Shown here piece by piece: positions 1 through 64,000 of a stretch of DNA of 64,000 bases. Origin of the DNA: Capnocytophaga canimorsus. GTDB taxonomy: Bacteria > Bacteroidota > Bacteroidia > Flavobacteriales > Flavobacteriaceae. The stretch's first letter is position 1. Every line of letters starts with the position of its first letter. Below the pieces are notes generated by a model. It was given only the letters and a program-made list of their open reading frames with translations. It ran no database searches and was not told the DNA's origin. The stretch lies in contig NZ_CP022382.1 in the NCBI RefSeq assembly GCF_002302565.1, positions 1,993,001-2,057,000 on the forward strand, written 5' to 3'. A program made the translations under genes and the position numbers.

Positions 1-762
1 GAGGTGAACAATTACGCACGAGTTTTCATTCCGAGTTTGGGGATACATTACAAGATTTTGCCCGTTTGGTCAGTATTTTCTGGCATTCATAAAGGATTTT
101 CGCCACCAAGTGCAGGAATGAATCAAAAACCTGAAAGTAGCGTGAATTGGGAATTAGGAACTCGATATACAACCAATAACTTAACTGCCGAACTCATTGG
201 TTTTTACAACAAATATAGCAATATGTTGGGAAGCGATTTGGCAGCAGCTGGAGGTAGCGGTACATTGGAACAGTTCGATGTAGGAGAAGCCAAAGTAAAA
301 GGAGCGGAATTTTTGGTACATTATCAGCCAATGCCTGAAACGAGCAAATTCAAATTACCTTTACAGATTTCATACACCTACACCGATACCGAAATGCTTA
401 ATTCCTTCGAGGAAAATACGTGGGGACGTGTGTTTGTGGGCGATGAAATTCCGTACATCAACAAACATAGCTTCAATGCGAGTTTAGGGGCGGAGTACAA
501 AGGTTTTGAGCTGAATATCGGGGTGCGTTATAATGGTGATATGCGTACCACACCTGGGCAGGGACGTATTGCGGAGCATAACAAAATCCCTGCACATACC
601 ATTATTGATGCATCGGCGAGGGCTCGTGTGAATAAGTATTTGACACTTACGCTGAACGCTATCAACCTAACGAATAAAACTTATTTGGTGTCGCGGCATC
701 CTTCGGGCTTACGAGCAGGACATCCTTTTGGTATTTATTCAGGGGTGAATGTGAAGTTTTAG
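1..762 (+). CDS. TonB-dependent receptor, C-terminal part (partial)
   Basis: The reading frame is open from the first base, so the gene starts outside the window and only about 253 C-terminal residues are present. The sequence is an outer-membrane beta-barrel: alternating short strands, repeated aromatic girdle residues, and a final strand ending in Phe (NVKF), the usual end of TonB-dependent receptors. The segment around VFSGIHKGFSPPS and the later LGSDLAAAGGSGT resembles siderophore/ferric-citrate type receptors rather than SusC, so transport of an iron chelate is the likely role (inference). The plug domain and TonB box are not visible. It is followed at once by a hairpin and a 42-bp-period array. 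Confidence 0.85.
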   Translation, partial: EVNNYARVFIPSLGIHYKILPVWSVFSGIHKGFSPPSAGMNQKPESSVNWELGTRYTTNNLTAELIGFYNKYSNMLGSDLAAAGGSGTLEQFDVGEAKVKGAEFLVHYQPMPETSKFKLPLQISYTYTDTEMLNSFEENTWGRVFVGDEIPYINKHSFNASLGAEYKGFELNIGVRYNGDMRTTPGQGRIAEHNKIPAHTIIDASARARVNKYLTLTLNAINLTNKTYLVSRHPSGLRAGHPFGIYSGVNVKF

Positions 763-787
763 TAGGGACAGGACGTGTCCTGTCCTC
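763..787. repeat. Post-stop palindromic element, copy 1
   Basis: Immediately after the stop codon there is a near-perfect hairpin: GGACAGGAC at 766-774 and GTCCTGTCC at 777-785. Two similar elements follow the stops of susC (5788-5811) and susD (9506-9530). The arms differ in sequence between copies but stay complementary. It may stabilise mRNA 3' ends or be a dispersed REP-like element. No T-run follows, so a classic terminator is less likely. Confidence 0.7.
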
Positions 788-811
788 ACCAAATATAAAA
801 TTGTATTTTTG

Positions 812-1150
812 TTGAAACACGAGTGAAATGCCGAATATACGATTGTATTTTATTTAAAACACGAGTGAAATGGGTTTCGTCTGATTCGGTTTTTGTTAAA
901 ACAGAGGTGAATTACTCATCGCAGATACTGCGAAGGGCATTTCATCGGTGAACTGGGCATCGCCTAATTCAATTTTGATAAAAACACTAATGAAACAGAC
1001 AAATATCAGTTGATAATGGGGCAAAATACCAGTGAAATGAGCAAATATCATTTGATATTTGAATAAAACATTGATGAGGAGAAGAAATATCAATTGATAA
1101 TGGGGTAAATTGGTAACAAGACTCAAAACAAAAAGTTATTTATTATAAAA
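812..1150. repeat. 42-bp-period degenerate tandem array 1
   Basis: The intergenic stretch 763-1168 is mostly a degenerate tandem array. The anchor AAACAC/AAACAG/AAATAC/AAACAT occurs at 815, 857, 899, 982, 1024 and 1066, with weaker matches near 941 and 1107, so the spacing is 42 bp with one or two 41-bp steps. Units carry an AAACACGAGTGAAATG-like core, and some carry TTTCGtCTgATT, which aligns with the unit of array 2 (5913-6165). No open reading frame or spacer pattern like CRISPR is present. Confidence 0.8.
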
Positions 1151-1168
1151 AGGATAAAGTAGTGTAAT

Positions 1169-2395
1169 ATGAGTTCAACAAGTTCATCGGAAGTAAATCC
1201 TGAAATGAAACTATTTTCGGAAGTTAATGATTTTTGTGATAGTATCTTTGAAAAAATTAAAGAAGAAGAAGCAAAGTTACCTTATCATATAAACATTATT
1301 GATTTATTGAGAGCTGGTGAAAATGCTCATAGCCGAATTTTAGGACGTTTGTTGGAACAAAAAAACGATGAAAATTATGAGATATTAAGTTCTTTTTTGA
1401 GTTTGCTTGCAGAGCGTAATAGTAATTTTTCTCATTTGAAAGTAAAAAGTCCAACAATATCCTGCGAAAAAGGAAGAATTGACATACTTATAAAAGATAA
1501 AAATTACGCCATTATTTTTGAGAATAAGATTCGTAATGCCATTGACCAAAAAGGACAGATAGAAAGGTATATTGCTAAGGTAAAAGAACTTGGTTATGAA
1601 GAATCACAAATTTATGTACTTTATCTCTCAGCTGATGGTAGGAAAGAGCCAACAGCTGAAAGTTGGGGAAAATACAAAGGAAGCGATTTTGAAAAAAAAA
1701 GATATATTCAACTGAATTTTAGGTATGATATATTAAGTTGGTTGAAAGGAAAAGTTTTACCAGACGTACGAATTAAAGATGTTCACTTAATAAGTGCTAT
1801 TGAACAATATATTGACCATTTAGAAGGATTTTTTAATTTAAGAACCATACAAGAACCAATGAGTGAAAAACTAAAAAAAGAGATATTAAGAAAATTAGAT
1901 ATTGAACATAAATCAATAAATGATAAATTCGAAAAGTTGAATGATAAAATAGATGAATTAGATAAGGTTAGAAATCAATTGTTCGCATTAAAATCAGAAA
2001 TGGAAGTTGATTTTTTAGAGGAATGTTATGAAAAGTTGGAGGAATATAAATCTAATTTTGAGACTTTTAGTACTGAATGGGAGTTAATCAAATCTACGAA
2101 CGAAAAAAATTATCCAAGTGTGGGTATTAAAGCGTATGAAGAGAAATTTCCTTTTAGGATTTTAATAGAAATTGAAAGAGAATCAGATAAGATATGTTAC
2201 GGAATTGCTAAACCCAACCCGAATCCTCCAAAAGAAAATACATTAGAAAAATTTTTTGAATCTTTTCCAAATAAAGAGAGTCTCTTTGAAAGTGATTATT
2301 GGTGGTATTTAAAGAAAATTACTTCATATGATAGCGGGTGTGATGAATTTAAAGAGTTCGTAGACAATGTTGTTAAATATTGTAAAAATAACTAG
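1169..2395 (+). CDS. PD-(D/E)XK nuclease family protein (PDDEXK_4-like)
   Basis: A 408-residue cytoplasmic protein without a signal peptide. The N-terminal half has the restriction-endonuclease-like core of the PDDEXK_4 type: ENAHSRIL near residue 51, then RIDILIKD with Asp105, then FENKI with Glu118 and Lys120 (the E-x-K), followed by a Gln-rich helix (Q127, Q130). The middle (about 235-275) is a charged coiled-coil-like helix rich in KLNDKIDEL. The C-terminal third is a separate domain that I do not recognise. The gene is visibly more AT-rich than the flanking susC, which suggests later acquisition. It lies between array 1 and susC with only 24 bp to susC, so it may be co-transcribed. Substrate and role (defence, mobile-element cargo or repair) cannot be told from sequence. 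Confidence 0.75.
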   Translation: MSSTSSSEVNPEMKLFSEVNDFCDSIFEKIKEEEAKLPYHINIIDLLRAGENAHSRILGRLLEQKNDENYEILSSFLSLLAERNSNFSHLKVKSPTISCEKGRIDILIKDKNYAIIFENKIRNAIDQKGQIERYIAKVKELGYEESQIYVLYLSADGRKEPTAESWGKYKGSDFEKKRYIQLNFRYDILSWLKGKVLPDVRIKDVHLISAIEQYIDHLEGFFNLRTIQEPMSEKLKKEILRKLDIEHKSINDKFEKLNDKIDELDKVRNQLFALKSEMEVDFLEECYEKLEEYKSNFETFSTEWELIKSTNEKNYPSVGIKAYEEKFPFRILIEIERESDKICYGIAKPNPNPPKENTLEKFFESFPNKESLFESDYWWYLKKITSYDSGCDEFKEFVDNVVKYCKNN

Positions 2396-2419
2396 TTAAA
2401 AAAATAAAAGTTATCATTT

Positions 2420-5400
2420 ATGAATCAATCAATGATAAAGAAACTACTATATAGCGTACTTTTATTATGTTCGCAGTGGGCATTGGCACAGACGGATATT
2501 AAAGGAACAGTTACTGACGCCAAAGGCGAACCGCTTTTAGGGGCAACCGTAATTCTCAAAGAAAGAAATGTGGGAGTTACTACCGATATGGAAGGAAAAT
2601 TTACCATCAAAGGCGAACAAGGGCAAACGTTGGAGGTGAGCTATGTTGGTTTCCAGATGAAAAAAGTAAAAATAACGTCCAATAATCTGAAAATTACACT
2701 TCAGGAAGAAACTGAGCAGCTCGGTGAGGTGGTTGTTACGGGATATCAGAAGATAAAAAGTCGTGTTTTTACGGGAGCTTCGGCTTCGGTGAAGATGAAC
2801 GAAATAAAAATGGACGGCGTGGCTGATGTTTCGCGTATGCTCGAAGGACGCGTAGCAGGGCTTTCCATTCAAAACGTGACGGGTACATTCGGTTCGGCAC
2901 CACGCATCAACATTCGTGGCGGGGCTTCCATCATTGGGAATGTACAACCACTGTGGGTTATCGACGGAGCGGTTTATGAGGACTTAGTTTCTCTTAGTCT
3001 CGACCAATTGGTTTCGGGCGATGCCGTAACTCTTATAAGTTCTGCTATAGCCGGACTTAATGCTACCGATATTCAGGATATTCAAGTACTTAAAGATGCT
3101 TCGGCGACTTCCGTTTATGGAGCGAGAGCCTTAAATGGAGTGATTGTTATCACAACCAAATCGGGCAAACGCGACACCCCAAATCGCATTACCTACTCCT
3201 ACGAGCAAAGTTTTCGTCAGATACCTTCGTATGCAGATTTTGATTTGTTAAATTCACAAGAAACAATGTCCGTTTACCAAGAACTGGCTAATAAAGGATA
3301 TTTCGGTTTACGCGATGCTCTTTACGGCAGACGCAGTGGTATTTATTATCAGTGGTACAAAGGCATCAGCACGATTAACCCCAATACAGGGGCGTATTAC
3401 TATGAAAATACAGAAGAAGGCAAACGAGCTTTTTTCAAAGAACGCGAATACACCAATACCGATTGGTTCAACCATCTTTTTACGCTTAATCCCATTCAGA
3501 ATCATACCATTACTTTTTCGGGCGGAGGAAAAAACACCACAACGTATGCTTCTATCGGATTTTATAATGATGGTGGCTGGACAATTACTGACAATGTACA
3601 ACGCATCACGGCTAATCTGAAAAATACATTCTACATCAACGATAAATTCAAAACGACACTTTCTGCACAAGGGAATATGCGTCAGCAAAAAGCCCCAGGA
3701 ACATTCACGCAACGCAAGAATACTACCCTTGGTTCGTTCGAGCGTGACTTTGACATCAATCCTTTTTCCTATGCTTTATCCACCAGCCGAACGCTTCGTC
3801 CGCGTAGCAGTAATGGCGAGTTGGAATACTATCGCAACAATTGGGCTCCGTTTAATATTCTAAACGAATACCAAAATAATTACCTAAATATAAATCTGTT
3901 AGACTTCAAAATACAAGGAGAAGCCTCTTATAAGTTTAATAACGACTTGGAAGCAACTGTATTGCTTTCTACACGACAAGCTTTTACAGCGACATCGCAT
4001 TTCATCAAAGAGGGTTCGAATGTAGTTCAGGCTTTTCGTGCCAACGAAACTCCTTGGGTGGCTCAGCAGAACATCTATCTGATAAAAGACAAGGATAATC
4101 CGCTTTTGCAACCTAAAGTAGGTCTGACTCACGGAGGAATTTTCAACAAAACCGAAACTACCCTCAAAAGTTACCAAGCTCGTTTTGCGTTGGATTACAA
4201 CAAACAATTGGGCGAACACGACATCAAAGGGTTTGGCTTTGCCGAAATTCGTTCGGCTGACCGCAGCGTAAATCCGTTTCAAGGATACGGCATTCAGTAC
4301 GATAAAGGCAATCAAATCTTTACCAATCCGCTCATTTTTCAAAAATTATTAAATGAAGGAACGGATTATTTCTCGCTTTTGGAGCGATACGAGCGCGGAG
4401 TAACCTTCTCACTAAGTGGTACGTATGGTTATCAAGGAAAATACATTTTCAATACGGTGCTTAACTACGAGGGGTCGAATACAGCAGGTAGAAACAGCCG
4501 TTCTCAATGGCTTCCTACTTGGAATATTGGTGGAAAATGGAATATCGACCAAGAAAGTTTTATGAAAGACCAAGACTATTTCTCAACCCTTGCTTTCCGT
4601 GCCAGTTACGGGCTTACCGCCAAGATGAACGAACAAGCCATCAACTCGAATGCGGTGTACAAAAACCAGATTTTAAATCGTTTCCGATTTGAAGACCGCG
4701 AAAACGCACTGCGTATCCTCCATTTGGAAAATCGTGACCTTACGTGGGAGAAAATGTACGAATTAAACATTGGTATCGATGCCGGATTTTTCAACAATCG
4801 CCTCAATGCAACCATTGACGTGTATCAACGTAATTCGTTCGACCTGATTGACCTTATCCGCACTTCGGGCGTGGGTGGGCAGTACTACAAATACGCTAAC
4901 TTTGGCGATATGCGTACGCGAGGCGTGGAATTGGCTTTAAATTCTAAAAACATTTTGACGGACGATTTCAAATGGACAACCAACTTTACCATAAGTTATA
5001 TGAATCAGGAAATCACCCGATTGCTCAATACGCCGAACACCTTTGATATGGTTGCTGGGGCGGGACGTGGGAACATCGTTGGGTTTCCGAAAGGGTCGCT
5101 CTTTTCGTTTAACTATCAAGGTTTGAATTCATACGGATTGCCGACTTTTGATTTTGGCTTGTATCCGCTTAATAACCGAGCGTATGGCAACATTGCGGGA
5201 GCCGACTTTCTGGACGCCCAGTATTCTAAAACGTATTTGATTTATCACGGTTCGATTGAGCCAAATGTGAATAGTGGTTTGTCCAATACCTTTCAATATA
5301 AGAATTGGGAGCTGTCGTTTTTCATCACGGCACAGGCGGGGAATAAAATTCGGTTAAATCCGTCGTTCGACCCAGCTTTCGCTGACCTAAATGTTTTTTC

Positions 5401-5782
5401 AACTGAATATTACAACCGATGGATTGCCCCAGGTGATGAGTGGCGAACGGAAGTTCCTGCGTTGCCTTCGCAAGATTTAATCCGACTTATTGGCGAGGAG
5501 AACATCGAACGGGCGTATAACACTTATAATTATTCGCAAAATAGGGTAGCCGACGGAAGTTTCGTGCGAATGAAAAACATTTCACTTGGTTACAACGTTC
5601 CAGAACATTATGCAAAGAAATTCGGCTTGAGTACCATCAATGTACGTGGGCAGGTTACCAATCCGTTTTTGATTTATTCGGACAAACGTCTTAACGGTCA
5701 AGACCCCGAGTATTATCGTTCAGGTGGGGTATCGCTACCAACCCCAAAACAATTCACGTTGACGGTAAATGTTGGGTTTTAA
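2420..5782 (+). CDS. SusC/RagA family TonB-linked outer membrane protein
   Basis: A 1,120-residue outer-membrane importer. A signal peptide ends near WALAQ (residue 24). It is followed by the carboxypeptidase-like beta-sandwich (TDIKGTVTDAKGEPLLGATV), the LGEVVVTGYQ TonB-box region, and a plug domain with GRVAGLSI, INIRGGASI, PLWVIDG and DASATSVYGARALNGV, all hallmarks of SusC proteins. The long beta-barrel ends in VNVGF. It should pair with a SusD lipoprotein to import a bulky ligand across the outer membrane using TonB energy. The SusD gene is not adjacent but 2.2 kb downstream, beyond an array and two unrelated genes. Substrate is unknown; the accessory lipoproteins suggest a protein or metal-bearing ligand rather than a plain polysaccharide (inference). 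Confidence 0.93.
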   Translation: MNQSMIKKLLYSVLLLCSQWALAQTDIKGTVTDAKGEPLLGATVILKERNVGVTTDMEGKFTIKGEQGQTLEVSYVGFQMKKVKITSNNLKITLQEETEQLGEVVVTGYQKIKSRVFTGASASVKMNEIKMDGVADVSRMLEGRVAGLSIQNVTGTFGSAPRINIRGGASIIGNVQPLWVIDGAVYEDLVSLSLDQLVSGDAVTLISSAIAGLNATDIQDIQVLKDASATSVYGARALNGVIVITTKSGKRDTPNRITYSYEQSFRQIPSYADFDLLNSQETMSVYQELANKGYFGLRDALYGRRSGIYYQWYKGISTINPNTGAYYYENTEEGKRAFFKEREYTNTDWFNHLFTLNPIQNHTITFSGGGKNTTTYASIGFYNDGGWTITDNVQRITANLKNTFYINDKFKTTLSAQGNMRQQKAPGTFTQRKNTTLGSFERDFDINPFSYALSTSRTLRPRSSNGELEYYRNNWAPFNILNEYQNNYLNINLLDFKIQGEASYKFNNDLEATVLLSTRQAFTATSHFIKEGSNVVQAFRANETPWVAQQNIYLIKDKDNPLLQPKVGLTHGGIFNKTETTLKSYQARFALDYNKQLGEHDIKGFGFAEIRSADRSVNPFQGYGIQYDKGNQIFTNPLIFQKLLNEGTDYFSLLERYERGVTFSLSGTYGYQGKYIFNTVLNYEGSNTAGRNSRSQWLPTWNIGGKWNIDQESFMKDQDYFSTLAFRASYGLTAKMNEQAINSNAVYKNQILNRFRFEDRENALRILHLENRDLTWEKMYELNIGIDAGFFNNRLNATIDVYQRNSFDLIDLIRTSGVGGQYYKYANFGDMRTRGVELALNSKNILTDDFKWTTNFTISYMNQEITRLLNTPNTFDMVAGAGRGNIVGFPKGSLFSFNYQGLNSYGLPTFDFGLYPLNNRAYGNIAGADFLDAQYSKTYLIYHGSIEPNVNSGLSNTFQYKNWELSFFITAQAGNKIRLNPSFDPAFADLNVFSTEYYNRWIAPGDEWRTEVPALPSQDLIRLIGEENIERAYNTYNYSQNRVADGSFVRMKNISLGYNVPEHYAKKFGLSTINVRGQVTNPFLIYSDKRLNGQDPEYYRSGGVSLPTPKQFTLTVNVGF

Positions 5783-5787
5783 CGCCG

Positions 5788-5811
5788 TAGGGACGAGACA
5801 AGTTTCGTCCC
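5788..5811. repeat. Post-stop palindromic element, copy 2
   Basis: Six bases after the susC stop, GTAGGGACGA at 5787-5796 pairs with TCGTCCC at 5805-5811. It shares the GTAGGGA start and position with the elements after the TonB receptor gene and susD, while the rest of the arm sequence differs. Confidence 0.6.
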
Positions 5812-5828
5812 ACTAAAAAGGTAATGGC

Positions 5829-5907
5829 ATTCACTTGTCAGGCTGAGCAAAGTCGAAATCTTTTTTAAGAGAAATAGTAAGTTTCTCGACTTCGCTCGAA
5901 ATGACAA
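5829..5907. repeat. Imperfect inverted repeat (dispersed-type element)
   Basis: GTCAGGCTGAGCAAAGTCGA at about 5838-5857 faces CTCGACTTCGCTCGAAATGAC at about 5885-5905, forming a long imperfect palindrome with a central loop. Elements of this style (agcgaagtcgag / ctcgacttcgct) are common between genes in Flavobacteriia (from memory). It contains no gene. Confidence 0.55.
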
Positions 5908-5912
5908 TAACT

Positions 5913-6165
5913 GAAACCACTCAGATTGGGGTTTCGCCTAATTAGTTGAAGATAGAAAACGCTCGGATTGACGTTTCGCCTAATTGGTTGAAGGTAGAAA
6001 ACACTCGTTTTGGGGTTTCGCCTAATTGGTTGAAGGTAGAAAACGCTCGGATTGACGTTTCGGGGAAATCCTGAAAGATGAAAACACTCGGATTGATGCT
6101 TCGGGGAAATCCCGAAAGGTGGAAACGCTCGTTTTGAGGTTTCGCCTAAATAATTAAAAGTAAAA
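5913..6165. repeat. 42-bp-period tandem array 2
   Basis: Units begin GAAAACxCTCG at 5913, 5955, 5997, 6039, 6080 and 6121, giving steps of 42, 42, 42, 41 and 41 bp. A typical unit reads GAAAACGCTCGGATTGACG then TTTCGCCTAATTGGTTGAAG. In the last units CGCCTAATTGGTTGAAGG is replaced by CGGGGAAATCCCGAAAGG, so units vary in blocks. The unit aligns with array 1 (TTTCGcCTaATT core) and shares GGATTGA and CCT in phase with array 3. Function unknown. Confidence 0.85.
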
Positions 6166-6184
6166 AAATAGGAAATAGTAGAGA

Positions 6185-6811
6185 ATGGATAGTCATATTT
6201 GGATAGAAAAATGGAATAATCATTATAAAACAGACGATTTTGTGTATGGCAAGTCGCCCAATCGGTTTTTTAAGGAGGAAATTGACAGACTTCGTCCGCT
6301 TTCTATCTTATTACCAGCAGAAGGAGAGGGCAGAAATGCAGTGTATGCGGCTAAAAATCAGTGGGAAGTAACCGCTTTCGATATTAGTGAAGAGGGAAAG
6401 AAAAAAGCATTGCAATTGGCAAAAGAAAATGATGTTTTTGTAAATTATAAGGTTGGCGAACTGCCTAATTTGGACTTTGATAAAGCCTCATTCGATACAA
6501 TTGCACTGATTTATGCTCATTTTCCGCCCCAAATACGTTCCGCCTATCATCAAAAGTTGATAACACTTCTCAAAAAAGGAGGTATCATTATTTTTGAAGG
6601 ATTTAGCAAAAAACATCTCGACTATCGGAAGAAAAATCCGAAAATAGGAGGACCAGCCGATGCTGAGTCATTGTTCTCTTTGGAAGAAATTCAATCCGAT
6701 TTTGCCGGTTTTAAGTTTGAAACATTGGTTGAGCAAGAAGTAGCACTTTCCGAAGGGCTTCTTCATAATGGAATAGGTTCTGTTATCCGATTTGTAGCAC
6801 GGAAGCAATAA
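6185..6811 (+). CDS. Class I SAM-dependent methyltransferase (TehB/thiopurine-type)
   Basis: A 208-residue soluble protein. The N-terminus WIEKWNNHYKTDDFVYGKSP is typical of the TehB-like/thiopurine-methyltransferase-related group. The SAM-binding fold shows motif I as LLPAEGEGRNAVYAA (residues about 38-52), the acidic end of strand 2 as VTAFDISEEG, and a later LKKGGIIIFEGF strand. No membrane segment or signal peptide is seen. It sits between array 2 and a flavin-dependent oxidoreductase, inside the gap between susC and susD. The methyl acceptor cannot be deduced; small-molecule methylation such as of tellurite or thio compounds is only a family-level guess. Confidence 0.85.
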   Translation: MDSHIWIEKWNNHYKTDDFVYGKSPNRFFKEEIDRLRPLSILLPAEGEGRNAVYAAKNQWEVTAFDISEEGKKKALQLAKENDVFVNYKVGELPNLDFDKASFDTIALIYAHFPPQIRSAYHQKLITLLKKGGIIIFEGFSKKHLDYRKKNPKIGGPADAESLFSLEEIQSDFAGFKFETLVEQEVALSEGLLHNGIGSVIRFVARKQ

Positions 6812-6868
6812 AATAACAATATATAAAAATAGAATAGTACAATAAATACTACAAGAAAGAATATAAAA

Positions 6869-7924
6869 ATGAAGTCAAAAAAAATAGAATTAGGGATTAC
6901 TTCTTTTGGAGAAACGACTCCGCTGGAAGCTACAGGTAAAGCCATTTCACACGCTGAGAGAATACAAAATATGGTTGAAGAAATGGAACTTGCCGATGCC
7001 GTAGGACTTGATATTTACGCCATTGGGGAGCATCATCGTTCGGATTTTGCCGTATCGGTGCCTGAAATGGTATTGGCAGCAGGAGCGGTGAATACGAAAA
7101 ACATTCGTCTGTCGAGTGCTGTTACGGTGCTTTCCTCTTCCGACCCGATTCGTATTTATCAAAATTTTGCCACCCTCGATGCTATTTCCAACGGAAGAGC
7201 CGAAATAATGGTCGGGAAAGGGTCTTTTATTGAATCCTTTCCGCTATTTGGGTATAGCTTAGATGATTACTACGGATTATTTCACGAAAAATTGGATATG
7301 CTTTTGGAAATTTCCGAAAAAGAGCTTCTTACTTGGGAAGGACGACTAACGCATTCGGTGGACGCAAGAGGCGTTTATCCCAGAGCCGTGCAAGAAAAGT
7401 TACCCATTTGGGTAGCCACAGGCGGAAGTCCTGAAACTGCCGTTCGCACTGCTAAAATGGGATTACCTATCGCCTTTGCTATTATCGGGGGAGAGCCTCG
7501 TGCATTCAAACAACTGATTGACGCATATCGCCAAATAGGTAAGCAGTGGGGACATACGGCAGAGCAGTTGCAAGTAGCATCACACTCGTGGGGATTCATC
7601 GCTGAAGATAACCAACAAGCTGTGGATATGTACTTCCACCCAACCAAACAAGTAGTTGATGCCATCTCGAAAGACAGACCGCATTGGCAACCGCTTACCA
7701 AAGAGCAATATTTGAATTCGGTAGGGGAATACGGAGCAATGTTCGTAGGCGACCCAAAAGTAGTTACCGAAAAGATTATAAAAACTATTGAAACCCTGCA
7801 ATTAGACCGATTTATGCTACATATGCCTATCGGTTCGTTGCCTCATCAGGCGGTATTGAAAGCCATTGAACTTTTCGGGAAGGAAGTCGCTCCGAAAGTG
7901 AGGGCTTATTTTGAAGAAAGATAG
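6869..7924 (+). CDS. LLM-class (luciferase-like) flavin-dependent oxidoreductase
   Basis: A 351-residue cytoplasmic TIM-barrel protein of the bacterial-luciferase superfamily. Recognisable pieces are the N-terminal LGITSFGETTP strand, DAVGLDIYAIGEHHR (helix and strand of the flavin site), TVLSSSDPIRIYQNFATLD, the GRAEIMVGKGSFIESFPLFG loop and WVATGGSPETAVRTAKMG. It resembles the putative FMN-dependent luciferase-like monooxygenases often annotated only by family. It follows the methyltransferase by 57 bp and precedes susD by 59 bp, so it may be transcribed with them. No functional link to SusCD import is evident. It may be cargo inserted in the locus. Confidence 0.88.
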   Translation: MKSKKIELGITSFGETTPLEATGKAISHAERIQNMVEEMELADAVGLDIYAIGEHHRSDFAVSVPEMVLAAGAVNTKNIRLSSAVTVLSSSDPIRIYQNFATLDAISNGRAEIMVGKGSFIESFPLFGYSLDDYYGLFHEKLDMLLEISEKELLTWEGRLTHSVDARGVYPRAVQEKLPIWVATGGSPETAVRTAKMGLPIAFAIIGGEPRAFKQLIDAYRQIGKQWGHTAEQLQVASHSWGFIAEDNQQAVDMYFHPTKQVVDAISKDRPHWQPLTKEQYLNSVGEYGAMFVGDPKVVTEKIIKTIETLQLDRFMLHMPIGSLPHQAVLKAIELFGKEVAPKVRAYFEER

Positions 7925-7983
7925 TTTTTTAGTATTTGCCCAACGAAAGAGCATCAAATCAAATAATAAAAATATCAGATGAT

Positions 7984-9501
7984 ATGAAATCAATCATAAA
8001 ACTAACATTAGTAGGCTTGTTTCTGACCTCGTGTCAAGGTTTTTTGGACAAAGACCCTGATTCGTCGCTCAATGTGGCAATTGATTCGGAAGAAAAAATA
8101 GCAGAACTACTCACAGGAGCTTATCCTCAGGCGAGTTATTTTGCTTTTCTGGAAGCCCGAACCGACAATGTCGAGGAGCGAATCGGAGGGGTACACACGC
8201 GTCTGAACGAAGCGATGTACTTCTGGGAGGATTACGACCAAGAAGATTTGGACACGCCCTTAAACTACTGGAATGCGTGTTATGCAGGTATCGCACAGGC
8301 AAACAAAGCGTTGGAATTGTTGGCTTCATATCCGAAAACGGACCGAGTAAAGGCTTTGTACGGAGAGGCTTTTTTGCTTCGAGCGTATTTACATTTTATG
8401 TTGGTCAACATCTGGGCAGAACCTTACGGAACGGAAAAAGCCAAGAATAGTGCTGGTATTCCGTATCTAACCAAACCTGAAAAACACGCTTTAGTCGATT
8501 ACAAACGTGGAACAGTTGCTGAAGTTTACGAAAAAATTGAAGCCGATTTAAAGTTAGGAATTACGTTGGTTGATGATAATTTCTACAAAAAGCCTAAATT
8601 TCACTTCAACAAAAAAGCGGCTTATGCCTTTGCTTCGAGGTTTTACTTGATAAAAGGCAAATGGGATTTGGTTATTGAGTATGCTGACTACGTTTTGGGA
8701 AGCAACCCCAAACAAACCTTGCGAAATTGGGAACATTACGCCAGATTGCACGGCAATAATCGTAAATCTTTGTTCGCTACCTATACTGCAACGGAAGAAC
8801 CTGCTAATCTGCTAATCACCACTACCGAATCGCGTTGGAAACGCAATTTGCCTGTTGATAAATACGGATTTACTGACCAGAAAATCAGTGAGATATTTGC
8901 GTCAAAAGGGATTGACGGTTGCGATAGTGATGCAGGAAGAAAGCTCAATTACGTAACAACTTATCTGTTTTCCGATTCGGAAAGACCTGTAAATAACGGA
9001 ACGTATATTGCCAAGTTCGATGAATTGTCTCTTTTGGGAAGTACAGGAACGAAGCCCAAAGATTTGTATGTAACCAATGTGCTTTTCACCACTGATGAAG
9101 TCTTGCTTAACCGAATGGAAGCCTACGCAATGAAGCGTGAATACGAAAAATCGGTTGAAGATTTGAAAGAATACATACGAGGAAAATACGGAAATTTGGC
9201 AGTTCCGCCGTGTTCTAATGAGTCGTACACGTCAATCAATAGTAGTTTTTATGAAGTGTATAGTCCTTTTTATGGGCTGACTTTAAAGCAATTGGCTTTG
9301 GTTAAAATCATTTCGGATTTTCGTCAGAAGGAATTTCTGCACGAGGGATTGCGTTGGTTTGACATCCGCCGATTTTACATTCCTATTCGCCGAAATTCTA
9401 AAAGCCCAATTTACCAACCGCTTCGCAAGGAAGACCCACGAAAGTTATTGCAAATTCCTGCCGAAGCCATCAATCGAGGTTTAGCACCCAATCCGAGATA
9501 A
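7984..9501 (+). CDS. SusD/RagB family nutrient-binding outer membrane lipoprotein
   Basis: The ATG at 7984 is preferred over an upstream TTG because the lipoprotein signal MKSIIKLTLVGLFLTSC begins there. About 505 residues. SusD features are present: FLDKDPDSSLN just after the lipidated Cys, TPR-like helices with YGEAFLLRAYLHFMLVN and the C-terminal RQKEFLHEGLRWFDIRRF signature. It should form the lid of the SusC importer on the cell surface. The acidic K-(D/E)2 signal is not directly after Cys but DKDPD follows five residues later. The gene is separated from susC by an array, a methyltransferase and an oxidoreductase, which is unusual. Confidence 0.93.
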   Translation: MKSIIKLTLVGLFLTSCQGFLDKDPDSSLNVAIDSEEKIAELLTGAYPQASYFAFLEARTDNVEERIGGVHTRLNEAMYFWEDYDQEDLDTPLNYWNACYAGIAQANKALELLASYPKTDRVKALYGEAFLLRAYLHFMLVNIWAEPYGTEKAKNSAGIPYLTKPEKHALVDYKRGTVAEVYEKIEADLKLGITLVDDNFYKKPKFHFNKKAAYAFASRFYLIKGKWDLVIEYADYVLGSNPKQTLRNWEHYARLHGNNRKSLFATYTATEEPANLLITTTESRWKRNLPVDKYGFTDQKISEIFASKGIDGCDSDAGRKLNYVTTYLFSDSERPVNNGTYIAKFDELSLLGSTGTKPKDLYVTNVLFTTDEVLLNRMEAYAMKREYEKSVEDLKEYIRGKYGNLAVPPCSNESYTSINSSFYEVYSPFYGLTLKQLALVKIISDFRQKEFLHEGLRWFDIRRFYIPIRRNSKSPIYQPLRKEDPRKLLQIPAEAINRGLAPNPR

Positions 9502-9505
9502 CTTG

Positions 9506-9530
9506 TAGGGAAAGGACGTGTCCTTTCCGC
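9506..9530. repeat. Post-stop palindromic element, copy 3
   Basis: Four bases after the susD stop lies a perfect hairpin, GGAAAGGAC at 509-517 of this kilobase (9509-9517) and GTCCTTTCC at 9520-9528. Compared with copy 1, the C-G pair of the arm is replaced by A-T on both sides, a compensatory change that supports selection or mobility of the folded form. Confidence 0.7.
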
Positions 9531-9556
9531 TTAAAATAAAAAATAATCAACATACA

Positions 9557-10687
9557 ATGAGAAGAATATACATAATATTAACATTGGTTTTGCTCAGTTG
9601 TAACAAAGAAAAGCTATCCGACCAAAGCGTGGTGGAAGCCAACATTGTGCAACGTAATTATACCGAATTGGATACTTGGATACGCAATGAATTTACCTTA
9701 CCTTACGGAATTGAGGTCAATTATCGTTGGGACGGAAACACGGCTCCGAAAGGAAGTTACACCTATCCGCCAGAGGCTAAAAATATTCAAAAGGTATTGC
9801 AAACCATAAAGCATTTGTGGCTCGAAACCTATACATTGGCAAATGTGGGCGGCAAGGATTTCTTAAAAGGAAAAAATCCGATTAAGATTTATATGTACGG
9901 AGGGCAAAATGTTGATGAAAATGGAGTGGAATTATTGTCGAACACCGCAACTACTTCGGCAGAAATGCACCTGTACGATGTCAATAATTTCGATGAGAAG
10001 GATTATGCCAAAGTCTTTGCCTTAATGCGAAGCGTACACCATCAATTTGCCAAACGATTGATGGAATTATTGCCTTACGACCGAGATAAATTTTTGAAAA
10101 TCAGTTCAGGAGGATATGTGTCTAATACAAAAGAATTGCCTGAAAGAGAGCCTATTGTCAAATATATCCGTAAGGCTTCTGATTGCACAAGAGACCGAGA
10201 TGTACAAGCCAACCAATCGTTTGCTTATGTGGTAAAAGCCGACCAAGATTTTCTGACACTTCGTATGGGATTTTTCAGTGTTGGAAAAAATGTGACCACG
10301 CAAGGGAAATTATATAAAGATAATTGCGAGGAAGTGTTGAATAACGGAAACTCGGTGTCGGAAGTGGTTAGTACCGAAGGAATTAGAGCCAATCGCAGAG
10401 GGTTTTTCACTATTCATTCGATGCTTTCTCCTGAAGATGATATGGCTGAGGTAGTTAGTACTTATCTGACGCACAGTGCCAAAGATGTTGAAAACGCTAT
10501 CGCATTGGGTGGAATACCTTTTAATCCTTCTGACCCAGAAGACCAGCAAGAAGCCCAAGAAGCCGTAAAAAAACTTCGCCAAAAGCAAGAATTTGTAGAA
10601 GATTATTTCAAAAAGGAAATCAAAATTAATCTCAAACGAATGCAAACCATCAGCATTCAGCGACTTAAATCATACGTAAATCAATAA
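9557..10687 (+). CDS. Putative zinc-metallopeptidase-family lipoprotein (PF15890-like) with degenerate HExxH
   Basis: Start at 9557 gives the lipoprotein signal MRRIYIILTLVLLSC followed by NKEK. The 376-residue protein matches the SusCD-linked putative zinc-binding metallopeptidase family: N-terminal NYTELDTWIRNEFTLPYGIEV, then the catalytic region, then SPEDDMAEVVSTYLTH. In the family as I remember it, the active-site helix reads HHEFAHIL; here residues 161-168 are HHQFAKRL, so Glu163 is Gln and the second zinc His166 is Lys. Peptidase activity is therefore unlikely and a binding role is more plausible (inference). It lies in the same direction as susD with 55 bp between, and 3 bp before the DUF4302 gene. 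Confidence 0.82.
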   Translation: MRRIYIILTLVLLSCNKEKLSDQSVVEANIVQRNYTELDTWIRNEFTLPYGIEVNYRWDGNTAPKGSYTYPPEAKNIQKVLQTIKHLWLETYTLANVGGKDFLKGKNPIKIYMYGGQNVDENGVELLSNTATTSAEMHLYDVNNFDEKDYAKVFALMRSVHHQFAKRLMELLPYDRDKFLKISSGGYVSNTKELPEREPIVKYIRKASDCTRDRDVQANQSFAYVVKADQDFLTLRMGFFSVGKNVTTQGKLYKDNCEEVLNNGNSVSEVVSTEGIRANRRGFFTIHSMLSPEDDMAEVVSTYLTHSAKDVENAIALGGIPFNPSDPEDQQEAQEAVKKLRQKQEFVEDYFKKEIKINLKRMQTISIQRLKSYVNQ

Positions 10688-10690
10688 AAT

Positions 10691-11722
10691 ATGAAAAAAT
10701 ATCTTATTCTGTTGGCTATAATAGGACTTTTTTCTTGCAAAAAGGAAGATGATGGGATTTCTCCTTCGCAAAGAAATCTGCAAAATATCAATGAATTACG
10801 TAAGGAACTTACGGAGGCTCCTTATGGCTGGAAGGTGATGTATTTTTCAAAAACGGATTCATTGGCTTTTAGCAATAAAGATGAAGTTTTTAAGAAAGAA
10901 ATTTTCTATTACAGAGACCAATACGGATACGGAGGGCATTATTTTCTAATGAAATTTACTCCCGAAGGAAAGGTAACAATGTTAGCTGATTTTGATGCTA
11001 ATAGTAGTTCGAAACCACAAGAAAGTCAGTTCGAAATTAAGCAAAATACCTTTACCGAGCTTAGTTTTACGACCTATAATTACATTCATCAATTGGTAAA
11101 CGAACAACTAGAAGGCAAGTCCGATTTTTTGTATTTGCGTAAGGATTTTGACCAAAATTTGTTGTTCAAAACCACTAATTCTATTGAACCCGCTCGCGAA
11201 TACATCGTCTTTGAAAAGTTAAAATCAGAAGAGGCGTGGAAGCATCCGTCAGAAAATAATGTTCAGAAAGCATACGAAAACAGAACATTCTTTGCAAAAA
11301 TGAAAAATCCGCAAATTGTTATCCGAAAAGGAAGTCGTGTTTTTTTCCAAAGTGACGTTGTTATCAAAACCACAACGGGAACTCCTGAATACAATCGTTT
11401 TTTGAAATCAATGACAGCCAATCGGTATTATGTTTTTCTGGCAGGTAAGAAATGGAATGCCAACCCGAATATTACAGTTCCTGATGAGAGTTATGCTTTG
11501 GGTTCAGGATATGTAGGAACAGAGCAAGGAATTACGTTTAGAACGGGAATTCGGTATGATAAGAACTATATTTTTTATGATTTTGAGCGAAAAGGAGATA
11601 CATTTGTATGCGAATTGGTCAAAGTGTACGACCCTATTTATAAAAGATATATGTTTGTGAGCAAGCATCTTTATCCTGATGGCGAACCAACGCATTTTGT
11701 TGCTGAAATAGTTGACAAATAG
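10691..11722 (+). CDS. DUF4302-type surface lipoprotein
   Basis: A 343-residue lipoprotein: signal MKKYLILLAIIGLFSC, then KKEDDG, which fits the K-(D/E)2 surface-export signal described for Capnocytophaga lipoproteins. The N-terminal part (NELRKELTEAPYGWKVMY, then GGHYFLMKFTPEGKVTM) and a later DFLYLRKD are characteristic of DUF4302, a family found beside SusCD and the PF15890 metallopeptidase. Function is unknown. It starts 3 bp after the upstream stop, indicating one operon and possible translational coupling. Probable role: an accessory surface subunit of the importer (inference). Confidence 0.8.
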   Translation: MKKYLILLAIIGLFSCKKEDDGISPSQRNLQNINELRKELTEAPYGWKVMYFSKTDSLAFSNKDEVFKKEIFYYRDQYGYGGHYFLMKFTPEGKVTMLADFDANSSSKPQESQFEIKQNTFTELSFTTYNYIHQLVNEQLEGKSDFLYLRKDFDQNLLFKTTNSIEPAREYIVFEKLKSEEAWKHPSENNVQKAYENRTFFAKMKNPQIVIRKGSRVFFQSDVVIKTTTGTPEYNRFLKSMTANRYYVFLAGKKWNANPNITVPDESYALGSGYVGTEQGITFRTGIRYDKNYIFYDFERKGDTFVCELVKVYDPIYKRYMFVSKHLYPDGEPTHFVAEIVDK

Positions 11723-11741
11723 AAACAAGCGAAAAAATGAT

Positions 11742-12341
11742 ATGACAATGAATAGAAAATATTTATTTTTGATAATACTATTGGGGATTTTTTCCTGTAA
11801 TGTAAAAGATAGCGACCCAGCAGAGGAAGATTATAGCAAATTATTTCCTTGGAAAGGAATTGAAAAGCCTGAAAATGCCTACGAGGATATGAATGTCCGA
11901 TTGTGCAATCCTAACGATGCTTTGAGTAGTTATCGCTATCCTGGGGTTTCCATTGATAACCAGCGGGAGTACGACGTAACCATAAAATGTCAGTACAGAG
12001 AAGCTCCACAAACTTCATCTCTTGCCCGATTTGAAGTCCGTTTTATTGATGACAAAAAGCAAATAGTTGCAGTGGGGTCAGATGCTTCGAACAGCAATAT
12101 AACTCACAAACTTACCGATGGAGTGGAATTTTCTAAAACGTTTAGAGTGAAGTCCGGCTATCCGATGTATTTGTTAGTCAATGGAATTGGTGATAGAGGT
12201 TCGAACATAAAAGCAAGTATCTCAGCCGTTTCAAAAGACGGACTTATTGTTGTTCCAACCCTCAGTACCGAGCAATCGCAAAACAATGAAGGACCTAACA
12301 GAATTCCGTCCCCGTATTGCGAGTATATTATTTTGCCATAA
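11742..12341 (+). CDS. Hypothetical lipoprotein in the SusCD-linked cluster
   Basis: About 199 residues. ATG codons at 11742 and 11748 both give the lipoprotein signal ending LLGIFSC; 11742 is used here, but 11748 is equally possible. The mature part starts NVKDSDPAEED, acidic as in surface lipoproteins. The rest is predicted beta-rich (REYDVTIKCQY, ARFEVRFID, HKLTDGVEFSKTFRV), perhaps one beta-sandwich domain. I do not recognise the family. It lies 19 bp after the DUF4302 gene in the same operon, so a role as accessory surface subunit is inferred only from context. Confidence 0.7.
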   Translation: MTMNRKYLFLIILLGIFSCNVKDSDPAEEDYSKLFPWKGIEKPENAYEDMNVRLCNPNDALSSYRYPGVSIDNQREYDVTIKCQYREAPQTSSLARFEVRFIDDKKQIVAVGSDASNSNITHKLTDGVEFSKTFRVKSGYPMYLLVNGIGDRGSNIKASISAVSKDGLIVVPTLSTEQSQNNEGPNRIPSPYCEYIILP

Positions 12342-12448
12342 ACGTGTTGGAATGACAGCGGAGCAAATTGTATTGAGAATGAAGACAACACACAAAATTA
12401 AATAACCAACTGAACAAGGCGATTCTTGTTCTTACAAACAGAAAAAAT

Positions 12449-13621
12449 ATGTGGAAATATACAATTTTAATAGTGTCCCTTTTGGTGTTGGGGTGTAACA
12501 AAGGCGAGGGAGAGACGGTAGAGTCGGCGTACGTAGAGCCTTTGCCTCTCGAACTCAAGTACAGCTTTTCCCGCAACGGAAGCAGTAGCGTTGACGTGTT
12601 GGAATGCGAACTGGTCAAAGAGCCTATCGACCGAATCTATAATTCTTATCTGAAAAGAGCTCAGATTTCAAATCAAAGCAATTATGATGAGGTAATGGGA
12701 TTGTTTACCAACGGAATGTATCACCTAAAACCGAAAGAAGAAATAGCTACTTCGCCTTTGCATATTGCTAAAAAATCGGTTATTGAACAAGATATAATAA
12801 CGCTCATTGATGTATCTAGTGCGATTGCAGGAAGAGGAGAAGCCAATCCTTCTGACCACAGAAATCGTCCTGCTAACTACGGACGCACGGGATATATCGG
12901 GCAGAGTATCGGTGATGTAAATCTTTCCTTTGCAGATGAAAAAGGCTTGGTGGTAGCTGAAATTTTCAATAATTCGTTGTTGGGAGCTATTTATTTGGAT
13001 AAAATCCTAAATTATCACTTGGACGAACAATTTTTTGACAATGCCGAGCTTATCGCCAAACACGAAAATGTAGAATTACTGGTGGGAAGGAATTACACCG
13101 AGTTGGAACATCATTGGGATTTGGCGTACGGATACTTCGCTTTCTTGCGTCCGCTGGTACAAGCTGAGGGAATTGCTTTGCTCAAAGATAGCGAACGCAC
13201 TCTCTTCAATGCTTTTGTTCAGGGGCGTATTGAGTTGGGAAGATATCGTTATGAGGATATGAAAAAACATCTGAAAATCATCAGAAGTGAGCTTTCCCGA
13301 GCCATCGCCATTCAGATTGTGGATATTTTGGTGGGTGAAAACACCTTAGTCAATATGGATGAAGGGACGGGCTATGCATTTCCTTTTATCTCTCGTGCGT
13401 ACGGACTTATTTACACGATGCAATTTGCCAGAAACGCAGAGGGAAAACCTTATTTCACGTATGAGGAAATCCAAAGTTATCTGCAAGAACTTAAAAATGA
13501 TAAAGGTTTGTGGGATAAAGACAAGCTCCTTTCCGATGTCAATCATAAAGGTTCTTTAAAGAATATTGCTTCTGAAATAGGAAAGCCTTTCGGAATTTCA
13601 ATCAATGATATAAAAAGATAA
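12449..13621 (+). CDS. DUF4856-type (imelysin-related) lipoprotein
   Basis: A 390-residue lipoprotein with signal MWKYTILIVSLLVLGC followed by the acidic NKGEGETVE. The body fits DUF4856: an initial LPLELKYSF motif, a long alpha-helical region, and the signature ELEHHWDLAYGYFAF around residues 218-232, where imelysin-like families place their conserved His and aromatic residues. These families are linked to iron uptake in Bacteroidota and other bacteria. With the TonB receptor at the start of the window it supports, without proving, an iron- or metalloprotein-related import locus. It is the last gene of the susD-led operon and is followed by array 3. Confidence 0.8.
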   Translation: MWKYTILIVSLLVLGCNKGEGETVESAYVEPLPLELKYSFSRNGSSSVDVLECELVKEPIDRIYNSYLKRAQISNQSNYDEVMGLFTNGMYHLKPKEEIATSPLHIAKKSVIEQDIITLIDVSSAIAGRGEANPSDHRNRPANYGRTGYIGQSIGDVNLSFADEKGLVVAEIFNNSLLGAIYLDKILNYHLDEQFFDNAELIAKHENVELLVGRNYTELEHHWDLAYGYFAFLRPLVQAEGIALLKDSERTLFNAFVQGRIELGRYRYEDMKKHLKIIRSELSRAIAIQIVDILVGENTLVNMDEGTGYAFPFISRAYGLIYTMQFARNAEGKPYFTYEEIQSYLQELKNDKGLWDKDKLLSDVNHKGSLKNIASEIGKPFGISINDIKR

Positions 13622-13724
13622 AGTAAAGTGGATTTTCTTTTCATCAAGAAGAAATCAGTAAAAAGGAAGTTGATAAATATTCAAAAACAGATAGATTGTT
13701 CTTATTTTTAACAAGGAAATTCAA

Positions 13725-14006
13725 AAAATCATCAGGGATAGAGTTTATCCCTGCTGGGGAAGGACAAAAATCATTAGGGAAGGAATGTATCCCTACTGGG
13801 GAAGCATAAAAATCATCAGGGAAGGAGTGTATCCCTGCTGGGGAAGGACAAAAATCATCAGGGATTGAGTATATCCCTGCTGGGGAAGGACAAAAATCAT
13901 TAGGGATTGAGTATATCCCTGCTGGGAAAGGACAAAAATCATTAGGGATTGAATATATCCCTACTGGGGAGGCGTAAAAATCATCAGGGATTGAGTGTAT
14001 CCTTGA
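13725..14006. repeat. 42-bp-period tandem hairpin array 3
   Basis: Seven copies start at 13728, 13770, 13812, 13854, 13896, 13938 and 13980, every step exactly 42 bp; the last copy is partial. The unit begins ATCATCAGGGATTGAGTAT and continues ATCCCTGCTGGGGAAGGACAAAA. Each unit carries a small palindrome, CAGGGAT...ATCCCTG, so the array could fold into a row of hairpins in RNA or DNA. One frame reads SSGIEYIPAGEGQK per unit but is closed by TAA at 13807 and 13975 and has no good start. Upstream 13622-13724 holds nothing else recognisable. Confidence 0.9.
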
Positions 14007-14144
14007 TAAAAAACAATAAAAAATATATGATTTAAAAGGTTTTTATGGTTTTTTAGAAAGAAAACAAAATTATAAATGAGTTAAATCATCTGGAATAAAT
14101 AAATTTTTTGATGATATAGATAATAAAAAATAGTTTTTTGTACT

Positions 14145-14230
14145 GATTCCCCCTTTGAAGGGGGGTAGGGGGGATGTAAAATCCAAAAGACATCCTCCGT
14201 CCTTCGGACACCTCCTTCAAAGGAGGATTT
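14145..14230. repeat. Long imperfect palindrome (REP-like intergenic element)
   Basis: ATTCCCCCTTTGAAGGGGGG at the left is mirrored by CCTCCTTCAAAGGAGGAT at the right, with inner arms GGGGGATGT and ACATCCTCC around a short centre. This type of element (ccctttgaaggggg...ccttcaaaggggg) is a familiar intergenic repeat in Bacteroidota (from memory). It may act as a transcription or mRNA-stability element after the SusCD operon. The rest of 14007-14341 is AT-rich with no gene seen. Confidence 0.65.
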
Positions 14231-14341
14231 TGGAGTGTGATAAATTGTATAAAGTTGATGAGATTTTATTTAATTCATAAAACTTTATCAAGAAACTAAA
14301 AGCAATAAAATAATATCAAACAGATATAAATAGAAAAAGAG

Positions 14342-15385
14342 ATGAAATACAGAATATTCATAGTATTTTTAATCGTGGGACTTGTTGCTCAAGCACAAAG
14401 TAACTTAGTTCCTAATGGAGGATTTGAAGGAGGAAGTTCAAGCAGACCTGATAATTGGTATTTCCCTAATGGATTTGCTTATCAGCGGTCTTCTGATGCA
14501 CATTCGGGAAGTTACGCAGCCAAAATTTATGCTAATTCAGGAACTTTTTATCTTCATCAAGAAGGAGAGACAAATGCAATTGATGTAGAGGCAAATGCCC
14601 AGTACGTTTTATCATATTGGTATAAAGGAGATGTATCTGACCGAAATATGGAGCTTTATGTATCTTGGTATGATGGTGATAGCAGAATCAAAAGGGAAGC
14701 TCTCGGAAAGGTTTCTTTTACAAGCCAATGGCAAAAGCGAGAAGTTACACTTACCGTTCCTACAGGGATTAACAAAATGGGAATAGCTTTTTATGTATCA
14801 CAAAGTAATGGTTTCATCAGTATTGATGATATTTCGTTGGTTTATCAGGGCAATGGCGGAGGCGGTAGTGTTTCAGTCCCAACAGGGGTTTCCACAAGGG
14901 AATATCAGCGAGAAATTGAAGTAAGATGGGATAAAGAAGCCGACAGACAGCTGCAATGGGAAGTTTTCGTGAATGACCAGTCTGTAGGCAAGACGCAAAC
15001 AAATCGATTTCTGGTTACGGACTTAGAACCTCAGAAGAGTTATAGAATAAAAGTTCGTGCTTTAAAAGGAAGTGAGGTGTCCGACTTTTCAAAAGAGATA
15101 AATGCCATTACCAACGATATGAGAAGAAGTCAGAATGATATGGAACGTGTTCCGCATCTGCGTACCCTTAACATTGATGGAGAAGTTTCTCAAACAATCG
15201 ACCTATATTATAATGATTTAGCAAATAAAAATGCAAAAATCCAGTATTTTATAAACTCAAAACAGGTATTTCCGACTAATAATCAGCTTACTTTTCCTAA
15301 AAAAGGAAAGCAAACGCTAAAAATCGTCATTGAAGAGGCTCCAAATATGAAGTGGGAGTTGGATTATTACTTAGATGTGAAGTAA
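14342..15385 (+). CDS. Exported carbohydrate-binding-like/Fn3 protein
   Basis: A 347-residue exported protein with signal peptide MKYRIFIVFLIVGLVAQAQ and no lipobox. Residues about 20-175 form a jelly-roll carbohydrate-binding-like module (NLVPNGGFEGG, YVLSYWYKGD, GFISIDDISLVY), as in CBM4/9-type domains. After a GNGGGGS linker comes a fibronectin-III-like domain (about 183-258; IEVRWDKE, DLEPQKSYRIKVRAL), then a C-terminal beta-rich domain of about 90 residues with no enzymatic motif. I see no clear T9SS C-terminal signal. The likely role is binding a glycan or glycoprotein; no catalytic domain is present. It is 341 bp past array 3 and separate from the SusCD operon. Confidence 0.7.
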   Translation: MKYRIFIVFLIVGLVAQAQSNLVPNGGFEGGSSSRPDNWYFPNGFAYQRSSDAHSGSYAAKIYANSGTFYLHQEGETNAIDVEANAQYVLSYWYKGDVSDRNMELYVSWYDGDSRIKREALGKVSFTSQWQKREVTLTVPTGINKMGIAFYVSQSNGFISIDDISLVYQGNGGGGSVSVPTGVSTREYQREIEVRWDKEADRQLQWEVFVNDQSVGKTQTNRFLVTDLEPQKSYRIKVRALKGSEVSDFSKEINAITNDMRRSQNDMERVPHLRTLNIDGEVSQTIDLYYNDLANKNAKIQYFINSKQVFPTNNQLTFPKKGKQTLKIVIEEAPNMKWELDYYLDVK

Positions 15386-15511
15386 AATCTGTATAAAAAT
15401 GCTTTAAATGATGTTTTCCATAGATTGGGAAATGTTTTTTATTTGTTAGGAAAGCCAAATAAGATAAAAATAAAAGTGAATAATAAGTTTGATAAGATAA
15501 ATAATATTATT

Positions 15512-16432
15512 ATGAAACATACTATAATAATGAGTTTGTTAGCTGTTTTTCTGGGATTGATGTCTTGTGAAAAAGGGAACAAAGATGAGTATCCGGAAAT
15601 TAAAGTAGGGAAGGGGAGTGAGTCGCTTAAAGAGATTTCTATAAATAAACTTACTGAAAGGAAGATTGTTTTATCAGGAGGGAATGAGAAATTTTTGGCA
15701 AACGTTGAGAATTCAAAATTGGCTCAGGTAACTATTCATAAGGACACGCTAAAAATAAAAGGATTGTTTGAAGGCGAAACGTTCGCCACGATTACTTCGC
15801 ACGACAGAAAGGCACACCTTAAAATAAACGTGATTCCTCAGGAGATAAGCATTAGTCAGGATTATATTTTGCTTCATCCCCGCGATGAAAGTAAGTTTGT
15901 CAGCCTAACGGGCGGAGGTGATATCGTTAATTTAGATGTTGATGACCCTTACGGAATTCTAAACTTAAAATGGAACGGAAAGACTAACATTCTGGAGATA
16001 AATGCCCTACACGAAGGGGAAGCTACCATAACGGCTGTATCAAATGGAGTAGCTTCAAAAACACTTAAAGTAGTGGTTCGTTCAGAAGGAAATCTGGAAA
16101 AGTTAGGTTACTATTCGAGTTATTCACGTACACTTTCTCACATAGAACCTAAATTGGTTGTTAAACGAGCAGGAGTAGGAACTTGGTTTACTAATAGTAC
16201 TGTTCCGTATGGTGTTAATGACGGATTTAATCAACGAAGTGCCGTTCGGGTAGGTGAGATACTCAATCCGCAAAAAGGACAAAATGTTCAGGTAGAAATA
16301 AAATCGTTTCCTTATCCTACAAGTTTTTCTATTGGTACAGGTACGTATCCTGTTTTTGTTGAAGAAGTTCGTGATACAACTTTCGTAATTCGTGGGAAAG
16401 GATTTAAGTTCGTTCTTCCGAAACCCGAATAG
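15512..16432 (+). CDS. Lipoprotein with Ig-like (BIG2-type) repeats
   Basis: Start at 15512 places the lipoprotein signal MKHTIIMSLLAVFLGLMSC correctly; the upstream extension to 15425 is low-complexity Lys/Asn sequence and is unlikely to be translated. About 306 residues. The mature protein has two or three Ig-like beta domains with the bacterial Ig (BIG2) style ending EGEATITAVSNGVASKTLKV and a related LFEGETFATITSHDRKAHLKI. The C-terminal 90 residues are a different beta domain. The post-Cys sequence EKGNKDEYPE is charged. Structural similarity to the BspA-like proteins at 29.2-32.2 kb lies in the Ig-like part only. Function unknown; likely surface adhesion or ligand binding. Confidence 0.7.
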   Translation: MKHTIIMSLLAVFLGLMSCEKGNKDEYPEIKVGKGSESLKEISINKLTERKIVLSGGNEKFLANVENSKLAQVTIHKDTLKIKGLFEGETFATITSHDRKAHLKINVIPQEISISQDYILLHPRDESKFVSLTGGGDIVNLDVDDPYGILNLKWNGKTNILEINALHEGEATITAVSNGVASKTLKVVVRSEGNLEKLGYYSSYSRTLSHIEPKLVVKRAGVGTWFTNSTVPYGVNDGFNQRSAVRVGEILNPQKGQNVQVEIKSFPYPTSFSIGTGTYPVFVEEVRDTTFVIRGKGFKFVLPKPE

Positions 16433-16558
16433 TTACGTGAGGTTATGCCATTGTAAAGATAGCTTCGGAAAACAAATCACAACTTTTGGATAAGGTGAGC
16501 AAATATATAGGAAACAAATTCTTATTATGCTACTACATTGCCCCAATTTTAATACTTT

Positions 16559-17314
16559 CTATTTCTCCACCAAATACTTCCAATAGCGTTTAGGAACATA
16601 TTGTCGGTGGAGTTTTGGGTTGTATCGCTCCTTGATATTCACACTTTGAAAGTAGTTTTTCCAAAGCGTTTCGTAGGGGCGCTCCTCCTCGTGGAAAAAA
16701 GCCTCAGGATTTTTAAGTTTTTGCTTGGTAGCAGCATCAGGAACTACGGGAAGTACTTCTTCTAAGTCATAATAAATACCATAACCGCGTTTGAGGTCGT
16801 AAATCATCCACTTTTGGTCGGCATATCGGTCTTTAAAATGCTTGATGATTAAAGGTAGAACATCAAAATCGGGAGCTATTTGAGCGAAAAAACTCTCATC
16901 TTGCAGTTTTTGGAAACGCACGAAGGCTTTCATTCTGTGAGATTCCCTTTGAACCGACTTTACCAAACGAGCAATGCGCATCATTTGAGTATCGGCATAA
17001 TTTTCGAAAATATTTTCCTTGGTATTTACCAAATAGCGTACGGCATACAGAATCAAAGACTCTCGCTGAGGGTCTTCCGATAGAAATACTTTCAGAAGTT
17101 GGTTTACTGCGGATTTATCGGCATACTTTTCAATGCCTTTCACTACGCGTTCTGCTTTTTCGAAATGGGTTACCACCTCTTGTTCTTCCGAAAAAAGTGC
17201 ACCAAGGGTATGAGTGCTACATACAATCTCAACATCCGCATAGTGGTATTCAAAAACTTCGAAAACAGCCGTAAGCAATCCCTCGAAACTGCCATCATAG
17301 ACCAAACGTATCAT
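16559..17314 (-). CDS. TIGR03915-family (DUF4130) probable DNA-metabolism protein
   Basis: A 251-residue cytoplasmic protein beginning MIRLVYDGSFEGLLTAVFEV, the signature start of the TIGR03915/DUF4130 family, with the later QRESHRMKAFVRFQ and DFDVLPLIIKHFKDRY blocks. The family is always found next to the radical-SAM protein encoded just upstream, and the pair is predicted to act in DNA modification or repair. Its ATG shares bases with the stop of that gene (TGATG at 17312-17316), so translation is coupled. The C-terminus is basic (RQYVPKRYWKYL), consistent with nucleic-acid binding. The chemistry is not established as far as I know. Confidence 0.85.
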   Translation of the reverse strand: MIRLVYDGSFEGLLTAVFEVFEYHYADVEIVCSTHTLGALFSEEQEVVTHFEKAERVVKGIEKYADKSAVNQLLKVFLSEDPQRESLILYAVRYLVNTKENIFENYADTQMMRIARLVKSVQRESHRMKAFVRFQKLQDESFFAQIAPDFDVLPLIIKHFKDRYADQKWMIYDLKRGYGIYYDLEEVLPVVPDAATKQKLKNPEAFFHEEERPYETLWKNYFQSVNIKERYNPKLHRQYVPKRYWKYLVEK

Positions 17315-18573
17315 CAGAATAAACTCAATTGCTGGGAAAAATGATTTTTATATTTAGATTTCATACTACTGATAACCAATTGCCTAAGTTCAAGTTGGTC
17401 TAAATATTTTAGAAACGGATTCTTTTCTGCCAAATCAATGAAGAATTTAGCTCGATTTACGGCAACCCCCATTTTTTTCAGATGTTCCATTGTAATGGTC
17501 TGAAATCTTCTGGAATTCACGATTTTGTAAGCTGAAGTTCGCCCAATACCTGGAACACGCAAAATCATTTCATAGGCTGCTGTTTGTAAATTCACGGGAA
17601 AAAGTTGGGGATTTCTAAGTGCCCAAGCTAGTTTTGGGTCTATCTCTAAATCTAAAAAAGGATTTTGAGGCGTTAAAATTTCGCGTGCTTCAAATCCGTA
17701 GAAGCGCATCAGCCAATCTGCCTGATAAAGCCGATTTTCCCGAATCGTGGGAACAGGCGTGGTAAGTGCGGGTAGTCTGCTATCGGCCGTAACAGGAACA
17801 TAGCCCGAATAATATACCCTTTTGAGTTGAAATTGCTTGTAAAAATGGTCGGCACTGAGGATAATTTGTACGTCGTTTTCGCCTGCTGCACCGATGATAA
17901 ACTGTGTACTTTGTCCGGCAGGAGCGTATTTGGGAGTTGATTTTATGATTTTTCGTTCCGATTGAGCCTGTACGATGCTGTTTTTTATATGGTTCATTGG
18001 TTGAATCATCTGCTCGTGGCTTTTGTCAGGAGCCAATAGCTTTAAGCCCGAAACGGTAGGAATTTCCATATTGATGCTGAGTCGGTCAGCCCACAAACCG
18101 GCTTCTTGCAAAAGCTCTGGCGAGGCATTTGGAATGGTTTTCAGGTGAATATACCCATTGAAACGATGCTCGGTTCTTAATTTTTTGGCGATAAGAATCA
18201 GGCGTTCCATCGTGTAGTCGGCATTTTTGAAAATTCCCGAGCTGAGGAATAGCCCTTCGATGTAGTTACGACGGTAAAAGTTGATAGTCAAATCCACCAC
18301 TTCATCTACAGTAAAAGCAGCTCGTTTAATGTCGTTGCTTTTTCGGGATACGCAGTAGATACAATCGTAAATACAGTGGTTGGTGAGTAATATTTTGAGC
18401 AGAGACACACAGCGTCCGTCTTCGGTGTAGGTGTGGCATATGCCCGAGGGTGCCGAATTTCCTAAGCCTTTATGGGTATTTTTTCGGTTGCCTCCGCTGG
18501 AAGAGCAGGAAACATCGTACTTGGCAGCATCGGCAAGTATGGTTAGTTTTTCGTTAATGCGGTCGTAGTTCAT
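17314..18573 (-). CDS. TIGR03916-family radical SAM DNA modification/repair protein
   Basis: A 419-residue protein. The 4Fe-4S cluster motif is CIYDCIYC (Cys67, Cys71, Cys74, a CxxxCxxC). The TIM-barrel region follows (GLFLSSGIF, NGYIHLKTIPNA), and near the C-terminus a helix-hairpin-helix DNA-binding element RVPGIGRTSAYKIV. This architecture is that of the putative DNA modification/repair radical SAM family. It is translationally coupled to the TIGR03915 partner downstream. A -7 box TATATTTG lies at 18728-18721 on the minus strand, about 150 bp before the start. Substrate is unknown; the HhH element implies a DNA substrate. Confidence 0.9.
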   Translation of the reverse strand: MNYDRINEKLTILADAAKYDVSCSSSGGNRKNTHKGLGNSAPSGICHTYTEDGRCVSLLKILLTNHCIYDCIYCVSRKSNDIKRAAFTVDEVVDLTINFYRRNYIEGLFLSSGIFKNADYTMERLILIAKKLRTEHRFNGYIHLKTIPNASPELLQEAGLWADRLSINMEIPTVSGLKLLAPDKSHEQMIQPMNHIKNSIVQAQSERKIIKSTPKYAPAGQSTQFIIGAAGENDVQIILSADHFYKQFQLKRVYYSGYVPVTADSRLPALTTPVPTIRENRLYQADWLMRFYGFEAREILTPQNPFLDLEIDPKLAWALRNPQLFPVNLQTAAYEMILRVPGIGRTSAYKIVNSRRFQTITMEHLKKMGVAVNRAKFFIDLAEKNPFLKYLDQLELRQLVISSMKSKYKNHFSQQLSLF

Positions 18574-19023
18574 CGTGTAAGGTTTTGAGGTTTTGATGAA
18601 AAAGAGAATATCGTCCTTTGCTGAAAACTTCTCTTTTTTCTCTTTTTTAAAAAAGAAAGTTCACTTTTTATTACTGATTTTTAATTGAATAAAAAGAATT
18701 TCAGCATTAAGAGCCCCTCGCAAATATAGAATAAACAAACTATTTATACAACAAAGAAAAGGGAGGGTTCTTCTAAAAAAGACGTTAACCTTTGTGAGTT
18801 TCTGATTGTAAAACAAGTGTAGGAACACTTCAAATCATTATTGAATTTACTGTAATCATCACTGATGCTTCGGTTCCACTTAGTAAAACAAACGGTATGC
18901 CAATCTGAGCGAAATAGCAGAATTTCACCTTAGTAGTTCTACATTTAAAAAGCTACGACTTTTCTTTTGTTACGAATTTGCGTTGGTTTTTTATGGGATA
19001 CTGTTGTTACTAAACCCAATCCG
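18574..19023. other. Intergenic region between radical SAM gene and LTA-synthase-like gene
   Basis: About 450 bp, AT-rich with poly-T/A tracts at 18625-18660. It carries the minus-strand -7 element at 18721-18728. I see no RNA gene, no ORF with coding character and no clear terminator for the gene that ends at 18573 only as its start; the 3' end of the 19024 gene lies here and runs into a plain AT-rich stretch. Confidence 0.5.
18721..18728 (-). promoter_or_regulatory. Bacteroidota-type -7 element (TATATTTG)
   Basis: On the minus strand the sequence reads TATATTTG, matching TAnnTTTG. A TTTG lies 23 bp further upstream (18755-18752), slightly farther than the usual 19-21 bp. It would drive the radical-SAM/TIGR03915 pair. 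Confidence 0.5.
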
Positions 19024-21057
19024 TTAGTTTTTTTTCTGATTTTTGATGTCGGAATAAATTTGGATTGTCTGTAAAGTTTCGAAACTTTTCAGTTTGTTTG
19101 ACAGAAATTCTGCGTGTGGACTATCAGAATTGTTAGGAGCAAGTTTCCGTTTTGTGCTGTCTTTCCACGTAAAATATAAGGGCTTTTGGTTTCCTTTGAA
19201 AAGTACTCCGAGAGAATCGGCAATGAAGTTATAATCATTTATACCAAAGCGATAATTTAAAGATTTTGAAAATAAATCATCTCCCGAATACACATATTTT
19301 TGATTGGAAAGGCTCAAATGAAATAATGTAGGGAAAATATCTTTGTGCGAAGCCATAACGTTTGCATCAAAGAACAGGGGTTTATAATCCTCTGGAACGT
19401 AGAAAAGTATCGGAACACTTCGTTGGAGAAAAGCATTCTCACTATCGTATTCAAAAACTTGTCGGATATTATGGTCGCCAGTTACTGCAATAATTGTATT
19501 TTTTCCCAAAGGAGAATTTTTAATAAATGCAATGAATTTTGCCAATTGCGAAGTTGCATACTGATGAGCGTAAAAGTTATCTGAAGCCATTTGCTTGTCC
19601 ACTCTAATGGTTTCTTCAAGCTCTTTTATATCAATCGGATAGGGGGTATAGTGTGAAGGTACTTGGTAAGGCGTATGATTGCTTACAGTTAATGAAAAGA
19701 TAAAACGTGGCTTTTGCGAAGGAGCACTTAATCGTTCAGTAATATAATCAAAGAGATATCCGTCGTGAACCCCCCAAGCAAAGGTTTCGGCACTGGGGAT
19801 TTTATCTAAAATATGTGAGCTTCCTTCAATAACATCAAAATATTGATGCTTGATGAAATTGTCCACATTTCTCCACGAGAGGTTCGCTCCTGTGATAAAC
19901 ATCGTTTCATATCCTTGTTCTTTAAAGGGCTTTGCTACTGATGATGAGTATGAAACATCGAAGTAAGGCGACTGAGAAACGATACCCTTAGGGGTGTTTA
20001 TCAATAAATTCTCTAAGGAATTGATTGTTCCATTATGAGAAGATAAGCAATTCTTAAAGTAATATAAATCAGAGAGCATTGGAGATAAATCACCCAATAG
20101 GTTTAATTCCTTGGAATGAAGCTCAAAATAATGATTACTCATACTTTCCATCAAAAAGAAAATAACGTTTGGTGGATTTTTTTCCAAGAAATCATTTTCC
20201 TGAGTTGTCGAATACATTTCTGAATTAAACAAGTTGCTATCAGGCTGTTGATACGCTTCTTTTACTTGTTCGACACGTTCAAATCCGTTGTCCTGCAAGG
20301 TTCTTTCAATATTAGGATTTAGGTAGTTCTCTTTAAGTTCAACGTTAGCAAACTGCAAAGCATACGGAGCATTATAACAAAGTGAATTGATAAAAAGATT
20401 AGTGCTGACGTTTGTATGCTCACGACGAAGCGTAAAAACGCCTAAACTTCCACGCATACCGATAACAAATAAAGGAAATATTATCAGTAAAAGCATACTT
20501 GCTTTTTTTGAAATTTGATTTGTATTTTCAAGAAAGCCACGATAGATATACTTATGAACAACTATGAAACTTATAAAAATGAAAGCGAAAACCAGTAAAA
20601 TCTTAAATATGGGATAGTCTGTCCAAACGGAGTGAAGAACGGCAGACGTATCATCATTAAATATACCAAAAAAGAGAATATTGATATGTGATTGGAAGAA
20701 TTGATAGAAAAAGAAATCAATAATCTGCAAACTTGTAAAAACCAATAAAACAAACAAAAGGTAATATTTACTAAAAATCAAATAAGCATTTTCAAATTTT
20801 CTACTGAAAGATTTTCGAATACATAATGAACTTAGCCAAAAGAGAGCTAAAGGTAAAAACCCATAGCAAATGACAGATACATCAAATCGAGCTCCCATTA
20901 AGAAGGCTCGAAACAAATCTGTTTTATGAGAGGATAGTTGCTCATAATTACCATATACGTACAAAAATAGGAAACGATTAGCGAGAAAAAATAAAAAGAA
21001 ATAAGCGAAATATTTAAGTCCGCTGGATATAATTTTTCCAAATAACGAAAGATTCAT
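19024..21057 (-). CDS. LTA-synthase-like alkaline-phosphatase-superfamily membrane protein
   Basis: A 677-residue inner-membrane protein. The N-terminal 210 residues contain about five hydrophobic helices (for example YFAYFFLFFLANRFLFLYVY, LLFVLLVFTSLQIIDFFFY). After a linker comes the extracytoplasmic sulfatase/phosphoglycerol-transferase fold: PPNVIFFLMESMS (metal-ligand Glu), SSHNGTINSLENLL (probable Thr nucleophile), and later AVTGDHNIRQVF (Asp-His metal ligands). This is the LtaS/MdoB-like group. Gram-negative members transfer phospholipid head groups to envelope glycans or lipids. The acceptor here is unknown. It stands alone between two intergenic regions. It could instead be called a sulfatase, but the topology favours a head-group transferase. 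Confidence 0.82.
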   Translation of the reverse strand: MNLSLFGKIISSGLKYFAYFFLFFLANRFLFLYVYGNYEQLSSHKTDLFRAFLMGARFDVSVICYGFLPLALFWLSSLCIRKSFSRKFENAYLIFSKYYLLFVLLVFTSLQIIDFFFYQFFQSHINILFFGIFNDDTSAVLHSVWTDYPIFKILLVFAFIFISFIVVHKYIYRGFLENTNQISKKASMLLLIIFPLFVIGMRGSLGVFTLRREHTNVSTNLFINSLCYNAPYALQFANVELKENYLNPNIERTLQDNGFERVEQVKEAYQQPDSNLFNSEMYSTTQENDFLEKNPPNVIFFLMESMSNHYFELHSKELNLLGDLSPMLSDLYYFKNCLSSHNGTINSLENLLINTPKGIVSQSPYFDVSYSSSVAKPFKEQGYETMFITGANLSWRNVDNFIKHQYFDVIEGSSHILDKIPSAETFAWGVHDGYLFDYITERLSAPSQKPRFIFSLTVSNHTPYQVPSHYTPYPIDIKELEETIRVDKQMASDNFYAHQYATSQLAKFIAFIKNSPLGKNTIIAVTGDHNIRQVFEYDSENAFLQRSVPILFYVPEDYKPLFFDANVMASHKDIFPTLFHLSLSNQKYVYSGDDLFSKSLNYRFGINDYNFIADSLGVLFKGNQKPLYFTWKDSTKRKLAPNNSDSPHAEFLSNKLKSFETLQTIQIYSDIKNQKKN

Positions 21058-21256
21058 TATGTAATATGTGTTGGTTATTAAATGGTATCAGTACAAATCA
21101 GGAAAATAAAAGGTGAAGTTTAATAGTTTTCAGCCTTCTATCAAAAGAAATTCATCGTACGGAAATGCAAAATAAAACATAATTTTAGAAAATTAAAAAT
21201 GATGAATTGATTAAAAATATCAGTACAAAGTTCTTTTATATAAGTTAGTAATAAAC

Positions 21257-21283
21257 AAATCCACTCGTGTAAGGAGTGGATTT
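21257..21283 (-). terminator. Hairpin terminator after HU-like gene
   Basis: AAATCCACTC at 21257-21266 pairs perfectly with GAGTGGATTT at 21274-21283 over a 7-nt loop, just downstream of the HU-like gene stop at 21297. On the minus strand a T-rich stretch follows. Confidence 0.7.
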
Positions 21284-21296
21284 GGATAGCTTTGTT

Positions 21297-21677
21297 TTAC
21301 AATTTCTTAAAGGTGGCAAGTTTAATCATATTGCTCAACATTTTTCCAGGACGAAAGAGAATGTGACAACTCTTCACTTTACTTGCACTTACTTCTTCTT
21401 CTTTTTCGGAAGGAAGCCCCGTTAGTCCCATTTGCAAGGTGAAGTACTCTCCCACACGTACGATGCGTCCTTCTGAGAGGTCAGCACTCACTTTTGTCAA
21501 AACGGTTTCAAGCACTGCCAAAATATCTCCTTTGGATACCGTGGACACTGACGAAGCATAATCGGCTAAGTCTTGTAGGTTTGTTTCGCCATCGCCTATT
21601 GCGTGTGGATACCACTTTGCAGGTTCGTTGCGTTTTTGTGGGTTCTGTTTCTGAATTGCTTTAAATTTTACAGCCAT
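21297..21677 (-). CDS. HU-family DNA-binding protein (HU-HIG type)
   Basis: A 126-residue protein of the Bacteroidota HU-like (PF18291-type) family. It starts MAVKFKAIQKQNP, followed by the conserved RNEPAKWYPHAIGDGETNLQDLA, the helical dimerisation region SKGDILAVLETVLTKVSADL, and GRIVRVGEYFTLQMGLTG, which corresponds to the HU core strand. It ends in a basic tail after ILFRPGKML. It likely binds and bends DNA as a nucleoid protein. Three GACGTC sites at exactly 22-bp spacing lie 70-120 bp upstream and may be a control region or autoregulatory site. It has its own terminator. Confidence 0.88.
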   Translation of the reverse strand: MAVKFKAIQKQNPQKRNEPAKWYPHAIGDGETNLQDLADYASSVSTVSKGDILAVLETVLTKVSADLSEGRIVRVGEYFTLQMGLTGLPSEKEEEVSASKVKSCHILFRPGKMLSNMIKLATFKKL

Positions 21678-22239
21678 AACAAACGAATGATTTAAAAAGT
21701 TGATAAAATGCTTTTTATGAAACGATACGTATGAGTTTGAAAACTCCGACGTCGCAATTTACAAAATGAGACGTCGCATTTTTGAAATCGTGACGTCAGA
21801 ATTTTTTACCTCTTACTAAGAAAGAATTTGAATGATGCTTCAAAGGTAAGATAAAGAATTGTAGTAAGCAAATAATCAGTCATTTGGTTTTTAAAAAAGC
21901 GAAAGTATAAAGAAGATTTATGTTCTTTTGTGTTTTGTTATAATTGGCTTACGTGTTTCTTTGATAAATATTGTATTTTGTTTGTGAACGGGTTGGTGTT
22001 TCAATTACTAAAACTAAGGATTGATAGTAACTATTTTGCCCTCTCGCATTACTACTATCTTCTGATTGTTTTTACGCTTATGAGCAATCATTCATTGGTA
22101 ACTAAGCTCTAATCCTTTTACTATCTTTTCTTTCTGCGTTTCTTGATGTTGCTTTTTTTCATTGTTCTTTTTTAAATGGGAAAAACAATAAAATTTATAC
22201 GGATTTTGGTTCGTGTGATTTTCAGAAATTTCCAGTTGC
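21678..22239. other. Intergenic region with GACGTC repeats
   Basis: The 562-bp stretch contains the GACGTC triplet near its left end. The remaining AT-rich sequence (21830-22239) shows no gene I would support; a TTG-started 60-residue frame at 21930-22112 has poor coding character. Confidence 0.5.
21748..21811. repeat. Three 22-bp direct repeats each starting GACGTC
   Basis: GACGTC occurs at 21748, 21770 and 21792, exactly 22 bp apart, each followed by a related A/T-rich 16-mer (GCAATTTACAAAATGA, GCATTTTTGAAATCGT, AGAATTTTTTACC). The 6-bp palindromes fall on the same face of the helix about two turns apart. They lie upstream of the HU-like gene. Confidence 0.75.
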
Positions 22240-22872
22240 TTAAAAATCTTTGGTTAGGTAAAAAACGGTATCTATAAAGTATAAAACATTGTTTTTTGTT
22301 AGTACATTTTCATCGTGTAAATCTTCCAAAATAAGCCCTAACTCTGATGAAATATAATCGTTATGCCTAACATTTTTAAAATTGTTATATTCCAAAAAAC
22401 GTTTTACTTGTTGTGTGTCAGTGATTTCATCGGTTTGAATAAATTCTTGCTTCACAACGGAATGTAAATTTCCTTCCACCAATTTAAAACCAAGTAACTC
22501 ATATTTAGTCGCACTAAAAAGATGATTATGTATCAATAAACTATTAAAATAGTCGTACCACCTCTCGTAAAAAACACAACTATTGAGTTTTATTACGTTA
22601 TGGTTGTCGTATCGATAAATCTTTTGTTCAGCCCCTTCCGTGAGATAGTTTTCTGGGTTGATATTTTCCTCGAACCACAAATTATTTTCCTCAATGTAGC
22701 CTATGAGTCTTTTTTCTTCTTGACTTTTGACAGACTCTTGGCTTTTAAGGTCTTTACTTGCCGTTTCATTTCCTCTAAGGAAACGCTGGATTGTTTGGAT
22801 AAGGCTTGTTTGCCCATCGTATTCATTGCCGTTAATGATATTTTGTAATTCATCTTTTAATGTATTGTTCAT
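22240..22872 (-). CDS. Stand-alone polyvalent-protein kinase-like domain protein
   Basis: A 210-residue protein. Residues 1-75 are helical and charged. Residues about 76-210 match the putative polyvalent protein kinase domain: EGAEQKIYRYDNHNVIKLNS (strand and Lys), YERWYDYFNSLLIHNHLF, ELLGFKLVEGNLHSVVKQEFI, and NDYISSELGLILEDLHDENVL with IDTVFYL. The EDLHDENVL segment resembles a kinase catalytic-loop H-x-x-N and IDT resembles the metal-binding Asp. The domain is usually fused inside very large mobile-element polyvalent proteins; here it is alone, 28 bp downstream of cysS and in the same direction. The target is unknown. Confidence 0.72.
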   Translation of the reverse strand: MNNTLKDELQNIINGNEYDGQTSLIQTIQRFLRGNETASKDLKSQESVKSQEEKRLIGYIEENNLWFEENINPENYLTEGAEQKIYRYDNHNVIKLNSCVFYERWYDYFNSLLIHNHLFSATKYELLGFKLVEGNLHSVVKQEFIQTDEITDTQQVKRFLEYNNFKNVRHNDYISSELGLILEDLHDENVLTKNNVLYFIDTVFYLTKDF

Positions 22873-22900
22873 TATATTATTACTTTAACCTACGGTTGAT

Positions 22901-24373
22901 TTACTCCAAACTATACGTAGTTCCGTCTTTTCCGTCTTTGAGTTGAATACCAATGGCTTTCAGCTCGTCGCGGATTTTGTCGGACAACGCCCAGTCTTTA
23001 TTAGCACGAGCTTCCATACGCATCTGAATGAGCATCTGCATTACGCCGTCCAATTTATCATTATTTTCAGTAGCCTGTTGTTCGTCTTTTAGTCCCAATA
23101 CCTCAAAAACAAAGGTGTTGAAAGTGGCTTCGAGCTCACGAAGGTCGGTTTCGGTTAGGGTTTCTTTGCCGTCTTTCACTAAGTTTATGATGCGAACGCC
23201 CTCAAAGAGTTGAGCAATGAGTATGGGGCTATTGAAGTCATCATTCATTGCGTTGTAGCATTGCTGCTTCCAATTTTGTACATCGAACGAAGAGTTTTTT
23301 GAAATTGGTAAGGACGAAAGGATTTTCCCTGCCTCCATAAGTCGGTTAAAGCCCTTTTCGGCTGCGAGCATTGCCTCGTTGGAAATATCCAAAACGCTGC
23401 GGTAATGGGCTTGCATAAAACAGAAACGCACCACCGAAGGCTTAAAGGGTTTCTCGAAGAAGTCATTTTCTCCTGAAATAAGCTGCATTGGTAAAATGTA
23501 ATTTCCTGTGGATTTGCTCATTCGCTGCCCGTTCATTGTTAGCATATTGGCGTGTAGCCAATAGCGTACGGGTGAGTGTCCGTGTCCGGCTTTGCCCTGA
23601 GCGATTTCGCATTCGTGATGTGGGAATTTCAAGTCCATTCCGCCTCCGTGAATGTCAAACTCTTCACCTAAGTACTTAGTGCTCATTACGGTACATTCCA
23701 AATGCCAGCCCGGGAAACCATCTCCCCAAGGCGATGCCCACCGCATAATATGAGCAGGTGAGGCTTTCTTCCAGAGGGCGAAGTCCTGCGGATTTTTCTT
23801 TTCGCCTTGCCCGTCCAAATCGCGAGTGTTGGCGAATAGCTCTTCTATATTTCTGCGTGAAAGCTCTCCGTAATTTAGTCCGCGTCGATTGTATTCTTGC
23901 ACGTCAAAATACACCGAACCATTACTTTCGTATGCAAAACCCTCTTTGACGAGTTTTTCGGTAAGTTGTATTTGTTCGAGAATATGCCCCGTAGCAGTAG
24001 GTTCGATAGTCGGAGGCAAATTGTTGAACATTTCCAATACTTTATGGAAATCCACCGTGTATTTTTGTACGATTTCCATCGGTTCGAGTTTTTCCAATCG
24101 AGATTGTTTTACGAAGCGGTCGTTTTCAACGTTGCCATCGTCGGTAAGATGCCCAGCATCTGTGATGTTCCTAACGTATCGAACCTTATATCCGATGTGT
24201 TTTAAGTATCTGAAAATTAGGTCGAACGACATAAAGGTTCGGCAATTTCCCAAATGTACATTGCTGTAAACGGTTGGTCCGCAGACGTACATCCCGACGT
24301 GTCCCTCCTTCAAAGGAATAAAGTTTTCTTTTTCGCCCGTAAGGGAGTTGTATATGTTAAGCACGTGTTGCAT
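22901..24373 (-). CDS. cysS: Cysteine--tRNA ligase
   Basis: A 490-residue class I aminoacyl-tRNA synthetase that charges tRNA-Cys. The HIGH-type motif is HLGN (40-43) within [13 protein letters not shown], and the KMSKS-type motif is MSKS (285-288). Zinc ligands are Cys31, Cys227, His252 and Glu256-region residues ([15 protein letters not shown]). The C-terminal DALR-like and Cys-specific domains are complete, including [26 protein letters not shown]. Length is normal. It lies 20 bp downstream of a small membrane-protein gene and in an apparent cluster folE-unknown-cysS-kinase. Confidence 0.98.
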
Positions 24374-24393
24374 AATTGTTCAAAATAAATGAC

Positions 24394-24864
24394 TTAATGG
24401 TTGGATTTAAACACACTTTCAAAGTGCCTCGTTTTTTTGTTACTTTCCAAATACTGATGCTGATTTATCGCTTGGGTTAAAGCCTCATAAAGTTGCTGGA
24501 CTTCATCTTCTTCTAACGAGCTGAACACCCGCTTTGATTGGTGCGAGACCTCAATATCCAAATGATGTGTAACGATAGGGATATCTTTAATTTGAAGTAC
24601 CCAAATGCCTCCTGCCAGTAAAACTACTCCACCGAGTATTGCAACGATTAGGTCTTCTTTATACATTCCCTTTACAAGGAATTTCATACCGAAAATCATC
24701 AAAACAATGGCGGGTACTTTACTCTTTTTCTGAATGAAGAGTGTTTTTTCTTTTTTTATGGAAGCAATCTCACGAATTGAAAAGCACTCTTTTCGGACAC
24801 AAAACTCGGTTTGCGAAACCTTAATACTTCCTTTTTCAAAAAAAATCTTCTCAGAAGCATTCAT
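24394..24864 (-). CDS. Small membrane protein, DUF6232-like
   Basis: A 156-residue protein. Residues 1-45 form a short beta-rich domain (FFEKGSIKVSQTEFCV, REIASIKKEKT). Two hydrophobic segments follow (VPAIVLMIFGMKFLVKGMY and LIVAILGGVVLLAGGIWVL). The C-terminal part is soluble with VFSSLEEDEVQQLYEALTQAI. This layout resembles the DUF6232 family of unknown function. Its ATG overlaps the folE stop (TAATG at 24866-24862), so translation is coupled to folE. Role unknown. Confidence 0.65.
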   Translation of the reverse strand: MNASEKIFFEKGSIKVSQTEFCVRKECFSIREIASIKKEKTLFIQKKSKVPAIVLMIFGMKFLVKGMYKEDLIVAILGGVVLLAGGIWVLQIKDIPIVTHHLDIEVSHQSKRVFSSLEEDEVQQLYEALTQAINQHQYLESNKKTRHFESVFKSNH

Positions 24865-25538
24865 TAGTACTTAGTTTCTAGTTTTATGTAGTCAAGGAAT
24901 TCTTTTCTTACCGCAAGGTCTTTGAATTTTCCGCCAAATTCTGCCGTTACGGTGCTACTTTCAATGTCTTTGATTCCTCGTGAATTTACACACAAATGCT
25001 TAGCATCTATCACACAAGCGACATCTTCTGTACCGAGTACTTTTTGCATTTCCTGTACGATTTGCATCGTAAGGCGCTCCTGCACTTGTGGGCGTTTGGC
25101 AAAATATTCTACGATTCGGTTCATTTTAGACAGCCCAATAACCTTTCCGTTGGAAATATACCCTACGTGGGCTCTACCCACAATGGGCAAAAAATGATGC
25201 TCACAAGTGGAATACACCACGATGTTTTTCTCCACAAGCATCTCGCCATAATGGTAATTATTGGCAAAGGTGGAAGAACCAGGTTTGCGTGAAGGATTTA
25301 GCCCTCCAAAGATTTCCTTAACATAAGCCTTAGCTACGCGCCGAGGCGTTCCTTTAAGGCTATCATCGGTTAGGTCAAGCCCTAAAGTGTGCATAATATC
25401 TGCCATTGCTTTTTCAATTCGGGCGATTTTTTCTTCCTCCGAAAGCTCAAAAGCATCATCACGAAGAGGTGTTTTTGCAGAAGTACTTATGTGATTTTCT
25501 CCAAGGAAGTCTTCCTGAGAAATTTGCTCATTTTTCAT
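24864..25538 (-). CDS. folE: GTP cyclohydrolase I
   Basis: A 224-residue enzyme converting GTP to 7,8-dihydroneopterin triphosphate, the first step of folate and queuosine-precursor synthesis. Zinc ligands are Cys112 and His115 in TCEHHFLPIVG and Cys183 in HLCVNSRGI. The IGLSKMNRIVEYFAKRPQVQE signature is complete. The N-terminal about 35 residues are an extension compared with the minimal enzyme. A -7 element TATCTTTG lies about 40 bp upstream. In the same window queD (43.7 kb) uses its product. It heads the folE-unknown-cysS cluster. Confidence 0.97.
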   Translation of the reverse strand: MKNEQISQEDFLGENHISTSAKTPLRDDAFELSEEEKIARIEKAMADIMHTLGLDLTDDSLKGTPRRVAKAYVKEIFGGLNPSRKPGSSTFANNYHYGEMLVEKNIVVYSTCEHHFLPIVGRAHVGYISNGKVIGLSKMNRIVEYFAKRPQVQERLTMQIVQEMQKVLGTEDVACVIDAKHLCVNSRGIKDIESSTVTAEFGGKFKDLAVRKEFLDYIKLETKY

Positions 25539-25573
25539 CGAATTAAGTCTTTAAAATTGAAAATATTAGTTTG

Positions 25574-25581
25574 CAAAGATA
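25574..25581 (-). promoter_or_regulatory. Bacteroidota-type -7 element for folE cluster (TATCTTTG)
   Basis: On the minus strand TATCTTTG (TAnnTTTG consensus) lies 36 bp before the folE start codon. A clear TTTG -33 box is not visible at the expected distance. Confidence 0.55.
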
Positions 25582-25706
25582 ACGTAAAAAGCCGAAAGTA
25601 GCTGTAGCTACGAATAATTTTTAGGAAATCCCTATCGGTGAGAATGATTTACCTCAAAGAAGCCTGTAAACTTGTACTAAGGTAAAGGAGGAGTTACAAG
25701 TATAAC

Positions 25707-25752
25707 AAAACGATTTAAAGGGCACTTTCAAAAGTGCCCTTTAAATCGTTTT
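25707..25752 (-). terminator. hemB: 21-bp perfect hairpin terminator after hemB
   Basis: A perfect 21-bp stem (AAAACGATTTAAAGGGCACTT at 25707-25727 with its complement at 25732-25752) closes a TCAA loop, seven bases after the hemB stop. The A-tract/T-tract at both ends would allow termination in either direction. There is no convergent gene, as folE is divergent from here. Confidence 0.85.
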
Positions 25753-25758
25753 TAAATT

Positions 25759-26748
25759 TTAACCTATTAGTTTAGCGACCTCTTTGGCAAAATAAGAAGC
25801 GATGATATCTGCTCCCGCTCTTTTGATAGCGGTCACTTGTTCGAGCATTACCGCATCGTGATTGAGCCAACCTTTTTCGGTTGCGGCTTTAAGCATTGCG
25901 TATTCGCCCGAAACTTGATATACCGCCACAGGAACTTCCGACATATTTTTTACTTCCCGAACAATATCCAAATAGCATAATCCTGGCTTAACCATCACAA
26001 TATCCGCACCTTCTTCAATATCCATTCGTGTTTCTCTGAGGGCTTCCAAACGATTGTGGTAATCCATTTGATACGTTTTTTTATCCTTTGGAATATCTTG
26101 AACGTCAACAGGAGCACTATCCAACGCATCACGGAAAGGACCATAAAAAGAAGACGCGTATTTGGCACTATACGACATTATGCCAACATTCTGGAAATCA
26201 TTATTTTCCAGCGTTTCACGAATGTTCAATATTCTTCCGTCCATCATATCACTTGGTGCTACGAAATCGGCACCTGCTTGGGCGTGTGATAAGCTCATTT
26301 GGCAAAGGGCATCAACGGTGGCATCGTTAGCAATTTGCCCATTTTCGATAATTCCGTCGTGTCCGTAAACAGAATATGGGTCGAGTGCCACGTCGGTCAT
26401 TACCAGCATTTGCGGAACAGCATTTTTTACCGTTTTGATGGCTCTTTGCATCAGTCCATTGGGATTTACAGCTTCTGTTCCTTTGTTATCTTTCAAATTA
26501 TCAGGAACTTTCACAAACAATAGTACCGACTTCAAACCTAATTTCCAAAGTTCTTTTACCTCTTTTTCAAGTAAATCCAAGCTATATCGATAATAATTTG
26601 GCATTGAAGCGATTTCTTCTTTTACACCTTTGCCTTCCACCACAAAAAGTGGTACCAAAAAATCATCGGGCGTAACGATAGTTTCTCTGACCAAGCTGCG
26701 AATAGCCTCGCTGGTACGCAATCTTCGGTTTCTTCTTAATGGATACAT
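25759..26748 (-). CDS. hemB: Delta-aminolevulinic acid dehydratase (porphobilinogen synthase)
   Basis: A 329-residue enzyme that condenses two aminolevulinate molecules to porphobilinogen in haem synthesis. The two active-site lysines are in MSYSAKYASSFYGP (Lys196) and DIVMVKPGLCYLD (Lys254). The region DVALDPYSVYGHDG (119-132) has Asp and Tyr where zinc-type enzymes have cysteines, indicating the metal-independent/Mg-type active site. It lies 48 bp downstream of a GH20 gene in the same direction and ends at a strong hairpin. Confidence 0.97.
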   Translation of the reverse strand: MYPLRRNRRLRTSEAIRSLVRETIVTPDDFLVPLFVVEGKGVKEEIASMPNYYRYSLDLLEKEVKELWKLGLKSVLLFVKVPDNLKDNKGTEAVNPNGLMQRAIKTVKNAVPQMLVMTDVALDPYSVYGHDGIIENGQIANDATVDALCQMSLSHAQAGADFVAPSDMMDGRILNIRETLENNDFQNVGIMSYSAKYASSFYGPFRDALDSAPVDVQDIPKDKKTYQMDYHNRLEALRETRMDIEEGADIVMVKPGLCYLDIVREVKNMSEVPVAVYQVSGEYAMLKAATEKGWLNHDAVMLEQVTAIKRAGADIIASYFAKEVAKLIG

Positions 26749-26796
26749 ATTTTTATACTTTTATCACTTATTTTTTAACCTATTTTTATTGTATGC

Positions 26797-29109
26797 TTAT
26801 TGAATTGAAACTTCATCAATAAAGAGCCACGCATCACCACCTTTTGGCGGATTGCCTAAATTGGTTACCTTTATTTTTACAAAACGCGCTTTTTGAGGAG
26901 CAAACTTAATTTCAAAATCAGTGATTACTGCATATCCGTTTTTTTCAAAAGCTCGATTAAAAGTTCCTACTGGAGTGTATTTCTTGCCGTCTTGCGAAAG
27001 AGAAACCGCTACTTGGGTTGGGTAATAAATTCCTTGTCCTTGATTTTCCATCACCCCTAAAAGTACATTTTCAATAAGGGTACTCTCTTCAAGGTCAATA
27101 ACAAAAGAGGCATCATCGACTAACCAAGCTAACCATTGTTTGTCGTGAAAATTTTTAGAGCCACGCACAATATTGGTCAGTGTGGCTTCTTGTTGCCCTT
27201 GATAATTTTTATGATACAGATTTTCAAAAGATACCTTTTTGCCTACCGCCTTATGAAAGCGTACCTCTTTTTGAGAAACCGCACCGAAGGGAGCTTCGTT
27301 TTTAAACACTACTGCACGTATTTTTTCAGATTGATTGATTTGAAAAGGCGATGTGTATTTCTGATAGTTGCCATCTGCAATGGCATAACGAATGTCGGCA
27401 TTAGGATATTCACTCTGTAAAGTAATTTCAACTTTTCCTGCTTCGGTGATGGTTTCACGGATTTGTACCTGATACATTGATTTGGCATAATTAATACCCA
27501 TCACGTCCAATCGATGGAAAAGTGCCTCGGTACGTTTTACAAAATTCTCCCAATTTTTTACGGAATTTGGACTCCATAAAGCCTCTGAAAGTGCCAAAAT
27601 TCTGGGGAAAATCATATATTGAGATTCAGCAGGTACGGTTACATATTCCGACCATAAATTACCTTGCCCTCCTAAAATATGTTGTTTTTGTTCAGAAGTC
27701 ATTTCCTCCAAAATGGGGTCAAAGGTATATACCTTGCTCAAAGGTACATTTCCACCAATGGTTAAAGGTTCTTTTTCGGGATCGCCTTGATACTGATCTA
27801 AGTAGCAAAAATCACCTGGGGTCATAATTACATCATTACCTAATTCGGAGGCTTTTATGCCTCCATCAAATCCTCGCCAACTCATTACTGTGGCATTTTT
27901 AGGTAGTCCACCCTCTATGATTTCCTCCCAACCGACTAATTTTTTCCCTTTGGAAGAAAGAAAAGTATCTATCCTTTTGATAAAATAGCTTTGGAGCTCG
28001 TGTTCGTCTTTCAATTTATGATCTTTTATACGACGCTGACAATCCTTACATTTTTTCCATTCGGTTTTGGTTGCTTCATCTCCTCCGATATGAATGTACT
28101 CAAAAGGGAAAAGTTCCATAACTTCGGTTAAAACTTCTTCTAAAAAGGTAAATGTTTGCTCTTGTCCAGCACAATAAATATCAGTAATAGGCCAAACTCC
28201 TCCCGAAGGTACTGCCACAGGTTGCTTATGGCAAGAGAGCTTCGGATAAGCTGCAATGGCACTGGTTACGTGAGCAGGCATTTCTATTTCAGGCATCACT
28301 TCAATTCCTCGCTTATGGGCATAAGCCACAATTTGGCGAATATCTTCTTGAGTATAAAATCCTCCGTAGGTGCCTTGCTCAGAGGGATTGTTTTTTGAAC
28401 GTGCATCCCAATGCTTATCTTCTTGATCAACGCGCCAAGCTCCTATTTCAGTGAGTTTCGGATATTTTTTTATTTCAAGGCGCCACCCTTGGTCATCCAC
28501 CAAATGTAGGTGCAATACATTTAACTTAAGCATCGCCATTACATCAATGGTTTTTAAAATATAGGCTTTATCAAAAAAGTGCCGAGCCACATCAAGCATC
28601 AATCCTCTCCATAAAAAACGAGGTTGGTCAGTTATCTTCAAGGTAGGAACTCGCCAAGCGGTTTGTTGTTTTTGCTCACTTTCAATATTTTGAGGTAGTA
28701 AAAGCCTTAAAGTTTGTATGGCGTGTACATAACCACGATAATCATTGGATTGAATTTCTATTCGTTTTTCAGAGATTTCCAAGGTATAGGCTTCTGCTTG
28801 ATGGTTTGAATTTTGGGTAAAAACAACCACATTTTCAGTAGAATTATTTGCCGTAGCACTTCTTTGCAGTTGCCAACCTGCTGCCTTTTGAAATTTTTCA
28901 TTGAGTAATGATATTGCCTTCTGCTGATTTTCATCATTAGCTACAAATTTGGTATTGGCATCAAATTCAAAAAAAGTACTACCCAACTCAATATTGGCAA
29001 CTTGCGGTATTATCGAAACATTTGTATCTGCAGAAATGATTTCTTTTTCAACAGATGTACAACTCTGCAAAGCCCATAATAAAGATAAAAAAATAATCCC
29101 TACTTTCAT
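26797..29109 (-). CDS. Beta-N-acetylhexosaminidase (GH20) lipoprotein
   Basis: A 770-residue lipoprotein (signal ending WALQSC, then TSVEKE). An N-terminal GH20b-type domain (about 30-160) precedes the catalytic TIM barrel: LHLVDDQGWRLEIKKYP, VMPEIEMPAH, and the catalytic pair Asp344-Glu345 in YIHIGGDEATKTEW. A chitobiase-type C-terminal domain and a discoidin-like (F5/8) domain (LFIDEVSIQ end) follow. It removes terminal GlcNAc/GalNAc from glycoproteins or chitooligosaccharides, probably in the periplasm or at the surface. A paralogue lies at 58962-61289. It is followed by hemB at 48 bp. Confidence 0.95.
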   Translation of the reverse strand: MKVGIIFLSLLWALQSCTSVEKEIISADTNVSIIPQVANIELGSTFFEFDANTKFVANDENQQKAISLLNEKFQKAAGWQLQRSATANNSTENVVVFTQNSNHQAEAYTLEISEKRIEIQSNDYRGYVHAIQTLRLLLPQNIESEQKQQTAWRVPTLKITDQPRFLWRGLMLDVARHFFDKAYILKTIDVMAMLKLNVLHLHLVDDQGWRLEIKKYPKLTEIGAWRVDQEDKHWDARSKNNPSEQGTYGGFYTQEDIRQIVAYAHKRGIEVMPEIEMPAHVTSAIAAYPKLSCHKQPVAVPSGGVWPITDIYCAGQEQTFTFLEEVLTEVMELFPFEYIHIGGDEATKTEWKKCKDCQRRIKDHKLKDEHELQSYFIKRIDTFLSSKGKKLVGWEEIIEGGLPKNATVMSWRGFDGGIKASELGNDVIMTPGDFCYLDQYQGDPEKEPLTIGGNVPLSKVYTFDPILEEMTSEQKQHILGGQGNLWSEYVTVPAESQYMIFPRILALSEALWSPNSVKNWENFVKRTEALFHRLDVMGINYAKSMYQVQIRETITEAGKVEITLQSEYPNADIRYAIADGNYQKYTSPFQINQSEKIRAVVFKNEAPFGAVSQKEVRFHKAVGKKVSFENLYHKNYQGQQEATLTNIVRGSKNFHDKQWLAWLVDDASFVIDLEESTLIENVLLGVMENQGQGIYYPTQVAVSLSQDGKKYTPVGTFNRAFEKNGYAVITDFEIKFAPQKARFVKIKVTNLGNPPKGGDAWLFIDEVSIQ

Positions 29110-29182
29110 TGTTTATACGCATTTATAAATTTCACGTTGCTAATTTACGAAAATCGTGGTTTTACTTCACATTTTTATAGCA

Positions 29183-29216
29183 CAAAAAAAAGCTGCCTTT
29201 TCAGACAGCCTTTAAA
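29183..29216 (-). terminator. Rho-independent terminator after Ig/LRR gene pair
   Basis: On the minus strand AAAGGCTGTC pairs with GGCAGCTTTT (10 bp with two G-T pairs, TGAAAA loop) followed by a run of T. It lies just after the stop of the gene ending at 29221. Confidence 0.75.
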
Positions 29217-29220
29217 AAAT

Positions 29221-30711
29221 TTATTCTTCAACAATATTCGTGAAATATTCCTTCCAATCGGAAGCCTCATACGCGGCTTTGGTCCCTGTTGGAACTTTTA
29301 AAACAGCATCAGGAATTTTTCTGAAAGTAGATGTTTTATTACCAAGTGTTGGAGGTGTTGTTGCTTCTACCTTTACAGATTTTAATCCAGTACAAAATTT
29401 AAACGCATCGGCTTTAATTTCCCTTATTTTATTTCCAAAAGTTACAGAAGTGAGTGTTCTGATGAAATAAAAAGCATTTTCTTGAACTACTTCTACACTT
29501 TTCATTGTTACACTTACAAGAACCGCATTTCTGGAAAATAAATCTTGCTTAATTTCCTTCACATTTTCAGGAATTACCAAATTAGCAACAATAGCTGAAG
29601 GCTCAACTGCCGTTAAAACCCCGTTAGCATCTACCGTGAAAGAAGATTTTACCACTACCGAAATTATTTTAGTTTCATCTTTCAGAATATCTTTTACCGT
29701 GATTTGGGTTGAGCCACTTCCCACAGCAGCAATAGTAAGCACACCATTACTTTCTGTAGCAGTTGCTATTGAAGAATTAGCCAAACTAACTTCATATTTA
29801 CCATTGCCTTTGATGTTTATGGTTGTACTTGTTCCTGCTGAAAGTTCCAACACAGTGCGAGGGATAGAAAATTCACTCAAATTCACAGTAACTTTAAATG
29901 TTGTAACTTGCTGTGTTTGTTTATCTTTCACTGTAACAGTAGTTTCCCCTGGTTTTAAACCTGTTACCTTTAGATGATGTCCTTGTGTGGCATCATACCA
30001 TTGGTGTTCAGTGTTTGCCACATCAGTAGGAGTAGCCGTAATTTCAAATTCGTAATTGCCATTTGCATTATCTCCTCCAAGAATATTTATAATTTCAAAA
30101 TCTCCGTTAGTTACCGTCAATTCAGATTTTTCCATTTTCAGGTCATTCACTACCTTTACAGTGATGGAATTCTTTTTATTTGTTTTTTTGTCAACCACAA
30201 CAACTTGGGTTGTTCCTACATTTTTTGCCGTAATTTTAACTTCATTGCTTACAATTTCGGCAGTGGCTATGTTTGCATCTTCTGAAGTCACCTCGTAATT
30301 TCCTGAACCTGAGGAAATCTGTACAATGTCAGATTTTCCTGCTATGATACTTATTTCCGTAGCTGATAGTAAAAAGTCAGAAACTGTTACTTTAATTGTA
30401 ATACTTTTCTGCTTACTATCCGTTATGGTCAGAGTAACTTCCCCAGCACTTTTACCTTCCACAGCTATTTGTTTTTCACCTTTTATAGATACAACAGCTT
30501 TATTTTCGTCCGAAGATTTTACTTTATAGCCACCATTTCCGTCGGTAATGTCAATTACTTGAGTCTCTCCGACCAAAACATTTACAGCATCTTTACCTAT
30601 TTTGATTTCTTTCGCAGGAACTTCCACTTGTTTATTGTCGTCCTTATCACAAGAGACTATGGCTACTAATCCGAAACAGAGTAGCCCTAAAATCAAACCT
30701 ATTTTTTTCAT
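29221..30711 (-). CDS. Surface lipoprotein with Ig-like repeats and short LRR_5 (BspA-like) tail
   Basis: The start at 30711 (MKKIGLILGLLCFGLVAIVSC) is chosen; an upstream ATG at 30738 would overlap the preceding gene and displace the signal peptide. About 496 residues. After Cys comes DKDDNKQ, a clear K-(D/E)2 surface-export signal. Four or five Ig-like (BIG2-type) repeats follow, each ending in a pattern like GEVTLTITDSKQKSITIKVTV. Residues about 375-480 contain BspA-type leucine-rich repeats (VSVTMKSVEVVQENAF, LTSVTFGNKIREIKADAF). The end is ASDWKEYFTNIVEE. It is 16 bp downstream of a second Ig/LRR gene. Likely surface adhesin or ligand-binding protein. Confidence 0.82.
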   Translation of the reverse strand: MKKIGLILGLLCFGLVAIVSCDKDDNKQVEVPAKEIKIGKDAVNVLVGETQVIDITDGNGGYKVKSSDENKAVVSIKGEKQIAVEGKSAGEVTLTITDSKQKSITIKVTVSDFLLSATEISIIAGKSDIVQISSGSGNYEVTSEDANIATAEIVSNEVKITAKNVGTTQVVVVDKKTNKKNSITVKVVNDLKMEKSELTVTNGDFEIINILGGDNANGNYEFEITATPTDVANTEHQWYDATQGHHLKVTGLKPGETTVTVKDKQTQQVTTFKVTVNLSEFSIPRTVLELSAGTSTTINIKGNGKYEVSLANSSIATATESNGVLTIAAVGSGSTQITVKDILKDETKIISVVVKSSFTVDANGVLTAVEPSAIVANLVIPENVKEIKQDLFSRNAVLVSVTMKSVEVVQENAFYFIRTLTSVTFGNKIREIKADAFKFCTGLKSVKVEATTPPTLGNKTSTFRKIPDAVLKVPTGTKAAYEASDWKEYFTNIVEE

Positions 30712-30727
30712 TTTATTTAATTTATAA

Positions 30728-32224
30728 TTATTGAGCACTTATTTTACTTTCATACTCACTCCAACTTTCAACTTGTTGATATTCATTCAAACTTGCTGAC
30801 GGCACATAAATATGCTTAAAAGCAGTCAATTCATCATCGTACAACGAACCTTCTAATGTAGGAGGCGTTACAGGTTTCATCGTAATAGAAACCAAACTCT
30901 CACAACCTGAGAAAATATTTTCTCCCATTTCAGTTACTTTGCTTGGAATGGTTATAGTAGTCAATTTCGAACAATCACGGAAAGCTTCACCACCTATATT
31001 TTTTACCTCCTCTCCCATAGTTACCGAAGTCAGATTGCTACAATCCCAGAAAAGAGTGGTTGATAATGTAGTGACCTTATTTGGAATTGTGATACTTGTC
31101 AAGGCTTTACAATCTGAAAAAGCAGATATTCCTATCTCTTCAAGGGTTTCAGGAAGTTCAATAGAAGCCAATTTTCCGCATCCATTAAAAGCGGTATCTC
31201 CTATATGAGTTAATTGATTTGATAATGTAATGGTAGTCAACTCTCTACAATCTGAAAATGCATCTGATTTCAATTGTTTTACTCCGTCAGGAATAACTAC
31301 ATTGTTAAGTTTATGACAGGATTTGAAAGCTGATTCTCCAATTTCTGTTAGTGTTTGAGGTAACGTTATGGTTGTTAATGCTTTGCAACTATAAAAAGCA
31401 CTGCCCTCTATGGTAGTTACCCCTTCTGGAATTACTAACGATGTTAATGGAGAATTTTCAAAGGCACGTTCTTTTATAGTTTTCAATCCTTTGGGTAGCG
31501 TAATACTTGTCAATTTTGAATCCAAAAAAGCTCTTGCTGCGATGGAAGTTACCTTGCTTAGCACTGGGTCATTTTCCATATCAAGGGTTGTAAGCTCGTC
31601 ATTAAGCCATTTTACCAAAGTTGTTTTATCGTTGCTTAAATTATAATAATTCTCAGGAATAGGCGTTTTTACGATTACCTTAACGTGTTGTGCCTTATTG
31701 GTTTTGGTATCAGTAACGGTTATTGTAGCTGTACCATCGGCAATAGCTGTGATGGTAATATTTGTTCCTGAAAGCTCGGCAGTTGCAATAGGTTCGTTAT
31801 CAGAAGCTACGGAATAAATTCCACTTCCCGATAGTATTACAACTATTGCTTTTTCAGCTTTTTGAAGAGAAACTTCCACTTTATCCAAAACTAATGCGTT
31901 GATAGTAACACTGATAGAAACTTTCTTTCCTTTGCTATCAGTCACGGAAATAGTACTTTTCCCTGCTTTTTGTCCAGTAATGGTAATTACTCCCTCTTTT
32001 TCAGTAACCGCTACGTTATCATTATCCGATTTAAGTTGGTAACCTCCATTTCCTGAAACAATTTTTATGGTTTTGCTCTCTCCCTCTAAAATGATTAGAG
32101 CGTTATTCTCCACTTTGATTTCGTGAATAATAGGTGGTTCTACTTTGTTGTCATCTTTTCCGCAAGAAACAAACATTACTGATGCCATAAGCATTAGCCC
32201 TAAAAAAACTTTTATTTTTCTCAT
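30728..32224 (-). CDS. BspA-like LRR_5 surface lipoprotein with Ig-like repeats
   Basis: A 498-residue lipoprotein with signal MRKIKVFLGLMLMASVMFVSC, then GKDDNKVEPP with the K-(D/E)2 signal. Two Ig-like repeats (about 35-195) precede about nine 23-residue leucine-rich repeats of the BspA/LRR_5 kind, for example GVTTIEGSAFYSCKALTTIT and TLTEIGESAFKSCHKL. These repeats typically bind host proteins such as fibronectin or fibrinogen in oral Bacteroidota. It is transcribed first of the pair; a TATATTTG -7 box is about 31 bp upstream. Confidence 0.9.
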   Translation of the reverse strand: MRKIKVFLGLMLMASVMFVSCGKDDNKVEPPIIHEIKVENNALIILEGESKTIKIVSGNGGYQLKSDNDNVAVTEKEGVITITGQKAGKSTISVTDSKGKKVSISVTINALVLDKVEVSLQKAEKAIVVILSGSGIYSVASDNEPIATAELSGTNITITAIADGTATITVTDTKTNKAQHVKVIVKTPIPENYYNLSNDKTTLVKWLNDELTTLDMENDPVLSKVTSIAARAFLDSKLTSITLPKGLKTIKERAFENSPLTSLVIPEGVTTIEGSAFYSCKALTTITLPQTLTEIGESAFKSCHKLNNVVIPDGVKQLKSDAFSDCRELTTITLSNQLTHIGDTAFNGCGKLASIELPETLEEIGISAFSDCKALTSITIPNKVTTLSTTLFWDCSNLTSVTMGEEVKNIGGEAFRDCSKLTTITIPSKVTEMGENIFSGCESLVSITMKPVTPPTLEGSLYDDELTAFKHIYVPSASLNEYQQVESWSEYESKISAQ

Positions 32225-32254
32225 TGATTAATGGTTTTAACTAATTTAGCAGGG

Positions 32255-32262
32255 CAAATATA
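32255..32262 (-). promoter_or_regulatory. Bacteroidota-type -7 element (TATATTTG)
   Basis: On the minus strand TATATTTG precedes the LRR gene start by about 31 bp. No good TTTG is seen 19-21 bp upstream. Confidence 0.5.
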
Positions 32263-32590
32263 TCTATTTAAACTGAATAAAAATAATATTTAACATAATA
32301 ATTCTAAAAAAATATTTTTAACACTCTATAAATCAGATAAAAATCATTGACAGAATTTACATTTTGATAATGCTTTCATAAAATATTGTATGATTACAAA
32401 GATTGAATATAATTCAAAAAGTACGATATACTACAAAAAACTTTTGTCAAGCTAAATAAAGTCGAACCTTTCGCCCTTGTTGAAAAATAGGGGTATTTTG
32501 TAAAAAAAGGCGATAGCAATTCGCCCTTACAAGATTGGTTTTATTTTTAGGTGAATAACTTTTTAGCTTTTTTAGTTTTTTGATAAAAGA

Positions 32591-32616
32591 AAGAGACATA
32601 TTTTATTATGTCTCTT
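32591..32616 (-). terminator. Hairpin terminator after hypothetical lipoprotein gene
   Basis: AAGAGACATA (32591-32600) pairs with TATGTCTCTT (32607-32616); on the minus strand a T-rich stretch follows. It lies 12 bp beyond the stop at 32629. Confidence 0.75.
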
Positions 32617-32628
32617 CTTTATATTTAT

Positions 32629-33564
32629 TTAGTAATAGGTAATTTCAACAGTACTTTCTTGAACTACTTTATTATTTTCTTTATGAACTCTCTTTATTTT
32701 TATAGGATATCTCTTATCGTTATATTGATAGGTATAATCAACACTTTCCATCTCAGTGCGTTTGGGGTCTGTTAGTTTTTCTTTGATTCGTTTTTCAGAA
32801 ATTATATTATTTTTTGCTGATATTGGGTCAATAAAAAGGGTTGGACTACTTGGTATATCCAGTTGATAGTATAAATGATTGTTTTTGTCATCATATTGAT
32901 ACTCAATAGTCTTTTTTGAACTCTCATCAACTCTCACAGTTTTTATTATTCTTTTTTGTGTATCAAGCGTGTGTGTATTGGTGCGTACTTTTGCATATTC
33001 TATTCCGTTAGTAACTATGGAAAAATGCTCAATTTCTTGTATTTCTGTAGCCGAAGGATATACAAATTTGGTTACTTGTGGAAATTTTAAATCAGAATCT
33101 TTTCGATTGTATTGAATTTCAGTTAATCTATCATTCGTGTACTTATATGTTACGGTTTTGGATTCTTGAGCATTATCATTCTCTTCAATTTCTTCAACCA
33201 ATTTTCCACCAGCATAATTGTAAGTTGTTTTGTTTTCTATTTTGTTTTTTTTAGTATCTAAATGTGTAAGAGTTTTTAGCAGATTATTCTCGTAGGTCAT
33301 AGTATTTTCGTAACCATCTACTTTTTCATTGTCTTCAAACATAGTAAAAACCTCAGCCAAAAGTTTTCCATTTTCCATTTTAGCTTCTATAACTTCGACA
33401 ATTGATACTTCGGCACCAGAGTCGTTATTACTTTTGAAAGAGGTTGTTACTTTTTTAGGAAATAGAATCTCCTGTGTGTTGGGTTGTTCATTTATGTTAT
33501 TGTTATCCTTTGAACAACTAATAATTAGCACAGCAATTAGTGCTGAAAAAATAATTCGTTTCAT
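32629..33564 (-). CDS. Hypothetical lipoprotein with YD-repeat-like strands
   Basis: A 311-residue lipoprotein with signal MKRIIFSALIAVLIISC, then SKDNNNINEQ. The mature protein is a long series of beta strands of the type TVTYKYTNDRLTEIQYNRKD and TTYNYAGGKLVEEIEE, resembling YD-repeat (RHS-like) or DUF4595-like lipoproteins of Bacteroidota. No enzymatic motif is visible. It is monocistronic, with its own -7 box (TATGTTTG at 33600-33593) and terminator. Function unknown. Confidence 0.65.
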   Translation of the reverse strand: MKRIIFSALIAVLIISCSKDNNNINEQPNTQEILFPKKVTTSFKSNNDSGAEVSIVEVIEAKMENGKLLAEVFTMFEDNEKVDGYENTMTYENNLLKTLTHLDTKKNKIENKTTYNYAGGKLVEEIEENDNAQESKTVTYKYTNDRLTEIQYNRKDSDLKFPQVTKFVYPSATEIQEIEHFSIVTNGIEYAKVRTNTHTLDTQKRIIKTVRVDESSKKTIEYQYDDKNNHLYYQLDIPSSPTLFIDPISAKNNIISEKRIKEKLTDPKRTEMESVDYTYQYNDKRYPIKIKRVHKENNKVVQESTVEITYY

Positions 33565-33592
33565 ATATTTGCAGTTTTTTATTATAGCGATG

Positions 33593-33600
33593 CAAACATA
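33593..33600 (-). promoter_or_regulatory. Bacteroidota-type -7 element (TATGTTTG)
   Basis: TATGTTTG on the minus strand, about 29 bp before the lipoprotein start codon at 33564. The -33 element is not clear. Confidence 0.5.
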
Positions 33601-33839
33601 ATGAATAAAGCTCTAAATATTGAACTACTGAAAGGTTAAATAATCGTTATTTTTACTTATATGTTGCTTCATTTTGTATTCCCAGCACTTGATTTTCTTT
33701 TCCAAAGGATTAAAATACTTTTAACTCTTTGTGTGAGGTCGGTTTAGGTCATAAAGTTAAGTGAAAACATTGATATTCGGATACGTAGTAGCAAAAGATT
33801 TTTCGCCCTTTTTGATGAATATGTTTACTTCATAAAAAA

Positions 33840-33874
33840 GACGATACGTAATTGCTTTACCAATTCGTATCGTC
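33840..33874 (-). terminator. lysS: Hairpin terminator after lysS
   Basis: On the minus strand GACGATACGAATTG pairs with CAATTACGTATCGTC (one bulged base) and is followed by TTTTTT. It is about 50 bp past the lysS stop. Confidence 0.75.
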
Positions 33875-33924
33875 CTATTTTATTTTGTGTTATATGAAAG
33901 GGCAAAAGATTTTTCGCCCTTATG

Positions 33925-35622
33925 TTATACTAATTTCACCAATAAATTATCGCCTTGTTTCTCAACCGAAGCTACCTTTTTGCTGGTCAGACCTTTGATG
34001 GTTTTATCCCATTTTTTATTGGATAATCCCGATTGGGCTTTTAACTCTTCCAACGGAAGTGTTTCGGCTTTTTGGAGAATTTCAAACACCATTTTTTCAT
34101 CTTCGTTTAACTCTACTGTCTGTGTGGCTTTCGCCTCAGGCTTCATTTGTGGAAAGAAAAGTACTTCTTGTATACTTTCGTTATTGGTCAGGAACATTAT
34201 GAGTCTGTCCATTCCGATTCCTAAGCCTGATGTTGGAGGCATACCAAATTCCAATGCTCGTAAAAAGTCTTGGTCGATGAACATCGCCTCGTCATCGCCT
34301 CGCTCGGAAAGTGCCATCTGTGCCTCGAAACGTTCGCGTTGGTCGATAGGGTCATTTAACTCGGAATACGCATTGGCGATTTCTTTTCCGCAGACCATCA
34401 GCTCGAAACGCTCGGTCAGATTGGGGTCGTTGCGATGTTCTTTGGTCAGTGGCGACATCTCTTTCGGATAATCCGTGATAAATGTAGGTTGAATGAAATT
34501 TCCTTCGCATTTCTCACCGAAAATCTCGTCTATTAGTTTGCCTTTGCCCATTGTGTCATCAACCTCAATCCCGATAGATTTAGCAAAATCGAACAATTCT
34601 TTTTCGGTTTTCCCTGTGATGTCAAACCCTGTGAATTTTTGAATGGCTTCGGTCATCGTAACTCGCGGATACGGAGCTTTGAAATCAATTTCGTGTTTGC
34701 CGAAAGTAGCTTTGGTTGAGCCATTTACAGCAATAGCACAATGCTCCAACAATTGTTCGGTAAACTCCATCATCCAATGGTAGTCCTTGTACGCCACATA
34801 AATTTCCATTGCGGTAAATTCGGGGTTGTGAGTTCTGTCCATTCCTTCGTTTCGGAAGTTTTTCGAGAACTCGTACACGCCGTCAAATCCGCCTACGATA
34901 AGTCTTTTCAGATACAATTCGTTGGCAATTCGCATATACAAAGGAATGTCCAAAGAATTATGATGTGTGATGAACGGACGAGCCGCTGCTCCTCCTGGAA
35001 TGGATTGTAAAACAGGTGTTTCCACTTCCATATAACCACGTTCATTGAAAAACTGACGCATTGCGTTGAAAAGTTTGGTACGCTTGATGAAAACTTCCTT
35101 CACCTGTGGATTTACCACCAAGTCCACGTAACGCATACGATAACGAAGCTCGGGGTCGGTGAAGGCGTCAAAGGTATTTCCATCGGCATCGGTTTTAGGA
35201 AGCGGTAACGGACGGAGTACTTTACTTAGTAGTTTGAAGTTTTTTACCCGAACTGATTTTTCACCCACTTGTGTAAGGAAAAGTTCGCCTTCCACACCGA
35301 TGAAATCACCCAAGTCGAGCAATTTTTTAAATACTTCATTGTAAAGGGTTTTGTCTTCGTCGGGACAAATTTCATCACGATTGATATAGAGTTGTACGCG
35401 TCCTTGGCTGTCTTGTAATGAAGCAAAAGAGGCCTTCCCTTGAATACGGACAGACATTAGTCGCCCAGCCAAAGTTACCTTTTTTCCCTCTTGAAAATTC
35501 GATTTTACATCGGCAGAAGTTGTATCAACAGGATACAATTCCGCTGGATATGGATTGATACCCAATTCTTTTAATTTATCAAGTTTTTCTCTACGAATTA
35601 TCTCTTGTTCTGATAGTTGCAT
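33925..35622 (-). CDS. lysS: Lysine--tRNA ligase (class II)
   Basis: A 565-residue class II synthetase. The N-terminal OB-fold anticodon-binding domain runs about 45-150 (VTLAGRLMSVRIQGKASFASL). Motif 2 is FRNEGMDRTHNPEFTAMEIY and motif 3 is GLGIGMDRLIMFLTN. After the catalytic domain there is an extra C-terminal segment of about 60 residues (NEDEKMVFEILQKAETLP to the end), predicted as a small winged-helix-like domain that E. coli LysRS lacks; it appears to be typical of flavobacterial enzymes. It is monocistronic with a -7 element 24 bp upstream. Confidence 0.97.
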   Translation of the reverse strand: MQLSEQEIIRREKLDKLKELGINPYPAELYPVDTTSADVKSNFQEGKKVTLAGRLMSVRIQGKASFASLQDSQGRVQLYINRDEICPDEDKTLYNEVFKKLLDLGDFIGVEGELFLTQVGEKSVRVKNFKLLSKVLRPLPLPKTDADGNTFDAFTDPELRYRMRYVDLVVNPQVKEVFIKRTKLFNAMRQFFNERGYMEVETPVLQSIPGGAAARPFITHHNSLDIPLYMRIANELYLKRLIVGGFDGVYEFSKNFRNEGMDRTHNPEFTAMEIYVAYKDYHWMMEFTEQLLEHCAIAVNGSTKATFGKHEIDFKAPYPRVTMTEAIQKFTGFDITGKTEKELFDFAKSIGIEVDDTMGKGKLIDEIFGEKCEGNFIQPTFITDYPKEMSPLTKEHRNDPNLTERFELMVCGKEIANAYSELNDPIDQRERFEAQMALSERGDDEAMFIDQDFLRALEFGMPPTSGLGIGMDRLIMFLTNNESIQEVLFFPQMKPEAKATQTVELNEDEKMVFEILQKAETLPLEELKAQSGLSNKKWDKTIKGLTSKKVASVEKQGDNLLVKLV

Positions 35623-35645
35623 ATAATTAACCTATTTTTTAAACT

Positions 35646-35653
35646 GCAAAAAT
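35646..35653 (-). promoter_or_regulatory. lysS: Bacteroidota-type -7 element for lysS (TATTTTTG)
   Basis: TATTTTTG on the minus strand, 24 bp before the lysS start, with TTTG 23 bp further upstream (35680-35677). Confidence 0.5.
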
Positions 35654-35843
35654 AAGCATTTTTTAGGATAGCTGCTCCAAAAAAACAGAAAACAAGCCTA
35701 AAACTCTTTAAATTAGGGATGATTTAGTTTTTAGTAATCGTTTTGAAATTTTTTGTATAAAAACATAAATATGATAAATCAATCTAAAAATCAAGTAAAT
35801 AAAGTAAAAAACATATAAAAAAATGAAATTATGTATTCAAAAA

Positions 35844-35875
35844 TTTGCTCCGAAAAGAAAATAGTTGTAATATTG
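35844..35875 (+). promoter_or_regulatory. Promoter of tRNA gene (TTTG-N20-TAATATTG)
   Basis: TTTG at 35844-35847 and TAATATTG at 35868-35875 are spaced by 20 bp, close to the Bacteroidota consensus, and place a start site about 17 bp before the tRNA. Confidence 0.65.
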
Positions 35876-35898
35876 CATTCGCTTTTAGCAACAAAGCA

Positions 35899-35972
35899 GG
35901 TCCTATAGCTCAGTTGGTTAGAGCACCTGACTCATAATCAGGTGGTCGCTGGTTCGAGCCCAGCTGGGACCA
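35899..35972 (+). tRNA. tRNA with CAT anticodon (probably tRNA-Ile2, possibly Met)
   Basis: The cloverleaf is complete: acceptor GGTCCTA/TGGGACC with discriminator A, D-arm AGCTCAGTTGGTTAGAGC, anticodon stem CCTGA/TCAGG with loop CTCATAA (anticodon CAT), and T-arm GCTGGTTCGAGCCCAGC. CCA is not encoded. The GGTCGCTGGTTC variable/T-arm sequence resembles the Ile2 (lysidine-modified) type, and the first base pair G1-C72 excludes the initiator form. Confidence 0.93.
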
Positions 35973-35983
35973 CAAAGAGAATC

Positions 35984-36020
35984 AAGGCTTTACAGAAATG
36001 TGAAGCCTTTTTCGTTTTTC
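35984..36020 (+). terminator. Terminator of tRNA gene
   Basis: AGGCTTTACA pairs with TGTGAAGCCT over a GAAA loop and is followed by TTTTTCGTTTTT. It lies 12 bp beyond the tRNA. Confidence 0.85.
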
Positions 36021-36075
36021 TTTGTGAAATGTTTCTTATAAACTTTTTTTCAACAGGAACAAAGGGAGTAAAGTC

Positions 36076-36396
36076 ATGAATATAGATAAAATAAAAAATT
36101 GTAACGCTAATAGAGCTCCTATTTTAGGCTTCTTACATTGCGTTCGCCCAAGTGCTTTTAAAGAATTTTTGATATTATTAAGTAATAAATCTGGATTAGT
36201 AATGGATTATTTTGGAGTAGAATACTAAGAAAATAATACTTTAACTTTTTTTGATTTTACTTCTTTCGATATTGATATTGAAGTCAATATATCTTTACAA
36301 GAATTTATACAAATTATACAGCCTATAATTGAAGATGCTACATTCATCCCCCAAGTGCAATTTTTTATGCCACGAATTTATGAAATAAATTTTTAG
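36076..36396 (+). pseudogene. Small ORF of 106 codons interrupted by one in-frame TAA
   Basis: From ATG at 36076 one frame reads MNIDKIKNCNANRAPILGFL and continues to Tyr50, meets TAA at 36226-36228, then stays open in the same frame for another 55 codons (ENNTLTFFDFTSFDIDIEVN... ending EINF) to TAG at 36394-36396. Amino-acid composition looks protein-like on both sides of the stop. A purine-rich AAAGGGAGT lies 8 bp before the ATG. I do not recognise the product. It is most simply a recently inactivated small gene; a sequencing error or stop readthrough are alternatives. Confidence 0.5.
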
Positions 36397-36417
36397 GTTC
36401 TTCAAAATCTAATGTCA

Positions 36418-36650
36418 TTACTCACTTTTTATAGTTTTTAAAGTTAAGGTGTTCGTGATGTGCTTCGCAGTTCTTGGTCTTCGGTTAATTTTATGTTGAA
36501 TTTCTTTAATCTTCTCTTTGCTAATTTTCTCAAAATAAAACCCTTAGGGATATATTGTCGTACAAATTTGTTGGTTTTCGGGTGCGTCTTTCTACATCGT
36601 AAGCAGCAAAGGACATAGCGGATAGGGTTTTGGTGCGTTTTATAAAGCAA
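36418..36650 (-). pseudogene. IS30-like transposase C-terminal remnant with frameshift
   Basis: On the minus strand the frame from 36650 encodes HPKTNKFVRQYIPKG, which matches the TNGLIRQYIPKG segment of IS30-family transposases. After GGTTTTATTTTG the similarity continues only in another frame, as EKISKEKIKEIQHKINRRPR, the usual KI...IQ.KIN.RPR end of this family. A single-base change therefore breaks the frame, and the DDE catalytic core upstream is absent. It is a fragment only. Confidence 0.55.
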
Positions 36651-36660
36651 ATTTACAAAA

Positions 36661-36926
36661 TAATCACTTAATATTCAAATAATTAACAAGTTATTTTAGG
36701 GAAATTTGCCTTGCAAAGGTCTCAATAATTTTGAAGTGAGATTAAACAAGCTTCATTCACCAAAAAACTAAAAACAAATTCCTCTAAATTTTCACAAATT
36801 TATCTACCTCAGTACAGCCTTTTCGTTGAATAATCCCAAAAATATTTTCATTAAAAGATAAGTGATTGATTTAAAGGATGATAGTCTCAAAAATCTCGTT
36901 AAAAAGTTATAAAAACAGACCCAAAC
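36661..36926. other. Intergenic region before lysozyme-like gene
   Basis: AT-rich sequence with no ORF, RNA or repeat that I can support; it precedes the consensus promoter at 36927. Confidence 0.4.
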
Positions 36927-36956
36927 TTTGTGTTTTTTAAAAAATACCTACATTTG
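36927..36956 (+). promoter_or_regulatory. Consensus Bacteroidota promoter (TTTG-N18-TACATTTG)
   Basis: TTTG at 36927-36930 and TACATTTG at 36949-36956 match the flavobacterial housekeeping consensus well. Transcription would start about 36963, giving a leader of about 60 nt before the lysozyme-like gene at 37025. Confidence 0.75.
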
Positions 36957-37024
36957 CACCGCAAATTTCGAGCCGCCTTTTACACGCTAAGTTAAGGATG
37001 TAAGTCTTGAAGAAATTTATATTT

Positions 37025-37678
37025 ATGAAAAAAATTAAGAAGAGGTATCTCTTCACAATTTTAGGAGCAACTGCGCTCTGTGTCGTTGGATTTTCCGCAG
37101 GAATTGGCGAAAGAAATCGGGTGGATATACACGGCAACTATATTGTGAAAGAACCTCAACTGGCTACCGTTGCAGCCGACCACAATAGCAACGTGAACAA
37201 GTTCTTAACTCCTCCTTTGATTGGTAAATCGTTTATCGGTTTCAAGGAAGCCTTAGCTTACCGAGAATCAAGAGGAAATTACTTTGTTGTAAATCCGTAC
37301 GGATATGTTGGTAAATACCAATTTGGTAAAACAACATTACGCCACTACGGAGTGAGAAATGTGGATGAATTCTTAAATTCTCCAGAACTTCAAGAAAAGC
37401 TACTATTAGTAAGCTTACAAAGAAGTAAATGGGTACTTAGAAATGAAATCAACCAATTTGTTGGTAAAAAGGTCAATGGCATTTACATTACCGAATCGGG
37501 CATACTTGCTGCCGCTCACTTAGCAGGAGTAAACAGTGTCAAGAAATTTTTCAAGTACCAAGGAAACTATACTTTTGCTGATGCAAACGGAACTACCCTG
37601 CAGAATTATCTTAAAAAATTCGCTGGTTATGATTTAGACTTCGTTCAAGCAAAAGAAAAACCTATCCTTTCAAAGTAA
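37025..37678 (+). CDS. Exported lysozyme-like (SLT-superfamily) protein
   Basis: Start at 37025 (ATG) rather than the TTG at 37007. About 217 residues. An N-terminal hydrophobic segment (YLFTILGATALCVVGFSAG) acts as signal or anchor. The body has a goose-lysozyme/SLT-like core: FKEALAYRESRGNYFVVNPYG, where the Glu of ESRGNY sits in the position of the catalytic Glu, then GKYQFGKTTLRHYGV and TESGILAAAHLAGVNSVKKF. This suggests peptidoglycan cleavage or binding in the periplasm. A strong promoter precedes and a terminator follows, so it is a single-gene unit. Confidence 0.75.
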   Translation: MKKIKKRYLFTILGATALCVVGFSAGIGERNRVDIHGNYIVKEPQLATVAADHNSNVNKFLTPPLIGKSFIGFKEALAYRESRGNYFVVNPYGYVGKYQFGKTTLRHYGVRNVDEFLNSPELQEKLLLVSLQRSKWVLRNEINQFVGKKVNGIYITESGILAAAHLAGVNSVKKFFKYQGNYTFADANGTTLQNYLKKFAGYDLDFVQAKEKPILSK

Positions 37679-37704
37679 AAGGTTAGAAATCAAGCAGGAT
37701 AAAG

Positions 37705-37738
37705 AGAGTTGTTCTAATTAGAGCAACTCTTTTTTTGT
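37705..37738 (+). terminator. Rho-independent terminator of lysozyme-like gene
   Basis: AGAGTTGTTCT pairs with AGAGCAACTCT (11 bp, one G-T pair) over an AATT loop and is followed by TTTTTTTG. Confidence 0.88.
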
Positions 37739-37905
37739 AATATTTTTGCATTTTTCAGTCGTTTTAAAACAAATAAATGAGCTAAATACGTTTAATTTTT
37801 AAAATTAAATTAGTAGAATATCCTATTTTTATGTAAAAAATTTATTAAATGAAATATTCAAAGTATAATTTACTGTTAAAAGCAAAATAAACTACATATT
37901 TTACG

Positions 37906-37913
37906 TACATTTG
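37906..37913 (+). promoter_or_regulatory. -7 element TACATTTG of adhesin operon 1
   Basis: TACATTTG matches the consensus and lies about 80 bp before the adhesin start. A TTTG at the -33 position is not present. Confidence 0.55.
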
Positions 37914-37993
37914 CGGTACGGAACTATATTACATTGGGTGTGAATCATCCGAAAATTTGTATTACACTAACTACTAAAATAATACTCAACAAG

Positions 37994-40900
37994 ATGAAAT
38001 TATCTGTAAGAAATATATTTACACTACTTCTGATTTTTATCGCAGGTAGTATATATTCACAGGGGTTAAGCGGACTAACCTTAGAGTTTAATGCCGCTTG
38101 TGTTTCTCAAAGTCATAATACCTTTACTGCTAAATTCAAGTGGACCCCTCCAATGCCCAACGGAAGTAACCAATACATTTTAGAATTATCCGATGAAACT
38201 GGAAATTTTTCCAACCCTAAAATATTAGGAACTTATACCGATAGAAACAACCAATTGGAACCCAAAGTGACTTTTCAGTTTCCTAAAGAGGTACACGGTA
38301 ATGCATATAAAATAAGAGTACGAAGTACGTATCCTGCACATTCGGTTGAAAGTACATCATTCTCAGCCTACTTTTTAGAAATAAATACACCGCTTGTTCT
38401 CAATGGAGGGCATTCCGACGAAACACTTTGTCCTGGACACAGCAAAACCATCTCGGTGGACAAACAAAGAGCAAAAGCCTACCGTTGGTATAAAAACAAC
38501 CAACTTATTGCTAATGAAAAAGGACATTCTTTAGTGGTTTCACAAGCAGGAACTTACTATGCTGAAGTTGATTATGGTGATTATTGCTCCAATTCAGCCT
38601 CAACCCGCTCCAATAACGTTGTTTTTAGCGCCGCTGGTACTTCAGGACTTACCATAAGCGGAACTCCAGCTGACGCAATCATCTGTAAAGGAAATAGCTA
38701 CACAATGACAGCTAGCGTACAAAACGCAACTGCTACCTACAAATGGTTTCGCAACGGAACGCAGATTTCTTCCGGAGTTGGAATGTATTCTTTCACCACT
38801 GCCAATACTACCTCCGCAGCAGGAATTTATCACGTAGAAATGTTCTCTGGCCAAGGATGTTCCGAATTGTCTAACAAAATAGAAGTACGTTTTAAAGATA
38901 GTTTTTTGGCTAACATTTCTTCTGAGGAAGGTAACGTTATCCTACCTGGGAAAACGAAAAATTTATCGGTAACCACTACCGCTCCCTCGCCTACCTACCA
39001 ATGGTACAAAAACGATGTTGAAATCGTAGGAGCAAACGGAGCTTCTTACACAGCTAATCAAGCGGGAAAATACCACGCAAAGGTTACCCAAAGTGGTGAT
39101 TGCGCCAACTCGGTGAATACACAAGTTATTACTTTGGTCAACCCTGATAAATACACGGTTACTATTGATTATAAAACCCCTTATACTGATTGTACTTATG
39201 ACAAAATAGCTTTAGTGGTCAAATCCATTGTTGCCTCCAAAGGAAGTGATAAATTTAATATTCCTGCTTCCGATTATAATTTATTTACCTACCAATGGCT
39301 TAAAGATGAGACTGTTTTTCCTTCTTCATCCACTTCCGAAGTTTTAGTGTCATCAATTGCTAACAATGGAAGATACACATTGCAATTGGGGCTTTCAGGG
39401 GCTTCTGGAGTTAGTTTTCCACGCTCAAACGAATTAACAGTACAATTAGCTGATGGTGATTATGTTAAATTAAATAATGGCGATCAAGCACTGCAATTCT
39501 GTAGCGAAAAACACCTTCTAAAAGCCAGTGTTGAAGACGCTAATGCCACCTATACTTGGTTCAAAGACGGAGTTTCTATCAAGGAAGAAAAGGGAGGATA
39601 TCAGCTTGAAATTTCAGAAACGGGGCTTTATCACGTGCAAATAACTACCTCTGGCGATTGTAAAGCATCATCAAACTTTGTATATGCCGAGAAAAAAGAA
39701 GTATTTGCCAATTGGATAAATCAAAACACTCAAAAACAAGCTTTTTTAAGCTACAAAACTTATCATTTAGGAATATCACACAATATGACCAACCCTACCA
39801 TACAATGGTATCGTAACAATATGCCTATTACAGGCGAAAATCAGCCAAATTACACTGTAAATCAACCTGGTAGTTATCACGTAGAACTTACGGAAGTAGG
39901 CGGATGCGGAGCAACCATCAGAACCACTCCTAAACAATTTGTGGCACCTATCGGATTTAATGCTGTTATCGGTTATCGAGAAAGTCAAAATGCTTGTGGC
40001 GGAACAGAAGTCACTATGGAACTCCAAAAATTAGAAGCCATTCTTTCCAAAACTACCGACACTCAAGAAACGGTGTTGATTCCTGCAAATGAGTACGAAA
40101 AATTTGATTTACAATGGGTTAAAAACGATGTCCCTGAAGCAGGACAGAAAGCACCTCAAATTACGATACATAAACCCGCTACGGGCGTAGTTTCTGACAA
40201 TTATAGTTTAAATGTAGGGTACGGTACCATCATTGTAAACTCAAATCAGTTATCTGTTTCATTCATCACCATTCCTGATGTTACAATTTCTTCGGGAGCA
40301 AGTCACGTACTTTGCGATGGCTCTGATTTAATCCTGAAATCATCTTTAACTTCAAGCACTTACAACTATCAATGGTACAGAAACAACGAATTGATAAACG
40401 GAGCTACCTCATTCGAACTCAAAGTTACTGAGCCAGGTGGTTATCACGTAAAAGTTTCCAGCGGAGGATGTTCTAAAATTTCAGAAACAGCCAATGTTAC
40501 TAACTTTAGTACTGATGTAGTTACCGTTGATGTAGATGTTACTAAAACCGTGAACATTACAGGAACTGACGGCGTAAAAGTAACAGCTTCAGGAGCAGAT
40601 ACTTATCTTTGGGTAGCTCCCGATGGCACCGTAGTGAGTAATGAAGCTGTTGTAATTCTAAAAGAAACAGGAAAATACATTTTAACAGCAACTGTAGGCG
40701 GATGTAAAACAACAATTATCTTAAATGCACAGGCAATCATTATTAATGATATCCCGAACGTGGTTACTCCTAATGGTGATGGCTCAAACGACACTTGGGC
40801 AATCCCTAGTACCTATTCAAATCGAGACTATGTAAAAGTGACTATATATTCCCCAGAAGGAAAAGTAGAACTTTCAACCACAAATTACAAAAACGATTGG

Positions 40901-41008
40901 CCTAAAAACTATACCAAAGATTTAAATAAAAGAGCATTGGTTTATTTATATGTAATTGAAATAGACGGTAAAGTTGAAAAACAAGGAACCATTTCAGTGC
41001 TCAAATAA
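37994..41008 (+). CDS. T9SS type-B sorted adhesin with Ig-like/PKD-like repeats
   Basis: Start at 37994 gives the signal peptide MKLSVRNIFTLLLIFIAGSIYSQ. About 1,004 residues. The body has at least six Ig-like beta domains with a shared pattern such as YQWYKNDVEIVGANGASYTA and AGKYHAKVTQSGDC, each containing a Cys pair. The last 90 residues form a gliding-motility-associated C-terminal domain (PNVVTPNGDGSNDTWAIPS ... KQGTISVLK), which is the T9SS type-B secretion signal and requires a PorP/SprF partner. That partner is encoded 10 bp downstream. It is likely a surface adhesin, SprB-like in principle though much smaller. Confidence 0.88.
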   Translation: MKLSVRNIFTLLLIFIAGSIYSQGLSGLTLEFNAACVSQSHNTFTAKFKWTPPMPNGSNQYILELSDETGNFSNPKILGTYTDRNNQLEPKVTFQFPKEVHGNAYKIRVRSTYPAHSVESTSFSAYFLEINTPLVLNGGHSDETLCPGHSKTISVDKQRAKAYRWYKNNQLIANEKGHSLVVSQAGTYYAEVDYGDYCSNSASTRSNNVVFSAAGTSGLTISGTPADAIICKGNSYTMTASVQNATATYKWFRNGTQISSGVGMYSFTTANTTSAAGIYHVEMFSGQGCSELSNKIEVRFKDSFLANISSEEGNVILPGKTKNLSVTTTAPSPTYQWYKNDVEIVGANGASYTANQAGKYHAKVTQSGDCANSVNTQVITLVNPDKYTVTIDYKTPYTDCTYDKIALVVKSIVASKGSDKFNIPASDYNLFTYQWLKDETVFPSSSTSEVLVSSIANNGRYTLQLGLSGASGVSFPRSNELTVQLADGDYVKLNNGDQALQFCSEKHLLKASVEDANATYTWFKDGVSIKEEKGGYQLEISETGLYHVQITTSGDCKASSNFVYAEKKEVFANWINQNTQKQAFLSYKTYHLGISHNMTNPTIQWYRNNMPITGENQPNYTVNQPGSYHVELTEVGGCGATIRTTPKQFVAPIGFNAVIGYRESQNACGGTEVTMELQKLEAILSKTTDTQETVLIPANEYEKFDLQWVKNDVPEAGQKAPQITIHKPATGVVSDNYSLNVGYGTIIVNSNQLSVSFITIPDVTISSGASHVLCDGSDLILKSSLTSSTYNYQWYRNNELINGATSFELKVTEPGGYHVKVSSGGCSKISETANVTNFSTDVVTVDVDVTKTVNITGTDGVKVTASGADTYLWVAPDGTVVSNEAVVILKETGKYILTATVGGCKTTIILNAQAIIINDIPNVVTPNGDGSNDTWAIPSTYSNRDYVKVTIYSPEGKVELSTTNYKNDWPKNYTKDLNKRALVYLYVIEIDGKVEKQGTISVLK

Positions 41009-41018
41009 ATTATAACTT

Positions 41019-42455
41019 ATGAATAAATACTACATTATATTATTCCTCTTTTTGACAAAATGGTCTCTTATATCGGCACAGCAAAAAGGAGGACATTACT
41101 TTCCGTATGAAATGCCTGGACATTCTGCGGTGAAATTCAATTCCTTTTTGATGAATCCCGCTTTTGCCATTATGAGCCCAAAGGAAACTAATATTGCTCT
41201 TTATCATCGAAATCAATGGCTCGGACATCAAAACCATTTCACTACTTATGGGGTTTCCTACGGAAAAAAATGGTCTTTGCAGAATATGGCTAATGGTATG
41301 CTTTTTCAAAAGAAAGCAGGGGTTTTTACCAACTACGGAATCATCGGGAATTACATTCATCAAATTGAGATTAGTGATGAAAATTACCTTCGCTTAGGGG
41401 TAAATACGATGATTGGTATGAGTGGGCTAAACCGAAATGATATTATTGTAAATCAGCATAACGACCCCATTTTAGATAACATTTCTAACACCGGAATGGT
41501 GAACATACAACCTGGTTTTGACATCAATTTCGGAAACATCCATTTTGGGATAAATGCAGAAAATTTAATTGATTATGCTTTCTCTGCAAGCGAAATGGCA
41601 GTGCCGTTTCAAGAGAAATCATTGGTAGGGCATTTTATGTATCGTCACGAAATTTTGAGTGGATATGGAATGCTTGAAGATGCTGTTTTTTCAACAATGC
41701 TTCGAGCTCGTAGAACTTCCGAAAACTTTCAATTAGGTGCAAATGCCGTTTTAGATATGCCTAATTTAGGCTGGATTTATGCTGGATATGACCGAAAATA
41801 CGGTATCTTTGGCGGACTGGGCTTTCACGTAGGAGCCAATTTTAGTGCTAGTTTCGGTTACGAGCAAGGCATTGGTACCTTTGCCAACAATTTAGGTGGA
41901 TCTTACGAAGTTGTACTAGCATATCAGTTCGGAGGAGAGCGCCACGAGAGAGCAAAACAACTCAAAGAAAAAGTGAAAGCTAAAGAGCGTGAAATTGAGT
42001 TAGCTAAAGAAAAGGCGCGTAGAGAATCTGAGCGTCCTAAAGTTCAAAAAGAGGAAAAACCTGTAACCCCAGAGGCTCCAAAAACAGCGGAGGTGGAAAA
42101 ACCTAAACCTCCAGTTATTGAGAAGCCTAAGGAAGTTGATCCTCTAAAAGAAGCGGAAGTACGCTTGAACGTTCGTGAAGACAAAGTTGCTGGAGATAAG
42201 ATTAGTGCAGGTTACTACGTAATTGTAAGTGTTTTCCGTGACAAACGTAATGCATTCCGATACATACAACGTCTGCAAAGCAAAGGTATAAAAGCATTAG
42301 GCTTTGTAAATCCACAAACTAATATGACCTACGTTTATCTGAATGCACCTTTCAGCTCCCTTGATGATGCTGGAAACTTAATGATAAACAACGGGTTACC
42401 TGCTGTTGGGGAAAGCGATAATGGTATCTGGATTTTGAAAGTATCCAAGCCTTAA
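41019..42455 (+). CDS. PorP/SprF-family outer membrane protein with SPOR-like C-terminal extension
   Basis: A 478-residue protein with signal peptide (LFLTKWSLISAQ). Residues about 30-305 form the PorP/SprF beta barrel (FNSFLMNPAFAIMSPKE, IALYHRNQWLGHQNHFTTYG, GANFSASFGYEQGIGTF). A charged linker follows (KEKVKAKEREIELAKEKARR), then a Pro/Lys-rich stretch and a SPOR-like domain of about 80 residues (ISAGYYVIVSVFRDKRNAFR, WILKVSKP). PorP/SprF proteins are needed for secretion of cognate type-B adhesins; a SPOR-like domain could tether the barrel to peptidoglycan, as inferred. The gene is coupled to the upstream adhesin and followed by a terminator. Confidence 0.88.
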   Translation: MNKYYIILFLFLTKWSLISAQQKGGHYFPYEMPGHSAVKFNSFLMNPAFAIMSPKETNIALYHRNQWLGHQNHFTTYGVSYGKKWSLQNMANGMLFQKKAGVFTNYGIIGNYIHQIEISDENYLRLGVNTMIGMSGLNRNDIIVNQHNDPILDNISNTGMVNIQPGFDINFGNIHFGINAENLIDYAFSASEMAVPFQEKSLVGHFMYRHEILSGYGMLEDAVFSTMLRARRTSENFQLGANAVLDMPNLGWIYAGYDRKYGIFGGLGFHVGANFSASFGYEQGIGTFANNLGGSYEVVLAYQFGGERHERAKQLKEKVKAKEREIELAKEKARRESERPKVQKEEKPVTPEAPKTAEVEKPKPPVIEKPKEVDPLKEAEVRLNVREDKVAGDKISAGYYVIVSVFRDKRNAFRYIQRLQSKGIKALGFVNPQTNMTYVYLNAPFSSLDDAGNLMINNGLPAVGESDNGIWILKVSKP

Positions 42456-42466
42456 CAATACACCTA

Positions 42467-42508
42467 ATAACAAAAAGATTCCTAAACTTTTAGGAATCTT
42501 TTTGTTAT
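42467..42508 (+). terminator. Bidirectional-looking hairpin terminator after PorP/SPOR gene
   Basis: A perfect stem of about 19 bp (ATAACAAAAAGATTCCTAA and its complement) with a 4-nt loop and a TTTTT tract, 11 bp after the stop. Confidence 0.88.
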
Positions 42509-42885
42509 ACTAGGATCAAGACAAAATAGCGAACAAAATCACTAACAGCACTGTCAATACTTTTAACTATTTTACAACTCTAACATTCACTTGTATTCAT
42601 TGATTTTTAACATATTGTACTGTTTTATTTGTAGGATTTATTCAAAATTTTAATTACTTTTTCAGGGGAATCATTTAGGATAATAAAATCCTCATTCAAC
42701 TCCAATAAGTACCTTTTTTCGAATTTATTTTATGATTTCAATAACATATTATTCTTAACTCTGATAATATTTTTGGAATTGTTAAATTATTATATTTAAT
42801 TGATTATTTAGCTTCAAAAATAAAAGTTTCAAGGAATTTTCTAACATTGTTTTTGACTTCGAGTAACATTTTTCTTTTCTTTTAA
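42509..42885. other. Intergenic AT-rich region before IS remnant
   Basis: I see no gene, RNA or repeat in this stretch apart from homopolymer tracts. Confidence 0.4.
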
Positions 42886-43555
42886 GAGCCTGTTTAAAAA
42901 AGATATTACAAAAATTCGTATTGAGAATTTTTATAAAAACAAAAAAATGATTGTCAGCTGTTGATATTAAATATTTTTTCGTAACTTTTGGTGAATAAAC
43001 AATTATGTTACGATGAAAAATTATCCAACAGATATCACTGACAATCAGTGGCAATTTATAAAAAAAACTTTGAATTTCAATGAAAAAAAGCGAAAACATG
43101 ATTTAAGAATGGAAATACAGAGCTTTACATTGTAAGTGCTTGGGTGAGCGAAAACGAACTTTGTATCGGACAGAAAAAAGTAGCAGATAAATCCAATGAG
43201 ATAACGGCTATTCCTGAAATCATCAATAGTTTAGATATTGAAAATTCGGTAGTTAGCATTGATGCGATGGGCTGTCAGAAAGAAATAGCATCTTTAATTA
43301 TGGCGAAAAAAGGGCATTATTTCCTGTCCTTAAAATCGGTGTTGCTTGACGAAAATTTATCGGTTTGGGCGGGGTTGAAAACCCTGATTCAAATTGAATC
43401 CGAAAGGTGTTTAGGTGCTGATATTCAGAAAGAAATGAGATATTATATCAGCAGTGAAGAGGGCTTATCGGCGGATTATTTCAATGAATTAGTTCGTGGG
43501 AACGAAGACTCAAAGCCACCTACAATACAGATTACCTAAAAGAAATTATTCAAAA
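42886..43555 (+). mobile_element. Scrambled insertion-sequence remnant (IS5-type end joined to ISAs1 fragment)
   Basis: A GAGCCTGTTTAAAAA sequence at 42886-42900 resembles a terminal inverted repeat of IS5-type elements. A 40-codon frame at 43013-43135 gives MKNYPTDITDNQWQFIKKTL and KRKHDLRM, the N-terminus of an IS5-family transposase, then breaks. From about 43117 a different frame begins with ELYIVSAWVSENELCIGQKK and continues as an ISAs1-family transposase. So two unrelated elements are fused at about 43110. Neither is functional. Confidence 0.75.
43117..43539 (+). pseudogene. ISAs1-family transposase fragment
   Basis: The frame gives HIVSAW-like ELYIVSAWVSENELCIGQKK, then ADKSNEITAIPEIINSLDIE and VVSIDAMGCQKEIASLIM, a signature of the ISAs1 DDE domain (second and catalytic Asp in SIDAMGCQ). 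It continues to YYISSEEGLSADYFNELVRG and then loses the frame near GNEDSKPPT, before the expected conserved HW-x-IEN region. Both N-terminus and C-terminus are missing. Confidence 0.8.
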
Positions 43556-43583
43556 TTTTTCATGCGCTTGACCTATTAAGTTT

Positions 43584-43626
43584 GAAATCACATAGAGACA
43601 TAGAAAAACTATGTTCTTGTGGTTTC
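43584..43626. repeat. Palindromic dispersed element, copy 1
   Basis: GAAATCACATAGAGACATAG pairs with CTATGTTCTTGTGGTTTC around AAAAA. A related element (GAAACCACATAGAATCAT...) lies at 56884-56926, so this is a repeated hairpin rather than part of the IS. It is about 75 bp upstream of queD. Confidence 0.65.
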
Positions 43627-43702
43627 AATTATAATCCCTCTAAATTTTGGAAACGTCACTTGATTTTTTTTAGTAATTTTGCATATTGATTATATACAAT
43701 AC

Positions 43703-44155
43703 ATGAGTACAATACGCATTACTAAAAAGTTTGAATTTGAGGCGGGACACGCTTTGTATGGTTACGACGGAAAGTGTAAAAATCTGCACGGACATAGCTA
43801 TAAGTTGCACGTTACCGTAGTTGGTAAGCCTATAAACGACCCCAATAATGTAAAATACGGAATGGTGATTGATTTTGGTGATTTGAAACGCATCGTGAAG
43901 CAGGAAATTATTGATGAATTTGACCACGCGATGATTTTCAATGCCAATTCACCACATTTGGAGTTGGCAAACGAACTTAAAGCCAAAGGACATTATATTA
44001 TTTTGGTGGATTATCAGCCTACAAGTGAAAATTTGGTTGCTGATTTTGCCAATCGTATCAAAAGATATTTACCCGAAAATGTAACTTTATTTTCGCTTCG
44101 TTTGCAAGAAACTGAAAGTTCATACGCTGAATGGTTTGCTTCGGACAATTTGTGA
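43703..44155 (+). CDS. queD: 6-carboxy-tetrahydropterin synthase (QueD/PTPS family)
   Basis: Start ATG at 43703. A 150-residue enzyme that converts dihydroneopterin triphosphate to 6-carboxy-tetrahydropterin, the second step toward queuosine. Zinc ligands are His16 (FEAGHAL), His29 and His31 (NLHGHSY); Cys25 of GKCKNLHGH is the catalytic Cys. The LQETESSYAEWF end carries the conserved Glu. Short length and motif fit QueD; a eukaryote-like PTPS is less likely. Its substrate comes from FolE encoded at 24.9 kb. The next gene is about 90 bp downstream on the same strand. Confidence 0.93.
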   Translation: MSTIRITKKFEFEAGHALYGYDGKCKNLHGHSYKLHVTVVGKPINDPNNVKYGMVIDFGDLKRIVKQEIIDEFDHAMIFNANSPHLELANELKAKGHYIILVDYQPTSENLVADFANRIKRYLPENVTLFSLRLQETESSYAEWFASDNL

Positions 44156-44247
44156 TAGATTATAGACATTAGGCAATAAGCTGTTATTGTTAATTTCTTT
44201 CTCTTATAACTTGTAACTTGGATTTTTTCCCTATTATACTTAAAACT

Positions 44248-45012
44248 TTGAACTTACAACTTCAACCAGATAAAAAAATTTATTTCGCTTCTGACAATCA
44301 TTTGGGGGCACCTGATTTCGTGGCAAGTCGTCAGCGGGAATTAGCTTTTGTGAATTGGCTTGACCAGATTGAAGCAGATGCAGGAGCGATTTTTCTGTTG
44401 GGTGATTTATTCGACTTTTGGTTCGAATATAAAACGGTTGTTCCAAAAGGGTTTGTACGCGTTTTGGGGAAATTGGCATCCCTAACCGATAAAGGAATTC
44501 CGATTTACTTTTTTGTTGGAAATCACGATTTATGGATGAACGATTATTTCCAAAAAGAATTGAATATTCCTGTTTTTCACAAACCGCTGGAGTTTGAGTC
44601 TTGCGGTAAATGCTTTCTGGTGGGGCACGGCGACGGACTCGGACCAGGCGACAAGGGTTTTAAACGGATGAAAAAAGTGTTTACCAATCCAGTAGCAAAA
44701 TGGTTTTTCCGATGGCTACATCCTGATATTGGGGTGCGACTGGCACAACACCTTTCGGTAAAAAATAAGTTAATTTCAGGAGATGAAGACGTGAAATTCT
44801 TAGGAGAAGATAACGAATGGTTGGTGCAATACTGCAAACGCAAGTTAAAAACCAAACATTATGATTATTTTCTTTTCGGACATCGGCATTTGCCAATGGA
44901 GATTGAGCTTTCGAGTCATTCCAAGTACATAAACACAGGCGATTGGATTCACTATTTTACTTATGCCGTTTTTGACGGAAAAGAAGTTGTATTGGTGAAT
45001 TGTAAAGAATAG
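44248..45012 (+). CDS. lpxH: UDP-2,3-diacylglucosamine diphosphatase-like phosphoesterase
   Basis: No ATG precedes the conserved N-terminus; TTG at 44248 (MNLQLQPDKKIYFASDNHLG) fits flavobacterial homologues, with TTG at 44218 as alternative. About 254 residues. It is a calcineurin-type metallophosphoesterase: FASDNHLGAP (first metal motif), LLGDLFDFWFEY, FVGNHDLWMNDYF, VGHGDGLGPGDKGFKRMKK and LFGHRHLPM. This set is that of LpxH, which removes UMP from UDP-2,3-diacylglucosamine in lipid A synthesis. I am confident of the family, less of the assignment to LpxH itself. Confidence 0.85.
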   Translation: MNLQLQPDKKIYFASDNHLGAPDFVASRQRELAFVNWLDQIEADAGAIFLLGDLFDFWFEYKTVVPKGFVRVLGKLASLTDKGIPIYFFVGNHDLWMNDYFQKELNIPVFHKPLEFESCGKCFLVGHGDGLGPGDKGFKRMKKVFTNPVAKWFFRWLHPDIGVRLAQHLSVKNKLISGDEDVKFLGEDNEWLVQYCKRKLKTKHYDYFLFGHRHLPMEIELSSHSKYINTGDWIHYFTYAVFDGKEVVLVNCKE

Positions 45013-45226
45013 AAATAAAGTTAAAATTGAGTTAAAAAAATAAATACTTGTTTATCTGACTTTTGTCATATTTTTTTGTTTGTATTTGTTTTATCCGCTG
45101 ACTATCAGTGGATTTTTTTTGTTTTTAGATTTGTTTTTCCTCTTTTAGAATTGCAAGGCAAATAATGAAAACCAATTAAATTATAAAATAAAATGTGAAA
45201 ACGTCAATTTTGCTCATTTTTAGTGT

Positions 45227-45234
45227 TAAATTTG
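45227..45234 (+). promoter_or_regulatory. -7 element TAAATTTG of adhesin operon 2
   Basis: TAAATTTG is a good consensus match 24 bp before the giant adhesin start. TTTG lies upstream at 45209-45212 but only 14 bp away, shorter than usual. The 45013-45226 region is otherwise AT-rich with no gene. Confidence 0.55.
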
Positions 45235-45257
45235 CCGCCAAAATATAAGTAAGAAAA

Positions 45258-48200
45258 ATGAGAAAATTACTAATGAAAAACTATGATGTTGTAACGCGAT
45301 GTAGCGTTCGTATCCTGATGGTTGTAGCGATGTTCTTTACTACAACGATAGGCTTTTCGCAGAGTCCTCCTACATCTTATGCGGTGTTGGTGGGAGAAAC
45401 CGACCCGCCACAGCCCAGTGTTTGTGGGGATGCTGGTGAGTATGTGGTTGAATTGATTCTAGGTAATACTGCTTCCAATGATGCTACTTTGGAAATTACT
45501 TTGCCTAATGATTTTGAGTATGAAGATGGCTCAATTCAAGCAAATGTGGGGAGTGCTACTTTTCAATCAAGATCAGGTAATAAAGTAATACTTAAACTAA
45601 ATGTACCTGCTACATCAACAACTAGTCCTAAGATGAGTATAAGGTTTAGAGCAAGAACCCTTTGTGGTGCAATTGCCACTACAGTACAGGGGGCTACTAA
45701 ACCTAAGATTTTATATAGGCTCATAGGGGTGGGAACTGAACAGATAAAAAGTAGTAAAGACATTAACGTACTGTATGCTGCATTGCAAACCAGTATTACT
45801 CCTTCTGCCGTGAACCTACCCTCTGGGGAACAAGTAGAGCGTACCATCGATTTACGTAACGGAGGTAATGGTACCATCAAAAGTTTTAGAATAAAAACTA
45901 CTTTGGGAGCGGGTTTGCAAATAGTAAGTTCCGATACTTCACCTGCCACAGATTGGACGGTAAGTGATGATGGTGCCGGTACGTATGAGTTTAGTGGGGG
46001 TGTGTTGGCACCAGGGCAAACGGTAAGTATCAAACAAACAGTGCGTTTACAAGGTTGTACTGATTTCTCTAGTTCTTACACTGCGACTTACGGGTGTGAT
46101 GCTTTGGCTTCGTGTGATTATCCTGAAATAAATGCTGCTACAGAAACCCCTGCTATTTCGTTAGACAATACTAAGAAACCGATTTTAGAGATTATTCACG
46201 TAGGGGCTGATGGTAATCCACTCACAGTAGCTAAAAATGGAGGCTTGTGCTTGGACACAGATATCTATCATTACATCAAAATTGAAAATAAAGGTCAAGG
46301 TGTTGCAAAAGATCTTATTTTTACTATCGAAACTTCCACTGGTGATCGTTTTGGCTCTACTTATTTTATAGAGAACAGTTACGAAATGGCAGATGACCAT
46401 GCATTTACTCAAAATGTAGAAACGCCTATACTAACGGCTCCTATGGCAGGAGACGGTTACAAGTGGAAAGCGGAATGGGGAGGTCGTTTTGGGACCACAG
46501 GAAAACATTGGCTTTATGAGATGAGATTGCGTGATATACCTGCGGGCGGTGCATTATATGTACGTGTAAAATCCCGTAATAATTCTGCTACAGTAGGGTG
46601 TGCTACTACACCTGCTAATTTAGCATATGGATATATTGTTTCAAAAGTGAGATATAGCAATGCTAATCAATGCGTAACCTCTGCACCTGTAACTACAAAT
46701 CAAACACCAATAAATGTTGGACAAGAAATTGATTTTAGAGGATTTAATGAGGCTAGTGTTTCTGTAGAAGGAGGAAAAGTTTATAATGGTTCTTTTAACG
46801 TTAATAGGGTATTAGCTACTTGGAATGGACTTAAAAAAGACGATTATTTTGATATTGTTTTACAACTCTCACCTTCGTTTACTAACATACAAGAAAGTTC
46901 TCTTAAACTTTTTACAAATACAGGAGTTCCAGTAAATCCTAGCGAGGTTATTACAAATGGCAATGAGGTGCGTTTTCGATTTAAATATCAGAATGATATT
47001 AAACCATACGATAACAAAGTATGGTCAGGTGCTGACTTCAGTATTAATGGGTTGAAGATTAAATTTGACGCTACCTATAATTGTGGTACAACAGTAGGAG
47101 GGGATGAAGCGTGGTACAAATTAAATATGGAACTTAAAAGAACCGAGTCTTGTGGTACCTCATTTACAATGCCAACTCGCTGCATTAAAGTTGACTTAAC
47201 ACCTTATGGGTGTTCTTCTGGATGTGCCGATGGGTTTGTACGTGAAATTCCTACAATTGAGCGTACCGTTTATGGTTTTGAGCCCACCGATCCTGATAAT
47301 CAAGGAGTGCCTAAGTACGATGGTTCGGGAAATCTTATTCCTATAAATCCCGATACCTATACAAGAACTTTACAAAAATCTTCTTTCCATATTGGAGATA
47401 GAATCCGATTTAAACAAAGTGGTAAGGTTAACAAAACGACTGCTGATCAATGGACTCAGGGTCAGTTTTCTTTTCCGATGCCTGAAAATTTACATGCTGA
47501 TGCAGATCCTTTGACTATCATTGATCCACAAAGTGTTATTTTAACTCTTCAACGTGCTGGTGCAACCTATACGGCAACGGCTTTAGGTCTTATTCAGACG
47601 GGTAATAAAACCATTACCGTTAATTTTGATATTCCGACTTTACAAGCCAAAGGATTTCCTCCTTCTATTGCAGATTTTCAGAATGGAGACGTTCTTACAA
47701 TCTCAATGGATATGACTCCTAATAAATTTGGTCATACAAGTCAAGGACAGAAATTGTTTTATCCTAATTTCAAATTGATTCATAACGGAGCGGATGTAGT
47801 TTGTGGACCTCCAGGTATTGCTAATAGCTATTATGGAATTACTCGGTTTGGTTTACATGTGGTCCCTAATCAGGATCAATACCCAACGTATCGTCAAATA
47901 TTGGAGTGTGAACGAGGATCCCAATCGTATTTTTATTTTGATACATTTATGAATGAGATACTTACCACTAATGCAATGTTTCCTAATGAGCACCGAACTT
48001 TCTTACGTCCTAAAAAAATATGGTTTAATGTACCTAAAGGACTTATTTTGACAGGAGTCAAATTGCGATTAGATGGACAAGGTAGTGCCAATTTTTCAGA
48101 CACTCATATCGATATAGACGCAGATAATGGTGATGGTAATGATGCCGAAGTTACCGATAATACCAATTATGGGTTTGATTTGGAAAAGGCGTTACGTACC

Positions 48201-51200
48201 CTTATAAACAATAAAGTAGGTCACGGAGACAAACCTTTGCATATTGACGAGGGTTACCGTATATTCATTGTTCCAGAGGTAAAACTTAATTGTTACTCTG
48301 GAGAAGCAGAAGTGCTATCTATGGAAATGGAACTTGAGGGTACAGGGCATTCGGTAAACCATTCTGGATTTACGCATTTTAATCAGACTAATATACGAAC
48401 CATTAGACGAGAAATAAAATATCTTGCAGACAACGATAAAATAACAACTACAGTAGCTCAGCCTAATTATGTCGGGAATACGAATGAGGTACGTTGGGTA
48501 GTACAAGTAGCGAATAGTTCTACTTTCCATAAATTTACCAATTTGTGGATAGCATCAACCGATATGGAAATCACTTCGGTACAAGAAGTTACTGACGCTA
48601 CGGGCAATACTCTTATAGGAATTACACCGACAAAAGAGCCTTCTGGTATTTTTAAATTGGATAAATTAGAACCTACTAAAACCCGTTATTTCTTAGTAAC
48701 GGCTAACGTTCCTGAGTGTGGCACTGGCAACAAAAATATTTTGTTTGGACAAGGTTGTGAGGGCTATCCGAATGCTATTGATGCTGACTCACCCTGTGTT
48801 AAGAAGTTGCCTGTAAAATACACAAAAACCGAAGCGGCATTTCAAGTGAAAATTATAAGCCAACCACCTGCAGATACTCGTCCGAAATTATGTGACCAAA
48901 TTGAGTACGATATTGAAGTCAATAATTCCGGAGCAGGTTTGGCAAAAGATATCACATTGAACATTCCATTAGGAACTGATCAAGGATTATTCTTTGTTCC
49001 TGGAAGTGCCCATATTTCTCAAAAATATACAACAGGAACGCAAAATACTACTGGAAGTTGGGCAAATGCTAACGTAACAAGTGCTAATGATATTATAACT
49101 ATCAGTTTAGGAGATAACACTTTGTCAAGTGGGGAAAAGATCCGTGTACGTTTTAAGGTACAGACCACGAATGATTGTAAATTTGCGAGTCATCAAAAAT
49201 TACAATTTATACCTAAGGGGAAAAACTTCTGTGGTAGTGAAATAATCAATATCAACAGTGCTACTAGTGATAATTTGATTATTGAAGGAGATACTTCAAA
49301 CAGACCAGTTGTGGTTATAAACCAATCTACTGCTGTGGTGACCTTTAACGAAGTAGGAGCAACAGGAAAACCATCGGCTAAATATACGTTGAAATTTAGC
49401 AATGAAGGAAGTGCTTCTAATGCGGACCCTATCAATGCTAATGCTAAATTGGCGATAAAATTACCTACTGGGTGGACTTTTAATAGCCCACAAGAAATTG
49501 TTACCAAATCTGTAGGAAAATTAGAATACGAAGGCTTACAAGATGATTTCTACGTATATAAGCTACTTACACCTGTAATCAAAGGACAATTTTTAGAATT
49601 GAATGATGTATCTATGGAATTTACGGGAATATTTCCTTGTAATATCGCTCAAGATATACATACAGAGTTATACTATGTGATAGATGCTGGTGTATTTGGC
49701 TCAAGTTGTTCACCAACTCCCAGTTGTAACTTGAAAACGATTATAGTTGAGCGTAAGATGCCTCTAGAAATTAGCCTACCTAAAGCAAACTTAAAAGCAG
49801 GTGCCAATACTGAATTCTGCGGAACTAAAACCGTTGCCGATTTAAGCAATCTGATAGAGCAAAATGCGAATTTGGCTTGGTACACTACTGCTACGGGCGG
49901 AACAGCTTTAGCATCAACTCATCAAATTACATCCACAACTTATTACGTAGCGCTTAAAGATGCGTTAACAGGTTGTGAAAGTGCTGAACGTTTGGCGGTT
50001 TCAGTTACTATCAAAGAACAATCGGAAAGAGGACACATAACTAAGACAGAAGATGCTTTCTGTAATGTAAATTCTGTAACGGTAGCTCAATTGAAATCAT
50101 ACATAAATAATCAAGGTGAAGATGGTGAGATTAAAATATATGAAATAGACCCTGTTACACAAGCACCTACCACGTTAAAAACAGATGCAGATCAGCTGAC
50201 AGCAGGGCAGATGTACGCTTACACACGTACTCAAGTAGGAAAATGTGAAAGTGTGTATAATCATATTACCCTTACCATTGGTAAATCGGCTACCCCTGCT
50301 GCTCTTACAGAGACTTTATGTGGTGCTATTTCGGTAGATAACTTAAAAGCGAAGTTTGTTGTACCTGTTGGAGCAGTAATAAAGGTATATTTAGGAACTT
50401 CTGAGGTTACTTCGGGTGATTTGATGGCAGGATTCTATCAGGTATCAGTTGTTGAAAATGGCAAATGTGAGAGTAACAAACAAAATGTAATAATTCATAC
50501 CTCTGCTGATGTACCTACTTTCACTATTGTGAACAAAGATTGTACGACATTGGGTAGTGTTACAATTTCAAATTATAACGGAATTAACACCTATGAGTTT
50601 AGTGATACAGCATTGACCATGGATGATACTACTGGAAAAATCACTGGCTTTGTTTATGGTCAAGCGTACACAGTTACGGTAACTGCCGCAGGAGGATGTC
50701 AAGCACAGGCAACTTTTACAGTTAATGATACTTGCGTGATTGATGCCGTTGATGATACCTTTGCTCCTGTTAGTGGTACTGTTGGCGGAGAGGCAGGTAA
50801 TGTGCTTTCTGATAACGGAAATGGTAAGGATAAATTAGGTAGTGAAGATGCTACAACTTCGAATGTTCAGATAAGTGTAGTAACACCTGCTGGTACAGGA
50901 AATGTACCTCAGTTAGATACTACAACAGGTAAAGTAACCGTACCTGCGGGTACTCCTGCTGGAACTTATACGATAGTTTACAAAATATGTGATAACAATA
51001 ATCTTAGTAATTGTGATACGGCAACGGCAACCATATTGGTTAGTACTATAAAGGCTGAAGATGATGATATGAGTGGTTCGCCAGTAAATGGGTCGGTAGG
51101 AAATCCGAATGTTGTAAACGTACTGACGAATGATATTTTTGATGGTGTACCTAATATCCTAATTTCAAAGGTGAAGCTCACTGTAATTTCTCAAGCAACG

Positions 51201-53828
51201 CCAATAGGAAGTACTACGAATGTGCCAACTCTTGATTCAGCAACAGGAGATGTGAGTGTGCCAACAGGTACCCCAGCCGGAACTTATACAATTACTTATG
51301 AAATTTGTATTTCGGGTACGACTATTTGTGATACAGCCACAGCAACGGTTGTAGTTACAGCACAGCTTATAAAGGCCCAAGATGATACTTTTGCTCCTAT
51401 TGCAGGAGTTACAGGAGGAACAGCAGGTAATGTACTTTTTGATAATGGAAAAGGTGCTGATATGTTAGGCGGTAATCCTGTGACAGTTACTGATGTTACG
51501 ATTTCAGAGGTTACTCCAGCCACACCGATTAATGGTGGTAATGTACCTAGTTTGAATATAGCTACAGGAGAGGTTACTGTACCGGCAAATACTCCAGCAG
51601 GGACTTATAGTATAGTGTATCAAATTTGTGAGAAATTAAATCCATCGAATTGTAGTACAGCAACAGCAACGGTTGTAGTTACAGCTCAGGATATAGTCGC
51701 CCAAGATGATACTTTTGCTCCTATTGCAGGAGTTACAGGAGGAACTGTAGGTAATGTACTTTCTGATAATGGAAAAGGTGCTGATATGTTAGGTGGTAAT
51801 CCAGCGACAGTTACTAATGTTACGATTTCAGAGGTTACTCCAGCCACACCGATTAATGGTGGTAATGTACCTAGTTTGAATAAAGGTACAGGAGAGGTTA
51901 CTGTACCAGCAAATACTCCAGCAGGGACTTATAGTATAGTATATCAAATTTGTGAGAAATTAAATCCATCGAATTGTGATACAGCCACAGCAACGGTTGT
52001 GGTAAGTCCAGCAGATTTGGAGGCAGTTCCAGATGACTTTAGCGCAACACCAATTCGTGGAACTGATGGAGGAAAAACATCAAGTGTTCTAACCAATGAC
52101 AAGTTGAATGGAACTCCGTTAAATCCTTCTGATGTTACGCTTACTTGGGGAACTATTCCGAGTGGATTTACACCAAATGCAGACGGAACCATTACCGTAG
52201 TGCCAAATACCCCAGCAGGTACATATACTCTGACTTACACAATTTGTGAGAAATTAAATCCATCGAACTGTAAGACAACTACTGTTAAGGTAGTTGTAGT
52301 TCCAGATGTAATAGAGGCACAAGATGATACTTTTGCTCCTATTGCAGGAGTTACAGGAGGAACAGCAGGTAATGTACTTTCTGATAATGGAAAAGGTGCT
52401 GATATGTTAGGGGTTAATCCTGCGACAGTTACTGATGTTACGATTTCAGAGGTTACTCCAGCCACACCGATTAACGGTGGTAATGTACCTAGTTTGAATA
52501 TAGCTACAGGAGAGGTTACTGTACCGGCAAATACTCCAGCAGGGACTTATAGTATAGTATATCAAATTTGTGAGAAATTAAATTCATCGAATTGTGATAC
52601 AGCCACAGCAACGGTTGTGGTAAGTCCAGCAGATTTGGAGGCAGTTCCAGATGACTTTACCGCAACACCAATTGGTGGAACTGATGGAGGAAAAACATCA
52701 AGTGTTCTAACCAATGACAAGTTGAATGGAACTCCGTTAAATCCTTCTGATGTTACGCTTACTTGGGGAACTATTCCGAGTGGATTTACACCAAATGCAG
52801 ACGGAACCATTACTGTAGTGCCAAATACCCCAGCAGGTACATATACTCTGACTTACACAATCTGTGAGGTTTTAAATCCATCGAATTGTAAGACAACCAC
52901 GGTTACGGTATTAGTAACAGCATCGCCAATTGTGGCAAATGATGATGACTATACAATGTACCCAATATATACAACCATCGGAGGAACCGTAAGTACATCT
53001 GTGTTGGTAAATGATACATTTGAAGGAGTGACAGCAACTTTAGGAACAGTTACCATTTCAAATCCTACCACACCAAATACGAACATAAACATTGATCCTG
53101 CCAGTGGAATGGTTGTGGTTTTACCAAACACGCCAGTGGGTACATACACACTAACTTACACAATTTGTGAAAAAGGAAATCCAACAAATTGTAGTAATCA
53201 AGCCAATGTAATAGTAGTGGTTTTAGATGTTCCGAAGGCAAGTGATGATTCTGCAACTACAGAAATAAATACACCTGTAGTGGTAAATATTTTGGAAAAC
53301 GACCAGAATATCCCAGCAATAGGAAAAGTATCTGTGGTGAGTGGTCCATCACAAGGCAGCGTACAAGTGAACGATGGAGGTACACCAAATGACCCATCTG
53401 ATGATACAGTTACTTATACACCAAATCTAGGTTTTGTAGGTACCGATTCTTTTGTGTACGAACTTTGTGACGCAGCGGGTAATTGTGCGAGTGCTACGGT
53501 TACAATTGAAGTGGTAGCAGGAGGAGACATCACACCTTACAATGCGATTTCTATCAATGATGATGGTTCAAATGATGTATTCTATATCAAAGGAATTGAA
53601 GGATATCCAAACAATACTGTGCGTATTTACAATCGTTGGGGTGTTAAGGTGTTTGAAGCCCACGGTTATAATAACACCACAAAAGCCTTTAGAGGAATTT
53701 CTAATGGTCGAGTAACGGTAGATGTGGATAAAAAACTTCCGCAAGGCACGTACTACTATGTATTGGAATACACCGATGCTTCAAATCAAACGCATAGTGA
53801 GGCGGGTTGGTTGTACATTAAGCGATAG
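45258..53828 (+). CDS. Giant T9SS type-B repeat adhesin (SprB-like)
   Basis: A 2,856-residue exported protein. The long signal peptide ends near TTIGFSQ. Residues about 30-1,500 are beta-sandwich domains of the DUF11 type (NASNDATLEITLPNDF; IEYDIEVNNSGAGLAKDITL). The next region has Ig/SprB-like units. From residue about 1,830 come eight units of 98-108 residues, each with DDTFAPI or related start, VPANTPAGTYSIVYQIC and Cys-x7-Cys (ICEKLNPSNC). Three copies of unit A and two of unit B are nearly identical. The final domain (INDDGSNDVFYIKG ... GWLYIKR) is the gliding-motility-associated type-B C-terminal signal. PorP/SprF and OmpA genes follow in the operon. Likely a secreted surface adhesin for gliding or attachment. 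Confidence 0.9.
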   Translation: MRKLLMKNYDVVTRCSVRILMVVAMFFTTTIGFSQSPPTSYAVLVGETDPPQPSVCGDAGEYVVELILGNTASNDATLEITLPNDFEYEDGSIQANVGSATFQSRSGNKVILKLNVPATSTTSPKMSIRFRARTLCGAIATTVQGATKPKILYRLIGVGTEQIKSSKDINVLYAALQTSITPSAVNLPSGEQVERTIDLRNGGNGTIKSFRIKTTLGAGLQIVSSDTSPATDWTVSDDGAGTYEFSGGVLAPGQTVSIKQTVRLQGCTDFSSSYTATYGCDALASCDYPEINAATETPAISLDNTKKPILEIIHVGADGNPLTVAKNGGLCLDTDIYHYIKIENKGQGVAKDLIFTIETSTGDRFGSTYFIENSYEMADDHAFTQNVETPILTAPMAGDGYKWKAEWGGRFGTTGKHWLYEMRLRDIPAGGALYVRVKSRNNSATVGCATTPANLAYGYIVSKVRYSNANQCVTSAPVTTNQTPINVGQEIDFRGFNEASVSVEGGKVYNGSFNVNRVLATWNGLKKDDYFDIVLQLSPSFTNIQESSLKLFTNTGVPVNPSEVITNGNEVRFRFKYQNDIKPYDNKVWSGADFSINGLKIKFDATYNCGTTVGGDEAWYKLNMELKRTESCGTSFTMPTRCIKVDLTPYGCSSGCADGFVREIPTIERTVYGFEPTDPDNQGVPKYDGSGNLIPINPDTYTRTLQKSSFHIGDRIRFKQSGKVNKTTADQWTQGQFSFPMPENLHADADPLTIIDPQSVILTLQRAGATYTATALGLIQTGNKTITVNFDIPTLQAKGFPPSIADFQNGDVLTISMDMTPNKFGHTSQGQKLFYPNFKLIHNGADVVCGPPGIANSYYGITRFGLHVVPNQDQYPTYRQILECERGSQSYFYFDTFMNEILTTNAMFPNEHRTFLRPKKIWFNVPKGLILTGVKLRLDGQGSANFSDTHIDIDADNGDGNDAEVTDNTNYGFDLEKALRTLINNKVGHGDKPLHIDEGYRIFIVPEVKLNCYSGEAEVLSMEMELEGTGHSVNHSGFTHFNQTNIRTIRREIKYLADNDKITTTVAQPNYVGNTNEVRWVVQVANSSTFHKFTNLWIASTDMEITSVQEVTDATGNTLIGITPTKEPSGIFKLDKLEPTKTRYFLVTANVPECGTGNKNILFGQGCEGYPNAIDADSPCVKKLPVKYTKTEAAFQVKIISQPPADTRPKLCDQIEYDIEVNNSGAGLAKDITLNIPLGTDQGLFFVPGSAHISQKYTTGTQNTTGSWANANVTSANDIITISLGDNTLSSGEKIRVRFKVQTTNDCKFASHQKLQFIPKGKNFCGSEIININSATSDNLIIEGDTSNRPVVVINQSTAVVTFNEVGATGKPSAKYTLKFSNEGSASNADPINANAKLAIKLPTGWTFNSPQEIVTKSVGKLEYEGLQDDFYVYKLLTPVIKGQFLELNDVSMEFTGIFPCNIAQDIHTELYYVIDAGVFGSSCSPTPSCNLKTIIVERKMPLEISLPKANLKAGANTEFCGTKTVADLSNLIEQNANLAWYTTATGGTALASTHQITSTTYYVALKDALTGCESAERLAVSVTIKEQSERGHITKTEDAFCNVNSVTVAQLKSYINNQGEDGEIKIYEIDPVTQAPTTLKTDADQLTAGQMYAYTRTQVGKCESVYNHITLTIGKSATPAALTETLCGAISVDNLKAKFVVPVGAVIKVYLGTSEVTSGDLMAGFYQVSVVENGKCESNKQNVIIHTSADVPTFTIVNKDCTTLGSVTISNYNGINTYEFSDTALTMDDTTGKITGFVYGQAYTVTVTAAGGCQAQATFTVNDTCVIDAVDDTFAPVSGTVGGEAGNVLSDNGNGKDKLGSEDATTSNVQISVVTPAGTGNVPQLDTTTGKVTVPAGTPAGTYTIVYKICDNNNLSNCDTATATILVSTIKAEDDDMSGSPVNGSVGNPNVVNVLTNDIFDGVPNILISKVKLTVISQATPIGSTTNVPTLDSATGDVSVPTGTPAGTYTITYEICISGTTICDTATATVVVTAQLIKAQDDTFAPIAGVTGGTAGNVLFDNGKGADMLGGNPVTVTDVTISEVTPATPINGGNVPSLNIATGEVTVPANTPAGTYSIVYQICEKLNPSNCSTATATVVVTAQDIVAQDDTFAPIAGVTGGTVGNVLSDNGKGADMLGGNPATVTNVTISEVTPATPINGGNVPSLNKGTGEVTVPANTPAGTYSIVYQICEKLNPSNCDTATATVVVSPADLEAVPDDFSATPIRGTDGGKTSSVLTNDKLNGTPLNPSDVTLTWGTIPSGFTPNADGTITVVPNTPAGTYTLTYTICEKLNPSNCKTTTVKVVVVPDVIEAQDDTFAPIAGVTGGTAGNVLSDNGKGADMLGVNPATVTDVTISEVTPATPINGGNVPSLNIATGEVTVPANTPAGTYSIVYQICEKLNSSNCDTATATVVVSPADLEAVPDDFTATPIGGTDGGKTSSVLTNDKLNGTPLNPSDVTLTWGTIPSGFTPNADGTITVVPNTPAGTYTLTYTICEVLNPSNCKTTTVTVLVTASPIVANDDDYTMYPIYTTIGGTVSTSVLVNDTFEGVTATLGTVTISNPTTPNTNINIDPASGMVVVLPNTPVGTYTLTYTICEKGNPTNCSNQANVIVVVLDVPKASDDSATTEINTPVVVNILENDQNIPAIGKVSVVSGPSQGSVQVNDGGTPNDPSDDTVTYTPNLGFVGTDSFVYELCDAAGNCASATVTIEVVAGGDITPYNAISINDDGSNDVFYIKGIEGYPNNTVRIYNRWGVKVFEAHGYNNTTKAFRGISNGRVTVDVDKKLPQGTYYYVLEYTDASNQTHSEAGWLYIKR
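50745..53237 (+). repeat. Tandem domain repeats inside giant adhesin (A-A-B-A-B core)
   Basis: Unit borders in frame are 50745, 51054, 51375, 51699, 52023, 52317, 52641, 52935 and 53238. The A units (51375, 51699, 52317) are each 324 bp and the B units (52023, 52641) each 294 bp. A copies and B copies are almost identical at the DNA level, while outer units (309, 321 and 303 bp) are diverged. The pattern implies duplication of an A-B pair. Confidence 0.9.
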
Positions 53829-53840
53829 TTTTTATATATA

Positions 53841-53875
53841 AGCATAAGCCGGATGTTTTTTCATTCGGCTTTGCT
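53841..53875 (+). terminator. Hairpin after giant adhesin gene
   Basis: AAGCCGGATG pairs with CATTCGGCTT around TTTTTT, extended by AGCA/TGCT. It is 13 bp after the adhesin stop and 58 bp before the PorP gene, so it may attenuate rather than end transcription and set the adhesin-to-partner ratio (inference). Confidence 0.65.
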
Positions 53876-53932
53876 TAACTAAACGAAAAGGAAAAAAAAT
53901 CGAACAAGGAAAAAAGAAATAAAGATTCAGTT

Positions 53933-54856
53933 ATGAAGAGAAGTAATAGATTTGTACTCATTTTAATGCTTATGTTTAGTGTATTTGGATATTCACAACA
54001 GGAGTCGCAATACACGCAGTATATGTACAACACGATGCAGTTTAATCCGGGTTATACGGGTTCTCGTGGTGTGGGTAGTTTGTTTGGACTTTATCGTACG
54101 CAATGGGTAGGTTTGGACGGAGCTCCTAAGACGAGTAATTTGAGTTTTCATACGCCGATAAAGAACAAGAATGTTGGTTTGGGTTTGTCGATTCACCACG
54201 AGACGATAGGTCCTCAGACGGACACGAATTTGATGGTTGATTTTTCGTACACGTTGAATTTGGAGAACAGCAAGTTGGCTTTTGGGATAAAGGGTACGGC
54301 AGGTTTTTTCCATATTGATTACAATAAGTTGCGTTTGCAGGATTCTGGGGATTATATATTCACGGGAGGTGATAATCGTATTTTTTCTCCGAATGTGGGG
54401 GCGGGATTGTACTGGTACTCGGACAATTGGTATTTGGGATTGTCTGTTCCGACGCTATTGGAGACGGATGTTTACTCTCGTAATGATCGTTCGATTTCTG
54501 TACTTAAGAACACACAGCATTATTATTTGATAGGGGGTTATGTCTTTGATTTGTCAGATTCTGTAAAGTTCAAGCCTGCGGCTTTGTCTAAATTGGCTTA
54601 TGGTACTCCTTTGCAGTTGGATTTGTCGGCGAACTTTATGTTTAATGAAAGATTTGTCTTGGGCGCTGCTTGGCGCTGGTCGGCAGCGGTGAGTGCTATG
54701 GCAGGTTTTCAGATTAGTGACCGCTGGTTTATTGGTTATGGCTATGATTTTGAGACTACGGAATTGTCGAAGTATAATTCGGGTTCTCACGAAATCTTCT
54801 TAAGATATGAATTTATAAAGACGTACAAGAAGGTGGTATCACCTCGTTTCTTCTAA
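53933..54856 (+). CDS. PorP/SprF-family type IX secretion membrane protein
   Basis: A 307-residue outer-membrane protein. Signal peptide ends at VFGYSQ. The family start QESQYTQYMYNTMQFNPGYTG is followed by RTQWVGLDGAPKTSNLSFHT and repeated amphipathic strands to YDFETTELSKYNSGSHEIFL and FLRYEF. It lacks the SPOR-like extension of the first PorP. It is required for secretion or attachment of the cognate type-B adhesin encoded just upstream, like SprF for SprB. The OmpA-family gene follows at 20 bp. Confidence 0.93.
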   Translation: MKRSNRFVLILMLMFSVFGYSQQESQYTQYMYNTMQFNPGYTGSRGVGSLFGLYRTQWVGLDGAPKTSNLSFHTPIKNKNVGLGLSIHHETIGPQTDTNLMVDFSYTLNLENSKLAFGIKGTAGFFHIDYNKLRLQDSGDYIFTGGDNRIFSPNVGAGLYWYSDNWYLGLSVPTLLETDVYSRNDRSISVLKNTQHYYLIGGYVFDLSDSVKFKPAALSKLAYGTPLQLDLSANFMFNERFVLGAAWRWSAAVSAMAGFQISDRWFIGYGYDFETTELSKYNSGSHEIFLRYEFIKTYKKVVSPRFF

Positions 54857-54876
54857 GGGTAATAAAAGGTTAGGAT

Positions 54877-56835
54877 ATGAAATTAAGTTACAGATTATAT
54901 AGTGTATTGTTTTTTGGGCTGTTGTGCTTTAGTGGTTCTTATGCCCAGAACAAGGATTTGGAAAAGGCCAACAAGCTTTACAACAGTTTTGCTTATGTTG
55001 ATGCCATTAGCATTTATGAGCGTATAGCACGTAAGGGTTTTGAGAATCAGGAGTTGTTGGAACGTTTGGGCAACTCGTATTATTTCAATGCGGATTATCG
55101 CAATGCTTTGGTTTGGTATGAAAAGCTTTTTGGTAATTCGCAGTATGAGATTAGTAAGCCGGAGTATTATTATCGTTATGCGCAATCGCTTAAATCGGCA
55201 GAGCGTTATGAGGAATCGGATGCGATGATGAACCGCTTTATTGCCCTTACGGAGGAAGACAATCGCGGAACGATATTCGAGGAGAACCGCAATTATCAGC
55301 AGGTGATTGCTAAGAATTCGGGTCGTATGGATTTGCATTTGGTGGATATCAATACGGAGTACTCGGAATATGGTACGGCATTTTATGGGGATAAGGTGGT
55401 TTTTGCTGCGAGTAACAACAGTCTTTTCAAACCGACTTCGTATTGGACGGGAGAGACGTTTTACAACTTGTATGAGGCACGTCGCGATAGCATTGCTTTG
55501 AGTAAAAAGTCGGAGTTTTCTTCGGTGTTAAGCACGAAGTTTAACGAATCGACGGCGGTTTTTACCGCTGATGGCAATACGGTTTATTTTACGCGTAATA
55601 ACTACATCAACAAGAAGGTAGGAATGGATAGTGATAATGCCATTCTTTTAAAGATATTGAAATCTACCAAGGACGCTAATGGTCGTTGGAGCAAACCGGT
55701 GGAATTGCCATTTAACAGCAATGTGTATAGTGTGGCACACCCTGCTTTGAGTCCGGATGAGAAGTATTTGTATTTTGCATCGAATATGCGAGGCAGCCGT
55801 GGGGCTTCTGATATTTTCCGTGTGGAGATTTTATCAGGCGGAGGGTATGGTAAACCGGAGAATTTAGGTGAGAATGTAAATACGGATGGTAGAGAGTCTT
55901 TTCCATTTATCTCGAAGAATAATGTCCTTTATTTTGCCTCGGACGGATTTCCGGGCTTGGGTGGTTTGGACATTTTTGCGGCACAGATACGCCCTGACGG
56001 AAGTTTAGGTAAGGCGGTGAATGTTGGTCGCCCTGCCAATAGTCCAGATGACGATTTTTGTTATGTGATAGATAGTGACACGCGTGTGGGCTTTTTGACC
56101 TCGAATCGTTCGGGAGGTGTGGGTAAAGATGATATTTATAGTTTTTATGAGCGTGTACCGTTATATTTTTCTTGTACGAAGTTGATGCGTGGTGTGGTTA
56201 AGGATGCGCATACACAGGCGGTATTGTCGGATGCTTCATTGACGCTTTCAGGGGTTGATTTTGAGGCATTGGACAGCATCCAAAGTGCTCAAGACGGAAC
56301 ATTCGCCTTTGCTAAGGAGGTGGATTGCTACAAACCTTACTACTACGTGAAAGGGGCTAAGGAGGGCTATGAAACGGCAGAGGTTAAGGTGTTATCGCAG
56401 ATGGACAAGGATTTTTATTGTGAGGTATTGCTTACACCGCGGGTGATTCAGGTAACGCAAGGGGATGATTTGGCTAAAGTATTCAAGATAGAGAACATTT
56501 ATTTTGATTTTGACAAGTCGAATATTCGTTATGATGCTTCTGTACAGTTGGCTAAGATATTGGAGGTGATGCAGGAGTATCCTAAGATGAAGATAGATGT
56601 ACGTTCGCATACGGATAGCCGTGGTTCGGACAGTTACAATATGGCGCTTTCGGACAGACGTGTTAAATCTACGATTAAATGGCTGATTGCTAATGGCATC
56701 AGTGCGGATCGATTAACAGGAAGAGGCTATGGGGAGAGTCAGCTTACTAACCATTGCAGCAATGGGGTGGATTGTAGCAAGGAGGAACATCAAGCCAACC
56801 GAAGAAGCGAGTTTATTATCGTGAGTATGGAGTAA
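54877..56835 (+). CDS. OmpA-family protein with WD40-like propeller and CNA-like domain
   Basis: A 652-residue exported protein with signal peptide ending GSYAQ. A TPR-like region (20-130: LEKANKLYNSFAYVDAISIYE) is followed by a WD40/PD40 beta-propeller (about 150-410, with SPDEKYLYFASNMRGSRGAS and GGLDIFAAQ), a carboxypeptidase-like/CNA beta-domain (about 430-520) and an OmpA C-terminal peptidoglycan-binding domain (FDFDKSNIRYDASVQLAKI, VRSHTDSRGSDSYNMALSDR, GRGYGESQL). This is the PorE-like architecture found next to PorP/SprF in T9SS loci. It likely links the adhesin/PorP complex to the cell wall. Confidence 0.93.
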   Translation: MKLSYRLYSVLFFGLLCFSGSYAQNKDLEKANKLYNSFAYVDAISIYERIARKGFENQELLERLGNSYYFNADYRNALVWYEKLFGNSQYEISKPEYYYRYAQSLKSAERYEESDAMMNRFIALTEEDNRGTIFEENRNYQQVIAKNSGRMDLHLVDINTEYSEYGTAFYGDKVVFAASNNSLFKPTSYWTGETFYNLYEARRDSIALSKKSEFSSVLSTKFNESTAVFTADGNTVYFTRNNYINKKVGMDSDNAILLKILKSTKDANGRWSKPVELPFNSNVYSVAHPALSPDEKYLYFASNMRGSRGASDIFRVEILSGGGYGKPENLGENVNTDGRESFPFISKNNVLYFASDGFPGLGGLDIFAAQIRPDGSLGKAVNVGRPANSPDDDFCYVIDSDTRVGFLTSNRSGGVGKDDIYSFYERVPLYFSCTKLMRGVVKDAHTQAVLSDASLTLSGVDFEALDSIQSAQDGTFAFAKEVDCYKPYYYVKGAKEGYETAEVKVLSQMDKDFYCEVLLTPRVIQVTQGDDLAKVFKIENIYFDFDKSNIRYDASVQLAKILEVMQEYPKMKIDVRSHTDSRGSDSYNMALSDRRVKSTIKWLIANGISADRLTGRGYGESQLTNHCSNGVDCSKEEHQANRRSEFIIVSME

Positions 56836-56883
56836 TATTTATGGGATAAGGTAGGAAATAGTATTTTTCTGAATATTATAATT

Positions 56884-56926
56884 GAAACCACATAGAATCA
56901 TAATATAGATGTTTCTGTGTGGTTTT
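56884..56926 (+). terminator. Palindromic dispersed element, copy 2, possible terminator of adhesin operon 2
   Basis: GAAACCACATAGAATCAT pairs with ATGTTTCTGTGTGGTTTT around AATATAG. It is similar to the element at 43584-43626 and lies about 50 bp past the OmpA gene stop. The rest of 56836-57115 is AT-rich with no gene. Confidence 0.65.
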
Positions 56927-57115
56927 AAACTTAATTTGGGTAAGCTTTATGGTTTTTTTTGACCTTGATGAGGATTTATATCCTCTTTTTGAAGATAGAA
57001 AATACCGGTTGATATATAGAAAGTTGTCTTTTTAGGAGTAGCTTTTTTGTTCTCTATTCTAAAATTTTTTTAAGAATGGTAAAAAAGCAGTAGTTTTGAA
57101 GCAAAATTATGGAGA

Positions 57116-58240
57116 ATGCCTTTCACTTTTTTACAACCCATTAGTAGCGCTACATTAGCTGATAGTTATAAACCTCAACAGTTAGGATATTTAATTCGCA
57201 AACATACTGAATATGAATTATTTCCTGATTTGGAGGATATTAAAATAGCATTTTTTTGTATTGAAAACAGCCAACAAAAATCTGATGATTTTCGTAAGCA
57301 TTTTTATGCACTTTATAGTGGTAACTGGCACTTTCCGATAGCCGACTTAGGGAATCTTATCCAAAGTCATTCCGCATCGGATACTTATTTTGCTATAAAA
57401 GAGTTGGTTAGCACTTTACTCAAAAAGCAAATAATTCCTATGGTAATTGGCGGTGAGCATCATTTTACGTATGGTTTATATCGAGCTTTTGATGCTTTGG
57501 AGCAGATGGTAAATTTGGTGTCGGTCGATGCTCGTTTTGACTTTGGTAATGAGCAGGAACTATTTGCTGAAAATTCCTATATGAGTCGTATTTTATCGGA
57601 AGACCCCGTCAATCTTAACGATTTTACCAATTTAGGATATCAATCATTCTACAATGCCCAAGAGGAATTGGATTTGATGGACAAAATGTTTTTTGAGGCA
57701 CATCGTTTGGGGAATTTGGTTGCAGATATGACCTTAGCCGAACCAGCTATGCGAGATGCCGATATTGTGAGTATAGATATGACCTCCATTCAAGCTAAAG
57801 ACGTGGGAATAGCCTCGGGCAATGTCAACGGATTTTCTAATCGGGAAATTTGCACCTTAGCCCGTTATGCGGGGATCAGTAGCAATGTACAAGTATTTGG
57901 AGTTTTTGATGTTCCGCCAACTGAACTGGCATACCAGCTTTTGGCTCAAATGATGTGGTATTTTATTGAAGGATATAATTTTAGAGTTAGGGAATTGCCC
58001 GTACTTAATGATGAAAATTATACGAAATATACCGTTTTGATAGATGATTTAGAAGTTACATTTTTTAAGAGTAATCATACAGGGCGTTGGTGGCTTAAGC
58101 CTTATACCGAAAGTAGTAAAAGAGGAACTAATCATCTGCCATTAGGATTGATACCTTGTAACCCAACTGATTATACCAATGCTTTGAAAGGTGATATTCC
58201 TGAAAAATGGTGGAAAGTTTATCGAAAATCAATTTTATAA
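57116..58240 (+). CDS. Ureohydrolase-fold (arginase/formimidoylglutamase-like) protein lacking Mn-B ligands
   Basis: A 374-residue cytoplasmic protein of the arginase/agmatinase/formimidoylglutamase family. The metal motifs are recognisable: GGEHH (112-116), VDARFD (137-142) and SIDMTS (219-224). In active ureohydrolases these read GGDHS, DAHxD and SxDxD. Here His is replaced by Arg140 and the last Asp by Thr223; both are ligands only of Mn-B. The Mn-A ligands (His115, Asp138, Asp142, Asp221) remain. Hydrolase activity on a guanidino compound is therefore doubtful. It is 24 bp upstream of rnhB, likely co-transcribed. Proposed names such as formimidoylglutamase are family labels only. Confidence 0.8.
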   Translation: MPFTFLQPISSATLADSYKPQQLGYLIRKHTEYELFPDLEDIKIAFFCIENSQQKSDDFRKHFYALYSGNWHFPIADLGNLIQSHSASDTYFAIKELVSTLLKKQIIPMVIGGEHHFTYGLYRAFDALEQMVNLVSVDARFDFGNEQELFAENSYMSRILSEDPVNLNDFTNLGYQSFYNAQEELDLMDKMFFEAHRLGNLVADMTLAEPAMRDADIVSIDMTSIQAKDVGIASGNVNGFSNREICTLARYAGISSNVQVFGVFDVPPTELAYQLLAQMMWYFIEGYNFRVRELPVLNDENYTKYTVLIDDLEVTFFKSNHTGRWWLKPYTESSKRGTNHLPLGLIPCNPTDYTNALKGDIPEKWWKVYRKSIL

Positions 58241-58264
58241 TAAGGGCTCAAATTTTTCAAAGAA

Positions 58265-58858
58265 ATGCAACTATTTTATCATTCTGCTTTTGAGGCTGGT
58301 ACAGATGAAGCGGGGAGAGGGTGTTTGGCGGGGCCAGTTACCGCAGCAGCAGTTATTCTTCCTGAAAATTTTAAAAATGAATTACTTACCGATTCTAAAC
58401 AGCTTTCTGAAAAACAACGTCTTTTTCTCAAAGACATTATAGAACAAGAAGCGGTATCTTTTGCTGTGGCACACGTATTTCCAGCTGAGATTGATGAAAT
58501 AAACATTCTTAATGCTTCTTTTTTAGCAATGCATAAAGCACTTGAAAAACTCTCTTTTACTCCCGAATTTGTAGCCGTTGATGGTAATCGTTTTAAAAGT
58601 TTTGGGCAGATTCCGTATGCTTGTATTGTCAAAGGAGATGCTAAAATACAAACCATTGCCGCAGCTTCTGTATTAGCCAAAACCAATCGTGATGCGTATA
58701 TGCAACAAATTCACGAGGAATTTCCGATGTACCGCTGGAATAAAAATAAAGGATATCCTACAATTGAGCATCGTAAAAGTATTGCTCAATACGGAATTAC
58801 GCCCTATCATCGCAAGTCGTTTCAATTACTACCCACTCAGTTGAAATTGCAGCTTTAG
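58265..58858 (+). CDS. rnhB: Ribonuclease HII
   Basis: A 197-residue enzyme that cleaves the RNA strand of RNA-DNA hybrids, including single ribonucleotides in DNA. The signature [19 protein letters not shown] has catalytic Asp14 and Glu15; further acidic residues are in [12 protein letters not shown] and [12 protein letters not shown]. The [21 protein letters not shown] motif is complete. Length is typical. It is followed by a hairpin shared with the converging GH20 gene. Confidence 0.96.
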
Positions 58859-58907
58859 GTTGAATACATTTCTCATTTTTAAAAAATCACACAAAATTTT
58901 ACAAAAT

Positions 58908-58941
58908 AAAACTCCCTCTGAAAATTTTCAAAGGGAGTTTT
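58908..58941. terminator. Bidirectional terminator between rnhB and GH20
   Basis: AAAACTCCCT (58908-58917) pairs with AGGGAGTTTT (58932-58941), and the centre TGAAAATTTTCA is itself complementary. A and T tracts at both ends serve both converging genes. Confidence 0.85.
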
Positions 58942-58961
58942 ATCGTGATTAAACCAATGTA

Positions 58962-61289
58962 TTATTCAATAATAATTTCATCAATAAATAAAAACCCTAA
59001 TTTTCCTTTGGCTTGTGTGTGCCAATTAGGAATGCTTTGTTCCGAAGCGATTTTTATTTTTACATAACGTGTCTTTGTTGGGTCAAACGACAAAGAATGT
59101 GTACGAATTTCGCTTTTGTGTCCTTCTGCTTCCTGTGGATAGGTTTCAGAGGCTACTTCCTGAAAATTTTTTCCGTCATCGGATATAGCTACGGAAAAAC
59201 TACGAGCGTCGTAAATCCAATCGCCTGTAATAACATTCGCATTGAAAGCTACTTTTGAAATTTCAGTGGCATCTACCAAATCAATTACGGCTTCTAAATC
59301 GTTTCCTGAGAAGGCAATCCAACGTCCAGTTCTGAAATTTTGGTCTCCCACACAGCCGTCCACCAAAGTAGAAGCTCCACCGAACTTGTAGGAAGGATAA
59401 ATTTCAGTTTTCATATCAATAGCTCTTGCTGTGGCCTTATTAAATTTGAAATCTTCAGAGAAAACACGGGTTTTTCCGTTTTCTCGAATTCCAATGGCAC
59501 GTAGTTGTGCGTCCTTTCTAATTTTGATAGGCTCAGCATATTTTTCCGATTTTTCGGAAGGTTCACTTCCGTCCAAAGTGTAATAAATGGCGGCATTATC
59601 AACGGTAGCAAAGGCAACTTCAATGGCTCCTTCCTTTTCTAAAGCAGTAATATCCGCCTTTAAATCAAAGATATGCGTAGCGTAATTGTATCCGTACAAT
59701 TCGTAGATTTTAATGAGTGAAACCACACGCTGTAAGAAATCAGGATAGTTTTTCTTCTCGGGTTGTGTCCATTGTACTTCGGCTAAGGCTGCATATCGAG
59801 GCAGTGCCATATATTGTACTTGTTTGAAAGTTTTTATGTATTCTGTCCAGATGTTGGCTTGTACACCTAAGATGTGTTTTCTTTGCTCAGGAGTGAGTGC
59901 ATCAGGTATAGGCTCGAAGCTGTATGCTCTTTCCACAGGAATATATCCTCCAATAGCAAGAGGTTCATTTTCAGTGTCTTTTGATTGATAGTAATCAAAA
60001 TAAAGGAAAGACATTGGCGTCATAATGGCATCGTGTCCCGTCTGTGCGGCGAAAGTTCCTCCCTCAATGCCTCTCCACGACATTACAGTAGCATTTGGGG
60101 CAATGCCTCCTTCCAGAATTTCGTCCCAACCAATGATTTTTCTTCCTCTTTTAGCTAAAACTCGCTCAGCAAATGAAATGACGTGACTTTGCAGATATTC
60201 TTCAGCGGTGTGCTTGTCGTCCTTTTTGATGCCTAATTCTTTGATTTTTAACTGACATTTAGGGCATTTTTCCCAACGAACTTTAGGACTTTCATCGCCT
60301 CCAATATGAATGTATTCTGAAGGGAAGATATCAGCAACTTCGTTTAAAATATCCTCAATGAATTCGTAAACTTTTTGATTTCCAGCACAAAGTACGTCAT
60401 CAGAAACTCCCCATTGCGTCCAAACTTCATACGGACCTCCTGTACAGCCCAATTCAGGATACGTAGCCAAAACGGCTTGCATATGCCCAGGTAGGTCAAT
60501 TTCAGGAATTACAGTAATGTGGCGTTCTTTTGCGTAGGCTACAATTTCTTTAAGTTCTTCTTGAGTATAAAATCCTTCGTAAGGTTTTCCATCGTACTTA
60601 CCAGAATTTCTGCCAATTACAGTTTCTTTACGTTTTGAACCAATTTGAGTGAGTTCTGGATATTTTTTGCTTTCTACTCGCCAACCTTGGTCATCGGTTA
60701 GATGCCAATGAAAAGTATTCATATTGTGCAAAGCCATTATATCCACGAAAGTTTTGATAGAATCCAACGGGAAAAAATGACGAGCTACATCCAAATGAGC
60801 CCCACGATACCCAAAACGGGGAGCATCTGAGATATGAATAGGTGATAGAACTACGCCACTAGTTTTCTCAACAGGAATAGATTTTCTCAAAGTTTGAACG
60901 CCGTAAAAGACACCTGCTTGCGAAGCTCCATTAACCACAATACCATTGGCCTCAACCGAAAGTTCGTAAGCTTCTTTGTTTTTAGAAGAAAGCCCAGTTT
61001 GTAAACGAATGGCGTTTTTTTGTGAATTTTCCTCAGCTACGGAGAGAGTTATTCCCGTTTGGTCTTTCAAATATGAAGCCAAAAAATGAGCTGTTTTTTC
61101 TAAAACTGAATCTCCTGAAGGGTAAGTAATAACGGTTTCTTTGCTCAAAGAAAACGGATTTCCCTCTTTTTTTTCAATTTTTTCAGGAAGAGGAACTACC
61201 TGATAATTAGCTTTTGTTGTTTTTTGGACGTTTTGGCACGAAACCAATAAAAATACGCCAAAAAACCAATACCATAAGTTGATTTTCAT
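58962..61289 (-). CDS. Beta-N-acetylhexosaminidase (GH20) lipoprotein, second copy
   Basis: A 775-residue lipoprotein (signal ending FLLVSC, then QNVQKTTK, without an acidic surface signal, so probably periplasmic). The GH20b domain (30-150) is followed by the catalytic barrel: FHWHLTDDQGWRVESKKYP, VIPEIDLPGHM and Asp332-Glu333 in YIHIGGDESPKVRWEKC. A chitobiase-type Ig domain (IYYTLDGSEPSEKSEKY) and an F5/8-type domain (FLFIDEIIIE) end the protein. It is 36 bp downstream of a GH92 mannosidase in the same direction, which suggests joint N-glycan trimming. It is a paralogue of 26797-29109. Confidence 0.95.
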   Translation of the reverse strand: MKINLWYWFFGVFLLVSCQNVQKTTKANYQVVPLPEKIEKKEGNPFSLSKETVITYPSGDSVLEKTAHFLASYLKDQTGITLSVAEENSQKNAIRLQTGLSSKNKEAYELSVEANGIVVNGASQAGVFYGVQTLRKSIPVEKTSGVVLSPIHISDAPRFGYRGAHLDVARHFFPLDSIKTFVDIMALHNMNTFHWHLTDDQGWRVESKKYPELTQIGSKRKETVIGRNSGKYDGKPYEGFYTQEELKEIVAYAKERHITVIPEIDLPGHMQAVLATYPELGCTGGPYEVWTQWGVSDDVLCAGNQKVYEFIEDILNEVADIFPSEYIHIGGDESPKVRWEKCPKCQLKIKELGIKKDDKHTAEEYLQSHVISFAERVLAKRGRKIIGWDEILEGGIAPNATVMSWRGIEGGTFAAQTGHDAIMTPMSFLYFDYYQSKDTENEPLAIGGYIPVERAYSFEPIPDALTPEQRKHILGVQANIWTEYIKTFKQVQYMALPRYAALAEVQWTQPEKKNYPDFLQRVVSLIKIYELYGYNYATHIFDLKADITALEKEGAIEVAFATVDNAAIYYTLDGSEPSEKSEKYAEPIKIRKDAQLRAIGIRENGKTRVFSEDFKFNKATARAIDMKTEIYPSYKFGGASTLVDGCVGDQNFRTGRWIAFSGNDLEAVIDLVDATEISKVAFNANVITGDWIYDARSFSVAISDDGKNFQEVASETYPQEAEGHKSEIRTHSLSFDPTKTRYVKIKIASEQSIPNWHTQAKGKLGFLFIDEIIIE

Positions 61290-61325
61290 TATATTGAATT
61301 TAAAAATTATTTACGATACTAAACT

Positions 61326-63575
61326 TTAATACACTTTTTCAGGCTCGGGAAGCTCATATTCTCCCAAAACAACATCATTGGGCGTGTTTCCCATCTCGAA
61401 GACGAGCTCCCCACCTTGTAAAATATCTTTATGGCTGATAAATAGCTTTTTATAAACTACTCCATTTAATTTGATAGCTTGTATGTATTGATTTTCTTCG
61501 GAAAAATTTAATGCCTTAATGGTAAATGTTTTTTTATTACCCAAATCAATGATTGATTGTTCAAAAAAAGGTGTACCGAACAGATAAACGCCTTGTGCTG
61601 GGTTTACAGGATAAAACCCTAAACTACTCATAATAAACCAAGAAGACATCTGTCCACAATCTTCATTACCGCAATGCCCATTGGGGGTATTACTATATTG
61701 TGTTTGCATAATTTCTTGTATAATTGACTGTGTTTTAGAAGGTTTTCCTGTGTAGTTATACAAGTAGCCTACGTGGTGGCTGGGTTCATTGCCGTGAGCA
61801 TATTGACCAATCATTCCTGTGCTGAATATGGGAAGCTTGTCTTCAGGAAGTGGTTTTAGGGTAAACATTGAGTCCAGTTTTTGCTCAAAGCGTTCTTTTC
61901 CGCCTGTTTTTTGAATAAGTGCAGGAATGTTTTGGGGTACGAACCAGAAGTAGTGCCACGCATTACTTTCGCAGAAATATGGGGTGTATTCCTTTGCAAC
62001 GAAAGGAGATACAAATTTTCCGTTTTTATCTTTCGGACGAAGAAAAGTAGATTGAGTATCGTAGTGATTTTTCCAGTTTTCTGAGCGATTCAAAAAGTAT
62101 TGATAATCTTCATTTTTATTCAGAGCCTTGGCAAACATAGCTATGCACCAATCTCCGTAGGCATACTCCACAGTTTTGGAAACAGACCAATTTTCGTGAT
62201 GTTCATCAGTGGGCACGTATCCCAATTTTTTGTACAAATCGATTTGACGCTCATCTACCATAGCACTTGCCACGCAGGCTTGGTAGGCTAAGTCGGTATC
62301 CATAGGAATGCCTTTGAAATAAGCATCAACAATTACAGGTACGCTGTGATAACCAATCATCATATTGGTTTCATTGCCTTGCATAGACCAAACGGGGAGT
62401 TTCCCAGTTTCTTGATAATGAGCTAATAAGGATTTTATGAAATCGGCACTTTTTTCTCTTTGAATGATGGTATATAACGGATGTGCTGCTCGAAAAGTAT
62501 CCCATAAGGAAAAGGTGTCGTAACGGTTATAATTTTCTGCTTTAGAGATATTTCCGTTAGGCGCTTTGTAATATCCGTTGGGGTCGCTCAGTAGGGTAGG
62601 GGCGAGCATTGATTGATACATCATCGTGTAGAATATTGTTTTCTTATCGGGGTCATTGGTCGAAATTTGTATTTTCTGCAGTTCATTTTCCCACAATTGT
62701 TGCGCTTTTTGAACATAGTTTTCGAAATTAAAATCCGTAGCTTCGGTTTGCATTGAGGCATAAGCCCCTTCAATATTTGCCGTAGAAATTGCCGTTTTCA
62801 CCACGATTTTTTCATCGGAGGCGGTTGGAAACAATAGCTCAATACGTGTATTTTTACTTTTGGCACTTTGCTTGACTTGTTTTTCATCTTCAAATAGTAG
62901 ATAGTCTGTAAAGGGGCGTGAAAATTGCATCACGAAAAAAATACGCTGATCTTTTGCCCAACCTGTTGATTTTCGGTACCCCTCAATGGTATTAGCATCT
63001 ACAACGCGTAAGTGGGTATCGGTGGGTGCATCCCAGTTCATAGCAAAGCCCAAATCAATGTGAATTTTAGATTGTTCATCTTTAGGAAAGGTATAACGAT
63101 GGATACCTACCCGCTCAGTAGCAGTAAGTTCAGCTTTTATGCCGTAACTCAATAAGTCAACAGTGTAATATCCTGCAGTGGCTTTTTCTTGCTGGTGATT
63201 GAACTTAGAAAAAGGCTTGTAGCTATTTTCAGCAATGCGTTCGGAAAAACGGCTATTGGTAGGCATTACCAAAATATCGTACAGATCACCAGCACCAGTT
63301 CCTGTTAGGTGAGTGTGAGAAAAGCCACTGATGATGCTATCTTGGTAGAAATAACCAGCGATTCTGTCCCAACCTGGAATGCCAATATCTGGGCTTAATT
63401 GTACCATACCGAAAGGAACGGTAGCTCCAGGATAGGTATTTCCTGGTCCGTCTGTACCAATAAACGGATTAACCCAATCTGTTAGTTTTTCGGAAGAAAC
63501 TTCAGGCGAAATTGTTTTTTTACATCCCATAAGTAGGCACATTGCACCTACCAATGCTAAAAAAATTTTTTTCAT
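61326..63575 (-). CDS. GH92 alpha-1,2-mannosidase lipoprotein
   Basis: A 749-residue lipoprotein (signal ending CLLMGC, then KKTISPE). GH92 hallmarks are present: WVNPFIGTDGPGNTYPGATV at the start, GFSHTHLTGTGAGD, WDTFRAAHPLYTI, GNEPSHHVGYLYNYTGKP and GNEDCGQMSSWFIMSSLGFY. These calcium-dependent exo-mannosidases remove terminal mannose from N-glycans. The lack of an acidic surface signal suggests a periplasmic place. A TATCTTTG -7 box lies about 37 bp upstream. Operon with the GH20 gene downstream. Confidence 0.96.
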   Translation of the reverse strand: MKKIFLALVGAMCLLMGCKKTISPEVSSEKLTDWVNPFIGTDGPGNTYPGATVPFGMVQLSPDIGIPGWDRIAGYFYQDSIISGFSHTHLTGTGAGDLYDILVMPTNSRFSERIAENSYKPFSKFNHQQEKATAGYYTVDLLSYGIKAELTATERVGIHRYTFPKDEQSKIHIDLGFAMNWDAPTDTHLRVVDANTIEGYRKSTGWAKDQRIFFVMQFSRPFTDYLLFEDEKQVKQSAKSKNTRIELLFPTASDEKIVVKTAISTANIEGAYASMQTEATDFNFENYVQKAQQLWENELQKIQISTNDPDKKTIFYTMMYQSMLAPTLLSDPNGYYKAPNGNISKAENYNRYDTFSLWDTFRAAHPLYTIIQREKSADFIKSLLAHYQETGKLPVWSMQGNETNMMIGYHSVPVIVDAYFKGIPMDTDLAYQACVASAMVDERQIDLYKKLGYVPTDEHHENWSVSKTVEYAYGDWCIAMFAKALNKNEDYQYFLNRSENWKNHYDTQSTFLRPKDKNGKFVSPFVAKEYTPYFCESNAWHYFWFVPQNIPALIQKTGGKERFEQKLDSMFTLKPLPEDKLPIFSTGMIGQYAHGNEPSHHVGYLYNYTGKPSKTQSIIQEIMQTQYSNTPNGHCGNEDCGQMSSWFIMSSLGFYPVNPAQGVYLFGTPFFEQSIIDLGNKKTFTIKALNFSEENQYIQAIKLNGVVYKKLFISHKDILQGGELVFEMGNTPNDVVLGEYELPEPEKVY

Positions 63576-63611
63576 TAACTATTCTTAAATTGAGAGAAAT
63601 TCCTAATCCTA

Positions 63612-63619
63612 CAAAGATA
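63612..63619 (-). promoter_or_regulatory. -7 element TATCTTTG of GH92-GH20 operon
   Basis: On the minus strand TATCTTTG lies 37 bp before the GH92 start codon. No consensus TTTG is seen at -33. Confidence 0.55.
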
Positions 63620-63662
63620 AACTTTTTTTCTGATTTTTGGAGTTATTTATAAGGGTAAAAGA

Positions 63663-63688
63663 AAACCGCCTCTTTCAAGAGGCGGTTT
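63663..63688 (-). terminator. Terminator after alpha-glucan phosphorylase gene
   Basis: AAACCGCCTCTT pairs with AAGAGGCGGTTT over a minimal loop; on the minus strand it is followed by TTCTTTT. It lies 9 bp past the stop at 63697. Confidence 0.8.
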
Positions 63689-63696
63689 ATATGATA

Positions 63697-64000
63697 TTAT
63701 AACCATTTTACAAGTGCAAAATCTTGTCGATGTGGTAATAGTTCGTTTTTCGGGAAAATACGAACCGCTAGTTGTAACGAACCTGGATATTCAGTAACTA
63801 CTTCCAAGACGTATTTTACGAGACTTCCTTGTTGAGAAACCGCTTTAAATTCTTTGGTTAACAAGACTTTCATTTTTTCGTCTTTTTGTTCAGCGACTAC
63901 TAATTCCATACCAATATCATTCATACTAAGGCTACCTAAATCTAGAGTAACTTCACCCTTGTAAGTCTTACCAATGGCGATGACTTGTTTGTTTCGGTTG
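63697..64000 (-). CDS. Alpha-glucan family phosphorylase, C-terminal end (partial)
   Basis: The frame is open to the window edge, so only about 100 C-terminal residues are present. The end AVRIFPKNELLPHRQDFALVKWL matches the C-terminus of Bacteroidota alpha-glucan (maltodextrin/glycogen) phosphorylases of the DUF3417-containing type, which end RxxxKNPLLPHRQDFPLVKWL (from memory). They release glucose-1-phosphate from alpha-1,4-glucans. The visible part carries VIAIGKTYKGEVTLDLGSLS but no catalytic residue, so assignment rests on this tail alone. Confidence 0.72.
   Translation of the reverse strand, partial: NRNKQVIAIGKTYKGEVTLDLGSLSMNDIGMELVVAEQKDEKMKVLLTKEFKAVSQQGSLVKYVLEVVTEYPGSLQLAVRIFPKNELLPHRQDFALVKWL

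Follow-up and report, generated by a model that had tools for sequence, protein, structure and literature searches.

The locus raises the question of why three intergenic tandem arrays of different sequence should repeat at one interval within a single 64,000-nt stretch of the Capnocytophaga canimorsus genome (NZ_CP022382.1, positions 1,993,001 to 2,057,000; the window). An earlier note had placed the arrays around one SusC/SusD locus and had ascribed to them a 42-bp repeat, shared sequence cores and a constant spacing with drifting sequence.

Arrays 1 to 3 and their neighbours

The 42-bp repeat of the three intergenic arrays was recovered with TRF as well as by autocorrelation. Array 1 (792..1115) consists of about eight units of about 42 bp, array 2 (5913..6165) of six units of 41–42 bp, and array 3 (13724..14005) of seven units of 42 bp, the dyad of which is of the CAGGGAT-ATCCCTG type; none is assigned to a strand. 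A period of 42 was returned by TRF at 792–872, 5913–6062/6039–6144 and 13724–14002, and a period of 41 in part of array 2. Lag 42 was the best for all three arrays in the autocorrelation, the fractions of matching positions being 0.52 (array 1), 0.63 (array 2) and 0.87 (array 3). No ORF of at least 80 aa overlaps the arrays, no Rfam family was matched in window positions 1–20000 at E≤1, and no array was obtained at the scan threshold from a Markov-1 control of the 464-kb own-genome sample.

Small dyads of differing sequence (ATAC/GTAT, TCGCAG/CTGCGA and ATATCA/TGATAT types) occupy the same register in most units of array 1, which is degenerate in the middle and the two halves of which are alike (in-phase profile comparison, P=0.001). 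The left arm TCGCCTA is present in four units of array 2, three of which also carry the right arm (A/G)GTTGA; in two units it is replaced by the dyad TTCGGGG-aaa-TCC(C/T)GAA. Arm-swap tests gave P=0.0014 for array 1 (eight copies) and P=0.07 for array 2, with the dyad axis allowed to shift by up to 1 bp for the best pairing, so that the observed arms are slightly favoured. Dyad symmetry of the whole unit was tested as well (P=0.31/0.0075 for array 1, 0.25/0.05 for array 2 and 0.10 for array 3).

The shared cores proposed earlier did not withstand profile comparison and BLASTN. In-phase profile comparison gave P=0.26 for array 1 (both halves) against array 2, P=0.04 (uncorrected) for array 2 against array 3, and P=0.07–0.08 for array 1 against array 3; no similarity between the three was found with BLASTN at 1e-4. 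Their mutual similarity is marginal at most, which nearly amounts to the outcome that the earlier note had named as speaking against its proposal, namely arrays no more alike than random AT-rich DNA. Between species, an array is also present at the array 2 site in C. cynodegmi and in genome G003, with about nine units in G003 (the record of which contains a run of N) against six here, and the C. cynodegmi ortholog of array 3 has six units against seven here, the dyads being eroded between the species.

Array 1 is directly followed by a gene of the PD-(D/E)XK nuclease superfamily (1169..2395, +; PF14281, PADLOC candidate PDC-S26). Array 2 lies downstream of an ORF at 2420..5782 (+), which we take from its sequence to be a SusC-like outer-membrane protein, and 19 nt upstream of a methyltransferase-like gene (6185..6811, +) that was matched by weak methyltransferase models, each below cut-off. 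Neither downstream gene belongs to DUF6261. The role of SusC/SusD as the common factor had to be abandoned: other members of the class adjoin unrelated genes, and the recurrent partner is DUF6261. An element specific to SusC/SusD was likewise rejected, since other arrays sit elsewhere.

Arrays upstream of DUF6261 genes

What the array class has in common is DUF6261 (PF19775), a functionally uncharacterised family of which a Capnocytophaga genome can carry as many as 29 copies. A tandem array was found upstream of 28 of 40 DUF6261 genes chosen by the gene only, with a period of 41–43 bp or double in 28/28; the other 12 upstream regions had no array at threshold. Loci L030, L034, L038, L044 and L087, which had been found through their arrays, are omitted from this blind set. 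The 28 include one Parabacteroides plasmid, the gene of which was selected by tblastn alone (80/84 matches at lag 42), and other Bacteroidota families; the survey of the latter first admitted lag 21 too, which was dropped for the count of 28/40. The arrays are located within about 620 nt upstream of the DUF6261 gene.

Such an array was present in only 8 of 1537 upstream regions of control ORFs, three of the eight being the window's own (Fisher P=1.8e-43 against the DUF6261 set), and in none of 711 upstream regions at outgroup loci. The controls for the former count were taken from Capnocytophaga together with seven further genera of the same family, those for the latter from named outgroup loci; genomes G089, G147, G278, G282, G285 and G302 and the Parabacteroides plasmid lie outside both sets. 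DUF6261 ORFs were excluded from the controls by name; one (L044) remained and was counted as a control pass.

Constant spacing with drifting sequence, as the earlier note had it for three arrays, extends with these 28 arrays well beyond the window. A broad spread of periods, which the note had held to speak against it, does occur at the level of the genus: arrays upstream of control genes (68/1537 upstream regions) have periods from 15 to 100. The 42-bp period is therefore not general to the minisatellites of the genus and is a property of the DUF6261-type array class only. A general 42-bp rule was also rejected on the grounds that an 11-bp type predominates in G009 and AG-rich types occur in G013.

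The own-genome sample yielded 12 arrays, from which one inside an ORF, two confirmed tandem tRNA pairs (L037 and L043), and two repeats apparently preceding rRNA operons were removed. All seven remaining arrays repeat at 42, 43 or 21/42 bp, a biased count in that the window, L044 and L053 were chosen for hits. Evenly spaced stretches supplied L038 and L046, the latter of which overlaps two mechanical ORFs judged spurious. Two weak DUF6261-like fragments (E 0.018 and 0.007) lie directly downstream of the orphan array L053. Two 42-bp arrays (L076 and L217) were observed inside ORFs. A coiled-coil family of 103–106 aa may be a further array partner, at L082, L098 and L046, all found through their arrays; its G002 ortholog L292 has no array, and another own-genome copy has a weak 21-bp repeat only (46/84; part of the upstream region covered).

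Arrays 1 to 3 share the 41–43-bp period of the class and have no DUF6261 gene within about 620 nt downstream. None of the nine PF19775 matches in the own genome is located in the window, and no DUF6261 remnant was detected near the three arrays, which are called orphans because none has a DUF6261 gene or a detectable remnant alongside. By sequence, array 1 is linked to the DUF6261-linked array L044 (919 kb, same genome; 75% identity over 112 nt) and array 2 to those of G003 and G014 (L034 and L030; 72–74%), whereas array 3 resembles none of 31 DUF6261-linked arrays.

Sequence freedom, symmetry and folding

Among 31 DUF6261-linked arrays, only five pairs were similar at E 1e-4 and 26 arrays were mutually dissimilar; within many arrays, the units are only 60–70% alike. 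The class conserves length and not sequence, each gene or ortholog group usually having a sequence of its own, and a unit often contains one dyad or two. Local dyads were significant (P≤0.05) in 18/31 arrays and not significant in 13/31 (combined P=2.6e-15), and dyad symmetry of the whole unit was found in 12/31 (combined P=1.0e-11), the arrays being treated as independent in both combined values. A further set gave whole-unit symmetry at P≤0.05 in 15/23 array blocks, several of which are of one sequence family, against 2/17 control repeats, with a third at 0.052. In several arrays, the positions of the dyad axes are multiples of about 10.5 bp.

Compared with shuffled sequences, the arrays fold more stably as single strands, whether sense (mean z −3.3) or antisense (mean z −2.75), with the sense value the lower in 20/31 arrays (P=0.09); action as RNA is thus conceivable. 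Some arrays stop just 20–40 nt or so short of the start codon, and the promoter-like motif TAnnTTTG is found before or at the array start in L289 and L087; arrays with such features may be transcribed. The A2 sequence family gave no positive covariation between paired positions, and its compensatory pairs were not above shuffles (43 dyads, four further dyads of the C. cynodegmi ortholog having been dropped). Stems showed no excess of G-T over A-C on the sense strand of the gene (144:194=0.74, where composition predicts 0.86), and another count (114:110) likewise gave no sense-strand bias. RNA hairpins shown by covariation were rejected on the basis of the A2 result and the missing G-T bias.

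Array and protein as proposed partners

The repeats and the DUF6261 protein probably act as a pair. At a probability of roughly 0.4, our main reading is that of a class with a fixed 41–43-bp unit and free sequence, in which the DUF6261 protein would have the array as its nucleic-acid partner and would bind it in double-stranded form, touching the same face of the helix once every four turns. That a unit spans four helical turns can reasonably be inferred, and action as a DNA platform phased at that distance is favoured over action as RNA. Binding would control the DUF6261 gene or organise local DNA, and the window arrays would be orphans that either stayed behind when a DUF6261 gene was lost or were copied to a new site from beside one. 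An extended form, in which each DUF6261 protein throughout a widespread class recognises the array of its own gene, the pair is free to drift in sequence while step and dyads are selected, and orphan arrays serve as platforms in trans, is put forward only tentatively and is on the doubtful side. No recognised nucleic-acid-binding domain was found in DUF6261. The cited part of PMC9178275 describes sopC (parS-F) of the F plasmid as a tandem array with a 43-bp unit, in which a short inverted repeat serves as the binding site of a dimer. The DUF6261-linked arrays are also tandem, with 41–43-bp units and dyads in many of them; however, sopC has one fixed sequence downstream of sopAB and a ParB-type protein, whereas these arrays have mostly gene-specific sequences, an upstream position and a DUF6261 partner that is present in many copies. 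No ParB-type partner was found, PF19775 being the only Pfam family whose cut-off was exceeded by five DUF6261 proteins.

A transcribed array might instead bind DUF6261 as a repeat RNA, after the model of type III toxin–antitoxin loci, which is rather unlikely. As far as the cited sections of PMC4627078 go, such loci (ToxIN, CptIN, TenpIN) carry short tandem repeats that vary greatly in sequence between loci, directly upstream of a protein gene; the gene order is identical to that of 28/40 DUF6261 loci, the repeat size is similar (ToxI 36, CptI 45 nt), and the strong folding of the arrays and the motifs at L289 and L087 fit as well. Against this, the repeat length differs greatly among type III loci according to the same sections and does not do so here, units of many arrays are poorly alike, and neither a G-U excess on the sense strand nor another strand bias for RNA pairing was found. 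On the sense strand, 8 promoter-like motifs were counted in the 4256 nt that follow the arrays and 5 in the 8660 nt that precede them, a higher density on the downstream side, in small numbers. The partners in type III loci are Kid-like ribonucleases, and no ToxN/CptN/TenpN-type toxin was matched by the five DUF6261 proteins in Pfam or NCBIfam at E≤0.1.

In REPIN-RAYT and BIME systems, a population of palindromic repeats with orphan copies is tied to a chromosomal gene family, as the DUF6261 arrays are. That DUF6261 copies or spreads the array in such a selfish or mobile system, the window arrays being dispersed non-autonomous copies, is unlikely even though the gene family is multi-copy and there are orphan arrays with gene-linked relatives: DUF6261 has no transposase-like domain and no match to a Y1-type (IS200-like) transposase, on which a REP-type element was rejected, and its arrays are long, keep their register and in most cases differ from locus to locus, most matching their own locus only in the DNA compared. 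No ends are common to the array flanks, which share only dispersed palindromes of short length and a small number of locus-specific matches; a MITE-type element was rejected after all-against-all comparison of the 250-nt flanks of 18 arrays, which gave no common leader or tail with inverted ends. BrickBuilt of Porphyromonas gingivalis, in the cited part of PMC4596501, is likewise a tandem array in Bacteroidota outside ordinary genes. It has 23-nt units and lies within a MITE bounded by inverted repeats, whereas the present arrays have 41–43-bp units, no shared leader or tail, and a link to a gene family. A CRISPR was rejected, as whole units repeat without unique spacers; the scan also caught a CRISPR-like array in G019 (47-bp repeats). 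Neutral minisatellites, arising by slippage and template switching at palindromes near relaxed genes, with the 42-bp step set by the amplification machinery, would account for the variation of copy number and unit order between related species and for the abundance of other minisatellites in the genus; this is quite unlikely, for a machinery-set step would be expected everywhere, and periods are broad upstream of controls and not of DUF6261 genes. Mere coincidence of period between ordinary minisatellites in the window and the DUF6261 arrays agrees with the isolation of array 3 and the lack of a DUF6261 remnant nearby, yet is very improbable given the resemblance of arrays 1 and 2 to DUF6261-linked arrays and the rarity of the period among control upstream regions.

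The puzzling 42-bp minisatellites of these genomes are explained as members of one class. A class that keeps its length but not its sequence, from one bacterial family to another, would illustrate selection on spacing cleanly. For a multi-copy family of unknown function, an array behind most of the genes tested gives a handle on function, and the link between array and gene leads to a direct question, namely whether each DUF6261 protein binds its own array.

Window arrays and their sequence relatives

The earlier note described three intergenic arrays with a 42-bp period in the window (G000:C1:1993001-2057000; genome size 2.41 Mb), and these were confirmed as real by TRF and by autocorrelation. 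TRF returned period 42 at 792-872 (array 1), 5913-6062/6039-6144 (array 2) and 13724-14002 (array 3), with 41 in part of array 2, and the top autocorrelation lag was 42 in each. The sequence cores said to be shared among them were poorly upheld by best-phase profile comparison: array 1 compared with array 2 gave P 0.26 (both halves), array 1 with array 3 gave P 0.07-0.08, and array 2 with array 3 gave an uncorrected P of 0.04. BLASTN among the three arrays gave no similarity at 1e-4.

Sequence relatives of array 2 were found in six of 20 genus genomes including the own one (E≤0.001) and those of array 3 in four of 20 (E≤0.01, one weak); among 60 family genomes, array 3 had relatives in one, the own genome. 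The arrays change fast, as seen from unit numbers: array 3 has seven units in the window and six in Capnocytophaga cynodegmi, and array 2 has six in the window and about nine in G003, the record of which has a run of N. The protein encoded approximately 700 bp downstream of array 2 shows 99% identity to one of C. cynodegmi DSM 19736.

Several neighbouring elements were recorded. Short palindromic stretches of GTAGGGACGAGACA, TTTCTCGACTTCGCTCGAAATGAC and CCCCCTTTGAAGGGGG types adjoin the three arrays, at about 767-790, at 5788-5905 and at 14148-14240, and related stretches adjoin arrays of relatives. In a sampled stretch (L097:1-1850), possibly a mobile unit, copies of the CCCCCTTTGAAGGGGG palindrome enclose a small gene that we take to be of the DUF559-like endonuclease type. 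Array 1 is followed by a gene (1169-2395) for a PD-(D/E)XK protein that matches PDC-S26, a candidate defence family in PADLOC (E 2.5e-38); at the C. cynodegmi locus L096, a SusC gene directly follows the array-1 counterpart. A 324-bp tandem repeat (2.1 copies) at 51326-52000 of the window is probably within a gene.

Arrays upstream of DUF6261 genes

The view of the arrays as a feature of one SusC/SusD locus was not borne out: 42/43-bp arrays were found elsewhere, five of them (L038, L044, L087, L030 and L034), when the flanking genes were read, upstream of Pfam DUF6261 matches (E 2e-22 to 2e-40). Sampling covered parts of the own genome and of other genomes of the genus, along with seven further genera of the family and 63 named loci from outgroups. 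The lag scan gave further 42/43-bp arrays in the own genome (L038, L044, L046, L053) and in G007 and G019; in G009 and G013 it returned mainly other short repeats (an 11-bp type in the former, AG-rich types in the latter), with a single 42-bp array that was located within an ORF. The same scan detected no array of 42-bp period in the family and outgroup samples, and Markov controls yielded no array at all, whatever the period.

DUF6261 is present in nine copies in the own genome and in 0-29 per genome across 20 genus genomes (14 positive), and in three of 198 phylum-drawn genomes, the own one included; in one additional family it is carried by 5/57 genomes, among them G147. A blind set of 40 upstream regions was assembled by gene alone (20 + 17 regions, L090 and L091, already in the samples, and one Parabacteroides distasonis plasmid gene found by tblastn). 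A single rule was applied: within 621 nt, or the available piece, upstream, the best lag between 15 and 100 was taken, and at least 50/84 matches were scored as an array. Tandem arrays were detected in 28 of the 40, all 28 with period 41-43 or its double. Control ORF upstreams, which exclude the non-Capnocytophaga genomes that supplied blind genes, gave an array in 68/1537 (periods 15 to 100) and a period of 41-43 or its double in 8/1537 (Fisher P 1.8e-43 versus DUF6261), these eight including the three window arrays and one DUF6261 gene that escaped exclusion. For the 63 named outgroup loci the values were 5/711 and 0/711, respectively. Blind upstreams without an array were L253, L255, L258, L259, L261, L264, L265, L269, L091, L277 (a piece of 176 nt only), L285 and L287; sub-threshold best lags were 41 (L258, L091), 42 (L269) and 83 (L253). 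The Parabacteroides array matched itself at 80/84 positions at lag 42, and two dyads were seen by eye. We judge it near certain (probability about 0.97) that DUF6261 and fixed-step arrays are associated.

All-against-all comparison of 31 DUF6261-linked arrays gave five similar pairs at E 1e-4, one 98% identical (G000/G002); 26 mutually dissimilar sequences with one common step remain. Near arrays 1, 2 and 3, no DUF6261 gene or remnant was found. Over 112 nt, array 1 shares 75% identity with the array that accompanies the DUF6261 gene at 919 kb. Array 2 shows 72-74% identity with arrays linked to DUF6261 in G003 and G014, and 74% identity with L053, an orphan, that is, an array of this class without a DUF6261 gene beside it; array 3 had no similarity to the 31 arrays compared. 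Arrays 1 (about 792-1115) and 2 (5913-6165) are thus likely orphans, and array 3 (13724-14005) is plausibly another. Two weak DUF6261-like fragments (E 0.018 and 0.007) right after the L053 array suggest how orphans arise.

Further repeats were noted in the sample. Twelve of 20 genus genomes carry one to nine copies of a 103-106-aa coiled-coil family (L046:5095-5406 and relatives), and 11 of the twelve also have DUF6261; three members of the family lie behind 21/42-bp arrays. An array at L095:about 16520-16870 (G007) had a best lag of 41 or 83, with no DUF6261 gene recognised beside it. An 11-bp minisatellite (GGCTCTACAGT) occupies several sites of the genus-mate G009 (L163, L168, L174, L180), and L050:4041-5855 holds 6.1 copies of a 300-bp period. 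Repeats of 128-129 bp with a promoter-like TTACTTTTGCACCCGC core (L053:7618-7950, L055:17977-18308) presumably precede rRNA operons. A CRISPR-like array (47-bp repeats, 30-bp spacers) was picked up by lag scan at L075:13172-17836 (G019).

Dyads within the units

Small dyads are present in many units. In most of the eight units of array 1 the dyad register is constant and the dyad sequence changes; within-unit pairing was 4.88 of 7, versus 3.47 after swapping of right arms (P 0.0014). The same test gave P 0.07 for array 2 and no difference between within-unit and swapped pairing for array 3. P≤0.05 was reached in five of 20 arrays tested: array 1, its C. cynodegmi counterpart (L096a), L053, L082 and L027, the record of which contains N. 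The left arm of array 2 reads TCGCCTA in four units, and two have the dyad TTCGGGG..TCC(C/T)GAA instead.

Dyad axes are spaced about 10.5, 21 or 42 bp in several arrays, as expected when the periodic unit is itself self-complementary. By column permutation, whole-unit self-complementarity was significant (P≤0.05) in 15/23 blocks, several of which represent one sequence family, and in 2/17 control repeats, with a third at 0.052. In 18 of the 31 DUF6261-linked arrays the consensus unit has a significant local dyad at P≤0.05, and 12 of these also reach P≤0.01; if the arrays are treated as independent, the combined P is 2.6e-15.

Known systems and nature of the element

Scanning five DUF6261 proteins against PADLOC produced a single match, at chance level (Cas13a, E 0.006); PHROGs yielded just two, both weak and of unknown function. 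Among solved structures, a seven-member profile had no match with an E value below 0.05, and tblastn with one member matched one plasmid and no phage. In the literature searched, DUF6261 is named only as a row of a mutation table. The array class is not described in the portions consulted of literature on tandem repeats, minisatellites and MITEs in Capnocytophaga, Flavobacterium and Bacteroidetes (including PMC6749651, PMC4596501 and PMC5771137). The two nearest designs are sopC (PMC9178275) and type III toxin-antitoxin loci (PMC4627078); judged from excerpts of these papers, membership in either fails on the protein.

Stems on the gene's sense strand had no excess of G-T over A-C (144:194; ratio 0.74, with 0.86 predicted from composition). 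Folding z-scores averaged -3.28 on the sense strand and -2.75 on the antisense strand, the sense strand being lower in 20/31 (P 0.09). On the sense strand, the Bacteroidota promoter motif TAnnTTTG occurred 8 times in the 4256 nt that follow the arrays and 5 times in the 8660 nt that precede them, a higher density on the downstream side; in two loci (L289, L087) it stood before or at the array start. These strand, folding and motif data lean towards a DNA element. In one DUF6261-linked array (L289:330-559, G013), a promoter-like TAnnTTTG lies inside three units.

B-DNA has 10.5 bp per turn, and a step of 41-43 bp therefore corresponds to four turns; for this reason a DNA reading is preferred. 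The array may accordingly be a double-stranded DNA partner of DUF6261, phased at four helical turns, a mechanism that we put forward as a tentative proposal at somewhat less than even odds.
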